This document shows, piece after piece, positions 1-64,000 of a DNA stretch of 64,000 bases. Position 1 is the first letter of the stretch. Every line of letters begins with the position of its first letter. The position numbers and the translations under genes were made by a program. Origin of the DNA: Meghimatium bilineatum (taxonomy: Eukaryota; Mollusca; Gastropoda; Stylommatophora; Philomycidae); contig CM067322.1 in NCBI GenBank assembly GCA_034231615.1, forward strand, positions 100,707,087 to 100,771,086, in the 5' to 3' direction. The notes under the pieces are model-generated. The model saw only the letters and a list, made by a program, of their open reading frames with translations, was not told the DNA's origin and made no database searches.

Positions 1-449
1 TACATACATAGAAGGTAAGTAGTGATGCTATTCTTTGCTCCATTTTCTGGCCATGACAACACACGTGCAAGTATTTTATAGAAAACATATACAAGGCGAT
101 GATATATTGAGAATAAAAGTTTGAAAATCCAGCAGGAATTTGAGAATGAACGCTGAAGAAGAAGAAGAAGCAGAACACAATAGCCGGAATTTTCCTTGAT
201 TGGAACTCACGTGGCAGATAACGGGAGTCAAGACATGAGTGACGAGAACCAGTATGTGGGCTGTAAATAAATGATTTCAACAACTTTTAAATAATTTTCT
301 CTTCATCCCCCCCCCACCAAGTCAGTACACAACTGCAAAGGCATCAGGGACCCACCTTTTGTTAATTATATCATTTGTTTACCCTATCCCTCCCTTTTGA
401 CCTCAAGATTTTCTTTAAACTGAAAAATATTAGGGAAAAAAACATTTAC
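1..449. other. Non-coding stretch with one dispersed-repeat fragment
   Basis: AT-rich DNA with no recognisable gene. Positions about 120-172 hold, on the minus strand, the head of a dispersed repeat: a GAA-rich run next to the complement of GCGTTCATTCTCAAA. The same head occurs at 1241, 14715, 31868 and 61965. Poly-C (about 308-316) lies nearby. Nothing else is seen here. Confidence 0.5.
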
Positions 450-1226
450 ACCAACTACATAATGTAACATAAACTACATAATGTTACACAAACTACATAA
501 TGTTACACAAACTACAAAATGTGACACAAACTACATAATGTAACATAAACTACATAATGTTACACAAACTACATAATGTAACACAAACTACATAATGTAA
601 CACAAACTACATAATGTAACATAAACTACATAATGTTACACAAACTACATAATGTTACACAAACTACAAAATGTAACACAAACTACATAATGTAACATAA
701 ACTACATAATGTTACACAAACTACATAATGTAACACAAACTACATAATGTAACACAAACTACATAATGTAACACAAACTACATAATGTTACACAAACTAC
801 ATAATGTAACATAAACTACATAATGTTACACAAACTACAAAATGTAACACAAACTACATAATGTAACACAAACTACAGAATGTAACACAAACTACATAAT
901 GTAACACAAATTACATAATGTAATACAAACTACAAAATGTAACACAAACTACATAATGTAACACAAACTACATAATGTAACACATACTACATAATGTAAC
1001 AACAACTACATAATGTAATACAAACTACAAAATGCAACACAAACTACATAATGTAGCACAAACTACACAATGTAACACAAACTACAAAATTTTACACAAA
1101 CTACATAATGTAACACAAACTACATAATGTTGAACAAACTAAATAATGTTACACAAACTAAATAATGTTACACAAACTACATATTGTTACACAAACTACA
1201 TAATGTAGCACAAACTACACAATGTT
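450..1226. repeat. Minisatellite, 19-bp unit, about 41 copies
   Basis: Tandem copies of ACATAATGTAACACAAACT with one or two substitutions per copy (GTAA/GTTA, CACA/CATA, CATA/CAAA). The variant types recur in blocks, which suggests that groups of units were copied together. No coding content. Confidence 0.9.
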
Positions 1227-1240
1227 TTAAGAATTTTGAA

Positions 1241-1420
1241 GCAATGTTTCTTCTTCTTCTTGAGCGTTCATTCTCAAACTCCCGCTGGATCTCTCCTTAG
1301 GACCATGGCCCTGCTAGATTTTAGCAGGATATAATCCAGAGAATGGTAATGTGTTGTGTCGTCGTTTTATTTGCGCCAATTACATTACACATCCGTCTTC
1401 GGCGGATAAAAATGTATTAA
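1241..1420 (+). repeat. Dispersed SINE-like element, copy 1
   Basis: A TTC-rich head, then GCGTTCATTCTCAAACTCCC, a block around CCAGAGAATGG, and a conserved end reading CACATCCGTCTTCGGCGG. The same order of blocks occurs at 61965-62130 and, expanded internally, at 31868-33090. No ORF or tRNA box is evident, so the class is unknown. It is called dispersed because several diverged copies occur in this window. Confidence 0.65.
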
Positions 1421-1449
1421 ATTCAAACAATTCAATTGTTCTATACATT

Positions 1450-1795
1450 CTATGTTGTAGACGTGAACTTCTATCAAACTCCCTTCCCTTTGTTCAGAAA
1501 TGTCACATATTTCAGACATAAACTTCTGTCAAACTCCCATCCCCTTGTTCAGAAATGTCACATATTTCAGACGTGAACTTCTGTCAAACTCCGATCCCAT
1601 TGTTCAGAAATGTCACATATTTCAGACGTGATCTTCTGTCAAACTCCCTTTCCCTTGTCCAGAAATGTCACATATTTCAGACGTGAACTTCTGTCAAACT
1701 CCCTTCCCCTTGTCCAGAATTGTCACAAATTTCAGACGTGAACTTCTGTCAAACTCCCTTCCCTTTGTCCAGAATTGTCACATATGTCAGATCCC
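1450..1795. repeat. Minisatellite, 55-bp unit, about 6 copies
   Basis: Unit begins near CAGACGTGAACTTCTGTCAA and ends near CAGAAATGTCACATATT. Starts are near 1460, 1515, 1570, 1625, 1680 and 1735. Copies differ by a few substitutions. Confidence 0.85.
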
Positions 1796-1850
1796 TCCCC
1801 AATTGTCGACATGATGTATGTACATCCCTTATAAGAATAGATGACATCCA

Positions 1851-2190
1851 TTAAGTCACAAACAACACACTAAGAGAGGAGACAAAACACGAATATGTGA
1901 CGAAAATCATCAGAAAACTCTGCTGGACATACATCGGCCACGTACTTAGAATGAAGGAAGACATAATTCCACGACAAACCTTCATGTGGACACCAGACGG
2001 AAAAAAAAGAAAACAGGGAAGACCAAAAACAACGATCAGAAGAACATTTATGAATGAATTAAAATCAACAGGCATAAATGCACAAGATCTGCAAGACTTG
2101 GCAACTGACCGACAGGCATGGAGAACTATGACATCCGCCCTATGTGTAAAACTTGGCAGAAGTGAAGGAACTGACTGATATGTGCTTGTG
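1851..2190 (+). pseudogene. LINE reverse transcriptase, C-terminal fragment
   Basis: Conceptual translation gives the typical C-terminal tail of a non-LTR retrotransposon reverse transcriptase: a YIGHVLRM block, then WTPDGKKRKQGRPKTTIRRT, then a DRQAWRTMTSALC block and a stop. The catalytic part of the RT is missing, so this is a 5'-truncated insertion or its remains. Relatives in this window are at 12560-13455, 16030-16180 and 54570-54635. The clade cannot be fixed by eye. Confidence 0.8.
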
Positions 2191-2332
2191 TGGATGAACT
2201 TAAGAATACACTTAAAATATATTTTGGTGGATGGAAATCGATAGTTACAACCATATGAACCACTGAAAACTAAAACATGATGAACAGTTTCATCCCATAG
2301 CACCGAGGAAACAAGAAAATAGATTTACTAGC

Positions 2333-2590
2333 ATCAGTGTTAAGATGGCGCGCATGACCATGTGATTAGAACGCCGTCCTCAGACCCTTGAAGTCCTGAG
2401 TTAAATCCACGGCAGGGACAGGGTTTTTTTCATTCGGAGGTACAATCAAAATCCTTCCTGTACATGTCGCAGAGTCTGCTATGGCAAAGCGGCCTTTCTT
2501 TCCACAGCCCATAGAAAACCACCCTTTTCTCCTTCACAGGTAAATATGCAGTAACGAAAGAAAGTATTAAGTCCTCAATGGAGCATTTCG
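2333..2590 (+). repeat. tRNA-derived SINE-like insertion in the last intron of gene A
   Basis: The stretch GATGGCGCGCATGACC, then GTGATTAGAACGCCG and GAGTTAAATCC, resembles the A-box and B-box layout of a tRNA-derived SINE head. It is followed by CGGCAGGGACAGGG, a short T-run and a non-tRNA body. The matching intron of gene B (50930-51059) lacks it, which supports an insertion after the duplication. The right border is uncertain. Confidence 0.5.
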
Positions 2591-2702
2591 TTTTCTCTGA
2601 ACGCGGCAACTGTAAAGTCAATGAGTTTAATATAATTCATTATCGATAATGTGAATTCTTTCAAACACAAACCATTTGTTTCTTTTTCTTTTTTGGTTGC
2701 AG

Positions 2703-2847
2703 AATTTACCGATGTCTCAGATTATCCAGTCGGAAATTCTATGAAAATCTGGACGATGAAACGGATAACTTAAAGAAGGATTCTAAAGGAAAAGTTGTGA
2801 AATTTGTGAATGTTGGTATGATTTCTGAGAACTCTTCAGAAATCTAG
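2703..2847 (+). CDS. SLC46-like transporter gene A, last coding exon (3' partial)
   Basis: Terminal coding exon of an MFS transporter whose other exons lie left of the window. A strong acceptor (T-rich tract, then TTGCAG) precedes AATTTACCG. In phase 2, as in gene B, it encodes (G)IYRCLRLSSRKFYEN followed by an acidic and lysine-rich cytosolic tail ending SENSSEI, then TAG at 2845-2847 (47 residues after the split glycine codon). IYR is the end of transmembrane span 12 by comparison with gene B. The tail is about 23 residues longer than in gene B, where a one-base shift brings an early stop. The assignment rests on near-identity to exon 7 of gene B, including intron and 3' flank. Confidence 0.85.
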
Positions 2848-3499
2848 TGCCTGTCTATTTGCTGACGAATTGGATGTCTAAAATATGTTAATCACGATAT
2901 CTCGACTAACGAATAAGTTGATATTTCGACAGACTTACTAATAGGCTGAAATATCGACATACTAACAGAAAGTGACATTCCAACAGAACCGTAGACCCAA
3001 TGTTATCCTGGCAGATGAAGATGTATTTCACAAAAACCCCTTTTGCTGATAATTTATTCATTTTGTACAGTGACGTCCGTTGTGTCTATTGTATTTAAAC
3101 AAAACACATATTGTGGTTATGTTTATGTTTCAAATCACGGTTTCTGTACAATAAGACAGTGATCACAAATGTAAACTACAAAGTTGTTCAACTGGATAAT
3201 GTGTTTGTGCGTGTGTGGTGCGTGTGCGCGTGGGCCAAGCGGACGATATGTTACGATACTACAATATGTTAGTATGATTATCTCATGATTCCTAGAAAAT
3301 CCCTCCATACTACTCCCTGTAATGGGATACATGCTGTGTTTGACAATTTTTTGGACAGAGCACATATTGCTATACACTTAATGGCATACTTCTGAATATA
3401 GTAACAATTCAAATAATACAACATAAGCTCTTGGGAAACCACAGCTCTTGACCATCCGACCTGGAACAGTCATATCAGAGCGGGTGTTGCAAGTTTGAA

Positions 3500-4095
3500 C
3501 AGGGTAGAACATTGCATCTTAGAACATTACAGGATAGAATATTACAGGGTAGAACATTACAGGATAGAACATTACAGGGTAGAACATTACAGGGTAGAAC
3601 ATTACAGGATAGAATATTACAGGGTAGAATATTACAGAGTAGAACATTACAGGGTAGAACATTACAGGGTAGAACATTACAGGATGGAATATTACAGGGT
3701 AGAATATTACAGGGTAGAACATTACAGGGTAGAACATTACAGGGTAGAACATTACAGGATAGAATATTACAGGGTAGAATATTGCATCTTAAAGAACATT
3801 ACAGGATAGAACATTACAGGGTAGAATATTGCATCTTAAAGAACATTACAGGATAGAACATTACAGGGTAGAACATTACAGGGTAGAACATTACAGGGTA
3901 GAACATTACAGGGTAGAATATTGCATCTTAAAGAACATTACAGGATAGAACATTACAGGGTAGAATATTGCATCTTAAAGAACATTACAGGGTAGAACAT
4001 TATATGGTAGAACATTACAGGATAGAATATTACAGGGTAGAACATTACAGGATGGAATATTACAGGATAGAATATTACAGGGTAGGATATTATAG
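3500..4095. repeat. Minisatellite, 15-bp unit, about 38 copies
   Basis: Units of AGAACATTACAGGGT with GG/GGAT and AACA/AATA variants, broken by several longer units carrying TTGCATCTTAA. The unit is a multiple of three and lacks stops in several frames, so the pentapeptide ORFs on both strands are artefacts. Confidence 0.9.
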
Positions 4096-4147
4096 ATGTT
4101 TTTAAAGAGACATAGAAGAAAGGAGAGATGACACTATTGTTGCTCAT

Positions 4148-4332
4148 CTCAAGACCAGCTAGATTCCTGCTCACTTTGCAACTTGTGCTTGAGAGCGCCG
4201 ATTGGTTCCTGCTCACTTTGCAACTTGTGCTTGAGAGCGCCGATTGGTTCCTGCTCACTTTGCAACTTGTGCTTGAGAGCGCCGATTGGTTCCTGCTCAC
4301 TTTGCAACATGTGCTTGAGAGCGCGATTGGAC
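4148..4332. repeat. Minisatellite, 42-bp unit, 4 copies
   Basis: Unit starts TTCCTGCTCACTTTGCAACT and ends GAGCGCCGATTGG. The last copy is diverged. GC-richer than its surroundings. Confidence 0.85.
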
Positions 4333-4339
4333 ACAGTCA

Positions 4340-4935
4340 TCTTAGGGCTCACAAACAATCAAACTAAACTTAACCCTTCTTAATGTCATGCTCATCTTTG
4401 CTTACGAACAAGGAACAATATCACAAACACTAACAAAACATACGAATGAGGAACAACATCGTCATCACAAGCATTAACAAAACAGCACGTGCTTCCATTC
4501 CATATTTGAAACAGTTTGATATGTTTTCTCTGATAATTCATTTATTCAAATTATACTAGTTGGATATTTTGTTGTATTGTGTGTCATGTTGTTTTATAAC
4601 ATTTTTCCCCCATTCAAATCTTATTCTCGTATTAGTCTTTTTGATGCGTGCCTACAATATATTTGCATACTTATGTTATCGTCACCATAGATATCTTTGC
4701 TGTTAAATGTATGCGGTATAATGCTTTTGTGACAGTGACATTATTTATACTGATTTACTGCGTTTTCACTATTTGTCTTGTATTTTCTTTTAAAAAAACC
4801 CTCAAGTTTGAAACGTTGAAAGTGTCATGTATACTGTTTTTTGTGGTGTTTTTTTTCCGTAGCAATACCCTACAGTCTGATAATCTGTGTGTTCATTGTG
4901 AAGGTTATGAAACTTGTGTTCTACGTTACTTCTAT
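4340..4935. other. No recognisable feature
   Basis: AT-rich sequence. An open frame at 4648-5100 (+) is rich in aromatic and hydrophobic residues but matches no family I know. It overlaps the antisense endonuclease remnant, so I do not call it a gene. Confidence 0.4.
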
Positions 4936-4939
4936 TATG

Positions 4940-5560
4940 TCAATATAGAACTTTCCATGGTTGTCTTTCTTGATAAGGATGGTGCACAGGTGGTGATCGC
5001 TGCTCTAACACATTGCACCTGCATAGAGGGGCCAAGTTGGTGGAAACCAATGCCAAGTCTAAGACACTGTCAGTGTCTCCAGATCGGCTGGCAACCATAG
5101 TGGCTGTGTCATCATTAAGACACACGACGTTGGCAGCTACCAACGCGTCCTCGAAGTCTTCCCCTTGCTTATTGGTAATGTCGTCCACTGTCTTCCTCTG
5201 GCATTGAAGTCTCCGTAAAAAAAACAATGTGCTTCTCATCTTGCTCGAGTAAACTATCCCACGTTTTGTTTTGTCTATCTTGCCGTTGTCAGCACACACG
5301 TTTACGATGATCATAATTACTGGCGCTTGTATCCTGACAACGTGTACTTGCATCTCGGTGGAGTTCCACGGAGACTTGTCCATCACGGATGCCGCTATAC
5401 TGTTACGTACCAGGATTGCCTGACCAAGGTGAGTCCGATTGTAGAATACTGCAAATCCCGTGACTGAACTCGTGCAGAACCCAATGTTAGTCTCTTGCAA
5501 AGCGATTATGCCGGGGAGTATATGAGCTTATCAAGAGTGGTTCTTCGTTGTTTGACGCTC
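4940..5560 (-). pseudogene. LINE apurinic-type endonuclease domain, decayed
   Basis: Minus-strand translation shows hallmarks of the exonuclease-endonuclease-phosphatase domain at the N-terminus of LINE ORF2: IIALQETN (glutamate of the first catalytic block), a strand around VFYNRTHLGQAILVRNSIAA, and late in the domain DSVLDLALVSTNLAP. The expected final SDH block is degraded to PPVHHP. No reverse transcriptase follows. It would nick target DNA in a live element, but this copy is isolated and truncated at both ends. Confidence 0.75.
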
Positions 5561-5764
5561 GAGCAGTTTCAGTACAGTATGTGCATGCGACTGCGGTCAA
5601 TCATTCCAATAAAGTAACCTTCACTTTTTTTAATGTCCAGCACTGGATGACCTCAGGAAAATGCTTCTCCCTCCTGGACCAGATAAATGGAACACACTAT
5701 TTGGTACAAAACAACAGCTCACAAACACAATGGCATTGGGTCAAAGGGCATAAGCCCATGGAAC

Positions 5765-5842
5765 GCTGTATCAGTAACCAACCAACAAACCAACCAACTA
5801 ACCACCCAACGAACCAACTACCCAACGAACCAACCAACAAAT
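5765..5842. repeat. Low-complexity AACCAACC tract
   Basis: Imperfect (CCAA)n with CCCAACGAA variants. It resembles the tetranucleotide tails found after LINE 3' ends elsewhere in the window, but no LINE end is recognisable directly before it. Confidence 0.7.
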
Positions 5843-5844
5843 GA

Positions 5845-6355
5845 AATGAATATTTGAGTAACATAATTTTAGGTTTCTTTATTCTTTTATTTAGTTATAT
5901 TAACACTTTAAATTTCTGTTTCGACACGAGAAAAATCTGTCGGTCTTACCAGTGACACACCATGTGAATCATCATGCTACGGTATATGTCTAGTTGATGA
6001 TGTGACAATATATTCATCTTTATCTTCCAGCCTCACACAATTTATGTTTACAGTTATATGTTTATTGTTGCAGCATGTGTTCTATTGTAAACTAATGAAT
6101 AAATGGGCTCTAGTGTCTATGTTGTACTTTCATTTTCAGTCAAATGGTCCTCAAGGATGATAACCAGATACAGGTCATTGAATATTTGTCAAATTATGGC
6201 ATAGTGGCATGTGAGGGGGGGGGGGGGGAGGTGATTTGTGTCATCAGCACAAATGGGTAAAAAAAAACCGTAAAAGTGGAAGAATGAAAAATATTTGCTA
6301 TACTCTTGTCACAATGTGACAATAATGGCATCGTCACACTAGAATGTCACTGTAC
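5845..6355. other. No gene seen; poly-G tract
   Basis: AT-rich sequence with a G-run at about 6216-6229 and a short A-run at about 6260. No coding or RNA feature is supported. Confidence 0.4.
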
Positions 6356-6359
6356 AGGG

Positions 6360-6712
6360 CACAAAAACACACTCATAAACTCGGTAACAAAATCATGTAT
6401 TAGAGACAGAGAAAAACATAAACCCAGTAACACAATGATGTATTAGAGACAAAGACACCCATAAATCAGGTAACACAATCATGTATTAGAGACAAAGACA
6501 AACATAAACCCAGTAACACAATCATGTATTAGATACAAAGACACCCATAAATCAGGTAACACAATCATGTATTAGAGACAAAGACACCCATAAATCAGGT
6601 AACACAATCATGTATTAGAGACAAAGACACCCATAAATCAGGTAACACAATCATGTATTAGAGACAAAGACACCCATAAATCAGGTAACACAATCATGTA
6701 TTAGAGACACGG
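6360..6712. repeat. Minisatellite, 43-bp unit, about 8 copies
   Basis: Unit runs from CATAAATCAGGTAACACAAT to TTAGAGACAAAGACACC. The first copies are diverged (AAACCCAGTAAC) and the last four almost identical, so homogenisation is recent at the right end. Confidence 0.9.
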
Positions 6713-6781
6713 GAACCTGATTTGAGAACACCTAAGAGCTGACGAGAGTTACCTGCTTACACCTTAAGGAATTGCTTCACC

Positions 6782-7057
6782 GCCATCATCATCACAACCA
6801 AAAACCACCACATTCACCACCATCATCATCACAACCAAAAACCACCACATTCACCACCATCATCATCACAACCAAAAACCACCACATTCACCACCATCAT
6901 CTACCATCTTCACTACTCTAACATCATCATCACGAACATCAGCATAATCATCATCATCAAAATCATCATCAGCACAATAGTGATAGTCATCATCATCTAC
7001 TTCCTCATCATCATCCTCATCATCATCCTCAACAACAATATCATCATCATGAGCCAT
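6782..7057. repeat. 37-bp triplicate followed by CAT/GAT-rich low-complexity tract
   Basis: Three copies of a unit containing CATCATCATCACAACC and AAAAACCACCACATTC (6782-6897), then an ATC-rich run to 7057. The minus-strand acidic ORF here is a by-product of the triplet repeat. Confidence 0.85.
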
Positions 7058-7059
7058 AT

Positions 7060-7425
7060 TCCGTTACACAATTACTAAAATATACAATCCCCAATACTTA
7101 TTGACATTTATTCTCCTTCCCCTATATAATTTGATGTTTGTACTTTAATTCTCATTTATATTGTTCAACTCTTACGTTTACTAGTTTATTATTCACTCTG
7201 TAGTGTCGATACTGTTTGCATGGCTCGCCATAAAACCTGTTGATGTTTTGAATACTCTACAAATAGACACAAGTTACTAAAGATAAAAATGGCTCAAAAG
7301 TGGAATAAAACGGAATATATATACATACAATATACATGCCACTCCCTTTCCCAATAAGATTGAAGAGGTACAGTGTGTATATAAGATTATATATATAATC
7401 TAGAGACATATTTCCTCCTAGAGAG
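7060..7425. other. No gene seen
   Basis: AT-rich sequence with a few TA dinucleotide runs near 7315-7335 and 7383-7398. Nothing else is recognised. Confidence 0.4.
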
Positions 7426-7429
7426 CCAG

Positions 7430-8800
7430 TGTGGCTTCCGACAAGGAAGAGATAGAGTTTTCATGATATTCACTGCCAGACAATTACAGGAAAAGTGTCG
7501 CGAACAGAACTTTGGTCTCTACACGACATTTGTCGATCTAACTAAGGCTTTCGACACTGTATACCACGATGGACTATGGAAGATCATGGCCAAATTTCGA
7601 TGTCCCAAAAAGTACATGATAGCCTGTGTACAAGATGACCGCGCACACTCAAATCCTTTGTCAGTAACTAAAACTGTCAAACAGGCTTTCGTCCTAGCTC
7701 CGATGATCGTCAGCATGGTGCTCCCTGCCAAGTTAAATGATGCCTTTAGCAATAACAGTGCAGGGATTTGCTTTAGCTATCGAGCTGATGGAGCACTATT
7801 AAATCTTAGTAGATTGAAGGCCAAGATCAAAACTAAGACGGACATTGTTCGCAACATCTTGTTCGCCGACACTTGTGCACTTAGCGCTACCAGTCTGAAT
7901 GCCATGCTGGACAGTATTGACCTCTTTTCTTTGGCCTGTGATGGGTTCGGTCTCACCATCAGCACAGCGAAGACCTTAGTAATGTATCAACCATGGCCGG
8001 GTCTCCCCTACACACAACCAGTAATCACAATAAAGTGACATAAACTCAATACTGCGAATAAGTTTGTATATCTCGGCAGCACTCAGCGACAATTGACGAG
8101 GATGTTGTTCTACGTATTGCTCGCGCCATTGCGGTCTTTGGAAGACATCCTACCAGCGTATGGATCAGGCGTGGTCTCAGTTAGACAACTAATTTGGCCG
8201 TCTACCACACAGTGGTTATACCAACACTGCTTTATGCTGCGTTATCCTGGACATAGGCTGCACCGGGATAACATGCGAGACACTCTCGACAACTTAGCTC
8301 TTTCCACTTTCGGTGCCTACGAAACCTCATGGGAATACGTTGGCAGGATCAATTACCAGACGAAGAAATCCTTCAGAAGTCCCGTATGCAAAGCATCCAT
8401 GTCCTGTTAAGTCCCAACTCCACTGGACTGCCCGCTTCGTCCGTATGCCAGACAAGCGCCTTCCAAAGAGGTTATTCTATGTGGAGCTGTGCGATGGAAA
8501 ACGTTCAAGCGGAGGGCGGAAAAAGAGCTTCAAAGATCTTTTAAAGAACTCGATCAAGCACTGCAGCGCAGATACTAGCTCCAGCGAGACTATAGCTGTT
8601 GATAACTCAGCCCAACAGATTGGCAAACGCAGATCACTGCTGGCATCACTAAATAAAAAGAAAGAATACTGCGGGAAATTTACAAGAGACTGAAGCGGAG
8701 GAAAATTTTAAAAATTCTCCTACACTCTGCACTCATGCACGCACTGCAATAGATCCTTTCTGGCACGAATCGTACTCATCGGGCATCTGCGAACTCACAA
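7430..8800 (+). pseudogene. LINE ORF2 reverse transcriptase, broken copy, ending in a C2H2 zinc finger
   Basis: Frame 1 (7463-8038) starts RT-like: MIFTARQLQEKCREQN, then FVDLTKAFDTV (the first catalytic aspartate block, usually FIDL.KAFD). The YADD box appears as LFADTCALS, so the second aspartate is gone. The thumb and C-terminal parts follow in shifted frames, including an RMPDKRLPKRLFY block (8313-8693). At about 8722-8785 another frame reads CTHCNRSFLARI and then HLRTH, a C-x2-C-x12-H-x3-H finger as found at the C-terminus of some LINE ORF2 proteins. At least two frameshifts make it non-functional. The same family lies inverted at 9090-10908. Confidence 0.85.
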
Positions 8801-8861
8801 ACCAAAATTACATTAGACAACCACAAATAATTTGTTTTTTACCCTATTTGTTCACCACAAA

Positions 8862-8945
8862 TATATATATATATATATATATAATGTAAAAGACTAGCCG
8901 TGCAGGAGACAGCCCCGCCTGTTCGTAGTAAGATTGGAAAGGTTA

Positions 8946-9006
<61 letters not shown>
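8862..9006. repeat. (TA)n microsatellites, two blocks
   Basis: Blocks at about 8862-8882 and 8948-9006. The second has about 29 TA units. A short unique spacer lies between. Confidence 0.9.
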
Positions 9007-9008
<2 letters not shown>

Positions 9009-9089
9009 GCTCGTCCGTCGTAATCGACGATGACCAAAACTCAACCAAAATAATAAATAATAAAAACAAGTAATAGAGTGTATAAAGTT

Positions 9090-9821
9090 AATAAGATTTT
9101 TTAATGACTAACACGTCCAATGAGAGTCCAAAACGTTCTTTTTGAAACTTGTGTACCAGAAAAAACGTTACATCGCACACAATTGACATCTGTAGATGGA
9201 GTCTGTGGGACGTTGAGATGTTTTGTCTTTTGTACTTGCCCGCTTCTATCTTGCTGTATCTTGCCTGGTCTCTTCCGCCGCTAGTGCTCCCGTTCTGAGA
9301 CTGTAACGCCATGATGTTCTATACTGAGCGAGGCTCTCCCAAGAGCCTACGTTAATTTTAAGAAGTTTCAGTGATGACTTGAGCGTCTTTGAAACGTTTT
9401 CTCTGAAGCTTTTCGTAATCCTGCCTTGAGTGCTCCATAATATATTTGTTTTGGTAGACGCGAGTCCTCCATACGCACAAGATGGCCTGCCCAGCGTGCT
9501 TGCGCCTTCATAAGTATTGTGTGGATGCTTATTGAGGTTGATTTTTCCAAGACCTCGTAGTCTGGTACTTTGTCCCACCAATGGATGTTTAGTAATTTAT
9601 GTAGGCAAGTAAGATGGAAATGATTTAATTTTTTTGCGTGTCTAGCATACACTGTCCATGTTTCACAAGCGTATAGTAGGGTTGGTATAACAGCCGCATG
9701 ATAAACTTGTAGTTTGGTGGTTGTTCTTATACCTCTTGTGTCCTATACATTGTTGCGTAATATGCCAAATACAGCACTATCTTTTGCCAGTCTATTGTTA
9801 ATTTCCACATCAATGTTGACA

Positions 9822-9862
<41 letters not shown>

Positions 9863-10908
9863 CTTCCAAGGTAAGTAAAATTGTCACCTACCTGCAGTTT
9901 TTCCTGATTGACGACAATAGAAGCAGTAGTATGTTGGCTATTTGATGTTGATTGGTGCATGGCTTCTGTGTTTTTTTTGGCACTAATAGTGAAACCAAAG
10001 TTGTTGCAGGCGTCTGTGAGAAACGGTCTATGGTGCTTTGCATGTTTACAACAGAATCAGCATACAATACACAGTTGTCAGCATAGAGTAATTCCCTAAT
10101 AGTTTTCATTTTTGCCTTTAGACGATGTAGATTGAAGAGACAAGCATATGTTATAATAATTGATCATTATACGAGGTATTTCATTACTACGGTATGTGAG
10201 TCTTTAACATGGCTGTAAATAACAGGCTGAAAAGAGTAGGGGCCAGCACACATCCCTGCTTTACACCATTTGTGACAGGGAATGCAGGAGATACTCCTCC
10301 GTCGCAGATAACACTAGCCATCATACCGTCATGAAATTGTCGTATCACATTGACAAGTTTTGGGGGGCATCCGAACTTTGTAAGCAACTTCCACAGTCCT
10401 TCCCTGTTAACGATATCAAATGTTTTAGTTAAGTCCACAAATGTTGCTAAGAGTTCACTATGTTGCTCTTGAGATTTTTCCTGAATTTGTCGTGCAGCGA
10501 ATGTCAACTATACCACGACCTGCACGAAAACCGCACTGACTCTCTGGGAGTAGCTCGTTTAATAGTGAGTGATTTAATCTATTGAGTATGTCACGAGCAA
10601 GAATTTTACCAGCTATAGACAAAAGTGATATACCCTGTGATTATCGCAAGACTGTTTGGTACCTTTGCTTTTATATAGGTGAACTATAGAAGCATCTTTT
10701 AGATCATGAGGCAATGTACCTGAGTTCCAGAAAATACCAAAAATGTCAGTTTTTGAATCCGCAATGGTCCGCCATTTTTATAAATTTCAGCAGGTATGGC
10801 ATCCATACCAGGAGCTTTGTCATGTGACATTTGTTTCATCGCCATTATAAGTCTTGACTGCTTGGAGGTATATCTCGAGTCGATGAAAATTAAATTGTCA
10901 ATTGTCAT
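9090..10908 (-). pseudogene. LINE ORF2 reverse transcriptase, broken copy, same family as 7430-8800
   Basis: Read on the minus strand in order: DKAPGMDAIPAEIYKNGG (RT palm entry), MTFAARQIQEKSQEQHSELL with FVDLTKTFDIV, then GVKQGCVLAPTLFSLLF (RT block 4), a YADD box altered to LLYADNCVLYADS, an FTYLGST block, and the C-terminal RWAGHLVRMEDSRLPKQ. Near 9105-9180 a C-x2-C zinc-finger start (CVRC) and a terminal histidine remain. The blocks sit in different frames, and a (GA)n microsatellite (9826-9860) has grown inside the coding sequence. It is oriented tail to tail with the copy at 7430-8800, with the (TA)n region between. Confidence 0.87.
9826..9860. repeat. (GA)n microsatellite within LINE remnant
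   Basis: About 17 GA units. On the minus strand they insert a Leu-Ser run straight after the FTYLGST block of the RT. Confidence 0.9.
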
Positions 10909-10909
10909 T

Positions 10910-12210
10910 CATACTTTACTAGGCACATTTTAGCGACCTGTTGAAGTCATTAAATTATTACCATAATATTGATCTTACGATACAGTCAAACGATTGTGTG
11001 CAAATGATACTACCATCATGTGATGGAACATGGGCTTTTGTTCCAGTATATCTTTGTTATGACTGCATCACAGTTTCATTATTTTCGTGCACGTAAGTTC
11101 TTTTGTTATACCGTTTTACAGTAGTCACGCTTAACGTATTATATGAACTGCAAAAACTCGTTAGGTTTGTGTTTTTAATTTTTTGAAATAGTTGTGTCTC
11201 ATTCACATCCATATGTTTCTTTAACATGAATTCGTTGAAAACATTTGTTTAAACTCCGAACGTTACTACTTGTCCGCATGTCTAGAATAACGTTGATGTT
11301 AATATTAACTAGAATAACATTGATGTTAATATTAACTAGAATAACATTGATGTTAATATTAACCGATATTAATAAATTTTAATGTGGTAAGTATTAAAGA
11401 GAAAAGGGGTTGTGTTTTTTTTCTAGTGGTTTCTCAAAAACGTTAGCAGTTTTTAGTCACGAAACTAGTGCTGTTATAACGTAATGAGTTGGCAACACTG
11501 CAGCAAACGTTGTCTTACAGACTCAGTAAAACCTGCAATTCACTTTGTAAAGTATATGTGACCCTAACAGGAAGAATAGCTCGTGTTTTCAATGTGTGTT
11601 TGTTATTGTTTTTCTTGGAAAAAATGTATAGGTGAGTACTTGTTCCTTTTTTAATGAAACCGACAGTATGGCTTGGAATTTTTGTACACCAAGCTGTTTG
11701 CATAATTTCAGTTCTTGATGATAATAGCTTGATGTACGACAACTCCCGGCTAGACTACCAAAATTAAATGTTTTTGTTTGATGTGCTAAACATCGTTTAT
11801 CAATGAGGCTATGAAGAAGCGATCGAGATTCAGTGAACGTTTTCAGAAGGTTCATTCTGATCAATGTAGCAAAATGTCACGTATTTTCAAAGGGAAAAAC
11901 GTAATGAGCAACAACAAAAAATGCAAATTGTGTTTGTCTCGACTTCAAGGCATAATGAAACAGAGCCGTAGATATAGTCTCCTCAAGATGGGGGTTGGGC
12001 ACCAACAAGATGGGCGTTGGGCACCAACATTTTTTCTAAAAGCAGTCATTTGTATGATTTCGTGTGTCGGATGCCCTGTTTTAATTTTTGATTGAAAATT
12101 TGATAATTTATGTGCGAGAAATTGCACTAAGGGAGGAGCTTTTTTTGTTGTTGTTGTCTTTTGGCTTTTAACTTACATTTGGCCAAGTTTCTAGTACTAA
12201 AAGCAATGTT
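10910..12210. other. No gene seen; small 27-bp triplicate
   Basis: Mostly unique AT-rich sequence. At 11283-11363 three copies of a 27-bp unit (contains TAACATTGATGTTAATATTAA). Near 11985-12030 a short direct repeat of GATGGGGGTTGGGCACCAAC. The overlapping ORFs on both strands (11515-12127) show no family features. Confidence 0.45.
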
Positions 12211-12214
12211 CGGA

Positions 12215-12560
12215 TTTTCTAAGGAAGAAGTCACATGTTCGTGGAGGGAAACGAACGAGACGACAAATTAGCTAGCCTCGCCACTACAGCAGATGGTCAA
12301 CGTATGGACCCAGCAGACATACTCATTGCTCTTCGTGAGTCCTCATGATCAGAGGATTTTGTGATGAATGAGCATGAGACAATATCAAGGATGGGCGTGG
12401 CCCGAAGAGAACCCCCTGACAAAGAGTTCAAAAAGAGCAGTGAACCAACATAGAACCGGTACCATCGGCCGTTATACCCTAAGAGATTTACTGAAGCAGA
12501 GATCTGTGCACCTATGGAGGTGACCGGTGTGCGAAGAGGATAATCAACAGACCTAATACC
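12215..12560 (+). pseudogene. I-type LINE, RNase H end and C-terminal tail, broken
   Basis: Translation in pieces gives a remnant of the RNase H GNERAD.LA block (NERDDKLASLATT), MDPADILIALRESS, and the tail motif that ends in a Cys-rich block in intact relatives at 36291-37015 and 62190-62540. Internal stops and frameshifts are present. The sequence changes abruptly to another RT family at about 12560. Confidence 0.7.
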
Positions 12561-13460
12561 TGATTTATTTAGTATTGCAATGGATTGGGTCATGCAAATT
12601 GCACAGCCGATAAAGATCGTGGTATCGAGTAGCTTGGAAATAAAAGTCTGGAAGATATCGACTTTGCCGACGACCTAGCGTTACTTAGCTCAACTCACGA
12701 AGATGCCCAAGAAAAAACAAACAGCCTGCAATTATTCTCTGCACAACTTGGGCTTGAAATCAACACATCCAAAACAAAAATATTTGACCTTACCAACAAA
12801 CCAACGGACATCAAACTAAACGACAACACTCTTGAAAAAGTCAACAACTTCACATTCCCAGCAGGCTATCAACAACAGGAGATTTATCAACAGAAATATC
12901 ACACCGTATTGCACTGGCTGATAACTCATTCAATAAACTATAAAATATCTGGCATCCAAAAACACTAAGAAATAACACAAAATTCAAAATCTTCAACTCC
13001 TGCATAATTCCAACATTAACATATGGATACGAAAGTTGGAAAGCAACATCAAAATTAGAGCAAAGACTAAACACCTTTGATAATAAATGTCTTAGAAGGC
13101 TACTGAACATACGTTGGGCAGACTTCAAATGAAACACAGTTGTCACACAAGAATCATAACAAGAATATGTATCCACCTATATTAGAAAGCGTCGTTGGAA
13201 TTACATCGGACACGCGCAATGAATGGATACCGAAAGACTTCCCTGTCAAGATTTGATGTGGTCACCAAAGGGACAAGAGAAAACGAGGAAGACGAAAAGA
13301 AACTTTACGTAGAACTATTACAAGAGAATGTTTCACCATCGGTATCAGAAACAATGAAGACTTAAAACAAATTGCAATGAAACGAGAGACATGGAAATCT
13401 ATGACATCCGTCTTATGTGCCGTCTTTGACTCTAGAGGAATAACTAACTAATTCATGATT
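12560..13460 (+). pseudogene. LINE reverse transcriptase, 5'-truncated and decayed
   Basis: Starts inside the RT palm (FSIAMDWVM), followed by DFADDLALLSSTHEDAQEKT (the catalytic ADD box), FSAQLGLEINTSKTKI, FKIFNSCIIPTLTYGYESWK, and the C-terminal ETWKSMTSVLC. The frame is kept to about 12880, then breaks several times. The 3' end is GAATAACTAACTAATTC, a short (TAAC) tail as in the family members at 47343 and 54634. It joins the I-type tail at 12560 without spacer, so one element landed at the edge of the other. Confidence 0.8.
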
Positions 13461-13759
13461 ACACTTTAAAATGGATTTTTAAAAAACCTAATATTATCAA
13501 ATTTTAAAGAAATACTAATGTTGGGGTTTAAGCTGACCTTAGGGCAGCAAAATGACACACGATGGAGATACAACAAAAGATATCTGTATCATAATTGCGT
13601 TGGCATCAAGTGCGTTCAATGACCTAACAAATATCTGGAAATCATAAACAATAAGTAAATATACCAAACTACGATTGTTCAACTACAATGTGATATCTGT
13701 ATGAACATACCATTACGAAAATTGGAAAGTAACATAAACACCGGAAAAGGAATTACATT

Positions 13760-14645
13760 CATTTGAAAATACATGTCTTACAAGAGCACATGATACAAGA
13801 GACATTACATGACTACAACACGTCTATATCGATCGGAGGTCGCCCTATTTGCAACTTGCGTTTCGCTGATGATATTGATCTTATAGCTGGGTCAGAACAA
13901 TCATTGCAAGAATTAACATTAAAGTTAGAAAAAGTTACCAGCAAGTACGGAATGGAAATCAATTCAGATAAGAGCAAAATCTTGGTAAACAGCAGAGACA
14001 CAGAAAACCAGACTAATATCATGATGAATGGACATAAGCTTGAAGAGGTGAATACCTTCAAATACCTCGGATCCAGTATATGCAGCGATGGTAAATGCAA
14101 AGCAGAACTAAAAATAAGGCTGGAGATGGCTTTAGCGTCCTTGTCAAGGCTAACTGTGATTTGGAAAAGCAACAGTGTTGGAGTGAAAATCAAACTGTAT
14201 AGGTCGCTGGTGCTTTCCGTTGTGTTGTATGGTTGTGAGAGTTGGACACTCACTGCGGACATGGAGAGAAGATTACAGGCTTTCGAGTATAAATGGTACA
14301 GAAGAATTCTACGAATTTCCTATAGGGAACATAAGACCAATGTGTACGTAAGAAATAAAGTAGAGATGTGTGCAGGTGTCCATGAGCCATTGCTTTCAAT
14401 AGTGAAACGACGAAAACTAGCATGGTTCGGACATGTATGCAGGCACGATTCCTTGTCAAAAACAATACTGCAGGGAACTGTCGAGGGTGGAAGAAGCAGA
14501 GGAGGACAAATAAAGACATGGACAGACAACATCAAGGAATGGACAGGGCTAGATATTTCCACACTCATCCGCATCGCTGAGGATAGAATTCGCTGGATGA
14601 CTCTGTGTGCTGAAGCTTCCAATGTGGTACCCCTACGATCCTGAA
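13760..14645 (+). pseudogene. LINE reverse transcriptase, 3' half with open frame
   Basis: One open frame of about 290 residues covers RT from the catalytic box to the C-terminus. It shows ICNLRFADDIDLIAGSEQSL (FADD in place of YADD), YGMEINSDKSKIL, FKYLGSSICSDGKCKAE, LYGCESWTL, RRILRISYREHKTNVYVRNK, RKLAWFGHVCRHDSLSKTIL, and ends VVPLRS-stop. The 5' part of ORF2 (endonuclease and fingers) is absent, so the copy is truncated. Its open frame suggests it is younger than its neighbours. Decayed relatives lie at 39310-39540 (+) and 55430-55577 (-). Confidence 0.88.
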
Positions 14646-14649
14646 GGGT

Positions 14650-16020
14650 TATGGTTTTATTGATTGATTGACATGTCTTAGAAGAATCTTAACATATGTC
14701 TTAGACATATCTTCTTCTTCTTCAGCGTTCGCTCTCAAATAACCACAACGAATATTTCGTGTGATTTCCGCCAGGGAGCGTGAAGTACGTTGTGCTGCAA
14801 GTTCGGCAGTAAAACTGTGATTATTTCCATCCCGGTTGGCCACTTGTGGCCAGGACGTCCAAGGTCCAGCACATCCGTTTTCGTCATTCCTTTATTTCGG
14901 GTTTGGTCCCTAGTCCGTGACAGCCTGTGTATCTGTCGCCGGGCATGCTGGTGTGTAGTGCCTCTTCGCCAAGACGCTTGTCGAGCGCGTCTATCTGGCA
15001 CGAGGTGTTCCACCGTCTATAAACCCATCTCGTGCAATTGGACGAACTCTGCCTGTGTCCATAGGGTACTGAACCTTCTCTCATCCGCGAGCCTGGTTCC
15101 GTATGAGGAAGAACTCAACAGAGGAGTTGGACCCTGGCTCTTTCGCCCTCTTAGCCGAGGTGTCATTCACCGACATCGTGTACCCCTTGTCCAAGTTCGA
15201 GTCTCACACCACGCGTTTGAGAGCAAGGCGTTCTCGAGCTGAGCGACCTTGTCCCAATAGCGCCTGAGCCAATCAGGTACTGAACACTTTCTCTCTGCAA
15301 GTGTATTTCCGGTATAGGAAAGCTTGACAATAGAGTTGGGCCAGGGCTAAATCGTTGTCCCTTTTGTGCCTGAGCCCATCAGGTACTGAACCTTTTCTCT
15401 CTGCAAGTGTATTTCCGGTATCGGAAATCTTGACAGTAGAGTTGGTTTTGGTCTTCTTGCTTTTCCGAGCGCCCACGATTGGGTCTGGGTCTCTGCTTAT
15501 AAGGATCACAGGTAACTAGAAGCTCGTCTCGAGCTAACAGAGCTTATAGTTCCCCTTTCCTAGGAACTTTTCACTTTTAATTTGCAGTTCGCGCTGCCCT
15601 CTGGTGCTGTTCTGCCCTTTCATTGTACTCATTATGACATATATTTGTTTCTTTCAATGCAATCACCTTTACGTGCCTTTTACATTGGCCGCCCCTCCAA
15701 TGTTCTGACTGGACTTACGGGCGTGACTGTATGTCGACAGTGTCTCTGTATGTGGTGATGCAAATGGTGTCGGAGATATTGTATGTCTCTTTTGCAGTCA
15801 AATCTATTTCCATCTGCTTCCTCCACATTCTCGGACATGATCCCCAAATGATTTGGCCAGAATCAGCTCGAGCTGCTGTTTTCTGTTACCAGGGTGCACC
15901 GCGAGGAGGTACATTTGGGATCTTGGTTATCTGCCAACCCTGGGTCCACCTAGAGCATTGCGTTCCCTTTGCACCCCCTCTTAAATATTGATTGGTAAGT
16001 GTTTAAGTCTAACAAGAAAG
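14650..16020. other. Unassigned region with imperfect ~70-bp repeats and a dispersed-repeat head
   Basis: At 14713-14745 the TTC-rich head plus AGCGTTCGCTCTCAAA resembles the dispersed element at 1241. From about 15064 to 15460 a block beginning GGTACTGAAC and containing TATTTCCGGTAT and GAGTTGG recurs three times (about 15066, 15278, 15382), with GC content above that of the surroundings. Overlapping ORFs on both strands match nothing I know. It could be an unknown mobile element or decayed gene. Confidence 0.4.
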
Positions 16021-16029
16021 ACAACGTAT

Positions 16030-16185
16030 ATCTGACATGTACTTAGAATGAATGAAAACAGACTCCCACTATAAGCATTAAAATGGGTACCAGATATCAA
16101 AAGAAAAAGAGGAAGACTAAGAGAGATTCTTCGCAGAACAACCATCAAAGACTATGGGCTCAACAACATGCAAGAATTACACATT
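16030..16185 (+). pseudogene. LINE reverse transcriptase C-terminal scrap
   Basis: Fragments read HVLRMNENRLPL, KWVPDIKRKRGRLREILRRT and DYGLNNMQEL. This is the same tail as at 1851-2190 (WTPDGKKRK.GRPKTTIRRT), with stops. Only the last 50 codons or so survive. Confidence 0.7.
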
Positions 16186-16189
16186 AGTA

Positions 16190-16945
16190 ACATCACATCG
16201 CTCGGTATGGAGGAGCTGGTTTCTGCCACTATGCCACCGCAATCGATCGCTGAAAGAACATTGGTAGATAGAAGAATTATTTGATAGCAGTGAGATGTCT
16301 GTGACAACCATACTCGATTTTTTCAGTGAACTGAACAATGTCCATGATTGGCCACCACATGGGATTGACTGTATATCTAAAACAGAAAGGTGGTGTCCAA
16401 TGTTTTGAGAATTCACTGAGTTGTTCACGAACAACCGGTGACAAAAAAGATTATGGGTGGTTTCCACGGATCTGTGGTAAAGAGTAAGAATTATGAAATA
16501 AAATATGGGATTATGGTGGACTGTTGGGGGGGGGGGGGGGTTGGTAGCGAGTGGGTTGGGTATGGGTTGTTGCTCTTTAAAATCTATATGGAAGGGGGCG
16601 GTAGCAGGAATAAGTTTGAGAAACACTGGTGTAGAGACGTGACTTAATTCTACTCGGGTTTTCCTTCTCGTCCTCAACGAAGAAGTAGGCAGAGAACCAC
16701 TCATATCAAGTAATCTAGTATCTTCAAGTGATAATCTCCTTGTCACTATGAAATTATTCACTTTGTAAGCAAGATGTTATGATTTGGATTCTAACCAACG
16801 ACCACAGGAGCGCAAGTCAAGCGGTTTAACTGATACACCAGGCACACCCCCCCCCTGTTGTCAGATAAACCACATTGCATATAACCTCGTCCATCAAAAG
16901 TGATTATGACCATTTGTTACATCCACTTTATGGCATTCAGTTAGA
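16190..16945. other. No gene seen; poly-G and poly-C tracts
   Basis: AT-rich sequence with a G-run at 16527-16540 and a C-run at about 16849-16856. A minus-strand ORF (16177-16761) has no recognisable domain. Confidence 0.4.
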
Positions 16946-16949
16946 GCGT

Positions 16950-17768
16950 GTATGTAGAACGCCAGGCGGTATGGCTAGAACGAAATAACTTAAATAATTT
17001 GAAATATGCGGATGACACAGTTCTGACAGTTCTGAAGACCAATATTTCATTCATGTAGTCATTACAGAAAGTAAAGAGAAATGCCTCTTCCTAAATATCA
17101 AGAAAACAGAAGTAATGTTGATTAAGTTTCAAAATACCACATCTTGTAAGATCAAAGTGAATGATACAGTATTAAAACAGGTCCACCAATTGAAATATGT
17201 ACGTACAATGATTACAGCATATGGAAGAAGTTCAACAGAAACAAGAAGCAGAATAGGGCAAGCAAAAACAATATTCAGAAAAATGAAAAATATATTTTTT
17301 AATATGGTCTTGCCATTAGAGATGAGAGAGTTCTTCTGTGCTATATAACTCCTATACTAACATATGGGTGCGAGTCTTGGACTTTAAACAAACTGGAAAG
17401 GGGGAAATTAGAGGCAATAGAGATGTGGTTCTACAGAAGAATGCTGCGAATGCAATGGACTGCCAGAAAAACTAATGTGGAGTTGTTGAATGAGTCAAAT
17501 GTGAAACTGGCCTTAATCAACAATATAAGAAAAAAACAATCTTAATTGTTTGGCCACCTCATGAGACTGGGAGGATTAGAGAACATAGTCACAACAGGTA
17601 AGATTGAAGATAACAGAAAACAGAGGGCGACAACATGAGAAAATATTAAACAGTTTGACAACCTGGTACGGCAGGGAAACAACAACAACCATCTTGATAC
17701 ATAATGCTAGAGATAGAGAGCTTTTCTGCTTACGCCAGATGGTATGGCCCCTGATGATGATGACTTCG
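16950..17768 (+). pseudogene. LINE reverse transcriptase, truncated, with GAT-repeat tail
   Basis: Pieces in several frames: NLKYADDTVLTVL (catalytic YADD), [58 protein letters not shown] and LENIVTTGKIE. The end CCCTGATGATGATGA is the same 3' terminus and GAT tail as the copy at 29810-30850. This copy is the more decayed of the two. Confidence 0.83.
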
Positions 17769-17771
17769 TAA

Positions 17772-17985
17772 TACGTGTTTTCCGATGGTCTTAGGTGAAC
17801 CCTGTCAGAGGGACATTCGACCACCACCTTAGGTAAACCCTGTCAGAGAGACATTCGACCACCACATGGTCTTAGGTGAACCCTGTCAGAGAGACATTCG
17901 ACGACCACATGGTCTTGGGTGAACCTTGTCATAGGGAAAGTCGACCACCACATGGTCTTAGGTGAACCCAGTCAGAGAGACATTC
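17772..17985. repeat. Minisatellite, 43-bp unit, left part (split by LTR insertion)
   Basis: Unit contains CTTAGGTGAACCCTGTCAGA and GACATTCGACCACCACATGG. About five copies lie here. The array resumes at 19545-19605 with the same unit, after an inserted 1559-bp segment. Confidence 0.88.
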
Positions 17986-19544
17986 TGTAACAGTAACATG
18001 GTCTGCACCTATGTGTGACAGAAACAACGTGTTACCTAAAACATATAGCTGACTGTCTGTTCTGGACAGACTAGTGTGACATAAAGAAGATCTGCAGTGT
18101 CACAATAATTTGCGACGGAAGAAAATGCCTTTTAGGACTTACTGGAATACTGGTGCTGTGACCAGGTCTAAATCTGTGTAATACTGCTCGACATCAATCA
18201 GTTAACCAAAGCAATCCTTCACAAGAATATGAGGTTTATTTACACAAGTTGATATACATCAATTAATAGCATCAGACTCATAAGAGAGGTAAATAAACAC
18301 TAGACACAAGTCCTAATCTAGTCTTATTCGAGTCCGTCCTCAACTCTGCTGACTAATCCTAAATTATCTGCAACTGGGCAATAATATAACCATCTCAGAT
18401 TACAAATTACGCTAACACATCCAGGAATTGCTTCACTCGGGTTATAAGCTAAGTCTTAGAGAGTATACCGACTAACTCTCTGGCTATCTATCTTCGTCTT
18501 TCCTGGGAGATCGAAGACTCTGACTATCTCAGCTGCGAGACTAAACTGAGACTTGTCTCTCCGGGGAGACAAGTACTGACTGTATGAGACAAGCCTGATA
18601 GAGACTGGCTCTAACCTGGGAACTGACTCCGGGGACTGCTCCTGGGGACTCTGCAGACTAATCCTCCAAGCTAAGTCTTTCTAACTTATCTCTCTCCTCC
18701 TAAAAAACTTCCGCCAATCAGAACTTATGGTTTTCTGTCTCCGCCCATCCTCTTCCGTTTCGACGACACGCATACCCTTCTCGGGAACTGTCATCTACGT
18801 TATCCCCTGTAAAAACTCCTGTATGCGTTTATTATACCATGCGTAACGTTAGATATTCCTCTCTGGTAAGAGGCTATGCCCCTAGCGTTACGCAACTTAA
18901 CGTCTTGCCAATTCTATTGTCTGGTTGTTGTGCGTATCCACAATTTCAGTCGGACTCTGTGTGCGTTTGTAGACACTCGTCTTATCCTAGTCCAAACATC
19001 CCATTGTCCTTCCTGAGGTAGTAAAAAGTAAAGTAACCCATAGCATTTATTAATGCCGTAGGGGTGTGAGATGTTAGCGATCTCACATTTCACAGGCTCT
19101 GCAAATGATGGCGGTAGCCATCTCCTCTCCCTCGCAGTCTTTACTTCCCGGATTAATCAGGCACCCATTTAAGGCTGGGTCGACCTGGGAGTATGGTATA
19201 GTATAGTACTTCCTGAGGTATGGTATAGTAGCGTCACAATAGTTTTTTCTGCTTCTGTAGTTTCGTCGTGTCTGCCTCCCGTGTCCGAGTGCGTAAGATG
19301 CAGACTTGTGATAAATAATATTGCCTTTAGCTAAAGCGTACTAGCTTGTCTCAGACTTTCTGTCTGACATGTGCGCGAACAACTCGTCTGCAATTTAAAG
19401 TATTTGTACCAACATTTACACAAGAGCAAAACATTCAATGTGTTGCATTTCACGCAGTCCATCTCTTGCTATCTGTGAAGGATTCTCACTTCTTAAAGTG
19501 AAACCCCCTGCCTGTGAAGGGTTTCGCAACCAGATACCATCACA
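17986..19544. mobile_element. Candidate solo LTR (1559 bp, TG...CA, 4-bp target duplication)
   Basis: The segment starts TGTAACAGTAAC and ends ATACCATCACA, interrupts the 43-bp minisatellite exactly, and is bordered on both sides by ATTC. Joining the flanks restores a normal unit (GACATTCGACC), so ATTC is a 4-bp target-site duplication. TG...CA ends with 4-5 bp duplications are typical of LTR retrotransposons (Ty3 and BEL types). No gag or pol frame is seen, so a solo LTR left by recombination is the simplest reading. The strand cannot be decided. An unknown DNA transposon is possible because the ends are TGT and ACA. Confidence 0.65.
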
Positions 19545-19605
19545 ATTCGACCACCACATGGTTTTAGGTGAACCCTGTCAGAGAGACATTCGACCACCAA
19601 ATGGG
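19545..19605. repeat. Minisatellite, 43-bp unit, right part
   Basis: Resumption of the array at 17772-17985 beyond the candidate LTR: one and a half units beginning ATTCGACCACCACATGG. Confidence 0.85.
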
Positions 19606-19627
19606 TCGTGACTCACAGGCGGAGCCA

Positions 19628-19797
19628 CTGTTCTAAATGATCATGTCACAGCAACAGAAGATTTTCTAAATGATCGTGTCACAGCAACAGAAGATTTTCT
19701 AAATGATCATGTCACAGCAACAGAAGATTTTCTAAATGATCGTTTCACAGCAGTAGAAGATTTTCTAAATGATCATGTCACAGCAACAGAAGATTTT
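19628..19797. repeat. Minisatellite, 33-bp unit, about 5 copies
   Basis: Unit contains AAATGATCATGTCACAGCAA and CAGAAGATTTTCT. Copies alternate GATCATG and GATCGTG. Confidence 0.88.
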
Positions 19798-19799
19798 CG

Positions 19800-20570
19800 T
19801 TGTCGCCTTCCTATTTTATCGTCCATAGTGTTACTAAGCAACGCCGCCCCCTCCGCAGGCAGATAATGCTTCCAGATAACTCGAGTTTCAGCAGTGCTGT
19901 CCCAGTTTTTGGGGAGTCTAAGTAGAAATCTATCATTGAACACTTACAGATGTCTTTGTCTTTAAGCTGCTGCATTTCTAATTTTTTTAAGTTGCAATTT
20001 GTGGTATACTACACTACGCCCTGTAGCTCTGTGTCGGGAAGCTACTTCCCATGTGAAATGTAGCTATGTTTGGTGCAGCTACTTCTCATGTGAAATGTAG
20101 CATAACCAACTCCACACAGCATGGACTATAAGAAGTTACTGTATTCATTGTATAAATGTGCATAATTAGTTAAATGACTTAGACAGCATGTAACTAGTGA
20201 AATGACTTTGATATCATTTGAGTGTTGACAAACTGGATTCATCTTGCATGCATCATATTGCATTAACTTTCTGTATTTGAATATTTCAGAACTAAATAAC
20301 TTGTATGAAACTGTAGACACACGTTGACATCTGAATAAAGGAAAATTAATACACGATTACTGGGAATATATTCATTAGAAACATACACATAAAAGGAGGC
20401 AGATACAATTCTATAATGTTACATCGTTTAGAATTTTCAATCACCAAAATCTATTGAGATTTCAAAATAAAGAAAAGATTGGTTCACTCAAGACTCTTCA
20501 CGTTTTATCTTCAAACATAGTCAGCTCTGAGAAACAAAAACCTCAATCTCTCGCCACAAAATATAACTCA
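19800..20570. other. 5' flank of gene B
   Basis: AT-rich sequence upstream of the first supported ATG of gene B. A short direct repeat around GCTACTTCCCATGTGAAATG (20040-20100) is present. The reading frame of exon 1 stays open upstream to a TAG at 20376 but contains no in-frame ATG there. A further upstream non-coding exon, or an upstream start exon, cannot be excluded. No TATA box is claimed. Confidence 0.4.
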
Positions 20571-21338
20571 ATGACAATCCCGCCATTTGATGAAAGTTAC
20601 GGAAGTTCAGAAAAGAACGTAATCATGAATGGAACAGTAGATAACATTAGACATAAGGCTACCGATGTAGTCAATGACCCAAGCTACAAACCCCCCAATC
20701 TGCCAAATACGGCCGAATGCAAAGAAACCACACGCCTTATTCAGAACAAAAGTGCTTCTGATTCACAAGTTTCCTTCCCCACAGTCCGATTGTGGTTTTG
20801 TTGTTCACTAATTATTGCAACGCTTGGAATGGTTTTTATCACTCTTGAATCGTTTACGTCGCAATATTTAGTTCACCGTTTCTCACAGGACCTCAACAAT
20901 AATGTCACTGTAAACCCTTCAGGCAGCGAGGGAAGCTGTGATAATTCAACAGTGAATGATAGAGGTCAAGATGACGACGTTCAAAGAAAAGCAGCGACGA
21001 CGGTTCAGTACTCTACGATCGCTTTGTGTATTCCGGTAGTCTTTGCATGCCTGTTTTCTGGGTCGTTGTCAGACTGTCTTGGAAGAAAGATTCTACTTGT
21101 CTGCACGATATCAGGAACTTTGCTCAAGACCATCATTTTATGTCTTGTTATCAAGTTTGATCTGGATGTGTGGTTGATCTACCTAGGCTCAGTCGTAGAG
21201 GGACTTCCTGGATCATTCTACGTGGTCGTTCTAGCCATCATAGCTTCCATTGCTGACATTACTCCCGACGGAGAAAACAAGGCTGTCCGTTTCGCAATTA
21301 TTCAAGCAATGACACAAGTTTGTGCAGCTCTTGGTCAG
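20571..21338 (+). CDS. SLC46A-like: Gene B exon 1 (residues 1-256)
   Basis: First supported ATG at 20571 ([11 protein letters not shown]). Residues 1-71 are polar and cytosolic. Span 1 lies about 72-92 ([11 protein letters not shown]...), followed by an external loop with N-V-T at 111 and N-S-T at 125, span 2 about 147-165, motif [11 protein letters not shown], span 3 about 174-194, span 4 about 200-226, and most of span 5. It ends CTTGGTCAG before donor GTATAA in phase 0. The upstream frame could start at a non-AUG codon or in another exon. Confidence 0.9.
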
Positions 21339-22261
21339 GTATAATCAATCAGTATTCTAGTCTATCACCTATAAACATATAACACTCTAATATTTCAGCA
21401 ATAAGCCAAAAACATTATAGGCTATAAGCAATAAATAATCAACATTCTCGTCTATCAACTATAAACAATCAATATTCTATTTTGCCAAATATAAACATGA
21501 AATATTCTAGTCTCGGAAATAAAAACAATCCTGATTTTAGATTAGCAAGGACAAACAATACAAATGATTTTCTCTCAGTTATAAACAGAATCAAATCTAT
21601 GTATGATCAGAACATGCGAATCTATGTATGATCAGAACATGCGAATCTATGTATGATCAGAACATGCGAATCTATGTATGATCAGAACATGCGAATCTAT
21701 GTATGATCAGAACATGCGAATCTATGTATGATCAGAACATGCGAATTTCCAGTGGCTACATACGGTATGGACATTAAAAAAACAGTAGCAATGAGAATTA
21801 CTGCTTTCGAAATGAGATGCCACAGAAGAATTGTACGTATGCCATGGACAACTAAAAAGACAAATCAAGAAACGTTAAGATCAATAAACGTCGAAGGGGC
21901 TGGCTCCGTAACAATATCATAACAAGAAAGCTACGTTTCTTTGAGCATGTGAAGAGACGTAACAGCATGGATAGACTAATAGCTAAAGGTAGTGTTAACT
22001 TCAACATTGAAAGAGGGTGCCCAAGACGACGATGGTGTACTGATTTATCGGATTGTTTAAACATGTCTATGACTGCGGCAGGTCAACTCGCCCAGAACGC
22101 GAAATGTTTAGAGAATCCATAAGGAAGACCACATTCTGAAAAAAATGTCACATAATGATGATTCTAGTCTCTTAACTATCAATAATTAACATTCAAATGT
22201 AGCAGTAATGAAGACACCAGGTCTTGCCACGGTGATGTTTATTTACGTCTTGTCATTACAC

Positions 22262-22304
<43 letters not shown>

Positions 22305-25300
22305 TACACTAGCTTCTAAATTGTAGCGTCAGTCAACATTACAGTTTAAAAACTATTAAGCAATTGACATTAAAGTTTCCGAAATATAAGCAATTGACAT
22401 TAGAGTTTACGAAATATAAGCAATCAACATTAAAGTTTCAGAACTACAAGCAATCAAAATTAGAATTTCTTAACTGTAACTGAACATATTAACAACACGA
22501 GACAGAGAGTTATGGAGAGACATTGTCGCCAACTCCACTCGGCATGACACTTGATTCATTGAACTATAAGCAATCAACATTCTATTCTCTCAGCTTATAA
22601 ACAATAAACATTCTGTTAGATCAGCTATAAATAATATATATTTAATTACCACAACTACAAATAATCAACATTCTAGTTTTTGATGTGTGAACTGTCAACA
22701 TTACATACTTTCTAATATAAATAATCAACATTCCCCAGCTCTGTTGCTGTGTGAACTGTCAACATTACATACTTTCTAATATAAATAATCAACATTCCCC
22801 AGCTCTGTTGCTGTGTGAACTGTCAGCATTACTTTCTAATATAAATAATCAACATTCCCCAGCTCTGTTGCTGTGTGAACTGTCAACATTACATACTTTC
22901 TAATATAAATAATCAACATTCCCCAGCTCTGTTGCTGTGTGAACTGTCAACATTACATTCTAATATAAATAATCAACATTCCCCAGCTCTGGTACAGAAT
23001 AGCAACAATTTACTCTTACAGATTATATATCGCAGATGATTTTGCAGGCAGTTATCAACATGTTTCATACAATATTACATATGATTACACATTTCATATG
23101 GCTACACGTTTTATATGGCTGCATATTTCATATGGTTACATATTTCATATGGTTACATATTTCATATGGTTACACATTTCATATGGCTACACGTTTTATA
23201 TGGCTGCATATTTCATATGGTTACATATTTTAAATATCATGCTACATACAGCTTGAAATTTTCAGCAACATATTTTATCCAACACAGAGCATCTCGCTGA
23301 GATCACACAACATATAAATCATCCATCACATATCATCCAGCTGAGATCACACAACATATAAATCAGCCAACAAACAACACCTGCCATACAATACAATATT
23401 TCGGAAACTCTATATTAAAACCTGTGGTTCTTAACTGTTTTAAGCAGTGCGTACCCCCCACTCCTCCAGCCCACTAAATGTGCATCTGTCTTCCGCCGAA
23501 TCTTAAAATATCTTGAAAACATTCTTCTTCTTATTAAATATTTTTTTAAAATATCTGTCGAATAGTTAATTTCCTGTACAACCCCACCAATAAAAATTCA
23601 ACGTTCCGACAAAAAGACCTCTATCAAATGCACATCATAATACACAACGAATCATGAACGTCACTGTCTGCGACGATCAAATGATAATGTCTGATGATAT
23701 CAACAATATAGCAATTATGATGTGATAGCAAATGTTATCTTTCCGTAATCGTGTGTGATATCTTGTGCTCTTGGTAAAGATCGTTTCATTCAAACGTCGA
23801 TTTGCATGTGTGTTATCTGTTTCAGCGCCGCTTAATAAAACTTCATCACTCTTTCCAAGTTTTAGCCTAAAGGAACGGACAGAACTTGAATGCTGCACAC
23901 TGGTCAGCACACACACGACAGGAAGATAACAAGCGGTCATCCTCCTCATCACCGCCTCGATCCTAGAAGATTCCAGGGTATAATACCACTTCTATAACGA
24001 TGTGGCACTTTTATGTCGCATGTTGAAGAACCACATAGATGCAACATAACACACCACATCTTGGGGCAGATCTTGGGGCAGATCTTGGGGCAGATGTCTG
24101 CTATTTTCAAAAACAAATATGTAAACATGAACACCAAAACGGCACTATATAAAATTATCATCATACCATCACTTAGAGAGAATGTCAAACGTGGACATTA
24201 ACAAGAGAAGCCAAAAGAAAACTTGCTGCAACAGAAATTACTTGTCTGCGTAGAATTTTCGGAGTAACAATAAGAAACGGAATCACAAAAGAAAACACAA
24301 ATATTTAGAATATCAACAAACACAGTACCAAACTTGGATTACATCAGAAAACAACAGATTAAGATTTCCCATGTTTCTAGACAACCATTTGACAGTGCCC
24401 CTCAAAAAGCATGACTATACAGACACGATGGGTACAAATCTAGGGGACGACCTTACAAACGATGGATTACAGAAATAAAAGAGTCAACGAAAACAAACAT
24501 ATATGAAGAACACACAAAGTCATATCCAAAGAATTATTTCAGCCCTGAGGCTGCAAGGCACAAAGGGGGTAAAACGCGGGGAAAAAAATAAAGAGAACCA
24601 CTGTCAGAAATCATACTTCGTACAACATACTTTCATTGTTAAATAGTCTCAAGTCATACTTCGTACATCAGACTTTCATTGTTAAATAGTCTGAAGTCAT
24701 ACTTCGTACATCATACTTTCATTGTTAAATAGTCTGAAGTCATACTTCGTACATCAGACTTTCATTGTTAAATAGTCTGAAGTCATACTTCGTACATCAT
24801 ACTTTCATTGTTAAATAGTCTGAAGTCATACTTCGTACAACATACTTTCATTGTTAAATAGTCTGAAGTCATACTTCGTACAACATACTTTCATTGTTAA
24901 ATAGTCTGAAGTCATACTTCGTACATCAGACTTTCATTGTTAAATAGTCTGAAGTCATACTTCGTACATCATACTTTCATTGTTAAATAGTCTGAAGTCA
25001 TACTTCGTACAACATACTTTCATTGTTAAATAGTCTATATAATTTTTCCTAGATCGGAGCTGGATACTTGATTAAAGCTGTGGGTTTCTTCATTCCCGTA
25101 CTGATATTCGCGTGTATGCTAAGTGTCTGCCTTCTCGTTACCATATTCTTACTACCTGAGACACTGAGACAGAAGCAAACCTTTACCTGGAATATCGTAA
25201 CGCATATCAAGAAGGTCAGTATGTTTATGTTGTTGATAACTGCATGCTCTGTTACAATGAATTTTCATCATCATTTGCTGTGTCCCTTGGCGTACTCGAT

Positions 25301-28300
25301 GATCGCCACACGTCTCTTTCTCCCCTCAATATTTGCCTGTTGTTACATTGTACTTCAAACATTCTCTTCACTAGACGAGTAACCAAACGTATGGACTACT
25401 TTATTTTGAAGTTGATAAGTAACTTCCTTTTAGTGTCAATCTCATTCATTGTATCTTGTATAGCGCATTCACACACTTTATTATATAAATATGTTTAGAA
25501 CAGATTTATTACAAACTTTACTACAAAGATAATTATAACTCTACCTGAATATTATTACCGTGATGATAAAAACGTTATGTCTTATTTGGAGACAAACGGT
25601 AACAAAAGGGTTAATGAGCTTACTTTTATCAATTTCATACCTGCATGCTAGCCACCTTGTACATGTCTTGCATATTTTATACAGAACTAGAAGTAAGTAA
25701 GACTCGGAGTTACAGGGTTAACGTGTTGTGTGGGTGAAGATAAAAGTCACTTATGGTCGACAAACCCAGTATCAAAATAAATTGATAACCAAACGGCTCT
25801 TTTCATGATATTCTATGCATATCATACATTCTATGGATATCATACATTCTATGGATATCATATATTACACACATCTGTGTATACATTCATATTTCTGTGT
25901 ATACATTCATATTTCTGTGTATACATTCATATTTTTCATGATAAATTTCATAACCTTCACTGAAGGGGGTTTGCTAATCCCAAATCCCCTCTCCCCCCAT
26001 CTTGGAACTTACATGTTAACTCACTCCCACAGATGCTTGCTATTGCCAATAGACATGGACAGAATACAACAGACAAATCACTCGCATGTATAATATAATG
26101 AATGGCAATTGAAAACGTATCACAATTCTAATAAATCACGTGACCAGTATTTCTCACAATACGTGAATTGTAAAATACTTTCTCTGTCAAATGGTAGTAG
26201 CTCTGAACAATAACAAGTGGTATTGTTACGGTAAAACAATTAAAGGGAGATTAAACAGTCTAGACTTGAGGAAAAATGGCGCCTGATACTTCCGGTGTTG
26301 GTAAATAATTAAACAATATCAATACTCTGTATAGTGATGAATCTAAACAAGAATATAAAACATCGATCTCTGGATCTTTAAGAAAACAATTGCAACAAAT
26401 ACCGAGAAAGTACTTACTGCAATAAAAATAATAAGAAAAAATGTCTGCCTGATCGATAACTTAACAGACGATGAAAACATGATTATTTGATTTCTGTAAA
26501 CAGAAATGACAATATCCAAAAGAATAAATTCATTTGAAATGAAATGCTACAGAAAGATTCTACGAATATCATGGACAGAGAAAAAGAACATTGAAGTTTT
26601 GAAATTATTGAAACTAAACGAAGGGCGGCTTCTAAATACCATCATAAGAAGGAAGCTACAGTATTTTGGACACTTAAAGCGACATGATGGCATCGAAAGG
26701 CTGATTTTAGAAGTCAGGGTGTCGGGCAAGAGAAGAAGAGGAAGACCAAGAAGACGATGGACCAGCGACATCGAAGAATGTATGCACATGTCTCTGACTA
26801 ATGCAGGCCTGCTTGCCCGGGAGAGGCGTTCAGAAGTATCCACCACGAAGACATATCTCACTTGATATATAAACAGCAATGTATGTATCAATTTCAATTG
26901 AACAGCTAATCTTTTGTTTATTGAAAATCACTCTAGCTGTTCAGATACAGTAGGAAATGTGATGTCTCTTGTTGTGATTGTCATGTACGTTTTAGGTTTA
27001 CCACACACACAATGTTGTACCAATGTCACGAACTGTCGCCTAACACGTAAAAATCGCTATCGTTTCCTTTATTCTTACAGAATAATTAACAAATTGTATT
27101 TAAAAAAATCGAATGACTACATTTAGAATCGTTAACGACGTTAAGTCAACACAGTTCTAAGTAGGAACCGTGCACAATGTAATCTCCATCAATAATTGTG
27201 CACAATGTAATCTCCATCAATAATTGTGCACAATGTAATCTCCATCAATAATTGTGCACAATGTAATCTCCATCAATAATTGTGCACAATGTAATCTCCA
27301 TCAATAATTGTGCACAATGTAATCTCCATCAATAATTGTGCACAATGTAATCTCCATCAATAATTGTGCACAATGTAATCTCCATCAATAATTGTGCACA
27401 ATGTAATCTCCATCAATAATTGTGCACAATGTAATCTCCATCAATAATTGTGCACAATGTAATCTCCATCAATAATTGTGCACAATGTAATCTCCATCAA
27501 TAATTGTGCACAATGTAATCTCCATCAATAATTGTGCACAATGTAATCTCCATCAATAATTGTGCACAATGTAATCTCCATCAATAATTGTGCACAATGT
27601 AATCTCCATCAATAATTGTGCACAATGTAATCTCCATCAATAATTGTGCACAATGTAATCTCCATCAATAATTGTGCACAATGTAATCTCCATCAATAAT
27701 TGTGCACAATGTAATCTCCATCAATAATTGTGCACAATGTAATCTCCATCAATAATTGTGCACAATGTAATCTCCATCAATAATTGTGCACAATGTAATC
27801 TCCATCAATAATTGTGCACAATGTAATCTCCATCAATAATTGTGCACAATGTAATCTCCATCAATAATTGTGCACAATTTCCTCTAAGTCAGGTAACAGT
27901 TCTAGAAGCCAATTAAAAAACCACTTTATTTGCATCAATATTTGCACTATATTTTACAATATTTATTAATATATTAAATAAAGAATTGCATCTTTACATA
28001 AATACCTACATTCAGAACAGAAATACCTACATTCAGAACAGAAATACCTACATTCAGAACAGAAATACCTACATTCAGAACAGAATCAATGATGTTGAAT
28101 TTAGCTGATGGTGAAATTTGCTGAAACTGGCCCTGCTAAATGAAACTATGACTAAATGAAACTATGACTAAATGAAACTATGACTAAATGAAACTATGAC
28201 TAAATGAAACTATGACATGATGGGAGTTAATGGATAGTTTGTATTATATTATGTTTGTTGATCTTTATGTGTCAGTGTTGTCGTGAATGGTTTGAATTTG

Positions 28301-31300
28301 TTTACGAGTGCTGTGAAAAGTTATTAGATAACTATCCACACAGAAGGTGACATCCAGCTGAACACACATGACAACTTGTGAGATCTTGTTTGATGCATGT
28401 TTTGTTTCTACGTGGTTTGCTTTGTTTGATAAATAGGTCAGTTCTAAATCTTCTGATACAAACACATTCTAAGCGGACGAAAGACGAAACAATTAATTTA
28501 AATTTTCAAAGAATGTCTTAATTGTTTTAAACTCCGCATTTTTTAAGTGCTCAATTTTATGCGAGTCCCCCTTTATTGTTATCAACTGCACGCATATAAA
28601 GTGTACTTTTAATTATTTCCAGACTTTTAGCTTCTATTTCTCTGCTGGTTCCATGAAATATAGCCGACTTATGTACAGTATAGCACTAGGGACGCACGTA
28701 ATCACGATATTGAACAGATTGGGATCAATAACAGTGGAGACACTGTTTGAAATCAGCAGTCCTCTATGCTGGAATTCAGTTGACATCGGCATATACAATT
28801 CAACTAGACTGGTGAGTAACATGTAAATGTGTATGCATACATATCAGTTAGTATTGGGGGTATCTGGTTCGAATCCGCCTGCGTCGTTTTGTTTATAGAG
28901 TGGATTTTTTGCTGAGATCCCTGGGATTATCACTTGAAGCTACGGAGTTACGTGCTGTGAGTAGGACTCTAGGCAAGTTGAGAGCGTTGTTGAGCTTCTT
29001 GCCGCTTTGCTGAGAGCTTCGGAGCAAATATATGGCATTTTAACACCAATTAATATAATTTATTAATTAGGCAACATAACAGATGACATTTCAGAATAGC
29101 CCATGGCTGCCTAGTGTGTTTGAGCAAAAAATGAAAGGTAAACCATCAACGATGCTGCTAGTTCCAGTTACGTGTTATACATGTAATCCTCTCTTTAATC
29201 GCTGCAGGAGTCTCTGCTAACTAGTCATGACTGCGTCCAATTTTCAGGACTACCAACTAAGAAATAAGAATTTATTTTGTTCTGTCTTAGTCACTTGTGC
29301 AGTGAAACGATATGGGGGGGGGGGGGGGATTGGGGAGGTGGGATCTAAAGTCTATACTCTAAGGTAGAATTTGTTACTGTTGTTGTTGGAATCCCATGGT
29401 GTTGTAGAATGTCTCTTATATTGTCGATCCACTTTGATATTCCTCTTTCCCTCACACCTGAATATTTTACTGTTATATGCTCCCGAAGGGAGGCGGTCAA
29501 GCTCCATTTTCATTTAATGTCCGAAACATTTGGTTTGTTGTCTCTGGATATAGTCGTTGACTGGTGTAGTTGCTAGAGTAGCCAGAGAGTCTATAGTCTT
29601 CACTCTGATGATTGTTAGTAGTTTCCACACTTTGAGAGGGGGGGGCTGAGTTGTTGTTCCACACTTGGAGAGGGGGGGGCTGAGTTGTTGTTTCAAGGCC
29701 AGATGTATTGCCTTGATTACGTTGTGTCCATCTTTGTTCAAGGTTATCTTGATGTTTTCTATCCATCATTGTCTCCGACTAATTTTTGATTTGTGTCCGA
29801 ATATTATTTTGTTATACACTTTTGAGAATCTGAACATTGACAGCAAGGATTTAAGAATAATCAAGAACATGTACTGGCAACAAACAGCAGCAATAAGAGT
29901 AGGAAAGCAATTTGGCCCTTTTCAACAAATAAAACAAGGAGTCAGACAGGGATGCGTGCTTTCACCAGACCTGTTCTCTCTATACAGTGAAAACATATTG
30001 CGTGCAATAGTAGATATCCCAGGAATATACAGTGGGAGGACATAACATAAATAATTTGAGATATGCGGATGACACTGTTCTGATTGCAAAAAGTGAGGAA
30101 GACCTTCAAAACTTAATTAAAGTAGTAGTCACAGAAAGCAAAGAGAAAGGCCTCTTCCTAAATATCAAGAAAACAGAAGTAATGGTTATTTCAAAGAAAG
30201 AAAATAACACACCTTGCAAGATCATAGTGAATGATATAGTATTAAAACAGGTCCACCAATTCAAATATCTAGGTACAATTATAACAACAGATGGAAGAAG
30301 TTCAACAGAAATAAGATGCAGAATAGGACAGGCAAAAAAAAACATTCAGAAAAATGAAAATATACTGTGTAATATGACCTTGTCATTAGAGGTGAGAAAG
30401 AGAGTTCTGCAGTGCTATATAACCCCTATACTAACATATGGGTGCGAGTCTTGGACAATAAACAAACTGGAAAGTGGGAGATTGGAGGCAACAGAGATGT
30501 GGTTCTACAGAAGAATGCTGAGAATACCATGGACTGCCAGAAAAACTAATGTAGAGGTGTTAAAAGAGTTAAATGCGAAACGGACCTTAATCAACAATAT
30601 AAGAAAAAGGCAATCTTCTTTTTTTTGGCCACTTCATGAGACAGGCAGGTTTAGAGAACATAATCACAACAGGCAAGATTGAAGGCACCAGAGACAGAGG
30701 GCGACAACGTGAGAAAATATTAGACAGTTTGACAACCTGGCACGGCAAAGAAACAACAACGACTTTGATACATAATACTGTGGACAGAGAGCTGTGGAGA
30801 ACCATGACCGCCTACGCCACCCGGCATGGCACCTGATGATGATGATGATGATACACTTTTATTGGTGTTTTGGATTTGGTTAATTCCCATAAGCTGGCCA
30901 AACCATTTTAAGGCGTGTTCAAATGAAAACGGGACTTGTTACACCACGCGTGATAGAGCGCACTGATATTGATGACATTTTGCACTAGTAATGAGTATCC
31001 AATAATTTACATACGGTCACGTGTTCATCTTCCCAGCATGCATATGTGCTGCAGAAGACTGTTAACAATATGGCGGGTGTGATTCCGAACCCGTCCAAAG
31101 TGAATCAGCGTGCTGTGATCCAGTTTCTTTCATTTGAAGGATGTCAAGCAGTAGACATTCATCGGAGAATGAAGGCAGCATATGGTGACAAATGTTTGTC
31201 GAGGACCAGAGTGATGGAGTGGGTGCGTATGTTTAAAGACGGAGGTTTCTGCTGGGAAGGTTATGGTGACTGCATTTTTTGACCATGAAGGGCTTTTGTT

Positions 31301-34300
31301 GACTGATTTTAAGGAACCTGGTGTCAACATCAATGCCGCCCATTATAAAGACACTTTAGACAAGCTGCATAAGGCCATCAAGGCTAAGCGACCAGGCAGA
31401 CTTTCTCAAGGTGTGATTCTTCTCCACGACAACGCTCGTCCGCACGTCGCAAAAATTGTGCAGGAAACATTGGCAAAGAAGAATTGGGAAGTTCTTCATC
31501 ACCCAGCCTATAGTCCCGATTTATCCCCGTGTGATTTCCATTTGTTCGGACCGTTGAAGAAAGCACTAAAGGGACAGCGATTCAACAGCGACGCAGACGT
31601 GAAGACAGCGGTGACCACATGGTTCAGAGAACAGCCACGCAACTTTTTCTCGGACGGCATTCGACGTCTACCTAAACAGTGGGATGCTTGCCTAAATGCA
31701 TACGGAGATTTTTTCTGATGAACCCAGGTGCATTCTTATTCACAAGTGGTTGCTTTGTTCAATTCCGTTGAAAATATTAAATTGCGTATGATACTTTTTA
31801 AATAAATCCACAAGTCCCGTTTTCATTTGAACACGCCTCGTACTTGTTGTTTTCCCACTATTATTCAATATGTTCTTCTTATTGGCGTTCATTCTCAAAC
31901 TACCACTGGATCTCTCTTGTAGCAGGACACATTCTCAAACTCCCACTGGATCTCTCTCTTGTAGCAGGACACATTCTCAAACTCCCACTGGATCTCTCTC
32001 TTGTAGCAGGACACATTCTCAAACTCCCACTGGATCTCTCTCTTGTAGCAGGACACATTCTCAAACTCCCACTGGATCTCTCTCTTGTAGCAAGACACAT
32101 TCTCAAACTCCAACTGGATCTCTCTTGTAGCAGGACACATTCTCAAACTCCCACTGGATCTCTCTCTTGTAGCAGGACACATTCTCAAACTCCCACTGGA
32201 TCTCTCTTGTAGCAGGACACATTCTCAAACTCCCACTGGATCTCTCTTGTAGCAGGACACATTCTCAAACTCCCACTGGATCTCTCTTGTAGCAGGATAC
32301 ATTCTCAAACTCCCACTGGATCTCTCTTGTAGCAGGATACATTCTCAAACTTCCACTGGATCTCTCTTGTAGCAGGATACATTCTCAAACTCCCACTGGA
32401 TCTCTCTTGTAGCAGGACACATTCTCAAACTCCCACTGGATCTCTCTTGTAGCAGGATACATTCTCAAACTCCCACTGGATCTCTCTTGTAGCAGGATAC
32501 ATTCTCAAACTCCCACTGGATCTCTCTTATAGCAGGACACATTCTCAAACTCCCACTGGATCTCTCTCTTGTAGCAGGACACATTCTCAAACTCCCACTG
32601 GATCTCTCTTGTAGCAGGACACATTCTCAAACTCCCACTGGATCTCTCTTGCAGCAGGACACATTCTCAAACTCCCATTGGATATCTTTTGCAGCAGGAC
32701 ACATTCTCAAACTCCCACTCGATCTCTCTTGCAGCAGGACACATTCTCAAACTCCCACTGGATCTCTCTTGCAGCAGGACACATTCTCAAACTCCCACTG
32801 GATCTCTCTTGCAGCAGGACACATTCTCAAACTCTCACTGGATCTCTCTTGTAGCAGGACACATTCTCAAACTCCCACTGGATCTCTCTTGCAGCAGGAC
32901 ACATTCTCAAACTCCCATTGGATATCTTTTGCAGCAGGACACATTCTCAAACTCCCACTCGATCTCTCTTGCAGCAGGACAGTGGACATACAACAGTTCC
33001 GGAATGTTGCAGTCCAGAGAATTGAAATGCGGTGTATCACCATATTATTTGTGCCAATGGCAAGGCACATCCGTCTTCGGCGGGCTATATGTTCATTACA
33101 TGATATAATACCAACTCTTTTCCTAATTTATTTATTTTGTCTAATTTAGCAGCCATTGCAGAGGCATTCAACAAGAGAGTATTTGACAGACCAGTCGAGT
33201 GTTGCAGTATCATTGATTGATCTTCATTCATGATTAAATCTATAGACAATCATTATTGAATCCACAGAAGATTATTATTGAATCCACCAAAAATCATTAT
33301 TGAATCCACAGAAGATTATTAATGAATCCACAAAAAAATCATTATTGAATCCACAGAAGATTATTATTAAATCCACGGAAGATTATTATTGAATCCACAA
33401 AAAATCATTATTGAATCCACAGAATATTATTATTGAATCCACAAAAAATCATTATTGAATCCACAGAAGATTATTATTGAATCCACAAAAATCATTATTG
33501 AATCCACAGAAGATTATTATTGAATCCACAAAAAATCATTATTGAATCCACAGAAGATCATTATTGAATCCACAAAAAATCACTATTGAATCCACAGAAT
33601 ATTATTATTGAATCCACAAAAAATAATTATTGAATCCACAGAAGATTATTATTGAATCCACAAAAAATCATTATTGAATCCACAGAAGATTATTATTGAA
33701 TCCACAAAAATCATTATTGAATCCACAGAAGATCATTATTGAATCCACAGAAGATTATTATTGAATCCACAGAAGATTATTATTGAATCCACAGAAGATT
33801 ATTAATGAATCCACAAAAAATAATTATTGAATCCACAGAAGATTATTAATGAATCCACAAAAAATCATTATTGAATCCACAGAAGATTATTATTGAATCC
33901 ACAGAAGATTATTATTGAATCCACAAAAATCATTATTGAATCCACAGAAGATTATTATTGAATCCACAAAAATCATTATTGAATCCACAGAAGATCATTA
34001 TTGAATCCACAGAAGATTATTAATGAATCCACAAAAAATCGTTATTGAATCCACAGAAGATTATTAATGAATCCACAAAAATCATTATTGAATCCACAGA
34101 AGATTATTATTGAATCCACAAAAAATCATTATTGAATCCACAGAAGATTCGTGGTTGGCCCGTTCGTTTCCCTCCACACCCGCGTGTCCGGGGACAAAAA
34201 TAAGCGTGAGTCTTCGTAGTGATGCCCGCCTTTCTGCTCTCTCAAATGTCTCCGCCCATTCCCTACGAATGTCACCTGTTTTGACTTTCTGAATGAAATT

Positions 34301-37300
34301 CAGAGAGTCACTTAGTATGCATGCATGGGAATAGGCTTGCGATTCCAGCCAGTTAAGAGCCTGCGTTACTGCGAATACTTCCATAGTTAGGCTACTTGTT
34401 GTTACGGTAAGGGCGCCACTGGCATCATGTACTGTTTTTTCTTTTGATCTTGCAGTAAAGGCCCATACGCATCGGTGTTCCGATAAGGTTCCATGATCGA
34501 ATAGTGGGGGTTTGTTTTTCTTATGTTCTTCTGGTCATTGTCTAGTTAAGATGACTTCATACAAACCACAAACACTAGGTAAGATGACTTCAAAACAACA
34601 ACAAAAAATAGGTAAGGATGACTTAAAAACAACAACAAAAACTAAGTAAGGATGACTTCAAAACAACAACAAAAACTAGGCAAGACGACTTCAAAACAAC
34701 AACAAATACTAGGTAAAGATGTCTTCTGAACAACAAGAAAAAGTAAAATCTTGAAATCTTTTTACAGCTACGTTATGGAAGTAATATGTTATATGTTTTA
34801 TGTTGTATGTTATATGTTGTATGTTATATGTTGTATGTTTTAACTTATGATGATGATGAAATAATTGCTCTTTCTGTGAGCAGGTATCTTAAGACAGCCA
34901 ATAGTCTTGCTGACAAAACGCAGGTTCTTTACAGTTTTGTAACTGAGGTAACGCCCGGATTCATATAAGGTTAAGTCTCAGCAACATGGTTGTGTAAGGG
35001 AGGTTAATGGATACATGTTTGGTCCCCATGGGAAGCACTCCAGGATTAGATGTCCTACCAGGAGCACAGTACACACTTCTAGGTCAACTATCTCATCATT
35101 CTTCTGCCAGATGTGTTGACCAATCCGCAGTGACGTCACATGTAGCATTCCTCGTCAACTTATGAATCTGCTACAAAAGGACAAAGGTGAAATATCGACT
35201 GACCAGCATCTCCTCACCATCCATGGGGGTCTTTCCTTAATCGCCTCATACGAAATATCTGGGGAAAAGCCAGTGACCCTATTCTTTGTATCATAAGAAT
35301 CCAGGGCCAAGTTTTCACAGGGGCCAATTTCTAATATAAAGAATACCGTAAATTTTAACAAGATCAATGTCAGCATATTAATTTGTATTCTGTGAAGTAA
35401 ACAATGGGAAGCTGAAGCTTTCTCTTTGTTGTGACAAGTGAGTTTCAGCTATCATTAGCCATTATTGTCGAAGAAATTAAACATGTCCTGATGTGCTTAT
35501 ATTACTGTATGTTACTACAGGTCCGGATGTGCTTATATTACTGTATGTTACTACAGGTCCTGATGTGCTTATATTACTGTATGTTACTACAGGTCCTGAT
35601 GTGCTTATATTACTGTATGTTACTACAGGTCCTGATGTGCTTATATTACTGTATGTTACTACAGGTCCTGATGTGCTTATATTACTGTATGTTACTACAG
35701 GTCCTGATGTGCTTATATTACTGTATGTTACTATAGGTCGAGATGTGCTTATATTACTGTATGTTACTATAGGTCCTGATGTGCTTATATTACTGTATGT
35801 TACTACAGGTCGTGATGGCAGTGTCTGCTGTAGTTCTGTTGAAAGTCTGTAAGAACCGGCTATCCCTGGAAATGACCGCTGCTATCTGTTCAGTGAGTGG
35901 TGTGGCGGGATATGTTATCGAAGGATTTGCATACTCCACTGCCATGATGTATATATGTAAGTTTTTTTCCAATGACGTAAGTATTCTTCTGGCGATGTAA
36001 GATTCTTCTGCTGTTGTAAGTATTATTTTATTGATGTAAGTATTATTTTATTGATGTAAGTATTATTTTATTGATGTAAGTATTATTTTATTGTTGTAAG
36101 TATTATTTTATTGTTGTAAGTGTTTGTCTATTCATTTAAGTGCTCTTCTGTTGTTATCTTATATTGTTCTAATATATTCTTCTATTGTTGTAATGTCTTT
36201 CTCTATTGTTCTAATATATTCTTCTATTGTTGTAATTTATTCTTATATTATTGTATGTATTGCATGCTGCATGTACTATTCTATTGTATTGTTAATTAGT
36301 TAGTCGTTGGATCATCGTCATTGCACTCCGGACAAGTCCATATGTGTTCAGATCTCTCCTTGAGTGTAGCCGCCATTACACGTGGACTGACGGTCCCAGT
36401 ACGCAGTTGATTGACCATCATTCTTTCTTTTCCACGAAACCGCTCCATTCTATCGACACCACATTTCAAACCACATTCCTTTATTTTAGTCATGGAACAA
36501 GAGTCATCGTCTCTTATACAGTCATTTTTTCCTGCGTTTTCCCGTAGAGCGTTTAAAATGTCTGCTCGATCCAGTTATCCACCAACAGCCGTAGTAGCAG
36601 CGTGTGCGGCCAACCTATCTGCTCTCTCATTACCCCAGACTCCCGCATGTCCCGGCACAAAAAAGATAGTCACTTTACGCATACATGAATTCTTCACTGC
36701 ATCCAGCCACTGTTCCCGAATGTATCCCGCCTGAACTTTCACAATCATGCTCATCGAGTCACTGAGTATGCAAGCATGCTCGCTGATAGTCTGAGAGCAG
36801 ACCCATTGCAAAGTTTTGGTTACTGCCAAAATCTCCATTGTCATGCTGCTTGTCGTCTGAGGGAAAGCACCACTTTCCTTTGTGATGGTTTCTCCCCACC
36901 TTTGAGCCATGAAGACCCGGGCACTTCTGATGTGTCTCTCAACTGACCCATCTGTATATACAATCATATCACCTTCCCTGGAATTTTCAACTTTAGAGCG
37001 AGTACCTCCGACTCCATTCTATTGTATTTATTCTTCTATTGTTGTATGTATTCTTCTATTGATGCTCGTGTAGTTGCTCTTTCTGGCACTTTTAGGGATT
37101 CTATCCGGATTTGTGGTGGCTATTGATGAAGCGCGTATTTATTGCAATGGGACAATCGTCATATCCGACATTTCTCTAATTCTGTTAGCATACACGCACA
37201 GTTTATGAAGTAAGCATACACGCACAGTTTATGAAGTAAGCATACACGCACAGTTTATGAAGTAAGCATACACGCACAGTTTATGAAGTAAGCATACACG

Positions 37301-40300
37301 CACAGTTTATGAAAGCAGAGACACGCTAGGAACGTCACCAGGGTCGCATGAAAGATCGTCGGTCATAAGAGGCGCTATCTGGAGAACTGACTAGCTCTCT
37401 CTAAGATGGAGGACAGAAGAAGCGTTTTAAAGACACTTTTAAGACATTACTGACTCACTTCATTACACAGTTACACATTGCACAAGACAGAGTCGACTAG
37501 CGCTGCAGAAACAAGAGTGGTGCAGCAGCTGCAAAGAAACTCAGACATTACGCTGCGCAGCAAAAACGCAATAGTATTAAGTAAAAAGCTGCGCAATGTT
37601 GCTCAACTCCCCCAACACATTCTCAGAATGCGGTTGAGAATTCCAGGCGGAATAGGACTCATTATTCACAGTCGGACACACCATATAAATCATCATATTC
37701 CTTATCATTCAAGTTGAGCTAATCGTTGTCGATTCCGACGGACGAGCAACACTCATCAGTTTTTATTATTGAAACAACTCTAGGCACACTCACATTGAAC
37801 CGATGTCTTTGAAGCAGATAACAAAACATGCGCTCGCTGTGTGTTCCCATAACTCGCTGGTTATAATTCTATCGTTCAAGTTTTTTGTGGAATATAGTAC
37901 TGCAACTACCGCTCTCCGTCGATCTTGGTTAGTATGAACAAAAATCTGTGAATGTTCAACCCTGGTACAAAACAATTAATAGTTCAACCCTGGTACAAAA
38001 CAATTAATAGTTCAACCCTGGTACAAAACAATTAATAGTTCAACCCTGGTACAAAACAATTAATAGTTCAACCCTGGTACAAAACAATTAATAGTTCAAC
38101 CCTGGTACAAAACAATTAATAGTTCAACCCTGGTACAAAACAATTAATAGTTCAACCCTGGTACAAAACAATTAATAGTTCAACCCTGGTACAAAACAAT
38201 TAATAGTTCAACCCTGGTACAAAACAATTAATAGTTCAACCCTGGTACAAAACAATTAATAGTTCAACCCTGGTACAAAACAATTAATAGTTCAACCCTG
38301 GTACAAAACAATTAATAGTTCAACCCTGGTACAAAACAATTAATAGTTCAACCCTGGTACAAAACAATTAATAGTTCAACCCTGGTACAAAACAATTAAT
38401 AGTTCAACCCTGGTATAAAACAATTAATAGTTCAACCCTGGTACAAAGCAATAAATGGAAAACACCTTCCGATTTATGCAAGGAAGAAAATTGAAGATAC
38501 ATATATTACGAGCCAACAATTTATGGAAGAAACAACACTGCAGATATAGACATTATTAATCAACAAATTACACAAGAAACAACACTGCAGATATAGACAT
38601 TATTAATCAATATTTTAGCCGTTACATTTACAGTAAATTAAAAAAAGGTTTAATGGAGAGATATACTTTAGGAATCGCGGTCCAAAAGAAAATGTTTAAA
38701 AAAGGTGTCTGCAACAGCGAAAGGTTTCAGAACCAGTGGATTACATAATTCACATACGCGTCTTGTACTAACACTTGGTCATCTCAAGAGTTTCTCTTGC
38801 TCTCACGAACACAGGCACCGCACACAAACACAGTACACAAGCACCGTACACACTCCAATATGAATATTTATTTACTGTATTCATATGTTTATGGAAATGT
38901 ATATATTAGTTTATGGAAATGTCTATATTAGTTTATGGAAATGTATATATTAGTTTATGGAAATGTCTATATTAGTTTATGGAAATGTATATATTAGTTT
39001 ATGGAAATGTATATATTAGTAAAATTTCTGTCTTCACATGTTAAGCGTATCTGGTTGGGATTTTCATAATCGGTTTGCAGACATTACCTCGTGCAATACT
39101 GTCACACATGGCATCACCAAGTGAGCAAGGTAAGAATATTCACAACAGATTTGGAAACTTCGATCACTATATTTTATAAGATCGAAAGCTTGGATATTGA
39201 TATTAAAGACATCAGAAAACTATAGAGAATGCGATACAACTAAATGTAATCCGCTTATCAGCAAAAATAAATAGAGTTACAGGTTATCAAGAAAAAAAAT
39301 TTGACCGTGGGTAAATCCCGTAAACGTGTGTAGTTTGGACATGTAACGAGACACAACTCACTTTCTAATATTATCTTGCAAGAAACAGTCGAGGAGGTCG
39401 AGGAAAATAGGAGGACAGAGAAAATTCTATATTGATATGATTTTGCTACACTCCTCCGAATGTCTGAGGATAGGGATGTTGGAAGAGCTTTTAGTGCTGA
39501 TGTTTCCAGTGTGACACCCCTACCCCTGGTTATCGGTTTTATACTCTTTAAAGATATTACACTAGAAACAAAGAAAGCGCTTTTCAACACCATTTTCTTA
39601 CCAACATTGTGTTATCAGTGTCAAACTTGGACATTAGATTCTAGAACAATACATAAGATTAACACCACTGAAATGAAATGTGTGAGACGTATGATTGGAG
39701 TTAGCTTGAGAGACAAAATCAGAAATGAAACACTAAGGAAACAATTAGGGATCAAGCCAACAATAGAATACATTCAGAAACAATAAGTTAAATGGTACGG
39801 CCACATAACCATACAGAAAGAGCAAAGTATTATCCAAAAAACACTTAACAAACGATACGAAAACAGGAGACCTATTGGACGCCCTCGTAAAAGGTGGATA
39901 GATAGTGTATTAGAGACACTCGGAAATATAACAGCAGAGTAGGCAAATAGAAGGGCAAAAGACCGTACACTCACTCTCCCCTCAACACCGAAAGGTACAT
40001 GAGGACAGAAAGAAGAAGAAGAAAAAGATAGGAGACATTGCTCTGACCTATCTACAGAAACACTCGGCAACATTACCTATTGCACGTCACTTCGAGAGGC
40101 TACTCACGTGTCAGAAATCAATGAAAAAAAACGAAGTAACTAACGTAGTGACGTGAGATAGTGTAGTCTTGTGATGTGTTGTTGTCGATAGGTCTAGAAC
40201 AGTCTCCGATGAGCGAATGTTTACAAGTTAGTTGTTTCCCCTTGTGTATAGTCATCATCATCATAAAGTACCGTCTCCGCAACGAAGGTTAGCTGCAACA

Positions 40301-40952
40301 GAATTCCAACATCCCCTGTTTCTTGTTTTTGTGGTGCACTCTGCTAGACTAAGTTGTCCATTTTGCTACCACTTGTAACTACCTACCTCTTGATAGCTTC
40401 CCTCTGACTTTACCCTCAAGTAAGGTCTTCAATAAGGTGTCATATCTTTAAATGTGTCCAAAATGTTTTATTTGCTTGATCTTTATTTTTTATTAAAAAA
40501 ATAATTCTTATTTCATATTAAGTGTTGTTAGAACCTCTTTATTTGTTTTATTCTCCGTCCACGATGTTCTCCATATTCTCCCTATTCTTCTATATATCCA
40601 CATCTCAAAGCATCATATCCACTATGCTACCAATGTCAAACGTGGACACTAACAACAGAAGACAAAATAAAACTTGTTACAACAGAAATGACATGCCTAC
40701 GTAGAATTCTCGGATTATCATTATGAGATAATATCAGACACGAAAACAGAAAACAAACAAACACAATGCCAATCCTGAAATACATCAGATACAACAGTTT
40801 CAGTAGTTTTAACATGAATCCAGACTACCATCACACAACGTTCCTCAAAAAATCATACAAGCACGATGGTTACAAAGCCAGGGGCAAATCATGCAAACGA
40901 TGGATGACAGAAATAAAGGCATCAACGAAAACAAACATATATGAGGCACACA

Positions 40953-40997
<45 letters not shown>

Positions 40998-43900
40998 GTG
41001 CCTGTATGTACACAGTCTATACCAGCAGTGGCTGAAGCATATTACATTCTAATTACACATGACAAGAAAAATATTTTGGTAAATAAATCCGTAACCCATC
41101 AGAGCAGTATGAGTAATATATTGGGTGCCTCAACACAAAGATTCACCCATCGATTTCTAACTTCGACAATGCAGAGGAAAAAATCGTGTCTTGTCCATTC
41201 CTTGATGTTTTATTCCTGCCTTTATTTGTCCTTTTCTGCTTCTTGGAACTTTGATGATTTCCTGCCGTATTGTTTGTGACAATATGAAACTTGCTGTGTA
41301 GGCATGTTTGTGACAATATGAAACATGCTGTGTAGGCATGTTTGTGACAATATGAAACACGCTGTGTAGGCATGTTTGTGACAATATGAAACATGCTGTG
41401 TAGGCATGTTTGTGACAATATGAAACTTGCTGTGTAGGCATGTATGTGACAATATGAAACTTGCTGTGTAGGCATGTTTATGACAATATGACGCTGTGTA
41501 GACATGTTTATGACAATATGACGCTGTGTAGACATGTTTGTGACAATGAAACACTTGTTGTGTAGACATGTTTATGACAATGAAACACTTGCTGTGTAGA
41601 CATGTTTGTGACAATATGAAACACTTGCTGTGTATGCATGTTTGTGACAATGAAACACTTGCTGTGTAGGCATGTTTTTGACAATGAAACACTTGCTGTG
41701 TAGACATGTTTTTGACAATGAAACACTTGCTGTGTAGACATGTTTGTGACAATATGAAACACTTGCTGTGTAGACATGTTTTTGACAATGAAACACTTGC
41801 TGTGTAGACATGTTTTTGACAATGAAACACTTGCTGTGTAGGCATGTTTTTGACAATGAAACACTTGCTGTGTAGGCATGTTTGTGACAATGAAACACTT
41901 GCTGTATAGGCATGTTTGTGACAATGAAACACTTGTTGTGTAGACATGTTTTTGACAATGAAACACTTGCTGTGTAGACATGTTTTTGACAATGAAACAC
42001 TTGCTGTGTAGACATGTTTGTGACAATGAAACACTTGCTGTATAGGCATGTTTGTGACAATGAAACACTTGCTGTATAGGCATGTTTGTGACAATGAAAC
42101 ACTTGCTGTATAGGCATGTTTGTGACAATGAAACACTTGTTGTGTAGGTATGTTTATGACAATGAAACACTTGCTGTGTAGACATGTTTGTGACAATCAA
42201 ACACTTGCTGTGTAGACATGTTTGTGACAATATGAAACACTTGCTGTGTAGACATGTTTGTGACAATATGAAACACTTGCTGTGTAGGTATGTTTGTGAC
42301 AATATGACGCTGTGTAGATAGACATGTTCAACTTCGAACAAGAAGAAGAATAAAAGACAATATGGTAAATATATTAATGGTAATTCTCATTATTGCGCCC
42401 CCATCATCATCATGCCCTCATACCATTATGTCATCATACGATCATTATTCTAGCTTTTGATAGAAACCACCTGTACCGTTATATATTAATGTTTATAGGT
42501 GCTGTCCTCTCAAGCTTGGCGTGTGTTGAAGCCGCTGCAACATTGCTGTCGTCTACAATTTACACGATGATTTACAATTCAACTCTGGACACATTTAGGG
42601 GAACTGCCTTCTTAATCATTGCAGGAGCTTGTTTTATCAACGCTGTTCTCTTTGGGTAAGTCAACTGAAGTTTTAAAGAATGTTGTAAACACCGGGTACA
42701 AAAAGATAGCGCTGAAGATATCGTGAAAGAAGTTTACTAACAACAAATTGAGCTGCTCATTCGAGTCTGTCCACAATCTTGGCACAAATCTTGAGCAGTG
42801 GACATTAAAAAATAGTTTAAGGAGATGTGAAAGTAGATGTACCCATCTTCAGACTAAATAATTTGTACCTCCAAATGTTAAGGGAGACTTGGAAATTAAG
42901 ATACCGCATACCCAGATTCCGCATACCCAAATACCACATACCCAGATACCGCATACCCAGATAACGCATACCGAGATTCCGCATACCCAAATACCACATA
43001 CCCAGATACCGCATACCCAGATAACGCATACCCAGATACAGAATATCCAGATACAGCATACCCAGATAACGCATACCCAGATACAGCATACCCAGATAAC
43101 GCATACCAAGATGCAGCATATCCAGATAACGCATACCCAGATAACGCATACCCAGATAACGCATACCCAGATAACGCATACTCAGATACCGCATACTCAG
43201 ATACCGCATACCCAGATACCGCATAACCATATACCGCATACCCAGATAACGCATATCCAGATACCGCATACTCAGATACCGCATACTCAGATACCGCATA
43301 CCCAGATACCGCATACCCAGATAACGCATATCCAGATACCGCATACTCAGATAACGCATATCCAGATATCGCATACTCAGATACCGCATACCAATATACC
43401 GAATACTCAGATAACGCATACCCAGATACCGCATACCAATATACCGCATACTCAGATACCGCATACTCAGATACCGCATACTCAGATACCGCATACCCAG
43501 ATATAGCATTCTCAGATACCGCATACTCAGATAACGCATACCAATATACCGCATACTCAGATACCGCATACTCAGATACCGCATACTCAGATACCGCATA
43601 TTCAGATACCGCATACCCAGATACCGCATACTCAGATACCGCATACTCAGATACCGCATACTCAGATACCGCATACTCAGATACCGCATACTAAGATACC
43701 GCATACCCAGATAACGCATACCCAGATAACGCACACCCAGATAACGCATACCCAGATAACGCATACCCAGATACCGCATACTCAGATACCGCATACTCAG
43801 ATACCGCATACTCAGATACCGCATACTCAGATACCGCATATTCAGATACCGCATATTCAGATAACGCATACCCAGATACCGCATACCAATATACCGCATA

Positions 43901-46900
43901 CTCAGATACCGCATACTCAAATACCGCATACTCAGATACCGCATACTCAGATAACGCATACCCAGATACCGCATACCTATATACCGCATACTCAGATACC
44001 GCATACTCAGATACCGCATACTCAGATACCGCATACTCAGATACCGCATACCCAGATACCGCATACTCAGATACCGCATACTTAGATACCGCATACTCAG
44101 ATACCGCATACTCAGATACCGCATACTCAGATACCGCATACTCATATACCGTATACTCAGATACCGCATACTCAGATACCGCATACTCATATACCGCATA
44201 TCCAGATACCGCATACTCAGATACCGCATACTCAGATACCGCATACTCAGATACCGCATACTCAGATACCGCATACTCAGATACCGCATACTCAGATACC
44301 GCATATCCAGATACCGCATACTCAGATACCGCATACTCAGATACCGCATACTCAGATACCGCATACTCATATACCGCATACTCATATACCTCATACCCAA
44401 ATACCGCATACCCAGATACCGCATATTCAGATACCGCATATTCAGATACCGCATACTCATATACCTCATACCCAAACACCGCATACTCAGATACCGCATA
44501 CTCAGATACCGCATATTCAGATACCGCATATTCAGATACCGCATATTCAGATACCGCATACTCATATACCTCATACCCAAATACCGCATACTCAGATACC
44601 GCATACTCAGATACCGCATATTCAGATACCGCATATTCAGATACCGCATATTCAGATACCGCATATTCAGATACCGCATATTCAGATACCGCATATTCAG
44701 ATACCGCATATTCAGATACCGCATATTCAAATACCGCATACTCAGATACCGCATATTCAGATACCGCATATTCAGATACCGCATATTCAGATACCGCATA
44801 TTCAGATACCGCATATTCAGATACCGCATATTCAGATACCCATAGTATTTTCCTCGACGCATGTCAACTCTAAAGAGAGGAGAAGGAGACATTATGGCCT
44901 ATTCACTCTTACCAAAGCACAAGCTCTCCTCAGTTTATATTTTGAGGCGACACCCTGATTCATATAAGGTTTCTTGACAGGCATGATTCTGTAAGCGATG
45001 TTTATGGATTAATATTTTATCACCGAAGGGAGACATACCATTGTGCCAGTATCCTAGGATTGCCACATCCTGCCAGGAGCATAACACACACTTCTAGACC
45101 ATCATTCTTCTGTCAGATTTGATGACCCATCCACAGTGATGGCACATCTACCGTTCTCTGTCAGATTTGATGACCCATCCACAGTGATGGCACATCTACC
45201 GTTCCCTGTAAGATTTGATGACCCATCCACAGTGATGGAACATCTACCGTTCCCTGTAAGATTTGATGACCCATCCACAGTGATGGAACATCTACCGTTT
45301 CCAGTGACATAGGAGTCTGCTACAAAAGACAAAGGTCAACTTTCCGCTGACCTCTATCTCTTCGACATCCATGATGGGATTGTGAGATGGAACACAACAA
45401 TAAGAAATTGTGACAAGGTGTGACAAGTATGTGTGTTTTTCACAAATGACAGGTTATCTGCCTATCTCCCAACTTTCTTAATCGTCACTTCTGACATGCA
45501 TGAAGATTGTACTTACTGTATCTAGTGCCTCTGTCGTGGTAACATTGTTTTTATTGTTTTCATTGTTTTTCACTGTATGTTTTATATATTTTAGAGACAG
45601 ACCTAAAGGTTTTTATAAAACGTTGAAAATATCTTTTTATTGTAATTTGTATGTTTTCTTGTTTACACCTCATAACCCCTTAGTCTTAGTGATAGTCTGT
45701 CTGTTGTGTTCAAGGGAAACATAAACAAAATGTGCCCTATGTAAGTACTATTGTTGTAGAAAGACTACAGGTGTTGTAGAAGATCTACAGGTGTTGTAGA
45801 AGATCTACAGGTGTTGTAGAAAGACTACAGGTGTTGTAGAAGATCTACAGGTGTTGTAGAAGATCTACAGGTGTTGTAGAAGATCTACAGGTGTTGTAGA
45901 AGATCTACAGGTGTTGTAGAAAGACTACAGGTGTAGAAGATCTACAGGTGTTGTAGAAGATCTACAGGTGTTGTAGAAGATCTACAGGTGTTGTAGAAGA
46001 TCTACAGGTGTTGTAGAAGATCTACAGGTGGTGTAGAAGATCTACAGGTGTTGTAGAAGATCTACAGGTGTTATAGATCTACAGGTGTTGTAGAAGATCT
46101 ACAGGTGTTGTAGAAGATCTACAGGTGTTGTAGAAGATCTACAGGTGTTGTAGAAGATCTACATGTGTTGTAGAAGATCTACAGGTGTTGTAGAAGATCT
46201 ACAGGTGTTATAGATCTACATGTGTTGTAGAAGATCTACAGGTGTTATAGATCTACAGGTGTTGTAGAAGATCTACATGTGTTGTAGAAGATCTACAGGT
46301 GTTGTAGAAGATCTACATGTATTGTAGAAGAGATCTAATGTTGTTGCAGAACATCTACTTTATAAACCACATCTCAGTTGCCTTAAGTTTATCTTTGAAA
46401 CTTTTGTTTACTATTTTGTTTAGCTTAGCTTAGGTTAATGTAGTTTAGTCTGCTTGTTTTTAGCTTAGATTAGTTTAGCTTAGTTTGAATAAGTTAGTTT
46501 AGTTTATATTTCTGAATTAACGTCGATGACCTCTAAGTAAAAACATAGGTGCTCGATCTTTGACAGCGTATGATAAAGAGTGTTAATGCTGATGGTTCCT
46601 GTAGCTCGCTGGTTGCGCACAAACCTTAGATGCATCTTCAGTCACTCCGTTCTGCTCGCCCCTGGGGTAATTTCAAATTATTTAAGTCGCATTATAGTAT
46701 CACTCTAGTGTCCTCATTTAGTAAAAGGTAATACTGCTGTAAATGGTAATATTACATTTGAATGGGTAGGTACACAGAAGGTAACGCTGGTCTGCATCTT
46801 GAGTGACTCTATGAGTATGATTAGGAAGGTACAAGTGGGTCTCGTTCGCTAACAGTGAATTGAGGCCCTGAGAAAGGCGAGGCTGAAAGTGTTTACATTT

Positions 46901-49900
46901 ATTTTCGTGCTGAGACATGTCGATATTCGAGGCAACAAAAGTGCAGATCAACTGGCGTCATGCGCGATTGTAGCACAGTGCGATGGGGCAATGGATCGAG
47001 CTGACGTTTAGTCGAGCTGACGTTTTGTCTAGCTGACGTTTTGTCGAGCTGACGTTTTATCGAGCTGACGTTTTGTCGAGCTGACGTTTTGAACTCTTTA
47101 AGAGATATAGCACGCAATAGTGAGACAAATGTGGATGATGATTCCTTTTCAATGGCTAGGATTAAAGACCAGGGTTTGAAATACGGTGTTGCTATAAGTG
47201 AATATTTTGGAGGGCGCAGAAGAATAACTGACAAACAGCATAGGACCGGTACTGTCAGCAGAAGTGTAATGGGGGATACACTCAAGGAGAGATCGGAGCA
47301 ACTATGGACGTGTCCAGTTTTCAGTGATGATGATCCGACGACCGACTAACTAACTAACTAAACAACAAACTGAACAACAAACTAAACAACTAACTAAACA
47401 ACGAACTAAACAACTAACTAGACAACTAACTAGACAACTAACTAGACAACTAACTAGACAACTAACTAGACAACTAACTAGACAACTAACTGGACAACTA
47501 ACTAGACAACTAACTAGACAACTAACTAGACTACTAACTAAACAACGAACTAAACAACGAACTAAACAACTAACTAGACAACTAACTAGACAACTAACTA
47601 GACAACTAACTAGACAACTAACTAGACAACTAACAAGACAACTAACTAAATAACTAACTAGACAACTAACTAGATAACTAACTAGACAACTAACTAGACA
47701 ACTAACTAGACAACTAACTAGACAACTAACTAGACAACTAACTAGACAACTAACTAGACAACTAACTAGACAAATAACTAGACAACTAACTAGACAAATA
47801 ACTAGACAACTAACTAAACAACTAACTAAACAACTAACTAGACAACTAACTAGACAACTAACTAGACAACTAACTAGACAACTAACTAGACAACTAACTA
47901 GACAACTAACTAGACAACTAACTAGACAACTAACTAGACAACTAACTCGACAACTAACTAGACAACTAACTAGACAAATAACTAGACAACTAACTAGACA
48001 AATAACTAGACAAATAACTAAACAATTAACTAAACAACCAACTAAACAACTAACTAAACAACTAACTAAACAACTAACTAAACAACTAACCCAACCCAAC
48101 CCAACCCACCCAAACCCACCAACCAACCAACCAACCAACCAACCAACTAACTAACTAACCAAACTACTGTAAAATTGTATGGAAATAATACTTACGTAGT
48201 AAACATGAAGTAATGATGTCTTACTGAACGACAACAAATACACTATTATTGTCGGAGGTACACATAAAATATTACACACAACAATAAACAGGATATAATT
48301 ATAAAAATACCTATACACAAGGCATAATCGACGTTTCTACCAAAAGGTCTTTATCAAGATAGCACATAACTTCAAAAGACGACGAGTAGAAATGACCGAA
48401 CACCAAAACGTGTCCAAGCAAAATGTGGATGCAAATTGCCGGAAGGATAACAACATTAAGTACATACAAAAGTAACATCTTTTATGGAAACGAAACGAAC
48501 AAAAAAGATAACGTAAATGACGGAACAAAATGAATAAAGACAAAAACTACACCAACCGAGAACTAGACAAAAGAATAGTCTGAATTGAGTCCAACGGGCT
48601 TAAAGGTACCCAACTCAAAAATAAGACGATTTTCTAGAGCGTACCTATCATCGGTGGCTGCAGGATCTGATGCAGGATCTGATGCAGTAATTTCAATACC
48701 AAGAACACAACGGTTGCCATCTCCATTGAAATGTGTGGCAACAGGAGTACGTGTTCTGTACTTGATGGCATGAAGATGGTTACAGAAACGGTCGCTCAAT
48801 CTTAAGCCAGTTTCACCGATATACTGCTTACCTCGGCGTTTACATATGATCACGTAAATGACATTACGGGATTCACATGTAAAGGCCTCATCAAGGATTA
48901 AAGTGGCCGTGGCCTTGAGCGCATCTGAACCACATAAGGAAACGTGTAGCAGCGTCCGCGCTCGCAACAAACTTCAACGGCGAGGGCCACCGTGATGTTC
49001 AGGTCATAGCCATCAGATCGTGCACCACCGATGATAGATCTAGTTACACTCTTGAAAATTGTTTTGTTTTTTTTAAAAGTTGGATACCCATAGAAACTTG
49101 GACTGAATTCCGACCTTTCTTTTATCTAGTTCTCGGTTGGTATGGTCTTTGTCTTTATTAATTGTGTTCCGTCATTTATGTCATTTTTTGTTCGTTTCGT
49201 TTCCAGCTATATTTACGTATTTATGTACCTAATGTTCCTATCCTTTCGGCATATCGCATCCACATTTAGCTCGGACACGTTTTTGTGTCGTGGTAATTTC
49301 TACTCGTCGCCTTGTGATGTTATATTCTTATCTTGATAAAGGCCTTTTGGTAGAAACGTCGATTATGAATTGTGTATTGTTATTTGTATGAATATATCCT
49401 GTGTATTATTGTAATGTCCTTCTTGTCCATAACTAATTCTCCTAGTATTGGTGCCTGAGATACTAATGTGTCGACTCCTTCTTTGCAGCGGACTCCTGCA
49501 TGGTCAGAACTATAAATTCGCAGAATTCTCAACAGATCTGTGCTCCATTCATTCATAACAATAACCTCCAACATGAGAGTGGAGATACATGTCAACAATC
49601 TCTAACATGAGAATGGGATGTACATGACAACAACCTCCAAAATGAGAGCGGAGTTACATGGCAACAACCTCCAACAAGAGAGTGGAATGTACATGGCAAG
49701 AACCTCCAACATGAGAGTAGAATATACATGACTACAACCTCAAATATGAGAGTGAAATGTAAATAGCAAGATACTCCAACATGAGAGTATGCTGAAGGCT
49801 GTTGCTATGTACATTCCACTCCCATGTTGGAGGTTGTAGTCATGTACATTCCACTCCCATGTTGGAGGTTGTTGTCATGTACATTCCCCTCTCATGGTGG

Positions 49901-51135
49901 AGGCTGTTGTCATGTACATTCCCCTCTAATGGTGGATGCATTTGCTATTTACATTCCACTCTCATGTTGGAAGTTGTTGTCATTTACATTCCACTCTCAT
50001 GTTAGACGTTGTTGCCATGTACAGTCCATTCTCATGTTACTGGTTGTTCTCATGTACATTCCACTCTCTTGTTAGAGGTTGTTGCATTGTAAGCTGCATT
50101 CTTCTTCTAGAGTTTTCCCCTCGGCTCCTTGTTGTAAATCTCTACCCTCGCTGTTTACCTGGAATCCCGGAACATTCAGTGTATATAGCGATATAATCAT
50201 CATCAGTGACATCATCAGTGACATCATCAGTGACATCGTCAGCGACATCATCAGTGACATCATCAGAGACTTCATCAGTGACATCGTCAGCGACATCATC
50301 AGTGACATCGTCAGTGATGTTATCTTGGCAAGTAAAATATACCTCTTTTGGTGTTGGCACACTTCTTGCAACCTCGAAAGTTAGTCCAATTTGGTTATAC
50401 CAGAGCTTCATAACCATCAAAAATAGTGGAAGTTCTGATAACCCAGACGCCACGACCTCCAGTTTTAATGAATGATGTTGTGTGACGTTATCACAGAGCA
50501 ACTGTTTTATTTCAGATTCCACGTTCCCGTTGTGCTATGTTCTCCACTTTTTGCCCTGAATAATAATGAACTGTGTATAGCTTCCCATGTCTTCCCAGTG
50601 TTTACCAGTCCTATCCTCCAACTATAGAATCACTCGTGCTGACCAATGCAACAGTTGCTTCTGAGTGTGTCATCCATGACATTCCTAACTTAGTCTGGAA
50701 CCCTTGTGATCTGGAATGTTTCTGTGAAGTCGGTGTTTTTACTACTGTCCGCTGATGCCTCGCACGTATGTCTTGGTCCAAAAATATCTCATTTTCATGG
50801 TTACTAGAACTAACCTGTATCTCATTACCACGATAGAGGTATCATTAGGTAGACACCTAAATTAATTATACACCATTGGAAATTAGAAGAAAATCAACAG
50901 TTGTATCCCATAGCTCCACAGGGAACAAGAAGATCACCAGTTTATGTTTTCCCTCAACGTTGCGACTGAAAAGTCGGTGAGTTCAAAACCATTGATAATC
51001 TAAAAAATGTCTTATTTCAAGCACAAACCAATTGTTAATTTTTTTTTTTTTGGTTTCAGAATTTACCGAATTCTCAGGTTGTCAAGTCTGAAAGTCTATG
51101 AAAATCTGGCCGATGACATTATGTTCAAAGAATGA
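20571..51135 (+). CDS. SLC46A-like: SLC46-like proton-coupled solute transporter gene B, complete (7 coding exons)
   Basis: Coding exons: 20571-21338, 25053-25214, 28623-28811, 35809-35956, 39046-39129, 42499-42655, 51060-51135. Junction phases are 0, 0, 0, 1, 1, 2, all borders are GT/AG, and the sum is 1584 nt = 527 residues plus stop. About 71 cytosolic residues precede 12 hydrophobic spans. MFS motif A between spans 2 and 3 reads [10 protein letters not shown] (164-173). The loop after span 1 has N-glycosylation sites at N111 and N125. [12 protein letters not shown] (349-360) after span 7 is the SLC46 hallmark, seen as TLYELSTPLCW in the human folate transporter SLC46A1 from memory. SLC46 proteins import folates, steroid conjugates or bacterial muropeptides at plasma or lysosomal membranes. 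The substrate here is unknown. The tail is shorter than in gene A. Confidence 0.9.
21590..21742. repeat. Minisatellite, 25-bp unit, 6 copies
   Basis: Unit contains ATGATCAGAACATGCGAATC. The last unit runs directly into the LINE fragment that follows, so the array sits at its 5' truncation point. Intron 1 of gene B. Confidence 0.88.
21742..22130 (+). pseudogene. LINE reverse transcriptase C-terminal fragment
   Basis: Translation shows [30 protein letters not shown], then after a frameshift [22 protein letters not shown] and [17 protein letters not shown] better preserved relative is at 26490-26865. The catalytic region is missing. Inside intron 1 of gene B. Confidence 0.8.
22252..22310. repeat. 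(CACATA)n microsatellite
   Basis: About nine hexamer units, beginning TTACACATACACATACA. Intron 1 of gene B. Confidence 0.9.
22497..22556 (+). pseudogene. LINE reverse transcriptase scrap (last codons)
   Basis: ACGAGACAGAGAGTTATGGA translates to the last line of the RT family seen at 30830 (DRELWR..., then STRHDT and a stop). Only about 20 codons. Confidence 0.55.
22680..22995. repeat. Minisatellite, 64-bp unit, about 5 copies
   Basis: Unit contains AATAATCAACATTCCCCAGC and TGTTGCTGTGTGAACTGTCA. One copy is shortened (missing ACATA). Wider surroundings (21340-22680) carry looser repeats of ATAAACAATCAACATTCTAG, from which it may have grown. Intron 1 of gene B. Confidence 0.85.
23050..23237. 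repeat. Minisatellite, 17-bp unit, about 11 copies
   Basis: Unit ATTTCATATGGTTACAT, with GGCT and CACG variants arranged as a higher-order block of about five units that appears twice. Intron 1 of gene B. Confidence 0.85.
24055..24595 (+). pseudogene. LINE reverse transcriptase fragment, decayed
   Basis: After a 12-bp triplicate (ATCTTGGGGCAG, 24057-24094) come RT C-terminal pieces in several frames: [24 protein letters not shown], then [20 protein letters not shown] and [12 protein letters not shown]. The same family is at 40620-41000. Inside intron 1 of gene B. Confidence 0.72.
24608..25036. repeat. Minisatellite, 43-bp unit, 10 copies, abutting gene B exon 2
   Basis: Unit contains GTCATACTTCGTACATCATA and TTCATTGTTAAATAGTCTGA. 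The variants ACATCAGAC, ACATCATAC and ACAACATAC alternate in blocks. It ends 16 bp before the exon 2 splice acceptor. Confidence 0.9.
25053..25214 (+). CDS. SLC46A-like: Gene B exon 2 (residues 257-310)
   Basis: Acceptor TTTTTCCTAG, donor AAGGTCAGT, 54 codons, phase 0 at both ends. It completes span 5 (IGAGYLI), encodes span 6 ([20 protein letters not shown]) and the motif [11 protein letters not shown] that opens the central cytosolic loop. A 43-bp minisatellite ends only 16 bp before the acceptor. Confidence 0.9.
25215..26485. other. Intron 2 of gene B, left part; short repeats only
   Basis: AT-rich intronic DNA. Three copies of TATCATACATTCTATGGA (about 25810-25862) and three of TGTATACATTCATATTTCTG (about 25877-25935) are present. 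No gene is supported. Confidence 0.5.
26490..26868 (+). pseudogene. LINE reverse transcriptase C-terminal fragment, open frame
   Basis: About 119 codons open: [45 protein letters not shown], then [18 protein letters not shown] and a stop. This is the C-terminal tail of a LINE RT, the same family as 21742-22130. Truncated at the 5' side. Intron 2 of gene B. Confidence 0.85.
27168..27882. repeat. Minisatellite, 28-bp unit, about 25 near-identical copies with palindrome
   Basis: Unit AATTGTGCACAATGTAATCT plus CCATCAAT. Almost all copies are identical, far more uniform than the other arrays. Each contains the perfect 12-bp palindrome ATTGTGCACAAT. Intron 2 of gene B. Confidence 0.95.
28000..28216. 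repeat. Two short arrays: 21-bp x4 and 16-bp x5
   Basis: AAATACCTACATTCAGAACAG repeats at 28000-28085, then ATGAAACTATGACTAA at 28139-28216. About 55 unique bases separate them. Intron 2 of gene B. Confidence 0.88.
28623..28811 (+). CDS. SLC46A-like: Gene B exon 3 (residues 311-373)
   Basis: Acceptor TTATTTCCAG, donor CTGGTGAGT, 63 codons, phase 0 at both ends. It encodes the end of the central loop ([13 protein letters not shown]), span 7 (about 327-351), the family hallmark [12 protein letters not shown], and the start of span 8 ([10 protein letters not shown]). Confidence 0.92.
28840..29015 (+). repeat. tRNA-derived SINE-like element, copy 1
   Basis: Contains an exact Pol III B-box GGTTCGAATCC at 28866, then a body with TTTATAGAGTGGATTTTTTG, GCTGAGATCC and GCTACGGAGTTACGTGCTG. 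The same body occurs inverted at 62740-62930. The A-box half is not recognisable here, so this copy may be 5'-truncated. It lies just after exon 3 of gene B. Confidence 0.65.
29016..29805. other. Intron 3 of gene B; poly-G and a 36-bp duplicate
   Basis: No gene supported. A G-run lies at about 29313-29328, and a 36-bp direct repeat (AGAGGGGGGGGCTGAGTTGT) at about 29633-29690. Confidence 0.45.
29810..30852 (+). pseudogene. LINE reverse transcriptase, 3' half, nearly open, with GAT tail
   Basis: Read through one frameshift near 30030 and one near 30620: [39 protein letters not shown] (RT block 4), [20 protein letters not shown] (catalytic YADD intact), [64 protein letters not shown], and the C-terminal [18 protein letters not shown]. 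It is followed by (GAT)n, the tail of this family (also at 17755). It lacks the endonuclease and fingers. Intron 3 of gene B. Confidence 0.9.
30911..31840 (+). mobile_element. Mariner-type DNA transposon, internally deleted
   Basis: 29-bp perfect inverted repeats (AGGCGTGTTCAAATGAAAAC plus GGGACTTGT) at 30911-30939 and 31810-31838, bordered by TA on both sides (30909-30910 and 31841-31842, with an extra CG at the right end). The span of about 930 bp is shorter than the roughly 1.3 kb usual for mariner. The transposase is cut internally, so the element can only move if a transposase is supplied elsewhere. It sits in intron 3 of gene B. Confidence 0.92.
31070..31718 (+). pseudogene. Mariner transposase, N- and C-terminal parts joined by a deletion
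   Basis: Frame 1 gives the DNA-binding domain: [52 protein letters not shown]. At about 31246 the sequence jumps to [15 protein letters not shown] in another frame, so the middle of the protein, with the first catalytic aspartate (TGDETW block), is gone. The C-terminal part is open to a stop and keeps [12 protein letters not shown] (second aspartate) and [20 protein letters not shown] (third, spaced as in D,D34D mariners). It is defective as an enzyme. Confidence 0.92.
31868..33090 (+). repeat. Dispersed SINE-like element expanded by an internal 40-bp minisatellite
   Basis: Outer parts match the dispersed element at 1241-1420: the head GGCGTTCATTCTCAAACT at 31875 and the end CACATCCGTCTTCGGCGG at about 33066. 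Between them a 40-42 bp unit (GCAGGACACATTCTCAAACT, then CCCACTGGATCTCTCTTGTA) is repeated about 27 times (31920-32985). The first unit is the element's own sequence, so the array arose by copying part of the element. Variants (CTCTCTCTT, GCAGCAGG, GATACATT) are clustered. Intron 3 of gene B. Confidence 0.88.
33243..34142. repeat. Minisatellite, 17-18 bp unit paired as about 35 bp, about 50 units
   Basis: Alternating ATTATTGAATCCACAGAAG and ATTATTGAATCCACAAAAAA half-units, giving a higher-order period of about 35 bp. It ends exactly where the RNase H remnant starts. Intron 3 of gene B. Confidence 0.9.
34143..34540 (-). pseudogene. I-type LINE RNase H fragment
   Basis: On the minus strand: [28 protein letters not shown] (catalytic glutamate), [15 protein letters not shown] (aspartate), and [18 protein letters not shown], where the final catalytic aspartate is cut off by the minisatellite. 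This is an RNase H domain as found at the C-terminus of I-clade LINE ORF2. A fuller copy of the family is at 36291-37015. Intron 3 of gene B. Confidence 0.82.
34555..34745. repeat. Minisatellite, about 35-bp unit, 5 copies
   Basis: Unit contains GGATGACTTCAAAACAACAA. Copies are diverged. A short TATGTTGTATGT run follows at 34785-34850. Confidence 0.8.
34938..35440 (+). repeat. Dispersed repeat of unknown class, copy 1
   Basis: Marks: GATTCATATAAGGTT at 34959, CCAGGAGCAC near 35058, ACACACTTCTAG near 35072, CTGCTACAAAAGGACAAAGG near 35168, ATCCATGGGGG near 35220. The same marks in the same order occur at 44952-45420. No ORF or RNA signal is recognised. It lies in intron 3, just before the exon 4 array. 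Confidence 0.7.
35485..35808. repeat. 36-bp array of exon 4 splice acceptors, exactly 9 units
   Basis: Each unit runs GTCCTGATGTGCTTATATTA then CTGTATGTTACTACAG. The last unit ends at the real acceptor of exon 4, and the exon begins GTCGTGATG, nearly the same as each unit's start. So the unit spans intron end plus exon start. Seven units end CTACAG and two (ending 35736 and 35772) CTATAG. In the exon 4 frame the two TAG ends are stops. Confidence 0.95.
35809..35956 (+). CDS. SLC46A-like: Gene B exon 4 (residues 374-422)
   Basis: Acceptor ACTACAG, donor TATATGTAAGT, 148 nt, phase 0 to 1. It encodes span 8 ([14 protein letters not shown]), a short basic loop and span 9 into 10 ([20 protein letters not shown], then YSTAMMYI). 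The 36-bp array before it repeats the acceptor, and the 20-bp array after it repeats the donor. The chosen borders are those that give phase 1, matching exon 5. Confidence 0.88.
35957..36121. repeat. 20-bp array of exon 4 splice donors
   Basis: GTAAGT occurs at 35957 (the exon 4 donor), 35977, 36016, 36036, 36056, 36076, 36096 and 36116, with GTAAGA at 35997. The regular unit is GATGTAAGTATTATTTTATT. TTCTATTGTTGTAA-type repeats continue to about 36290. Confidence 0.9.
36278..37028 (-). mobile_element. 5'-truncated I-type LINE with 13-bp target duplication
   Basis: The element body is 36291-37015 in minus orientation, bordered by ATTCTATTGTATT at 36278-36290 and again at 37016-37028. The inner ends are the RNase H and tail coding region (5' side, at 37015) and a short TAACTAATTAAC tail (3' side, at 36291). 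The target duplication plus an intact RNase H frame imply a fairly recent insertion into intron 4 of gene B. Confidence 0.85.
36296..37012 (-). pseudogene. I-type LINE RNase H domain and C-terminal tail
   Basis: RNase H block with all four catalytic acids: IVYTDGSVE (D), [11 protein letters not shown] (E), [11 protein letters not shown] (D) and [20 protein letters not shown] (D). A frame change near 36570 leads to the tail [46 protein letters not shown] and a stop. RNase H degrades the RNA strand after first-strand synthesis in I-clade elements. Reverse transcriptase is missing through 5' truncation. Confidence 0.88.
37195..37312. repeat. Minisatellite, 26-bp unit, 5 copies
   Basis: Unit AGCATACACGCACAGTTTAT plus GAAGTA, near perfect. 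Intron 4 of gene B. Confidence 0.9.
37315..37950. other. Intron 4 of gene B, no feature recognised
   Basis: Unique sequence. The ORF at 37478-37717 has no family features. Confidence 0.4.
37955..38450. repeat. Minisatellite, 28-bp unit, about 17 copies
   Basis: Unit TTCAACCCTGGTACAAAACA plus ATTAATAG. Nearly all copies are identical and only the ends diverge. Intron 4 of gene B. Confidence 0.93.
38530..38612. repeat. Short direct duplication
   Basis: AACAACACTGCAGATATAGA plus CATTATTAATCA appears twice in a row. Intron 4 of gene B. Confidence 0.8.
38887..39019. repeat. Minisatellite, 22-bp unit, 6 copies, before gene B exon 5
   Basis: Unit TTTATGGAAATGTATATATT plus AG, alternating TATATA and TCTATA forms. 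It ends 26 bp before the exon 5 acceptor. Every unit ends in TTAG. Confidence 0.9.
39046..39129 (+). CDS. SLC46A-like: Gene B exon 5 (residues 423-450)
   Basis: Acceptor TCACATGTTAAG (weak pyrimidine tract), donor CAAGGTAAGA, 84 nt, phase 1 at both ends. It encodes span 10 [19 protein letters not shown] and the motif MASPSEQG, which matches the (S/T)EQG that precedes span 11 in SLC46 proteins. A better-looking acceptor at TTTGCAG (39080) gives the wrong phase and drops half of the span, so it was not chosen. Confidence 0.82.
39310..39545 (+). pseudogene. LINE reverse transcriptase tail, decayed
   Basis: Pieces [40 protein letters not shown] and VTPLPLVIG correspond to the end of the RT at 13760-14645. 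Frameshifts are present. Intron 5 of gene B. Confidence 0.7.
39550..40020 (+). pseudogene. LINE reverse transcriptase C-terminal fragment
   Basis: Translation: [57 protein letters not shown], stop at 39784, then [12 protein letters not shown] and [17 protein letters not shown]. It belongs to the LINE families with a GRPRKRW tail and starts where the previous fragment ends. Intron 5 of gene B. Confidence 0.8.
40025..40575. other. Intron 5 of gene B, no feature recognised
   Basis: AT-rich intronic sequence without supported genes. Confidence 0.4.
40620..41035 (+). pseudogene. LINE reverse transcriptase fragment interrupted by (GA)n
   Basis: Pieces [50 protein letters not shown] and TNIYEAHKK, of the family at 24055-24595. 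A (GA)n run at 40955-40995 follows and reads as an Arg-Glu repeat. Intron 5 of gene B. Confidence 0.72.
41274..42325. repeat. Minisatellite, 34-36 bp unit, about 31 copies
   Basis: Unit GACAATGAAACACTTGCTGT, then GTAGACATGTTTTT, with variants GGCATG/GACATG/GTATG, TTTTTG/TTTGTG/TTTATG and an extra AT (GACAATATGAAAC). Left-end copies lack ACACTTG. Minus-strand ORFs through it reflect lack of stops only. It ends about 175 bp before gene B exon 6. Confidence 0.9.
42499..42655 (+). CDS. SLC46A-like: Gene B exon 6 (residues 451-502)
   Basis: Acceptor TGTTTATAG, donor TTTGGGTAAGT, 157 nt, phase 1 to 2. It encodes span 11 ([18 protein letters not shown]), an external turn ([10 protein letters not shown], with a possible glycosylation site) and span 12 ([17 protein letters not shown]). 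Confidence 0.92.
42896..44838. repeat. Minisatellite, 15-bp unit, about 130 copies (1.9 kb)
   Basis: Unit ATACCGCATACTCAG, with CCCAG, TTCAG, TCCAG and AACGC variants forming 30-bp or longer higher-order patterns. The unit is a multiple of three, so frames stay open (691 codons of a MRYLS-type pentapeptide on the minus strand). Intron 6 of gene B. Confidence 0.95.
44945..45425 (+). repeat. Dispersed repeat of unknown class, copy 2, with 60-bp internal array
   Basis: Shares GATTCATATAAGG, CCAGGAGCATAACACACACT, TCTGCTACAAAAGACAAAGG and ATCCATGATGGG with copy 1 at 34938-35440. Here a 60-bp segment (CAGATTTGATGACCCATCCA and CAGTGATGGCACATCTACCG) is repeated four times (45111-45300), while copy 1 has it once. 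Intron 6 of gene B. Confidence 0.75.
45426..45738. other. Intron 6 of gene B, no feature recognised
   Basis: AT-rich. The hydrophobic ORF at 45500-45724 does not resemble a known family and overlaps no conserved element. Confidence 0.4.
45742..46345. repeat. Minisatellite, 20-bp unit with inverted arms, about 30 copies
   Basis: Unit TGTTGTAGAAGATCTACAGG. Within it TGTAGA and TCTACA are complementary arms around AGA. The variants GTAGAAAGACTAC and TATAGATCTA keep complementary arms. Intron 6 of gene B. Confidence 0.92.
46346..46865. other. Intron 6 of gene B; possible decayed tRNA-like SINE
   Basis: At 46596-46680 a stretch CCTGTAGCTCGCTGGTTGCG looks like a tRNA A-box region, but no clear B-box follows. 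A TTAG-rich stretch lies at 46430-46500. No gene is supported. Confidence 0.35.
46868..47349 (+). pseudogene. I-type LINE RNase H end and C-terminal tail with internal minisatellite
   Basis: Starts [20 protein letters not shown] (counterpart of the HAGVxGNERADxLA RNase H block) and [15 protein letters not shown], then a repeat-expanded stretch, then [67 protein letters not shown] and a stop. It is followed directly by a TAAC-type tail and the 12-bp array. The Cys-rich end is reduced to one cysteine. Intron 6 of gene B. Confidence 0.83.
47005..47094. repeat. 16-17 bp minisatellite inside LINE coding sequence, 6 copies
   Basis: Unit TCGAGCTGACGTTTTG, which repeats the codons for the D-R-A-D-V segment of the LINE tail. 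Relatives at 12215 and 62263 have this segment once. Confidence 0.85.
47343..48085. repeat. 12-bp minisatellite grown from a LINE 3' tail, about 60 copies
   Basis: Begins at the LINE stop codon as CTAACTAACTAAACAACAAA and becomes regular ACTAGACAACTA. TAAC-type tails of 8-12 bp or pure (ACTA)n follow other LINE ends in the window (13446, 36291, 54634). The right end passes to (CCAA)n and CCCAACCCAACC at 48088-48165. Intron 6 of gene B. Confidence 0.92.
48325..48356 (-). ncRNA. Hammerhead-like core in left arm (minus strand)
   Basis: Minus strand reads CTTGATAAAGACC, TTTT, then GGTAGAAACGTC. This resembles the hammerhead order CUGAUGA, stem II, GAAAC, and hammerhead motifs have been described in Penelope-like terminal repeats. 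Stem II is only 3-4 bp and CUGAUGA is altered to UUGAUAA, so activity is doubtful. Confidence 0.4.
48563..48970 (-). pseudogene. GIY-YIG endonuclease domain of a Penelope-like element
   Basis: Key pieces: [20 protein letters not shown] and [12 protein letters not shown] (the GIY...YIG strands, here VIY...YIG, with the following arginine), [15 protein letters not shown], and [20 protein letters not shown] with the catalytic glutamate. It fits the C-terminal nuclease of Penelope-like retroelements, where a CxxC pair precedes GK.YIGET. The second cysteine is replaced (CKRR). The frame is open for 135 codons but the RT that should precede it is missing, so it is a truncated copy. Confidence 0.88.
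49333..49367 (+). ncRNA. Hammerhead-like core in right arm (plus strand)
   Basis: Plus strand reads CTTGATAAAGGCC, TTTT, GGTAGAAACGTC, the mirror partner of the left-arm motif with one change (AGACC to AGGCC). Conservation in both arms supports a structural role, though the core departs from the hammerhead consensus. Confidence 0.4.
49550..50088. repeat. Inverted minisatellite: two arrays in opposite orientation
   Basis: Left arm 49550-49790: units around CTCCAACATGAGAGTGGAAT plus GTACATGACAACAAC. Right arm 49803-50088: the complement, ACATTCCACTCTCATGTTGG plus AGGTTGTTGTCATGT. The centre is at about 49796. Unit about 38-40 bp, about six copies per arm. Intron 6 of gene B. Confidence 0.9.
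50196..50318. repeat. 12-bp minisatellite, about 10 copies
   Basis: ATCATCAGTGAC with ATCGTCAGCGAC variants. Intron 6 of gene B. Confidence 0.9.
50319..50925. other. Intron 6 of gene B, no feature recognised
   Basis: Unique sequence. A T-rich acceptor-like site at 50505-50514 (TTTTATTTCAG) has the right phase for an alternative last exon but lacks support (see rejected items). Confidence 0.4.
51060..51135 (+). CDS. SLC46A-like: Gene B exon 7, C-terminus (residues 503-527)
   Basis: Acceptor after a 16-base T-rich tract (GGTTTCAG). It encodes (G)[15 protein letters not shown] and a short acidic tail, stop TGA at 51133-51135. Compared with gene A the frame is shifted by one base near 51126. 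Beyond the stop the alternative frame still aligns with the gene A tail (DVISEN against GMISEN), so the longer tail was probably lost in this copy. Confidence 0.87.
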
Positions 51136-51252
51136 TTCTCAGAGAAAAGATGTTCAATTTGTAGATGATGATGTGATTTCTGAGAATAGAAAGTCTATTT
51201 TCTGACGGACTGGATGTATAAAATATGACATAAACGGTATCTCGACAAACAA

Positions 51253-51452
51253 TTATTTTGACAGATTTAATGATAGATTTTATATCTTGAAAGACTTAAT
51301 GATAGATTTTATATCTTGAAAGACTTAATGATAGATTTTATATCTTGACAGACTTAATGATAGATTTTATATCTTGACAGACGTAAAGATAGATTTTATA
51401 TCTTGACAGACTTATAATGATAGATTGATATCTTGACAGACTTAATGATAGG
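51253..51452. repeat. 29-bp minisatellite in 3' flank of gene B, about 6 copies
   Basis: Unit ATGATAGATTTTATATCTTG plus ACAGACTTA. Gene A has a related single stretch (CTAATAGGCTGAAATATCGAC at 2938). Confidence 0.85.
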
Positions 51453-51744
51453 CATATATCGACATACTAACAGAAATGAACATTCCAACAGAACCGTAGA
51501 CCGACTGTTATCCTGACAGATGAACCTGTCTTTCAGAAACACACATTCTAGTGATAATTTATTTACTTGTACAGTGGCGTCATTTGTGTATGTTGCATTA
51601 AAATAATCATGAACAATTATTGTGGTTATGTGTATGTTGCATTAAAATAATCATGAACACATATTGTGGTTATGTTTATGTTTCAAATCCTGGTTCCTGT
51701 AAATTAAGACAGTGATCACAAATGTAAACTAGAAAGTTGTTCAA

Positions 51745-51857
51745 CTGGATACAACTCTAGAAACAACTGGATACAACTCTAGAAACAACTGGATACAACT
51801 CTAGAAACAACTGGATACAACTCTAGAAACAACTGGATACAACTCTAGAAATAACTG
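51745..51857. repeat. 22-bp minisatellite, 5 copies
   Basis: Unit AACTGGATACAACTCTAGAA plus AC, starting exactly where the A/B homology ends (GTTGTTCAACTGGATA). Confidence 0.88.
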
Positions 51858-51859
51858 AA

Positions 51860-52465
51860 AAACAACTCCAGATCGCCCTGGAAAACAGCCCAGATAACCT
51901 CAGACTATATAATTCAGTATAAATAAGGCCAGGGTCTGAAATTTACTTCTAAAAATAAAGCCATTCTCCCATTTTCCTGTACAATTCTAGCATCTCCATC
52001 ACACATCTGGTAACTGAGTTTCTGAGAAGCGGTAAGGAATGGGGATGATATACCCGTTTTATTTATTTTTTGTTGTTGAAGATAACCTAAAAACAAAAAC
52101 CAACCCAGGTCACGACAAAAATTACGAAAAAAATAACTAAAGCACACCCCCCCCCATACGACTATTAAAAAAATCTAGATCTATATAAAAATCCCTGGCT
52201 GCTGTTTCGCTGACGTGCACTCATGCGGAACAGTGGAAAAGGTAATATATGACCGCACATGACTATAAAAAGCAGAATATCTAAACCAGCACACACTTGT
52301 AAAAACGGCACCAAGATTAAACAAACAAGGACTATAGAGAATGCAATGCGCCAGAGTACACACATAATAGACACATAAGCATTTCTAAGACGTGGTCAAT
52401 TCTATGGCAAACACCTACAGGGAAGTTATTGGAATTTTCAAACATGTATCAAACATGTATGTATT
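51860..52465. other. Intergenic DNA, no feature recognised
   Basis: AT-rich sequence with a short C-run at about 52147-52155. No gene is supported. Confidence 0.4.
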
Positions 52466-52469
52466 GTAT

Positions 52470-53560
52470 TTATTTCATTACTACATCCCAACGTCCTTTA
52501 TACCTGGTCTCCATCTCTTTTATGTCCTGATGGAACCTCTCTTCCTGCTCGTCACTCATTGATCCAAGATTCTCGGGAAACCGATCCATATGCGAGAATA
52601 AATAATGCACTTTTATGCTCATGTTGCCTCCAAGGTTTTTGAAAGCAGTCAGCATATTATTGACAACTTCTTCATAGTTACTGGCTTTGGTGTTGCCCAA
52701 AAAATTCTTCACAACCAGAACAAAGGCCTTCCATGCTTCCAATTCCACTTTGTTCATTGATTTTTCAAACTCAGGATCTCTGATGAGCTAACGAACTTGA
52801 GGACCATCAAAAATGCCACCTTTCAACCTCTCTATGGTTAATCCTGGAAAAGCGCGACACAAGTATGTGAATCAGCCACCATCCTTGTCCAGTGCTTTGT
52901 AAACTGTTTAATCAAGTCAAGCTTGATATGCAGCGGTGGGAATAGTATCTTGTTTTTGTCTACCCGAGGATTGTTGACGATGTTCTGTGATCTACCCGGC
53001 ACCAATTCTTCTCATGCAGGCCAATCCTTCTTGGTATAGTGCTGAGACCTGCCCCTACTATCCCACATGCACAGAAAGCAGGCGCACTTTGTAAAGCCAG
53101 ACTGTTGTCCCAATATGAAATTCACCATCTTCAAGTCAACACAAATATATCACTCGTGCTGATAATAAGAAACTTTATCCAGAACATACTTCATCGCTTC
53201 ATACTTCTCCTTCAGTGTAGTCGAGTGAGCAAGGGGTACAGAAGCAAACTGATTGCCATTGTGAAGCAGAACACATTTTAGTGATCTCTTGCAGCTGTCA
53301 ATGAACAGTCTCCAATCTCTGGGTTCATAATGTTCACCATGTTTTATACCAAAATACACATGGTAAGCTTGCTTTATGAAAGTTGTGACTGGATTCCTAT
53401 TAGAAACGAGGGTGTATTCACCGCAGATGTAGCAGAATATGATAGGCTTATTTCTGCAACATCTTCTAGTTGAAGAGATTTTAATCACTTGAAACCTTAA
53501 AAATATCCCCCAAAAATTAGCAATACACGTGAAATCTTCATAATTTGTATATTCCAAGAT
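52470..53560 (-). pseudogene. Broken gene of a transposon-like family (zinc-associated domain plus FPENLG...ERFHQD block)
   Basis: On the minus strand, in pieces: FCYICGEYTLVSNRNPVTTF and AYHVYFGIKHG (N-terminal C-x2-C type domain), then after a deletion DSCKRSLKCVLLHNGNQFAS, EKYEAMKYVLDK, VDLKMVNFILGQQSGFTKCA with CFLCMWDSRGRSQHYTKKDW, PPLHIKLDLIKQFTK, and at the end MNKVELEAWKAFVLVVKNFL, LFSHMDRFPENLGSMSDEQE, ERFHQDIKEMETRYKGRWD. I recognise these blocks from a multicopy, probably transposon-derived protein family common in arthropods and other invertebrates. I cannot name its superfamily. Stops, frameshifts and an internal deletion make it a pseudogene. Lies between genes B and C. Confidence 0.75.
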
Positions 53561-53564
53561 AGAT

Positions 53565-54565
53565 TAAGAAATTGTGCAACATATGGCGTGAAAATATCCA
53601 TAAATGTGACAATAAAATACTTGCTTTCTATATCATTTGTTATTTTAAATAGGAAAAAAACCACACTTTTGATCAAATGTGTGGAAATCAATTGTCGTTT
53701 TACTGATTGATTTGACATGAAATATGACCCACCTATAAAAAACATCATGTGGTGCTAGATAAAAACGGACTGATTGAGCAAAACCAATGTTATTTTTGGA
53801 TTGAGCACAATAAAATTATCCTAAATCTGTAATAAAAAACCCACCCATAGACAGCAAATTTGATGTTGCCTAGTGTTATCTATGCCTTCTATATTTCGTC
53901 ATAACGCTCTCAAATCACACTAACACAGTTCTAACCCTTATCTCTACAGTCGAATTTCCAACTTACAATTGTATTTAATAGTTGAGAGAGTTCTTGTAGA
54001 TAGCTGGTTGTTGTTCGCCGTCCAGACTTCGGTGTGTTGTTCAATCTCTGAAAAACAAGTCCTATTATTTCTAGCAGGCACTTCCCGGTGAAGTCTGTCG
54101 CTCAGCTCACCTACATGGTTGTTAGTGGTGTTCAGTCACCAACCTCTGTGTAAGAACTGAACACTATTCTACCAAATATTATCTTCATTCTCAGCTGAAT
54201 TTACCACTATTGTTCGAGAATATTCTAAATCACATTTCTCGTGATCCTCAGTGAACGCCACTAACTGAAACATCTTCCAGAGTATTCCATCTATTTTTAC
54301 ATCAGCAATGTATTTCCTCTATATTTATTATGTGCTAACTCCCCATCGAGGCCAGCACCTCGAAAGGACCCAACCTCAATTATTGGAGGTCCTTCTCGGT
54401 TGCCCCGGGGGGCAAGGGAATAGAGCTACTCATGGCTCTATGAGCCACTGTATGAACAACACAGGACAGTTTTAATAAGGAGACAGAATTACAGACATAG
54501 ACATGTTTCAAGTGAGCGAAAGAAGAGGAAGAAGAAAACTGCTAACTAAACGTTTTAATTTAAAT
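53565..54565. other. Intergenic DNA, no gene seen
   Basis: AT-rich sequence. Around 54335-54460 a GC-richer stretch (GCCAGCACCTCGAAAGGACC, TTGCCCCGGGGGGCAAG) with a small inverted repeat around CCCCGGGG stands out and may be part of an unrecognised element. Confidence 0.4.
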
Positions 54566-54569
54566 CCTA

Positions 54570-54634
54570 GTCTACTCAAAAAGAGAGACATGGAAATCTA
54601 TGACATCCGCCCAATGTCTTCGGCCCTAGATGAA

Positions 54635-54725
<91 letters not shown>

Positions 54726-54752
54726 ATAACTAAATAACTACTCAAAAACCAG
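54570..54752 (+). pseudogene. LINE 3' end with (ACTA)n tail
   Basis: AAAGAGAGACATGGAAATCT and ATGACATCCGCCCAATG match the last codons of the RT at 12560-13460. GGCCCTAGATGAATAACTAA then runs into about 110 bp of (ACTA)n. This ties the tetranucleotide tract to a LINE 3' tail. Confidence 0.75.
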
Positions 54753-54754
54753 TT

Positions 54755-55080
54755 TGAGCTAGTTGTTTTCCACGATGGTAAACACTATGTCCCGTTATTT
54801 TCCTAACAAATATGTCATTCTAACAAGGGGGAATTAATTACTGGTCTAATGTTCGTTAATTATAACTGAATTCTCTAACTTTGTCCATGTTCTCAGTCCT
54901 TGCTAAATTATTTCCTATGTGTATAATATCTAGTCCCTATGTCCTTTTTCTGTTTTTTATTCATATATATGAATGACCACTATTACATTAAAATCTAAAC
55001 CCCCAACCTCTATCTTTGTTTTGGACGCCATTTTGACTTCCGGTCATTATCCTGGCGATATATTGTGTACAATCGTATAT
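54755..55080. other. Intergenic DNA, no feature recognised
   Basis: AT-rich unique sequence. Confidence 0.4.
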
Positions 55081-55082
55081 CA

Positions 55083-55194
55083 CTACAATAACACTATCTT
55101 ATTGAAAGACGGAAAGATGCCTACTACGTAAGATGTGTGTTGTACGTCATCATGGCCATGAATCGTAATTATGCGTACAGCACAGTAATAGTAA

Positions 55195-55250
<56 letters not shown>

Positions 55251-55577
55251 ATAATAATAATAATAATAATAATAAGACCCATATTGCGTCAGTGTCGCAA
55301 TGAAAGCCACATTGAAAGTCACTTTGACGGCCACAATGAGAGCCACCATGAAAGTCACATTGAAAGTCACAATGAAAGCCACAATAAAAGTCACATTGAA
55401 AGCCACAATGAGAGCAACAATGAGCTCAAAAACCAGAGCAAAAAGCTCTCCAATCTCCGCTGTCTTAGACATTCTTAGGTGTGTAGACAAATCGTGCCAA
55501 GACCATTCCTTGATGCTATCAATCGACTGTTTTCTTATCCCGTCTCTTCTCCTTCCACTGTCGACTGTTTCTTGCAA
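55083..55577 (-). pseudogene. LINE reverse transcriptase tail with internal repeats
   Basis: Minus-strand reading QETVDSGRRRDGIRKQSIDS, IKEWSWHDLSTHLRMSKTAE is the C-terminal tail of the RT family at 13760-14645 (compare LQGTVEGGRSRGGQIKTW). It then runs into a low-complexity region of IVAFNVTF type encoded by repeats of AAAGTCACATTGAAAGCCAC (about 55300-55430), and into the microsatellite at 55185-55276. Confidence 0.7.
55185..55276. repeat. (AGT)n then (AAT)n microsatellite
   Basis: About 20 AGT units followed by about 9 AAT units. Minus-strand poly-Tyr frame results. Confidence 0.93.
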
Positions 55578-55679
55578 AACATGTATATAAAAAAATGACT
55601 ACAACAATAATAATATCGTCTGCACAGATGGAAAGATGTCTACCATCATTTGTTTACTTCCAACATTATATTCAAAACT

Positions 55680-55772
55680 TGAGATTCAGGGCCAGAGGAA
55701 GATCTAGAAAAAGATGGTTAGATAATATCGAGACAGCATTGAACAAATACGGATTCCACGCAGCTTGACTAT
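55680..55772 (+). pseudogene. LINE reverse transcriptase scrap
   Basis: Reads FRARGRSRKRWLDNIETALN then KYGFHAA and a stop. This is the GR.RKRW tail of a LINE RT, about 30 codons. Confidence 0.65.
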
Positions 55773-55939
55773 AGATAACTAAAGCTTCAATTACCACTAA
55801 ATCTCTTAACGGCAAGTGTGGATACTCTGACCATCATCCACGTGGGGAAAGACAATAGATAATAGACTTGAGATTTGTCTGTAAGTCAGTTGGAATTTCC
55901 TTTGAAGAATGCTTTTAAACATCTTTTAAAACTTGATTC

Positions 55940-56190
55940 ACGGACTATATTTTTAGTTCATATTTGTGGGAATACACACACACACGCGCGCACATTACCA
56001 CACATAGATGTTTACTTCATACTTGTGGGAATACACGCACACGCGCGCGCACATTACCACACATAAATGTTTACTTCATACTTGTGGGAATACACGCACA
56101 CGCGCGCGCACATTACCACACATAAATGTTTACTTCATACTTGTGGGAATACACGCACACGCGCGCGCCCATTACCGCACATAAACAGCA
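55940..56190. repeat. Minisatellite, about 60-bp unit, 4 copies, with CG-alternating core
   Basis: Unit contains CATACTTGTGGGAATACACG and CACACGCGCGCGCACATTAC. The alternating purine-pyrimidine core CACACGCGCGCGCACA can adopt left-handed DNA in vitro. Confidence 0.88.
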
Positions 56191-56535
56191 TACAGGTAAA
56201 CAGTGACCGTAGTTATTTATAGCCATACAGGCTGACACGGGATCTTCCTTATAAACTGACACCCATTGACATTTTCTCGTGATTTTCATTCCTCACTTTG
56301 TGTATACTTTATATTGACCAGCCAATAAAGATCACGTTAACAATTAAATGTGGGACTTTAGAATGATGATTCCTAATTTAGCATGCAGGTCTAATATTAT
56401 CAATGTTCACGGTTAAACCAAATACTTTCAGATAAATCTGTATATCTAGAAGGTCACGGTTAAACCAATTACAGTTTACATTATTCCTCATCCCTCATCA
56501 AGTGGGTTGACCCCATCTGAGTAGTCGACTTCTTC
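56191..56535. other. Intergenic DNA, no feature recognised
   Basis: AT-rich sequence with a duplicated GGTTAAACCAA.TAC motif near 56412 and 56460. Confidence 0.4.
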
Positions 56536-56539
56536 TCAA

Positions 56540-59500
56540 AGCATTGTACACTATTGAGTGCTGAGTGAGTGTTGAGTGCTGAGTGCTATTGAGTGCCGGG
56601 TGAGTGGTGAGTGTTGAATGCTATTGAGTGATGAGTGTTGATGAGTGCTGAGTGTTGTTGAGGGCTGAGTGTTGTTGAGTGCGTAGTGTTGTTGAGTGCT
56701 GAGTGTTATTGAGTTTTGAGTGCTGAGTGTTGTTGAGCTCTGTTAAATGCTGAGTGTAGTTGGGTGCTGATTTTTGAGTATTTTTGAGTGTTGTTTGTGT
56801 TGAGTGTTGTTGAGTGATTTGTGTTATTGAGCACTGAGTGTTGTTGAGTGATGGGTGTTATTGAGCACTGAGTGTTGTTGAGTGCTGGGTGTTATTGAGC
56901 ACTGAGTGTTGTTGAGTGTTGTTGAGTGTTGTTGAGTGTTGTTGAGTGATGGGTGTTGTTGAACACTGAGTGTTGTTGAGTGCTGGGTGTTATTGAGCAC
57001 TGAGTGTTGTTGAGTGCTGGGTGTTATTGAGCACTGAGTGTTGTTGAGTGCTGGGTGTTATTGAGCACTGAGTGTTGTTGAGTGCTGGGTGTTATTGAGC
57101 ACTGAGTGTTGTTGAGTGCTGGGTGTTATTGAGCACTGAGTGTTGTTGAGTGCTGGGTGTTATTGAGCACTGAGTGTTGTTGAGTGCTGGGTGTTATTGA
57201 GCACTGAGTGTTGTTGAGTGCTGGGTGTTATTGAGCACTGAGTGTTGTTGAGTGCTGGGTGTTATTGAGCACTGAGTGTTGTTGAGTGCTGGGTGTTATT
57301 GAGCACTGAGTGTTGTTGAGCGATGGGTGTTATTGAGCACTGAGTGTTGTTGAGTGCTGGGTGTTATTGAGCACTGAGTGTTGTTGAGTGTTGTTGAGTG
57401 TTGTTGAGTGTTGTTGAGTGTTGTTGAGTGATGGGTGTTGTTGAACACTGAGTGTTGTTGAGCGCTGGGTGTTATTGAGCACTGAGTGTTGTTGAGTGTT
57501 GTTGAGTGATGGGTGTTGTTGAACACTGAGTGTTGTTGAGTGTTGTTGAGTGATGGGTGTTGTTGAACAGTGAGTGTTGTTGAGTGCTGGGTGTTATTGA
57601 GCACTGAGTGTTGTTGAGTGTTGTTGAGTGATGGGTGTTGTTGAACACTGAGTGTTGTTGAGTGTTGTTGAGTGATGGGTGTTGTTGAACAGTGAGTGTT
57701 GTTGAGTGCTGGGTGTTATTGAGCACTGAGTGTTGTTGAGTGTTGTTGAGTGTTGTTGAGTGTTGTTGAGTGATGGGTGTTGTTGAACACTGAGTGTTGT
57801 TGAGCGCTGGGTGTTATTGAGCACTGAGTGTTGTTGAGTGCTGGGTGTTATTGAGCACTGAGTGTTGTTGGGTGTTGTTGAGTGATGAGTGTTGTTTAAC
57901 ACTGAGTGTTGTTGAGTGTTGTTGAGTGTTGTTGAGTGTTGTTGAGTGTTGTTGAGTGTTGTTGAGTGTTGTTGAGTGATGGGCGTTGTTGAACACTGAG
58001 TGTTGTTGAGTGCTGGGTGTTATTGAGCACTGAGTGTTGTTGAGTGTTGTTGAGTGTTGTTGAGTGTTGTTGAGTGTTGTTGAGTGCTGGGTATTATTGA
58101 GCACTAAGTGTTGTTGAGTGTTATTGAGTGATGGGTGTTGTTGAACACTGAGTGTTGTTGAGTGTTGTTGAGTGATGGGTGTTATTGAGCACTGAGTGTT
58201 GTTGAGTGCTGGGTGTTATTGAGCACTGAGTGTTGTTGAGCGCTGGGTGTTATTGAGCACTGAGTGTTGTTGAGTGCTGGGTGTTATTGAGCACTGAGTG
58301 TTGTTGAGCGCTGGGTGTTATTGAGCACTGAGTGTTGTTGAGTGCTGGGTGTTATTGAGCACTGAGTGTTGTTGAGTGTTGTTGAGTGATGGGTGTTGTT
58401 GAACACTGAGTGTTGTTGAGTGCTGGGTGTTATTGAGCACTGAGTGTTGTTGAGTGCTGGGTGTTATTGAGCACTGAGTGTTGTTGAGCGCTGGGTGTTA
58501 TTGAGCACTGAGTGTTGTTGAGTGCTGGGTGTTATTGAGCACTGAGTGTTGTTGAGCGCTGGGTGTTATTGAGCACTGAGTGTTGTTGAGTGCTGGGTGT
58601 TATTGAGCACTGAGTGTTGTTGAGTGTTGTTGAGTGATGGGCGTTGTTGAACACTGAGTGTTGTTGAGTGCTGGGTGTTATTGAGCACTGAGTGTTGTTG
58701 AGTGTTGTTGAGTGTTGTTGAGTGTTGTTGAGTGTTGTTGAGTGCTGGGTATTATTGAGCACTAAGTGTTGTTGAGTGTTATTGAGTGATGGGTGTTGTT
58801 GAACACTGAGTGTTGTTGAGTGTTGTTGAGTGATGGGTGTTATTGAGCACTGAGTGTTGTTGAGTGCTGGATGTTATTGAGCACTGAGTGTTGTTGAGCG
58901 CTGGGTGTTATTGAGCACTGAGTGTTGTTGAGTGCTGGGTGTTATTGAGCACTGAGTGTTGTTGAGCGCTGGGTGTTATTGAGCACTGAGTGTTGTTGAG
59001 TGCTGGGTGTTATTGAGCACTGAGTGTTGTTGAGTGTTGTTGAGTGATGGGTGTTGTTGAACACTGAGTGTTGTTGAGTGCTGGGTGTTATTGAGCACTG
59101 AGTGTTGTTGAGTGCTGGGTGTTATTGAGCACTGAGTGTTGTTGAGCGCTGGGTGTTATTGAGCACTGAGTGTTGTTGAGTGCTGGGTGTTATTGAGCAC
59201 TGAGTGTTGTTGAGTGATGGGTGTTATTGAGCACTGAGTGTTGTTGAGTGATGGGTGTTATTGAGCACTGAGTGTTGTTGAGTGCTGGGTGTTGTTGAAC
59301 ACTGAGTGTTGTTGAGTGCTGGGTGTTGTTGAACACTGAGTGTTGTTGAGTGTTGTTGAGCACTGAGTGTTGTTGAGCACTGAGTGTTGTTGAGCACTGA
59401 GTGTTGTTGAGCACTGAGTGTTGTTGAGCACTGAGTGTTGTTGCGCGCTGGGTGTTGTTGAACGCTGAGTGTTGTTGAACGCTGAGTGTTGTTGAACGCT

Positions 59501-59805
59501 GAGTGTTGTTGAACGCTGAGTGTTGTTGAACGCTGAGTGTTGTTGAACGCTGAGTGTTGTTGAGTGTTGTTGAACGCTGAGTGTTGTTGAGTGTTGTTGA
59601 ACGCTGAGTGTTGTTGAGTGTTGTTGAACGCTGAGTGTTGTTGAACGCTGAGTGTTGTTGAACGCTGAGTGTTGTTGAACGCTGAGTGTTGTTGAGTGTT
59701 GTTGAGTGATGGGTGTTATTGAGCACTGAGTGTTGTTGAGCACTGAGTGTTGTTGAGCACTGAGTGTTGTTGAGCGCTGGGTGTTGTTGAACGCTGAGTG
59801 TTGGA
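56540..59805. repeat. Satellite-like block, 3.3 kb, 10-bp base and 34-bp higher-order unit
   Basis: Base unit GAGTGTTGTT. The dominant higher-order unit is 34 bp, GAGCACTGAGTGTTGTTGAG then TGCTGGGTGTTATT. Ends (56540-56800 and 59280-59805) are diverged or carry other variants (GAACGCTGAGTGTT), the centre is homogeneous, and blocks of several hundred bases recur (for example 58010-58200 and 58665-58860). Minus-strand Thr/Asn/Gln/Ser ORFs are repeat artefacts. Confidence 0.95.
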
Positions 59806-60035
59806 GCCTACTGGGTATGAAGCAAACCTCTTGAAACACCTCCCCATTACACATAGGCAGTAATGCCTACTCGCTAGTAATTTCTGTGTTCCGACACAGC
59901 ATCAATGCTCTAGGTTTGTCTGTGTTCCGACACAGCATCAATGCTCTAGGTTTGTCTGTGACTCTCGCCAGTCCAAGATCCCAAAACAGAATGAAAATAA
60001 GCCTTCATACGTCACTATTTATTTTGTCCCGCTAT
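59806..60035. other. Spacer with a 37-bp duplicate and small hairpin
   Basis: TCTGTGTTCCGACACAGCAT plus CAATGCTCTAGGTTTG appears twice (about 59882-59955). TAGGCAGTAATGCCTA (59851-59866) is a perfect 6-bp hairpin with a GTAA loop. Confidence 0.6.
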
Positions 60036-60044
60036 GTGTTCGTC

Positions 60045-60525
60045 ACTATGTAGTGGTCACTGAATGCTGATCAATGTGTGGTGGTCACTGTGTGGTTGTC
60101 ACTAGGTGGTTGTCACTATGTGGTGGTCACTGAATGATGATCACTGTGAGGTGGTCACTGTGTGGTTGTCACTAGGTGGTTGTCACTATGTGGTGGTCAC
60201 TGAATGCTGATCACTGTGAGGTGGTCACTGTGTGGTTGTCACTAGGTGGTTGTCACTATGCGGTGTTCACTGAATGGTGTTCACTGTGTGGTGGTCACTG
60301 AATTATGTTCACTGTGTGGTGGTCACTGAATGATGTTCACTGTGTGGTGGTCACTGAATGATGTTCACTGTGTAGTGGCCACTGAATGCTGGTCACTGAA
60401 TGCTGGTCACTGAATGCTAGTCACTGAATGCTAGTCACTGAATGATGTTCACTGTGTGGTGGTCACTAAATGGTGGTCACTGTTTGGTAATCACTGTGTG
60501 GTGGTCACTGGGTGGTAACTATGTC
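60045..60525. repeat. Irregular minisatellite of GGTCACTG-type units
   Basis: Repeats of TGTGTGGTGGTCACTGAATG with GATGTTCAC, GCTGGTCAC and GTTGTCACTAG variants. Base period 10-12 bp, higher-order 30-60 bp. Confidence 0.85.
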
Positions 60526-60596
60526 TATAATTTGTGACGCCTGCCAACAAAATGCACAGAAAAATCTAAAACATGACTTAGGAAGTTTTGTTTTGA

Positions 60597-61465
60597 GTCT
60601 GTTAGCAGGTCTTCTAAAGCCGAGATCTTCTGGCAGGTCTTCTAAAGCCGAGATCTGCTGGCAGGCCTTCTAAAGCCGAGATCTGCTGGCAGGTCTTCTG
60701 AAGCCGAGATCTGCTAACATGCCATCTGAAGCCGAGATCTTCTGGCAGGTCTTCTAAAGCCGAGATCTTCTAACATGCCATCTGAAGCCGAGATCTTCTG
60801 GCAGGTCTTCTGAAGCCGAGATCTGCTAACATGCCATCTGAAGCCGAGATCTGCTAACATGCCATCTGAAGCCGAGATCTTCTGGCAGGTCTTCTAAAGC
60901 CGAGATCTGCTAACATGCCATCTGAAGCCGAGATCTTCTGGCAGGTCTTCTAAAGCCGAGATCTGCTAACATGCCATCTGAAGCCGAGATCTTCTGGCAG
61001 GTCTTCTAAAGCCGAGATCTGCTAACATGCCATCTGAAGCCGAGATCTTCTGGCAGGTCTTCTAAAGCCGAGATCTGCTAACATGCCATCTGAAGCCGAG
61101 ATCTTCTGGCAGGTCTTCTAAAGCCGAGATCTGCTAACATGCCATCTGAAGCCGAGATCTGCTGGCAGGTCTTCTAAAGCCGAGATCTGCTAACATGCCA
61201 TCTGAAGCCGAGATCTTCTGGCAGGTCTTCTAAGGCCGAGATCTGTTGGCAGGATTCTAAAGCCGAGATCTGCTGACAGGTCTTCTAAAGCCGAGATCTT
61301 CTGGCAGGTCTTCTAAGGCCGAGATCTGCTGGCAGGTCTTCTAAAGCCGAGATCTTCTGGCAGGTCTTCTAAAGCCGAGATCTGCTAACATGCCATCTGA
61401 AGCCGAGATCTGCTTGCAGGTCTTCTAAAGCCGAGATCTGCTAACATGCCATCTGAAGCCGAGAG
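60597..61465. repeat. Minisatellite, 28-bp unit in alternating dimers, about 31 units
   Basis: Two 28-bp types alternate: AAGCCGAGATCTTCTGGCAG plus GTCTTCTA, and AAGCCGAGATCTGCTAACAT plus GCCATCTG. This gives a 56-bp dimer repeat through much of the block. Confidence 0.93.
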
Positions 61466-61960
61466 CGACGGTTTAACCAAGCGTTTGGGGGGGGGGAGTG
61501 GGTAGAAGAATATGTCAGGAATGTCGCTAGAAGATACGAGATCAGTATCTGTAAGTCATGCATCAGTGAATCTATATATTGTCAGACAAGATGAACACAT
61601 TTGAGTTAACGTTTGAGTTAACGTTTCATAGACCGAATCAGCCAAGAGTTATATGACATAAGTTCTGGATTTATGTTACATACACTTGGTTGCCAGATAG
61701 TTATCAAATGTGTGTGGTCACATTTTAGTATTAAACAAAAAATACAAACTAAACTGTGTTCGCATATTACAACATAATAAAATGTGCCTGAATTGTATTC
61801 GCATATTACGACATAGCAAAATGTTCTTGAATTGAGTGAAATCCAACTAAAACCTTTAATTCTGAGGACTGTATTTGGGAGACAAAGTTACATCTATTCC
61901 TGGTTGTATTCTAACAGCAGATACGACAAAAATGAAAATGAAATATTCAGATATCTACAG
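61466..61960. other. Intergenic DNA, no gene seen
   Basis: A G-run at about 61488-61496, a duplicated GAGTTAACGTTT (61601-61625) and a duplicated GTTCGCATATTA/ATTCGCATATTACGACATA motif (61758, 61798). Nothing coding. Confidence 0.45.
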
Positions 61961-61964
61961 GAAC

Positions 61965-62130
61965 ACCGTATTCTTCTTCAGCCTTCATTCTTAAACTCCC
62001 GCTGCACCTCTCTAGGAGCAGTACCATGATCCTACTGGATTTCCACCAGGATGTAGTCTAGAGAATGAAAATGTGCCGTTTCCCCAATTTATTTGCGCTA
62101 ATGGCCTGACACATCCATCGTTGGCGACAT
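61965..62130 (+). repeat. Dispersed SINE-like element, copy 3
   Basis: TTCTTCTTCAGCCTTCATTC, TTAAACTCCCGCTGCA, AGTCTAGAGAATGAAAATGT and CACATCCATCGTTGGCG line up in order with the copy at 1241-1420. No array is inside this copy. Confidence 0.7.
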
Positions 62131-62189
62131 CTTATTAAATGATATTGCACCTTAAATAATTTCAATTACCACTTGGGCGAGAAGAACTA

Positions 62190-62536
62190 GGATTGAGCAG
62201 GAGAAGAAAACGAATGGGATCACCAATTAGCTAGCCTCGCCACCACAACAGATGGTCAGCCTATGGACGGAGCAGACATACTCATTGCTCTTCGTGAATC
62301 CTCACAATCAGTGTATTTTGAGACGAATGAGCATGGGTCAATATCGAGATTGCGGGAATTGGGAATGAGAATGGGCGCGGCCAGTAGAGAACGCCCGACA
62401 AAGATATTAAAAAGAGCAGTGAACCGATATAGAACCGGAACTATCAGCTGTTATATCATGAGAGATTTTCTGAAGCGGAGATCTGAGCACCTATGGTCGT
62501 GTCCGGTGTGCACAGCTGATAATCAATATACCTAAA
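62190..62536 (+). pseudogene. I-type LINE C-terminal tail
   Basis: Begins in a decayed RNase H end (LASLATTTDGQ in a shifted frame), then opens: MDGADILIALRESS, SRERPTKILKRAVNRYRTGT, then MRDFLKRRSEHLWSCPVCTA and DNQYT-stop. The C-x2-C ending is kept. Same family as 12215-12560. Confidence 0.82.
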
Positions 62537-62539
62537 ACA

Positions 62540-62738
62540 TAATACACATTACTTATTACTTACTGTGATTAGATTTGTAATATCTAATATTGTGACTAGA
62601 CTTGTAATATAGTCTAATTATAAATAATTTTTAAATAATTTTTTCTAACATTATTTATCCAAGAACAGGGGCTCAAAATGCGTAGAGGATTGACTTCATT
62701 ATTCTCGATTCTCCCAATTTGTAGTCAGTCCCTCTTAA
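62540..62738. other. AT-rich spacer
   Basis: Duplicated TTGTAATAT.TCTAAT motif near 62573-62620 and an AT-rich run. Nothing else. Confidence 0.4.
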
Positions 62739-62739
62739 G

Positions 62740-62930
62740 GAAGTGATAAGCTTCCTGTCGAGAGTACCACTCCTTGCACGTAACTCCATAGCTCCATGCG
62801 ATAATCCTCATTGATCTCAGAATAAAACCCACTTTATAAGAAGAAAACATGAGTCGCAATCGAACTCTCAACCACTTGAGACAACAATGAACAGCTTAAT
62901 GCGCTACGTAGATGCCCAACATTTGTGGAA
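62740..62930 (-). repeat. tRNA-derived SINE-like element, copy 2
   Basis: On the minus strand TACGTAGCGCATTAAGC (A-box-like) is followed about 40 bases later by GAGAGTTCGATTGC (B-box-like), then the body TTTATAAAGTGGGTTTTATT, CTGAGATC and GCTATGGAGTTACGTGC. The body matches copy 1 at 28840-29015. Confidence 0.7.
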
Positions 62931-63778
62931 GAATTTATGTAACTTACTCATGGGTGCAAAAAACATTTTCAAATGGTGAGTGCAGAAATTATAATGCCAA
63001 ACAATGTTACCGCAAGTAACATTTGAAATTGGCCAAATTTATTACGTTTGGTTAGGAAATGACAAATATGGCAAAAATGACTTGAGCGTAAAGTTCATTG
63101 AGTTGTATTACGCGCAATCATTTTCTGTGTGTAACATCTGCTGCTGTTTAGTATATCTAGTGCTTAACTACACACATACACGTACATATATACCCACACA
63201 CACAGAAGTTTGTACAAACACATATTATAAATATATATATAAATTTAACACACGTTTTCTTGTTGTAAGAAGTGTTGGATATAGAGCTTATGCACTAACT
63301 GGAGAGTATTACTTCAGAATTGACCAACAATCGTAAGCATTGCTATATGTATTAACATTCTGTAGATTGTGACAAATACAATATTTCTGAATAGTTTTGT
63401 TGATTAACCCTTAATATACGACCAACCTATAAAGTGAACACAAGGGGTGATTTAATTCTTCCGGACGCCTACTTAATAGCTAATATTTTCGATATTTCCA
63501 TGATATGAGCTGGTAATACTGTGATTTCATTCCACGTAAACTAAGAGTTAAGTTTACTGTTACTCTGCTGAAGGTGCAGTTAAAGCATAACCAGGACAAA
63601 TGCAGAAGTACGAAGTAATCGGTAGTAACTAAAACTGCAGTAAAACTTTCTACCAATGGATATATTCAGTCTGTTTTTTTTAACTTTGAAGTTTAGTAAA
63701 TCGCGTTGTATTTCGTTGTAATGATGTGTATCGAGTATTTCTCGACAAATAATTAAAACATCGATTATCGAGTTAATT
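62931..63778. other. 5' flank of gene C, no feature recognised
   Basis: AT-rich sequence. An ORF at 63004-63336 has no family features and includes CACACA- and TATATA-rich codons. No promoter element is claimed. Confidence 0.4.
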
Positions 63779-64000
63779 ATGAATCCAAATGAGGACTCGA
63801 AGTGTCGGAATCAAAATGGAGATTCAGCAGTTTCGGATGGATCTCACCAAACATGCGCTCGTGTCTGCGCTATTAAAACTCCTATATTTTGTATGTTGAT
63901 CATATTCTGCTACGCCCCTGTCATAGTTACTCGAGATCTAATCAACGCACAGTACTTGCTATATCGATTTCTCAAACACAATTTGACAGCTAATACTCAA
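63779..64000 (+). CDS. SLC46-like transporter gene C, first exon (5' partial, runs off the window)
   Basis: ATG at 63779 opens a frame to the window edge (74 codons): MNPNEDSKCRNQNGDSAV, a polar N-terminus of about 34 residues, then a hydrophobic first span TPIFCMLIIFCYAPVIVTRD and the following INAQYLLYRFLKHN. That last part matches gene B after its first span ([16 protein letters not shown]), and both have glycosylation sites next (here N68-L-T). Position, strand and similarity make it the third member of the tandem SLC46 cluster. Its N-tail is half as long as in gene B. Only one span is visible, so function is inferred from the cluster. Confidence 0.75.
   Translation, partial: MNPNEDSKCRNQNGDSAVSDGSHQTCARVCAIKTPIFCMLIIFCYAPVIVTRDLINAQYLLYRFLKHNLTANTQ

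Follow-up and report, generated by a model that had tools for sequence, protein, structure and literature searches.

How does the end of an intron turn into a tandem repeat, and what do the additional copies mean for splicing of the exon that follows? The question is raised by a gene, here called gene B, in a 64-kb window (64,000 nucleotides, the whole stretch of DNA analysed). Intron 3 of this gene closes with a run of near-identical short units that leads directly into exon 4, and a second array begins where exon 4 ends.

The host gene

Gene B is, by homology, an SLC46/PCFT-like transporter gene. Its exons are as follows.

20571..21338, plus strand: exon 1, coding part, of the SLC46-like gene model
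25053..25214, plus strand: exon 2 (gene model, tblastn and phase)
28623..28811, plus strand: exon 3 (gene model, tblastn and phase)
35809..35956, plus strand: exon 4, 148 bp, phase 0 in and phase 1 out; its first 9 bases form a partial tenth array copy (8/9)
39046..39129, plus strand: exon 5 (gene model, tblastn and phase)
42499..42655, plus strand: exon 6 (gene model, tblastn)

Exons 1-6 join in frame and, with three bases more, encode 503 residues. The protein matches the proton-coupled folate transporter 7bc6 (E 3.4e-37, query residues 96-502) as well as the Pfam family MFS_1 (5.2e-17). Exon 6 is followed by GTAAGT, a possible donor, and the frame continued without splicing ends at TAA. The start of exon 4 is supported because the alignment to 7bc6 runs through the exon 3/exon 4 junction of the spliced protein and because a phase-0 AG junction occupies this place in five genes of the surrounding cluster, counting gene B. 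At the exon 5 acceptor (window 39036-39047), gene B reads AAG and its paralogs p1 and p2 read CAG; the gene that has the acceptor array is the one with the lower-scoring AAG. Domain fragments occur in the window at 7385-8038, 13733-14644, 30014-30682, 31215-31718, 36575-37018, and 48563-48973, with domains of reverse transcriptase (three), mariner-type transposase, RNase H, and GIY-YIG; those at 30014-30682 and 31215-31718 lie within intron 3 of gene B. No Rfam match was found within the 64-kb window.

The acceptor-side array

The features of the 3′ end of intron 3 are the following.

35400..35484, plus strand: intron flank upstream of the array, matched by homologous sequence ahead of the lone unit of p1 and of p2
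35485..35808, plus strand: acceptor array, nine 36-bp units each ending in AG (unit-by-unit comparison, TRF)
35701..35772, plus strand: units 7 and 8, with TAG ends, which score lower as acceptors and place a stop in frame for acceptors on their 5′ side
35773..35808, plus strand: unit 9, holding the real 3′ splice site; the corresponding place in p1 and in p2 has just one such unit

TRF reports 35481-35817 as an array of period 36 with 9.4 copies and a 96% match. Alignment of the nine full units reveals five differences from the 36-bp consensus in 324 bases: T5G in unit 2, C34T in unit 7, and C4G, T5A, and C34T in unit 8. All nine units end in AG, as CAG in units 1-6 and 9 and as TAG in units 7 and 8. 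A preliminary description of this DNA had reported nine tandem 36-bp units leading into exon 4, with TAG ends at 35736 and 35772, and both points are borne out by the TRF array and by the individual units. The same description counted nine acceptors before the exon; nine unit-end AGs are indeed present, but eight of them are extra and the ninth is the real acceptor. Unit 8 contains a second AG, at 35741-35742, besides the one at its end. Seven units begin exactly with GTCCTGATG, the exceptions being unit 2 (GTCCGGATG) and unit 8 (GTCGAGATG). A 27-nt unit pattern allowing up to three mismatches yields nine matches in the window, all of them in the array, and none in 100 shuffles.

Branch-point-like yUnAy motifs at -22 and -30 give each unit the look of a complete 3′ splice site in its own right. 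The repeat extends across the exon-intron boundary, with the array 35481-35817 overlapping the exon 4 acceptor (A4) by 9 bp. Over these nine bases of exon 4, GTCGTGATG resembles the unit start GTCCTGATG at 8/9 positions, and beyond them no similarity is seen; the stretch corresponding to the unit start is intronic in p1 and p2. Junction self-similarity at A4, considered separately, proved uninformative, as 27% of random gene positions reach the A4 score. An assembly artefact, in which units were over- or under-collapsed, is very unlikely. Tandem arrays are error-prone in assembly, but the present assembly comprises 32 contigs for 1.61 Gb, and the ordered variants between units are not what a simple duplication error would make.

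A single unit in two paralogs

A search of the array plus exon 4 against its own genome (1.61 Gb, 32 contigs) returned 17 matches. The best after the window itself, at C25:100655718 (88%) and C25:100699298 (86%), both begin only at the last unit. They correspond to two paralogs, 44 and 87 kb upstream, in which the intron end, flank, and exon are as in gene B. Scanning of the 3.2-kb loci (L002 for p1, L003 for p2) located exactly one unit each at 26/36 matches or better. This single unit is identical to the gene B unit at 30/36 positions in p1 and 31/36 in p2, and exon 4 is identical at 131/148 and 124/148, respectively. With only one unit left in the window sequence in silico, the alignment with both paralogs extends from the flank through the unit and exon to the donor. 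Acceptor units in p1, p2, and gene B, paralogs within one assembly, number 1, 1, and 9, and among these three the nine-unit array is private to gene B. The fourteen further genome matches, at 66-78% identity to the array-plus-exon query, are probably other arrays of similar composition; five of them, excised as loci L004-L008, contain no unit at 26/36 or better.

With just one unit between matching flank and exon in p1 and p2, the array would most simply be an expansion, private to gene B, of a 3′ splice site once present in single copy. One unit would likewise be the simplest ancestral state, and unit loss in p1 and p2 instead of gain in gene B is possible though less simple. This one-unit state in two paralogs of gene B is newly found here. 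Homology also points to 35808/35809 as the inherited acceptor junction and, presumably, the one in use. That assignment is supported by GT or AG at 45/45 junctions placed in the cluster (see below), and the earlier gene model was not used for it.

The paralogs also offer a candidate for the origin of the expansion. In p1, the unit start TTCGTGATT, within the intron, and the exon start GTCGTGATG are alike at 7/9 positions and lie 36 bp apart; in p2, the corresponding direct repeat at -36 and +1 is only 5/9 alike. The resemblance of the unit start to the exon probably predates the array. Slippage or unequal exchange could plausibly have been seeded by such a short direct repeat spanning the junction. 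The age of the repeat is uncertain given 7/9 in p1 versus 5/9 in p2. The near-identity of unit start and exon start noted in the preliminary description holds at 8/9, but it is at least equally well explained by an older direct repeat of 36-bp spacing, seen in single-unit p1. Copying of exon bases into the intron does not necessarily follow from an exon-like unit start. Unit 8, with its GTCG start and TATAG end, resembles p1 in features absent from the consensus unit.

The explanation that we favor, and consider probable, is tandem expansion of a single-copy acceptor, giving a mirage of the lancelet type: a minisatellite by-product, tolerated in a gene cluster dense with repeats, that harbors latent cryptic splice sites. 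The short direct repeats at -36 and +1 would have allowed slippage or unequal exchange and thereby the duplication of 36 bp comprising the branch-point-like motifs, a weak pyrimidine tract, and AG. Growth and homogenization of the array would have followed this first duplication and, with the exon-proximal acceptor still mainly used, the extra copies would have become intron. Use of an upstream copy would yield either a 12-residue insertion near span 8 (from 35772) or a premature stop.

Consequences of acceptor choice

The outcome of using each acceptor was computed on joined exons. Acceptor 35808 gives the canonical frame, and 35772 adds 12 codons without a stop. Acceptors 35736, 35700, 35664, 35628, 35592, 35556, and 35520 all run into the TAG of unit 7 or 8. 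The isoform table is in agreement with earlier proposals that 35772 would add 12 residues before span 8 and that any acceptor above it would bring in a stop (7/7). Acceptor scores, which are rough and derived from approximate splice-site frequencies, come to 8.13 for the real site and the six upstream CAG sites and to 6.96 for the two TAG sites. By the same measure, the other four acceptors of gene B score 4.95 to 9.67, and 12 of the 406 AGs that precede the array in intron 3 reach at least 8.13. The scores support the view that the array units would be about equally good acceptors, the six CAG units matching the real site and the two TAG units falling lower. TAG is probably workable as an acceptor here, because the inherited junction of p1 reads TATAG, the same ending as units 7 and 8. 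RNA structure that hides the decoy acceptors was rejected, as folding of the array plus exon 4 is no more stable than that of shuffles (z +1.40).

The equal scores of the six decoy acceptors and the real one, together with the early stops that follow from seven of the eight upstream acceptors, would also suit a regulatory device, in line with the suggestion in the preliminary description that a change of copy number could tune splicing or create null isoforms. In such a scheme, nine acceptors, and nine donors opposite, compete for exon 4, copy number tunes dosage via stop-containing, decay-prone isoforms, and the TAG units serve as a stop firebreak. We regard this as unlikely: the acceptor array is absent from p1 and p2, and the TATAG of units 7 and 8, being the real acceptor of p1 too, need not be a selected stop. 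The array period is divisible by 3 in 9/27 arrays, as by chance, and published mirages are described as splicing normally (PMC3087553). Dependence of productive exon 4 splicing on copy number, amid eight decoy acceptors and eight decoy donors, is similarly improbable. Most of the decoys do equal or exceed the real sites in score; if the idea is true, copy number, which could differ between alleles or even cells, could act as a fast dosage dial.

The donor-side array

The opposite end of exon 4 carries an array of its own, on which the preliminary description of the acceptor array is silent.

35957..36141, plus strand: donor-side 20-bp array; unit 1 is the real 5′ splice site GTAAGT, with eight more GTAAG downstream

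This array, bounded at 35955-36121 by TRF and at 35955-36141 in merged calls, overlaps the exon 4 donor (D4) by 2 bp and comprises nine units with GTAAG, the real donor included. In a rough computation with the U1 end, seven of the eight decoy donors pair better with U1 (-7.3 to -7.6) than does the real site (-5.4), and one pairs worse (-4.3); all eight downstream decoys give an early stop. Both results count toward the regulatory device, and undisturbed splicing is made less obvious by the seven decoys that pair better than the real donor. The array is common to p1, p2, and gene B and starts at the same junction in all three, with 48.3, 13.9, and 8.4 TRF copies, respectively. Because p1 and p2 also carry it from this junction, it probably arose before the acceptor array.

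A further point for regulation is the retention of the GTAAG core in four degenerate units of gene B, where it is changed at 1/20 positions versus 24/60 elsewhere (p 0.004, with units laid out by their GTAAG). This conservation does not clearly recur in the paralogs. Values for the GTAAGT columns versus the rest are 0.97 versus 0.79 in gene B, 0.79 versus 0.86 in p1, and 0.87 versus 0.79 in p2. Selective upkeep of the decoy donors is suggested in gene B, and no selection is claimed, because the bias is absent in p1 and weak in p2.

Relation to known systems

The original report of mirages, in lancelet Adh, is said to have appeared in NAR in 2002. As described in PMC3087553, lancelet mirages are minisatellite-like tandem duplications of exon-intron boundaries, many with AG/GT signals, in Adh3 and the globins BflGb6 and BflGb9. 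PGBD5 and troponin C were added by PMC3902484, and both papers report that regular splicing is not disturbed. The arrays described here are the same in duplicating boundaries on the 3′ and 5′ sides and in having units with AG/GT signals. Unit lengths of 10-72 bp given for lancelet Adh3 bracket the 36, 20, 19, and 54 bp found here. Copy number varies in lancelet mirages, as it does here among paralogs of one assembly (1, 1, and 9 acceptor units). Unlike the lancelet cases, both sides of one exon are arrayed, one-unit paralogs and a candidate seed are at hand, and splicing is predicted from the sequence.

A human minisatellite with multiple donor sites (Turri type), reportedly in the gene IFI6/6-16, likewise has units that carry splice sites. 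It differs in lying on the donor side and, by its title, in providing several sites to the transcript, whereas the 36-bp array of gene B is on the acceptor side and its extra sites are putative. Besides this human case, searches of open-access papers turned up none outside lancelets, an absence that carries little weight. The occurrence of tandem arrays across exon-intron boundaries in what is apparently not a lancelet genome, with the one-unit state in neighboring paralogs, makes it testable how such arrays start, namely from short direct repeats across a splice site, and how the spliceosome chooses the exon-proximal site among near-identical copies.

In the model of Rogers, as cited in PMC3087553, introns are gained by tandem duplication of AGGT segments. 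Tandem duplication multiplies splice signals in both settings, but the model gains an intron, whereas in gene B an existing intron end is multiplied and no intron is gained as far as seen. AG/GT does stand at each unit junction, and intron gain from mirages has been proposed for lancelet globins (PMC3087553). A role of the units in recursive splicing, or as intermediates in this type of intron gain, is nonetheless extremely unlikely: the GT half, GTCCTG, is far from the donor consensus, and no new intron position is seen at the junctions located in five genes. Segments of 36 nt are also very short for introns.

Junction arrays in the gene cluster

Searches with the exons (tblastn) place five gene copies in 240 kb around the window (2,500 N within), with p1, p2, gene B, and p4 on the plus strand and p5 on the minus strand; the search did not place exons 1 and 5 of p4 or exon 5 of p5. 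A genome-wide search with the exon 4 protein gives six hits at E ≤0.001. All fall in this stretch of C25, and p6 is the sixth. The region C25:100600001-100890000 (L009-L026 and L033-L037, window included) contains at least six SLC46-like genes, one of them on the opposite strand; junctions correspond among the five genes studied in detail. Junctions in the five genes, placed from match ends and phase, show GT or AG in all 45 cases, a count that omits p6, D1, A5, and D5 of p4, and A5 and D5 of p5.

Seven of these 45 junctions are in an array or no more than 2 nt away from one: D4 of p1, p2, gene B, and p4; A4 and D1 of gene B; and D3 of p5. At p4 D4, a 19-bp unit, ATGTACATGT/GTAAGTATT, copies the exon end, and the five copies listed read GTAAGT in three, real one included, and ATAAGT in two. 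The 54-bp array at p5 D3 has six GGTGAGT, again with the real donor among them. Array formation at junctions thus recurs in the cluster, as seen from D4 of p1, p2, gene B, and p4 and from D3 of p5. The exon 1 donor of gene B, which abuts a degenerate 30-bp array at 21340-21513, was rejected as a junction array with a copied donor: within the stretch inspected, the donor is not repeated in the following units.

Recurrence may reflect coincidence, in that arrays of a minisatellite-rich gene will sometimes touch splice sites without any link to the junction. This account, somewhat doubtful but far from negligible, is compatible with the tandem expansion proposed above. Arrays cover 34% of the gene B span and 37% of its introns. 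In the five genes, with gene-span coverage of 22-36%, 10/45 junctions lie within 25 nt of an array, which is no excess because array coverage alone predicts at least as many. In an array-poorer set, with flank coverage of 8%, only 1/40 myosin match edges is this close to an array (best 20 of 67 myosin-head matches; edges are those of the profile match, not exact exon ends). Junction arrays seem, on these figures, to track local array density. Coincidence fares less well if the founding unit must span the junction, where 1.18 are expected versus four seemingly independent cases in five genes (P 0.03; the array of p1, p2, and gene B taken once, D1 left out, and p4 counted as independent by its different unit). 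For gene B alone, two or more junction arrays have P 0.036, or 0.007 under random placement. The splice signal is copied in each unit whatever the cause. An attraction of arrays to splice sites is not claimed, as the null models disagree.

Arrays also occur at other positions in the cluster and the window. In p6, a 53-bp array covers the end of exon 1 and a 24-bp array begins 3 nt from the end of exon 3 (L033:3076-3489 and L034:8443-8593). Arrays of period ≥10 cover 32% of the window, in which very long minisatellites lie at 42899-44844 (15-bp unit, 130 copies) and 56554-59803 (17/34-bp units, 3.2 kb).
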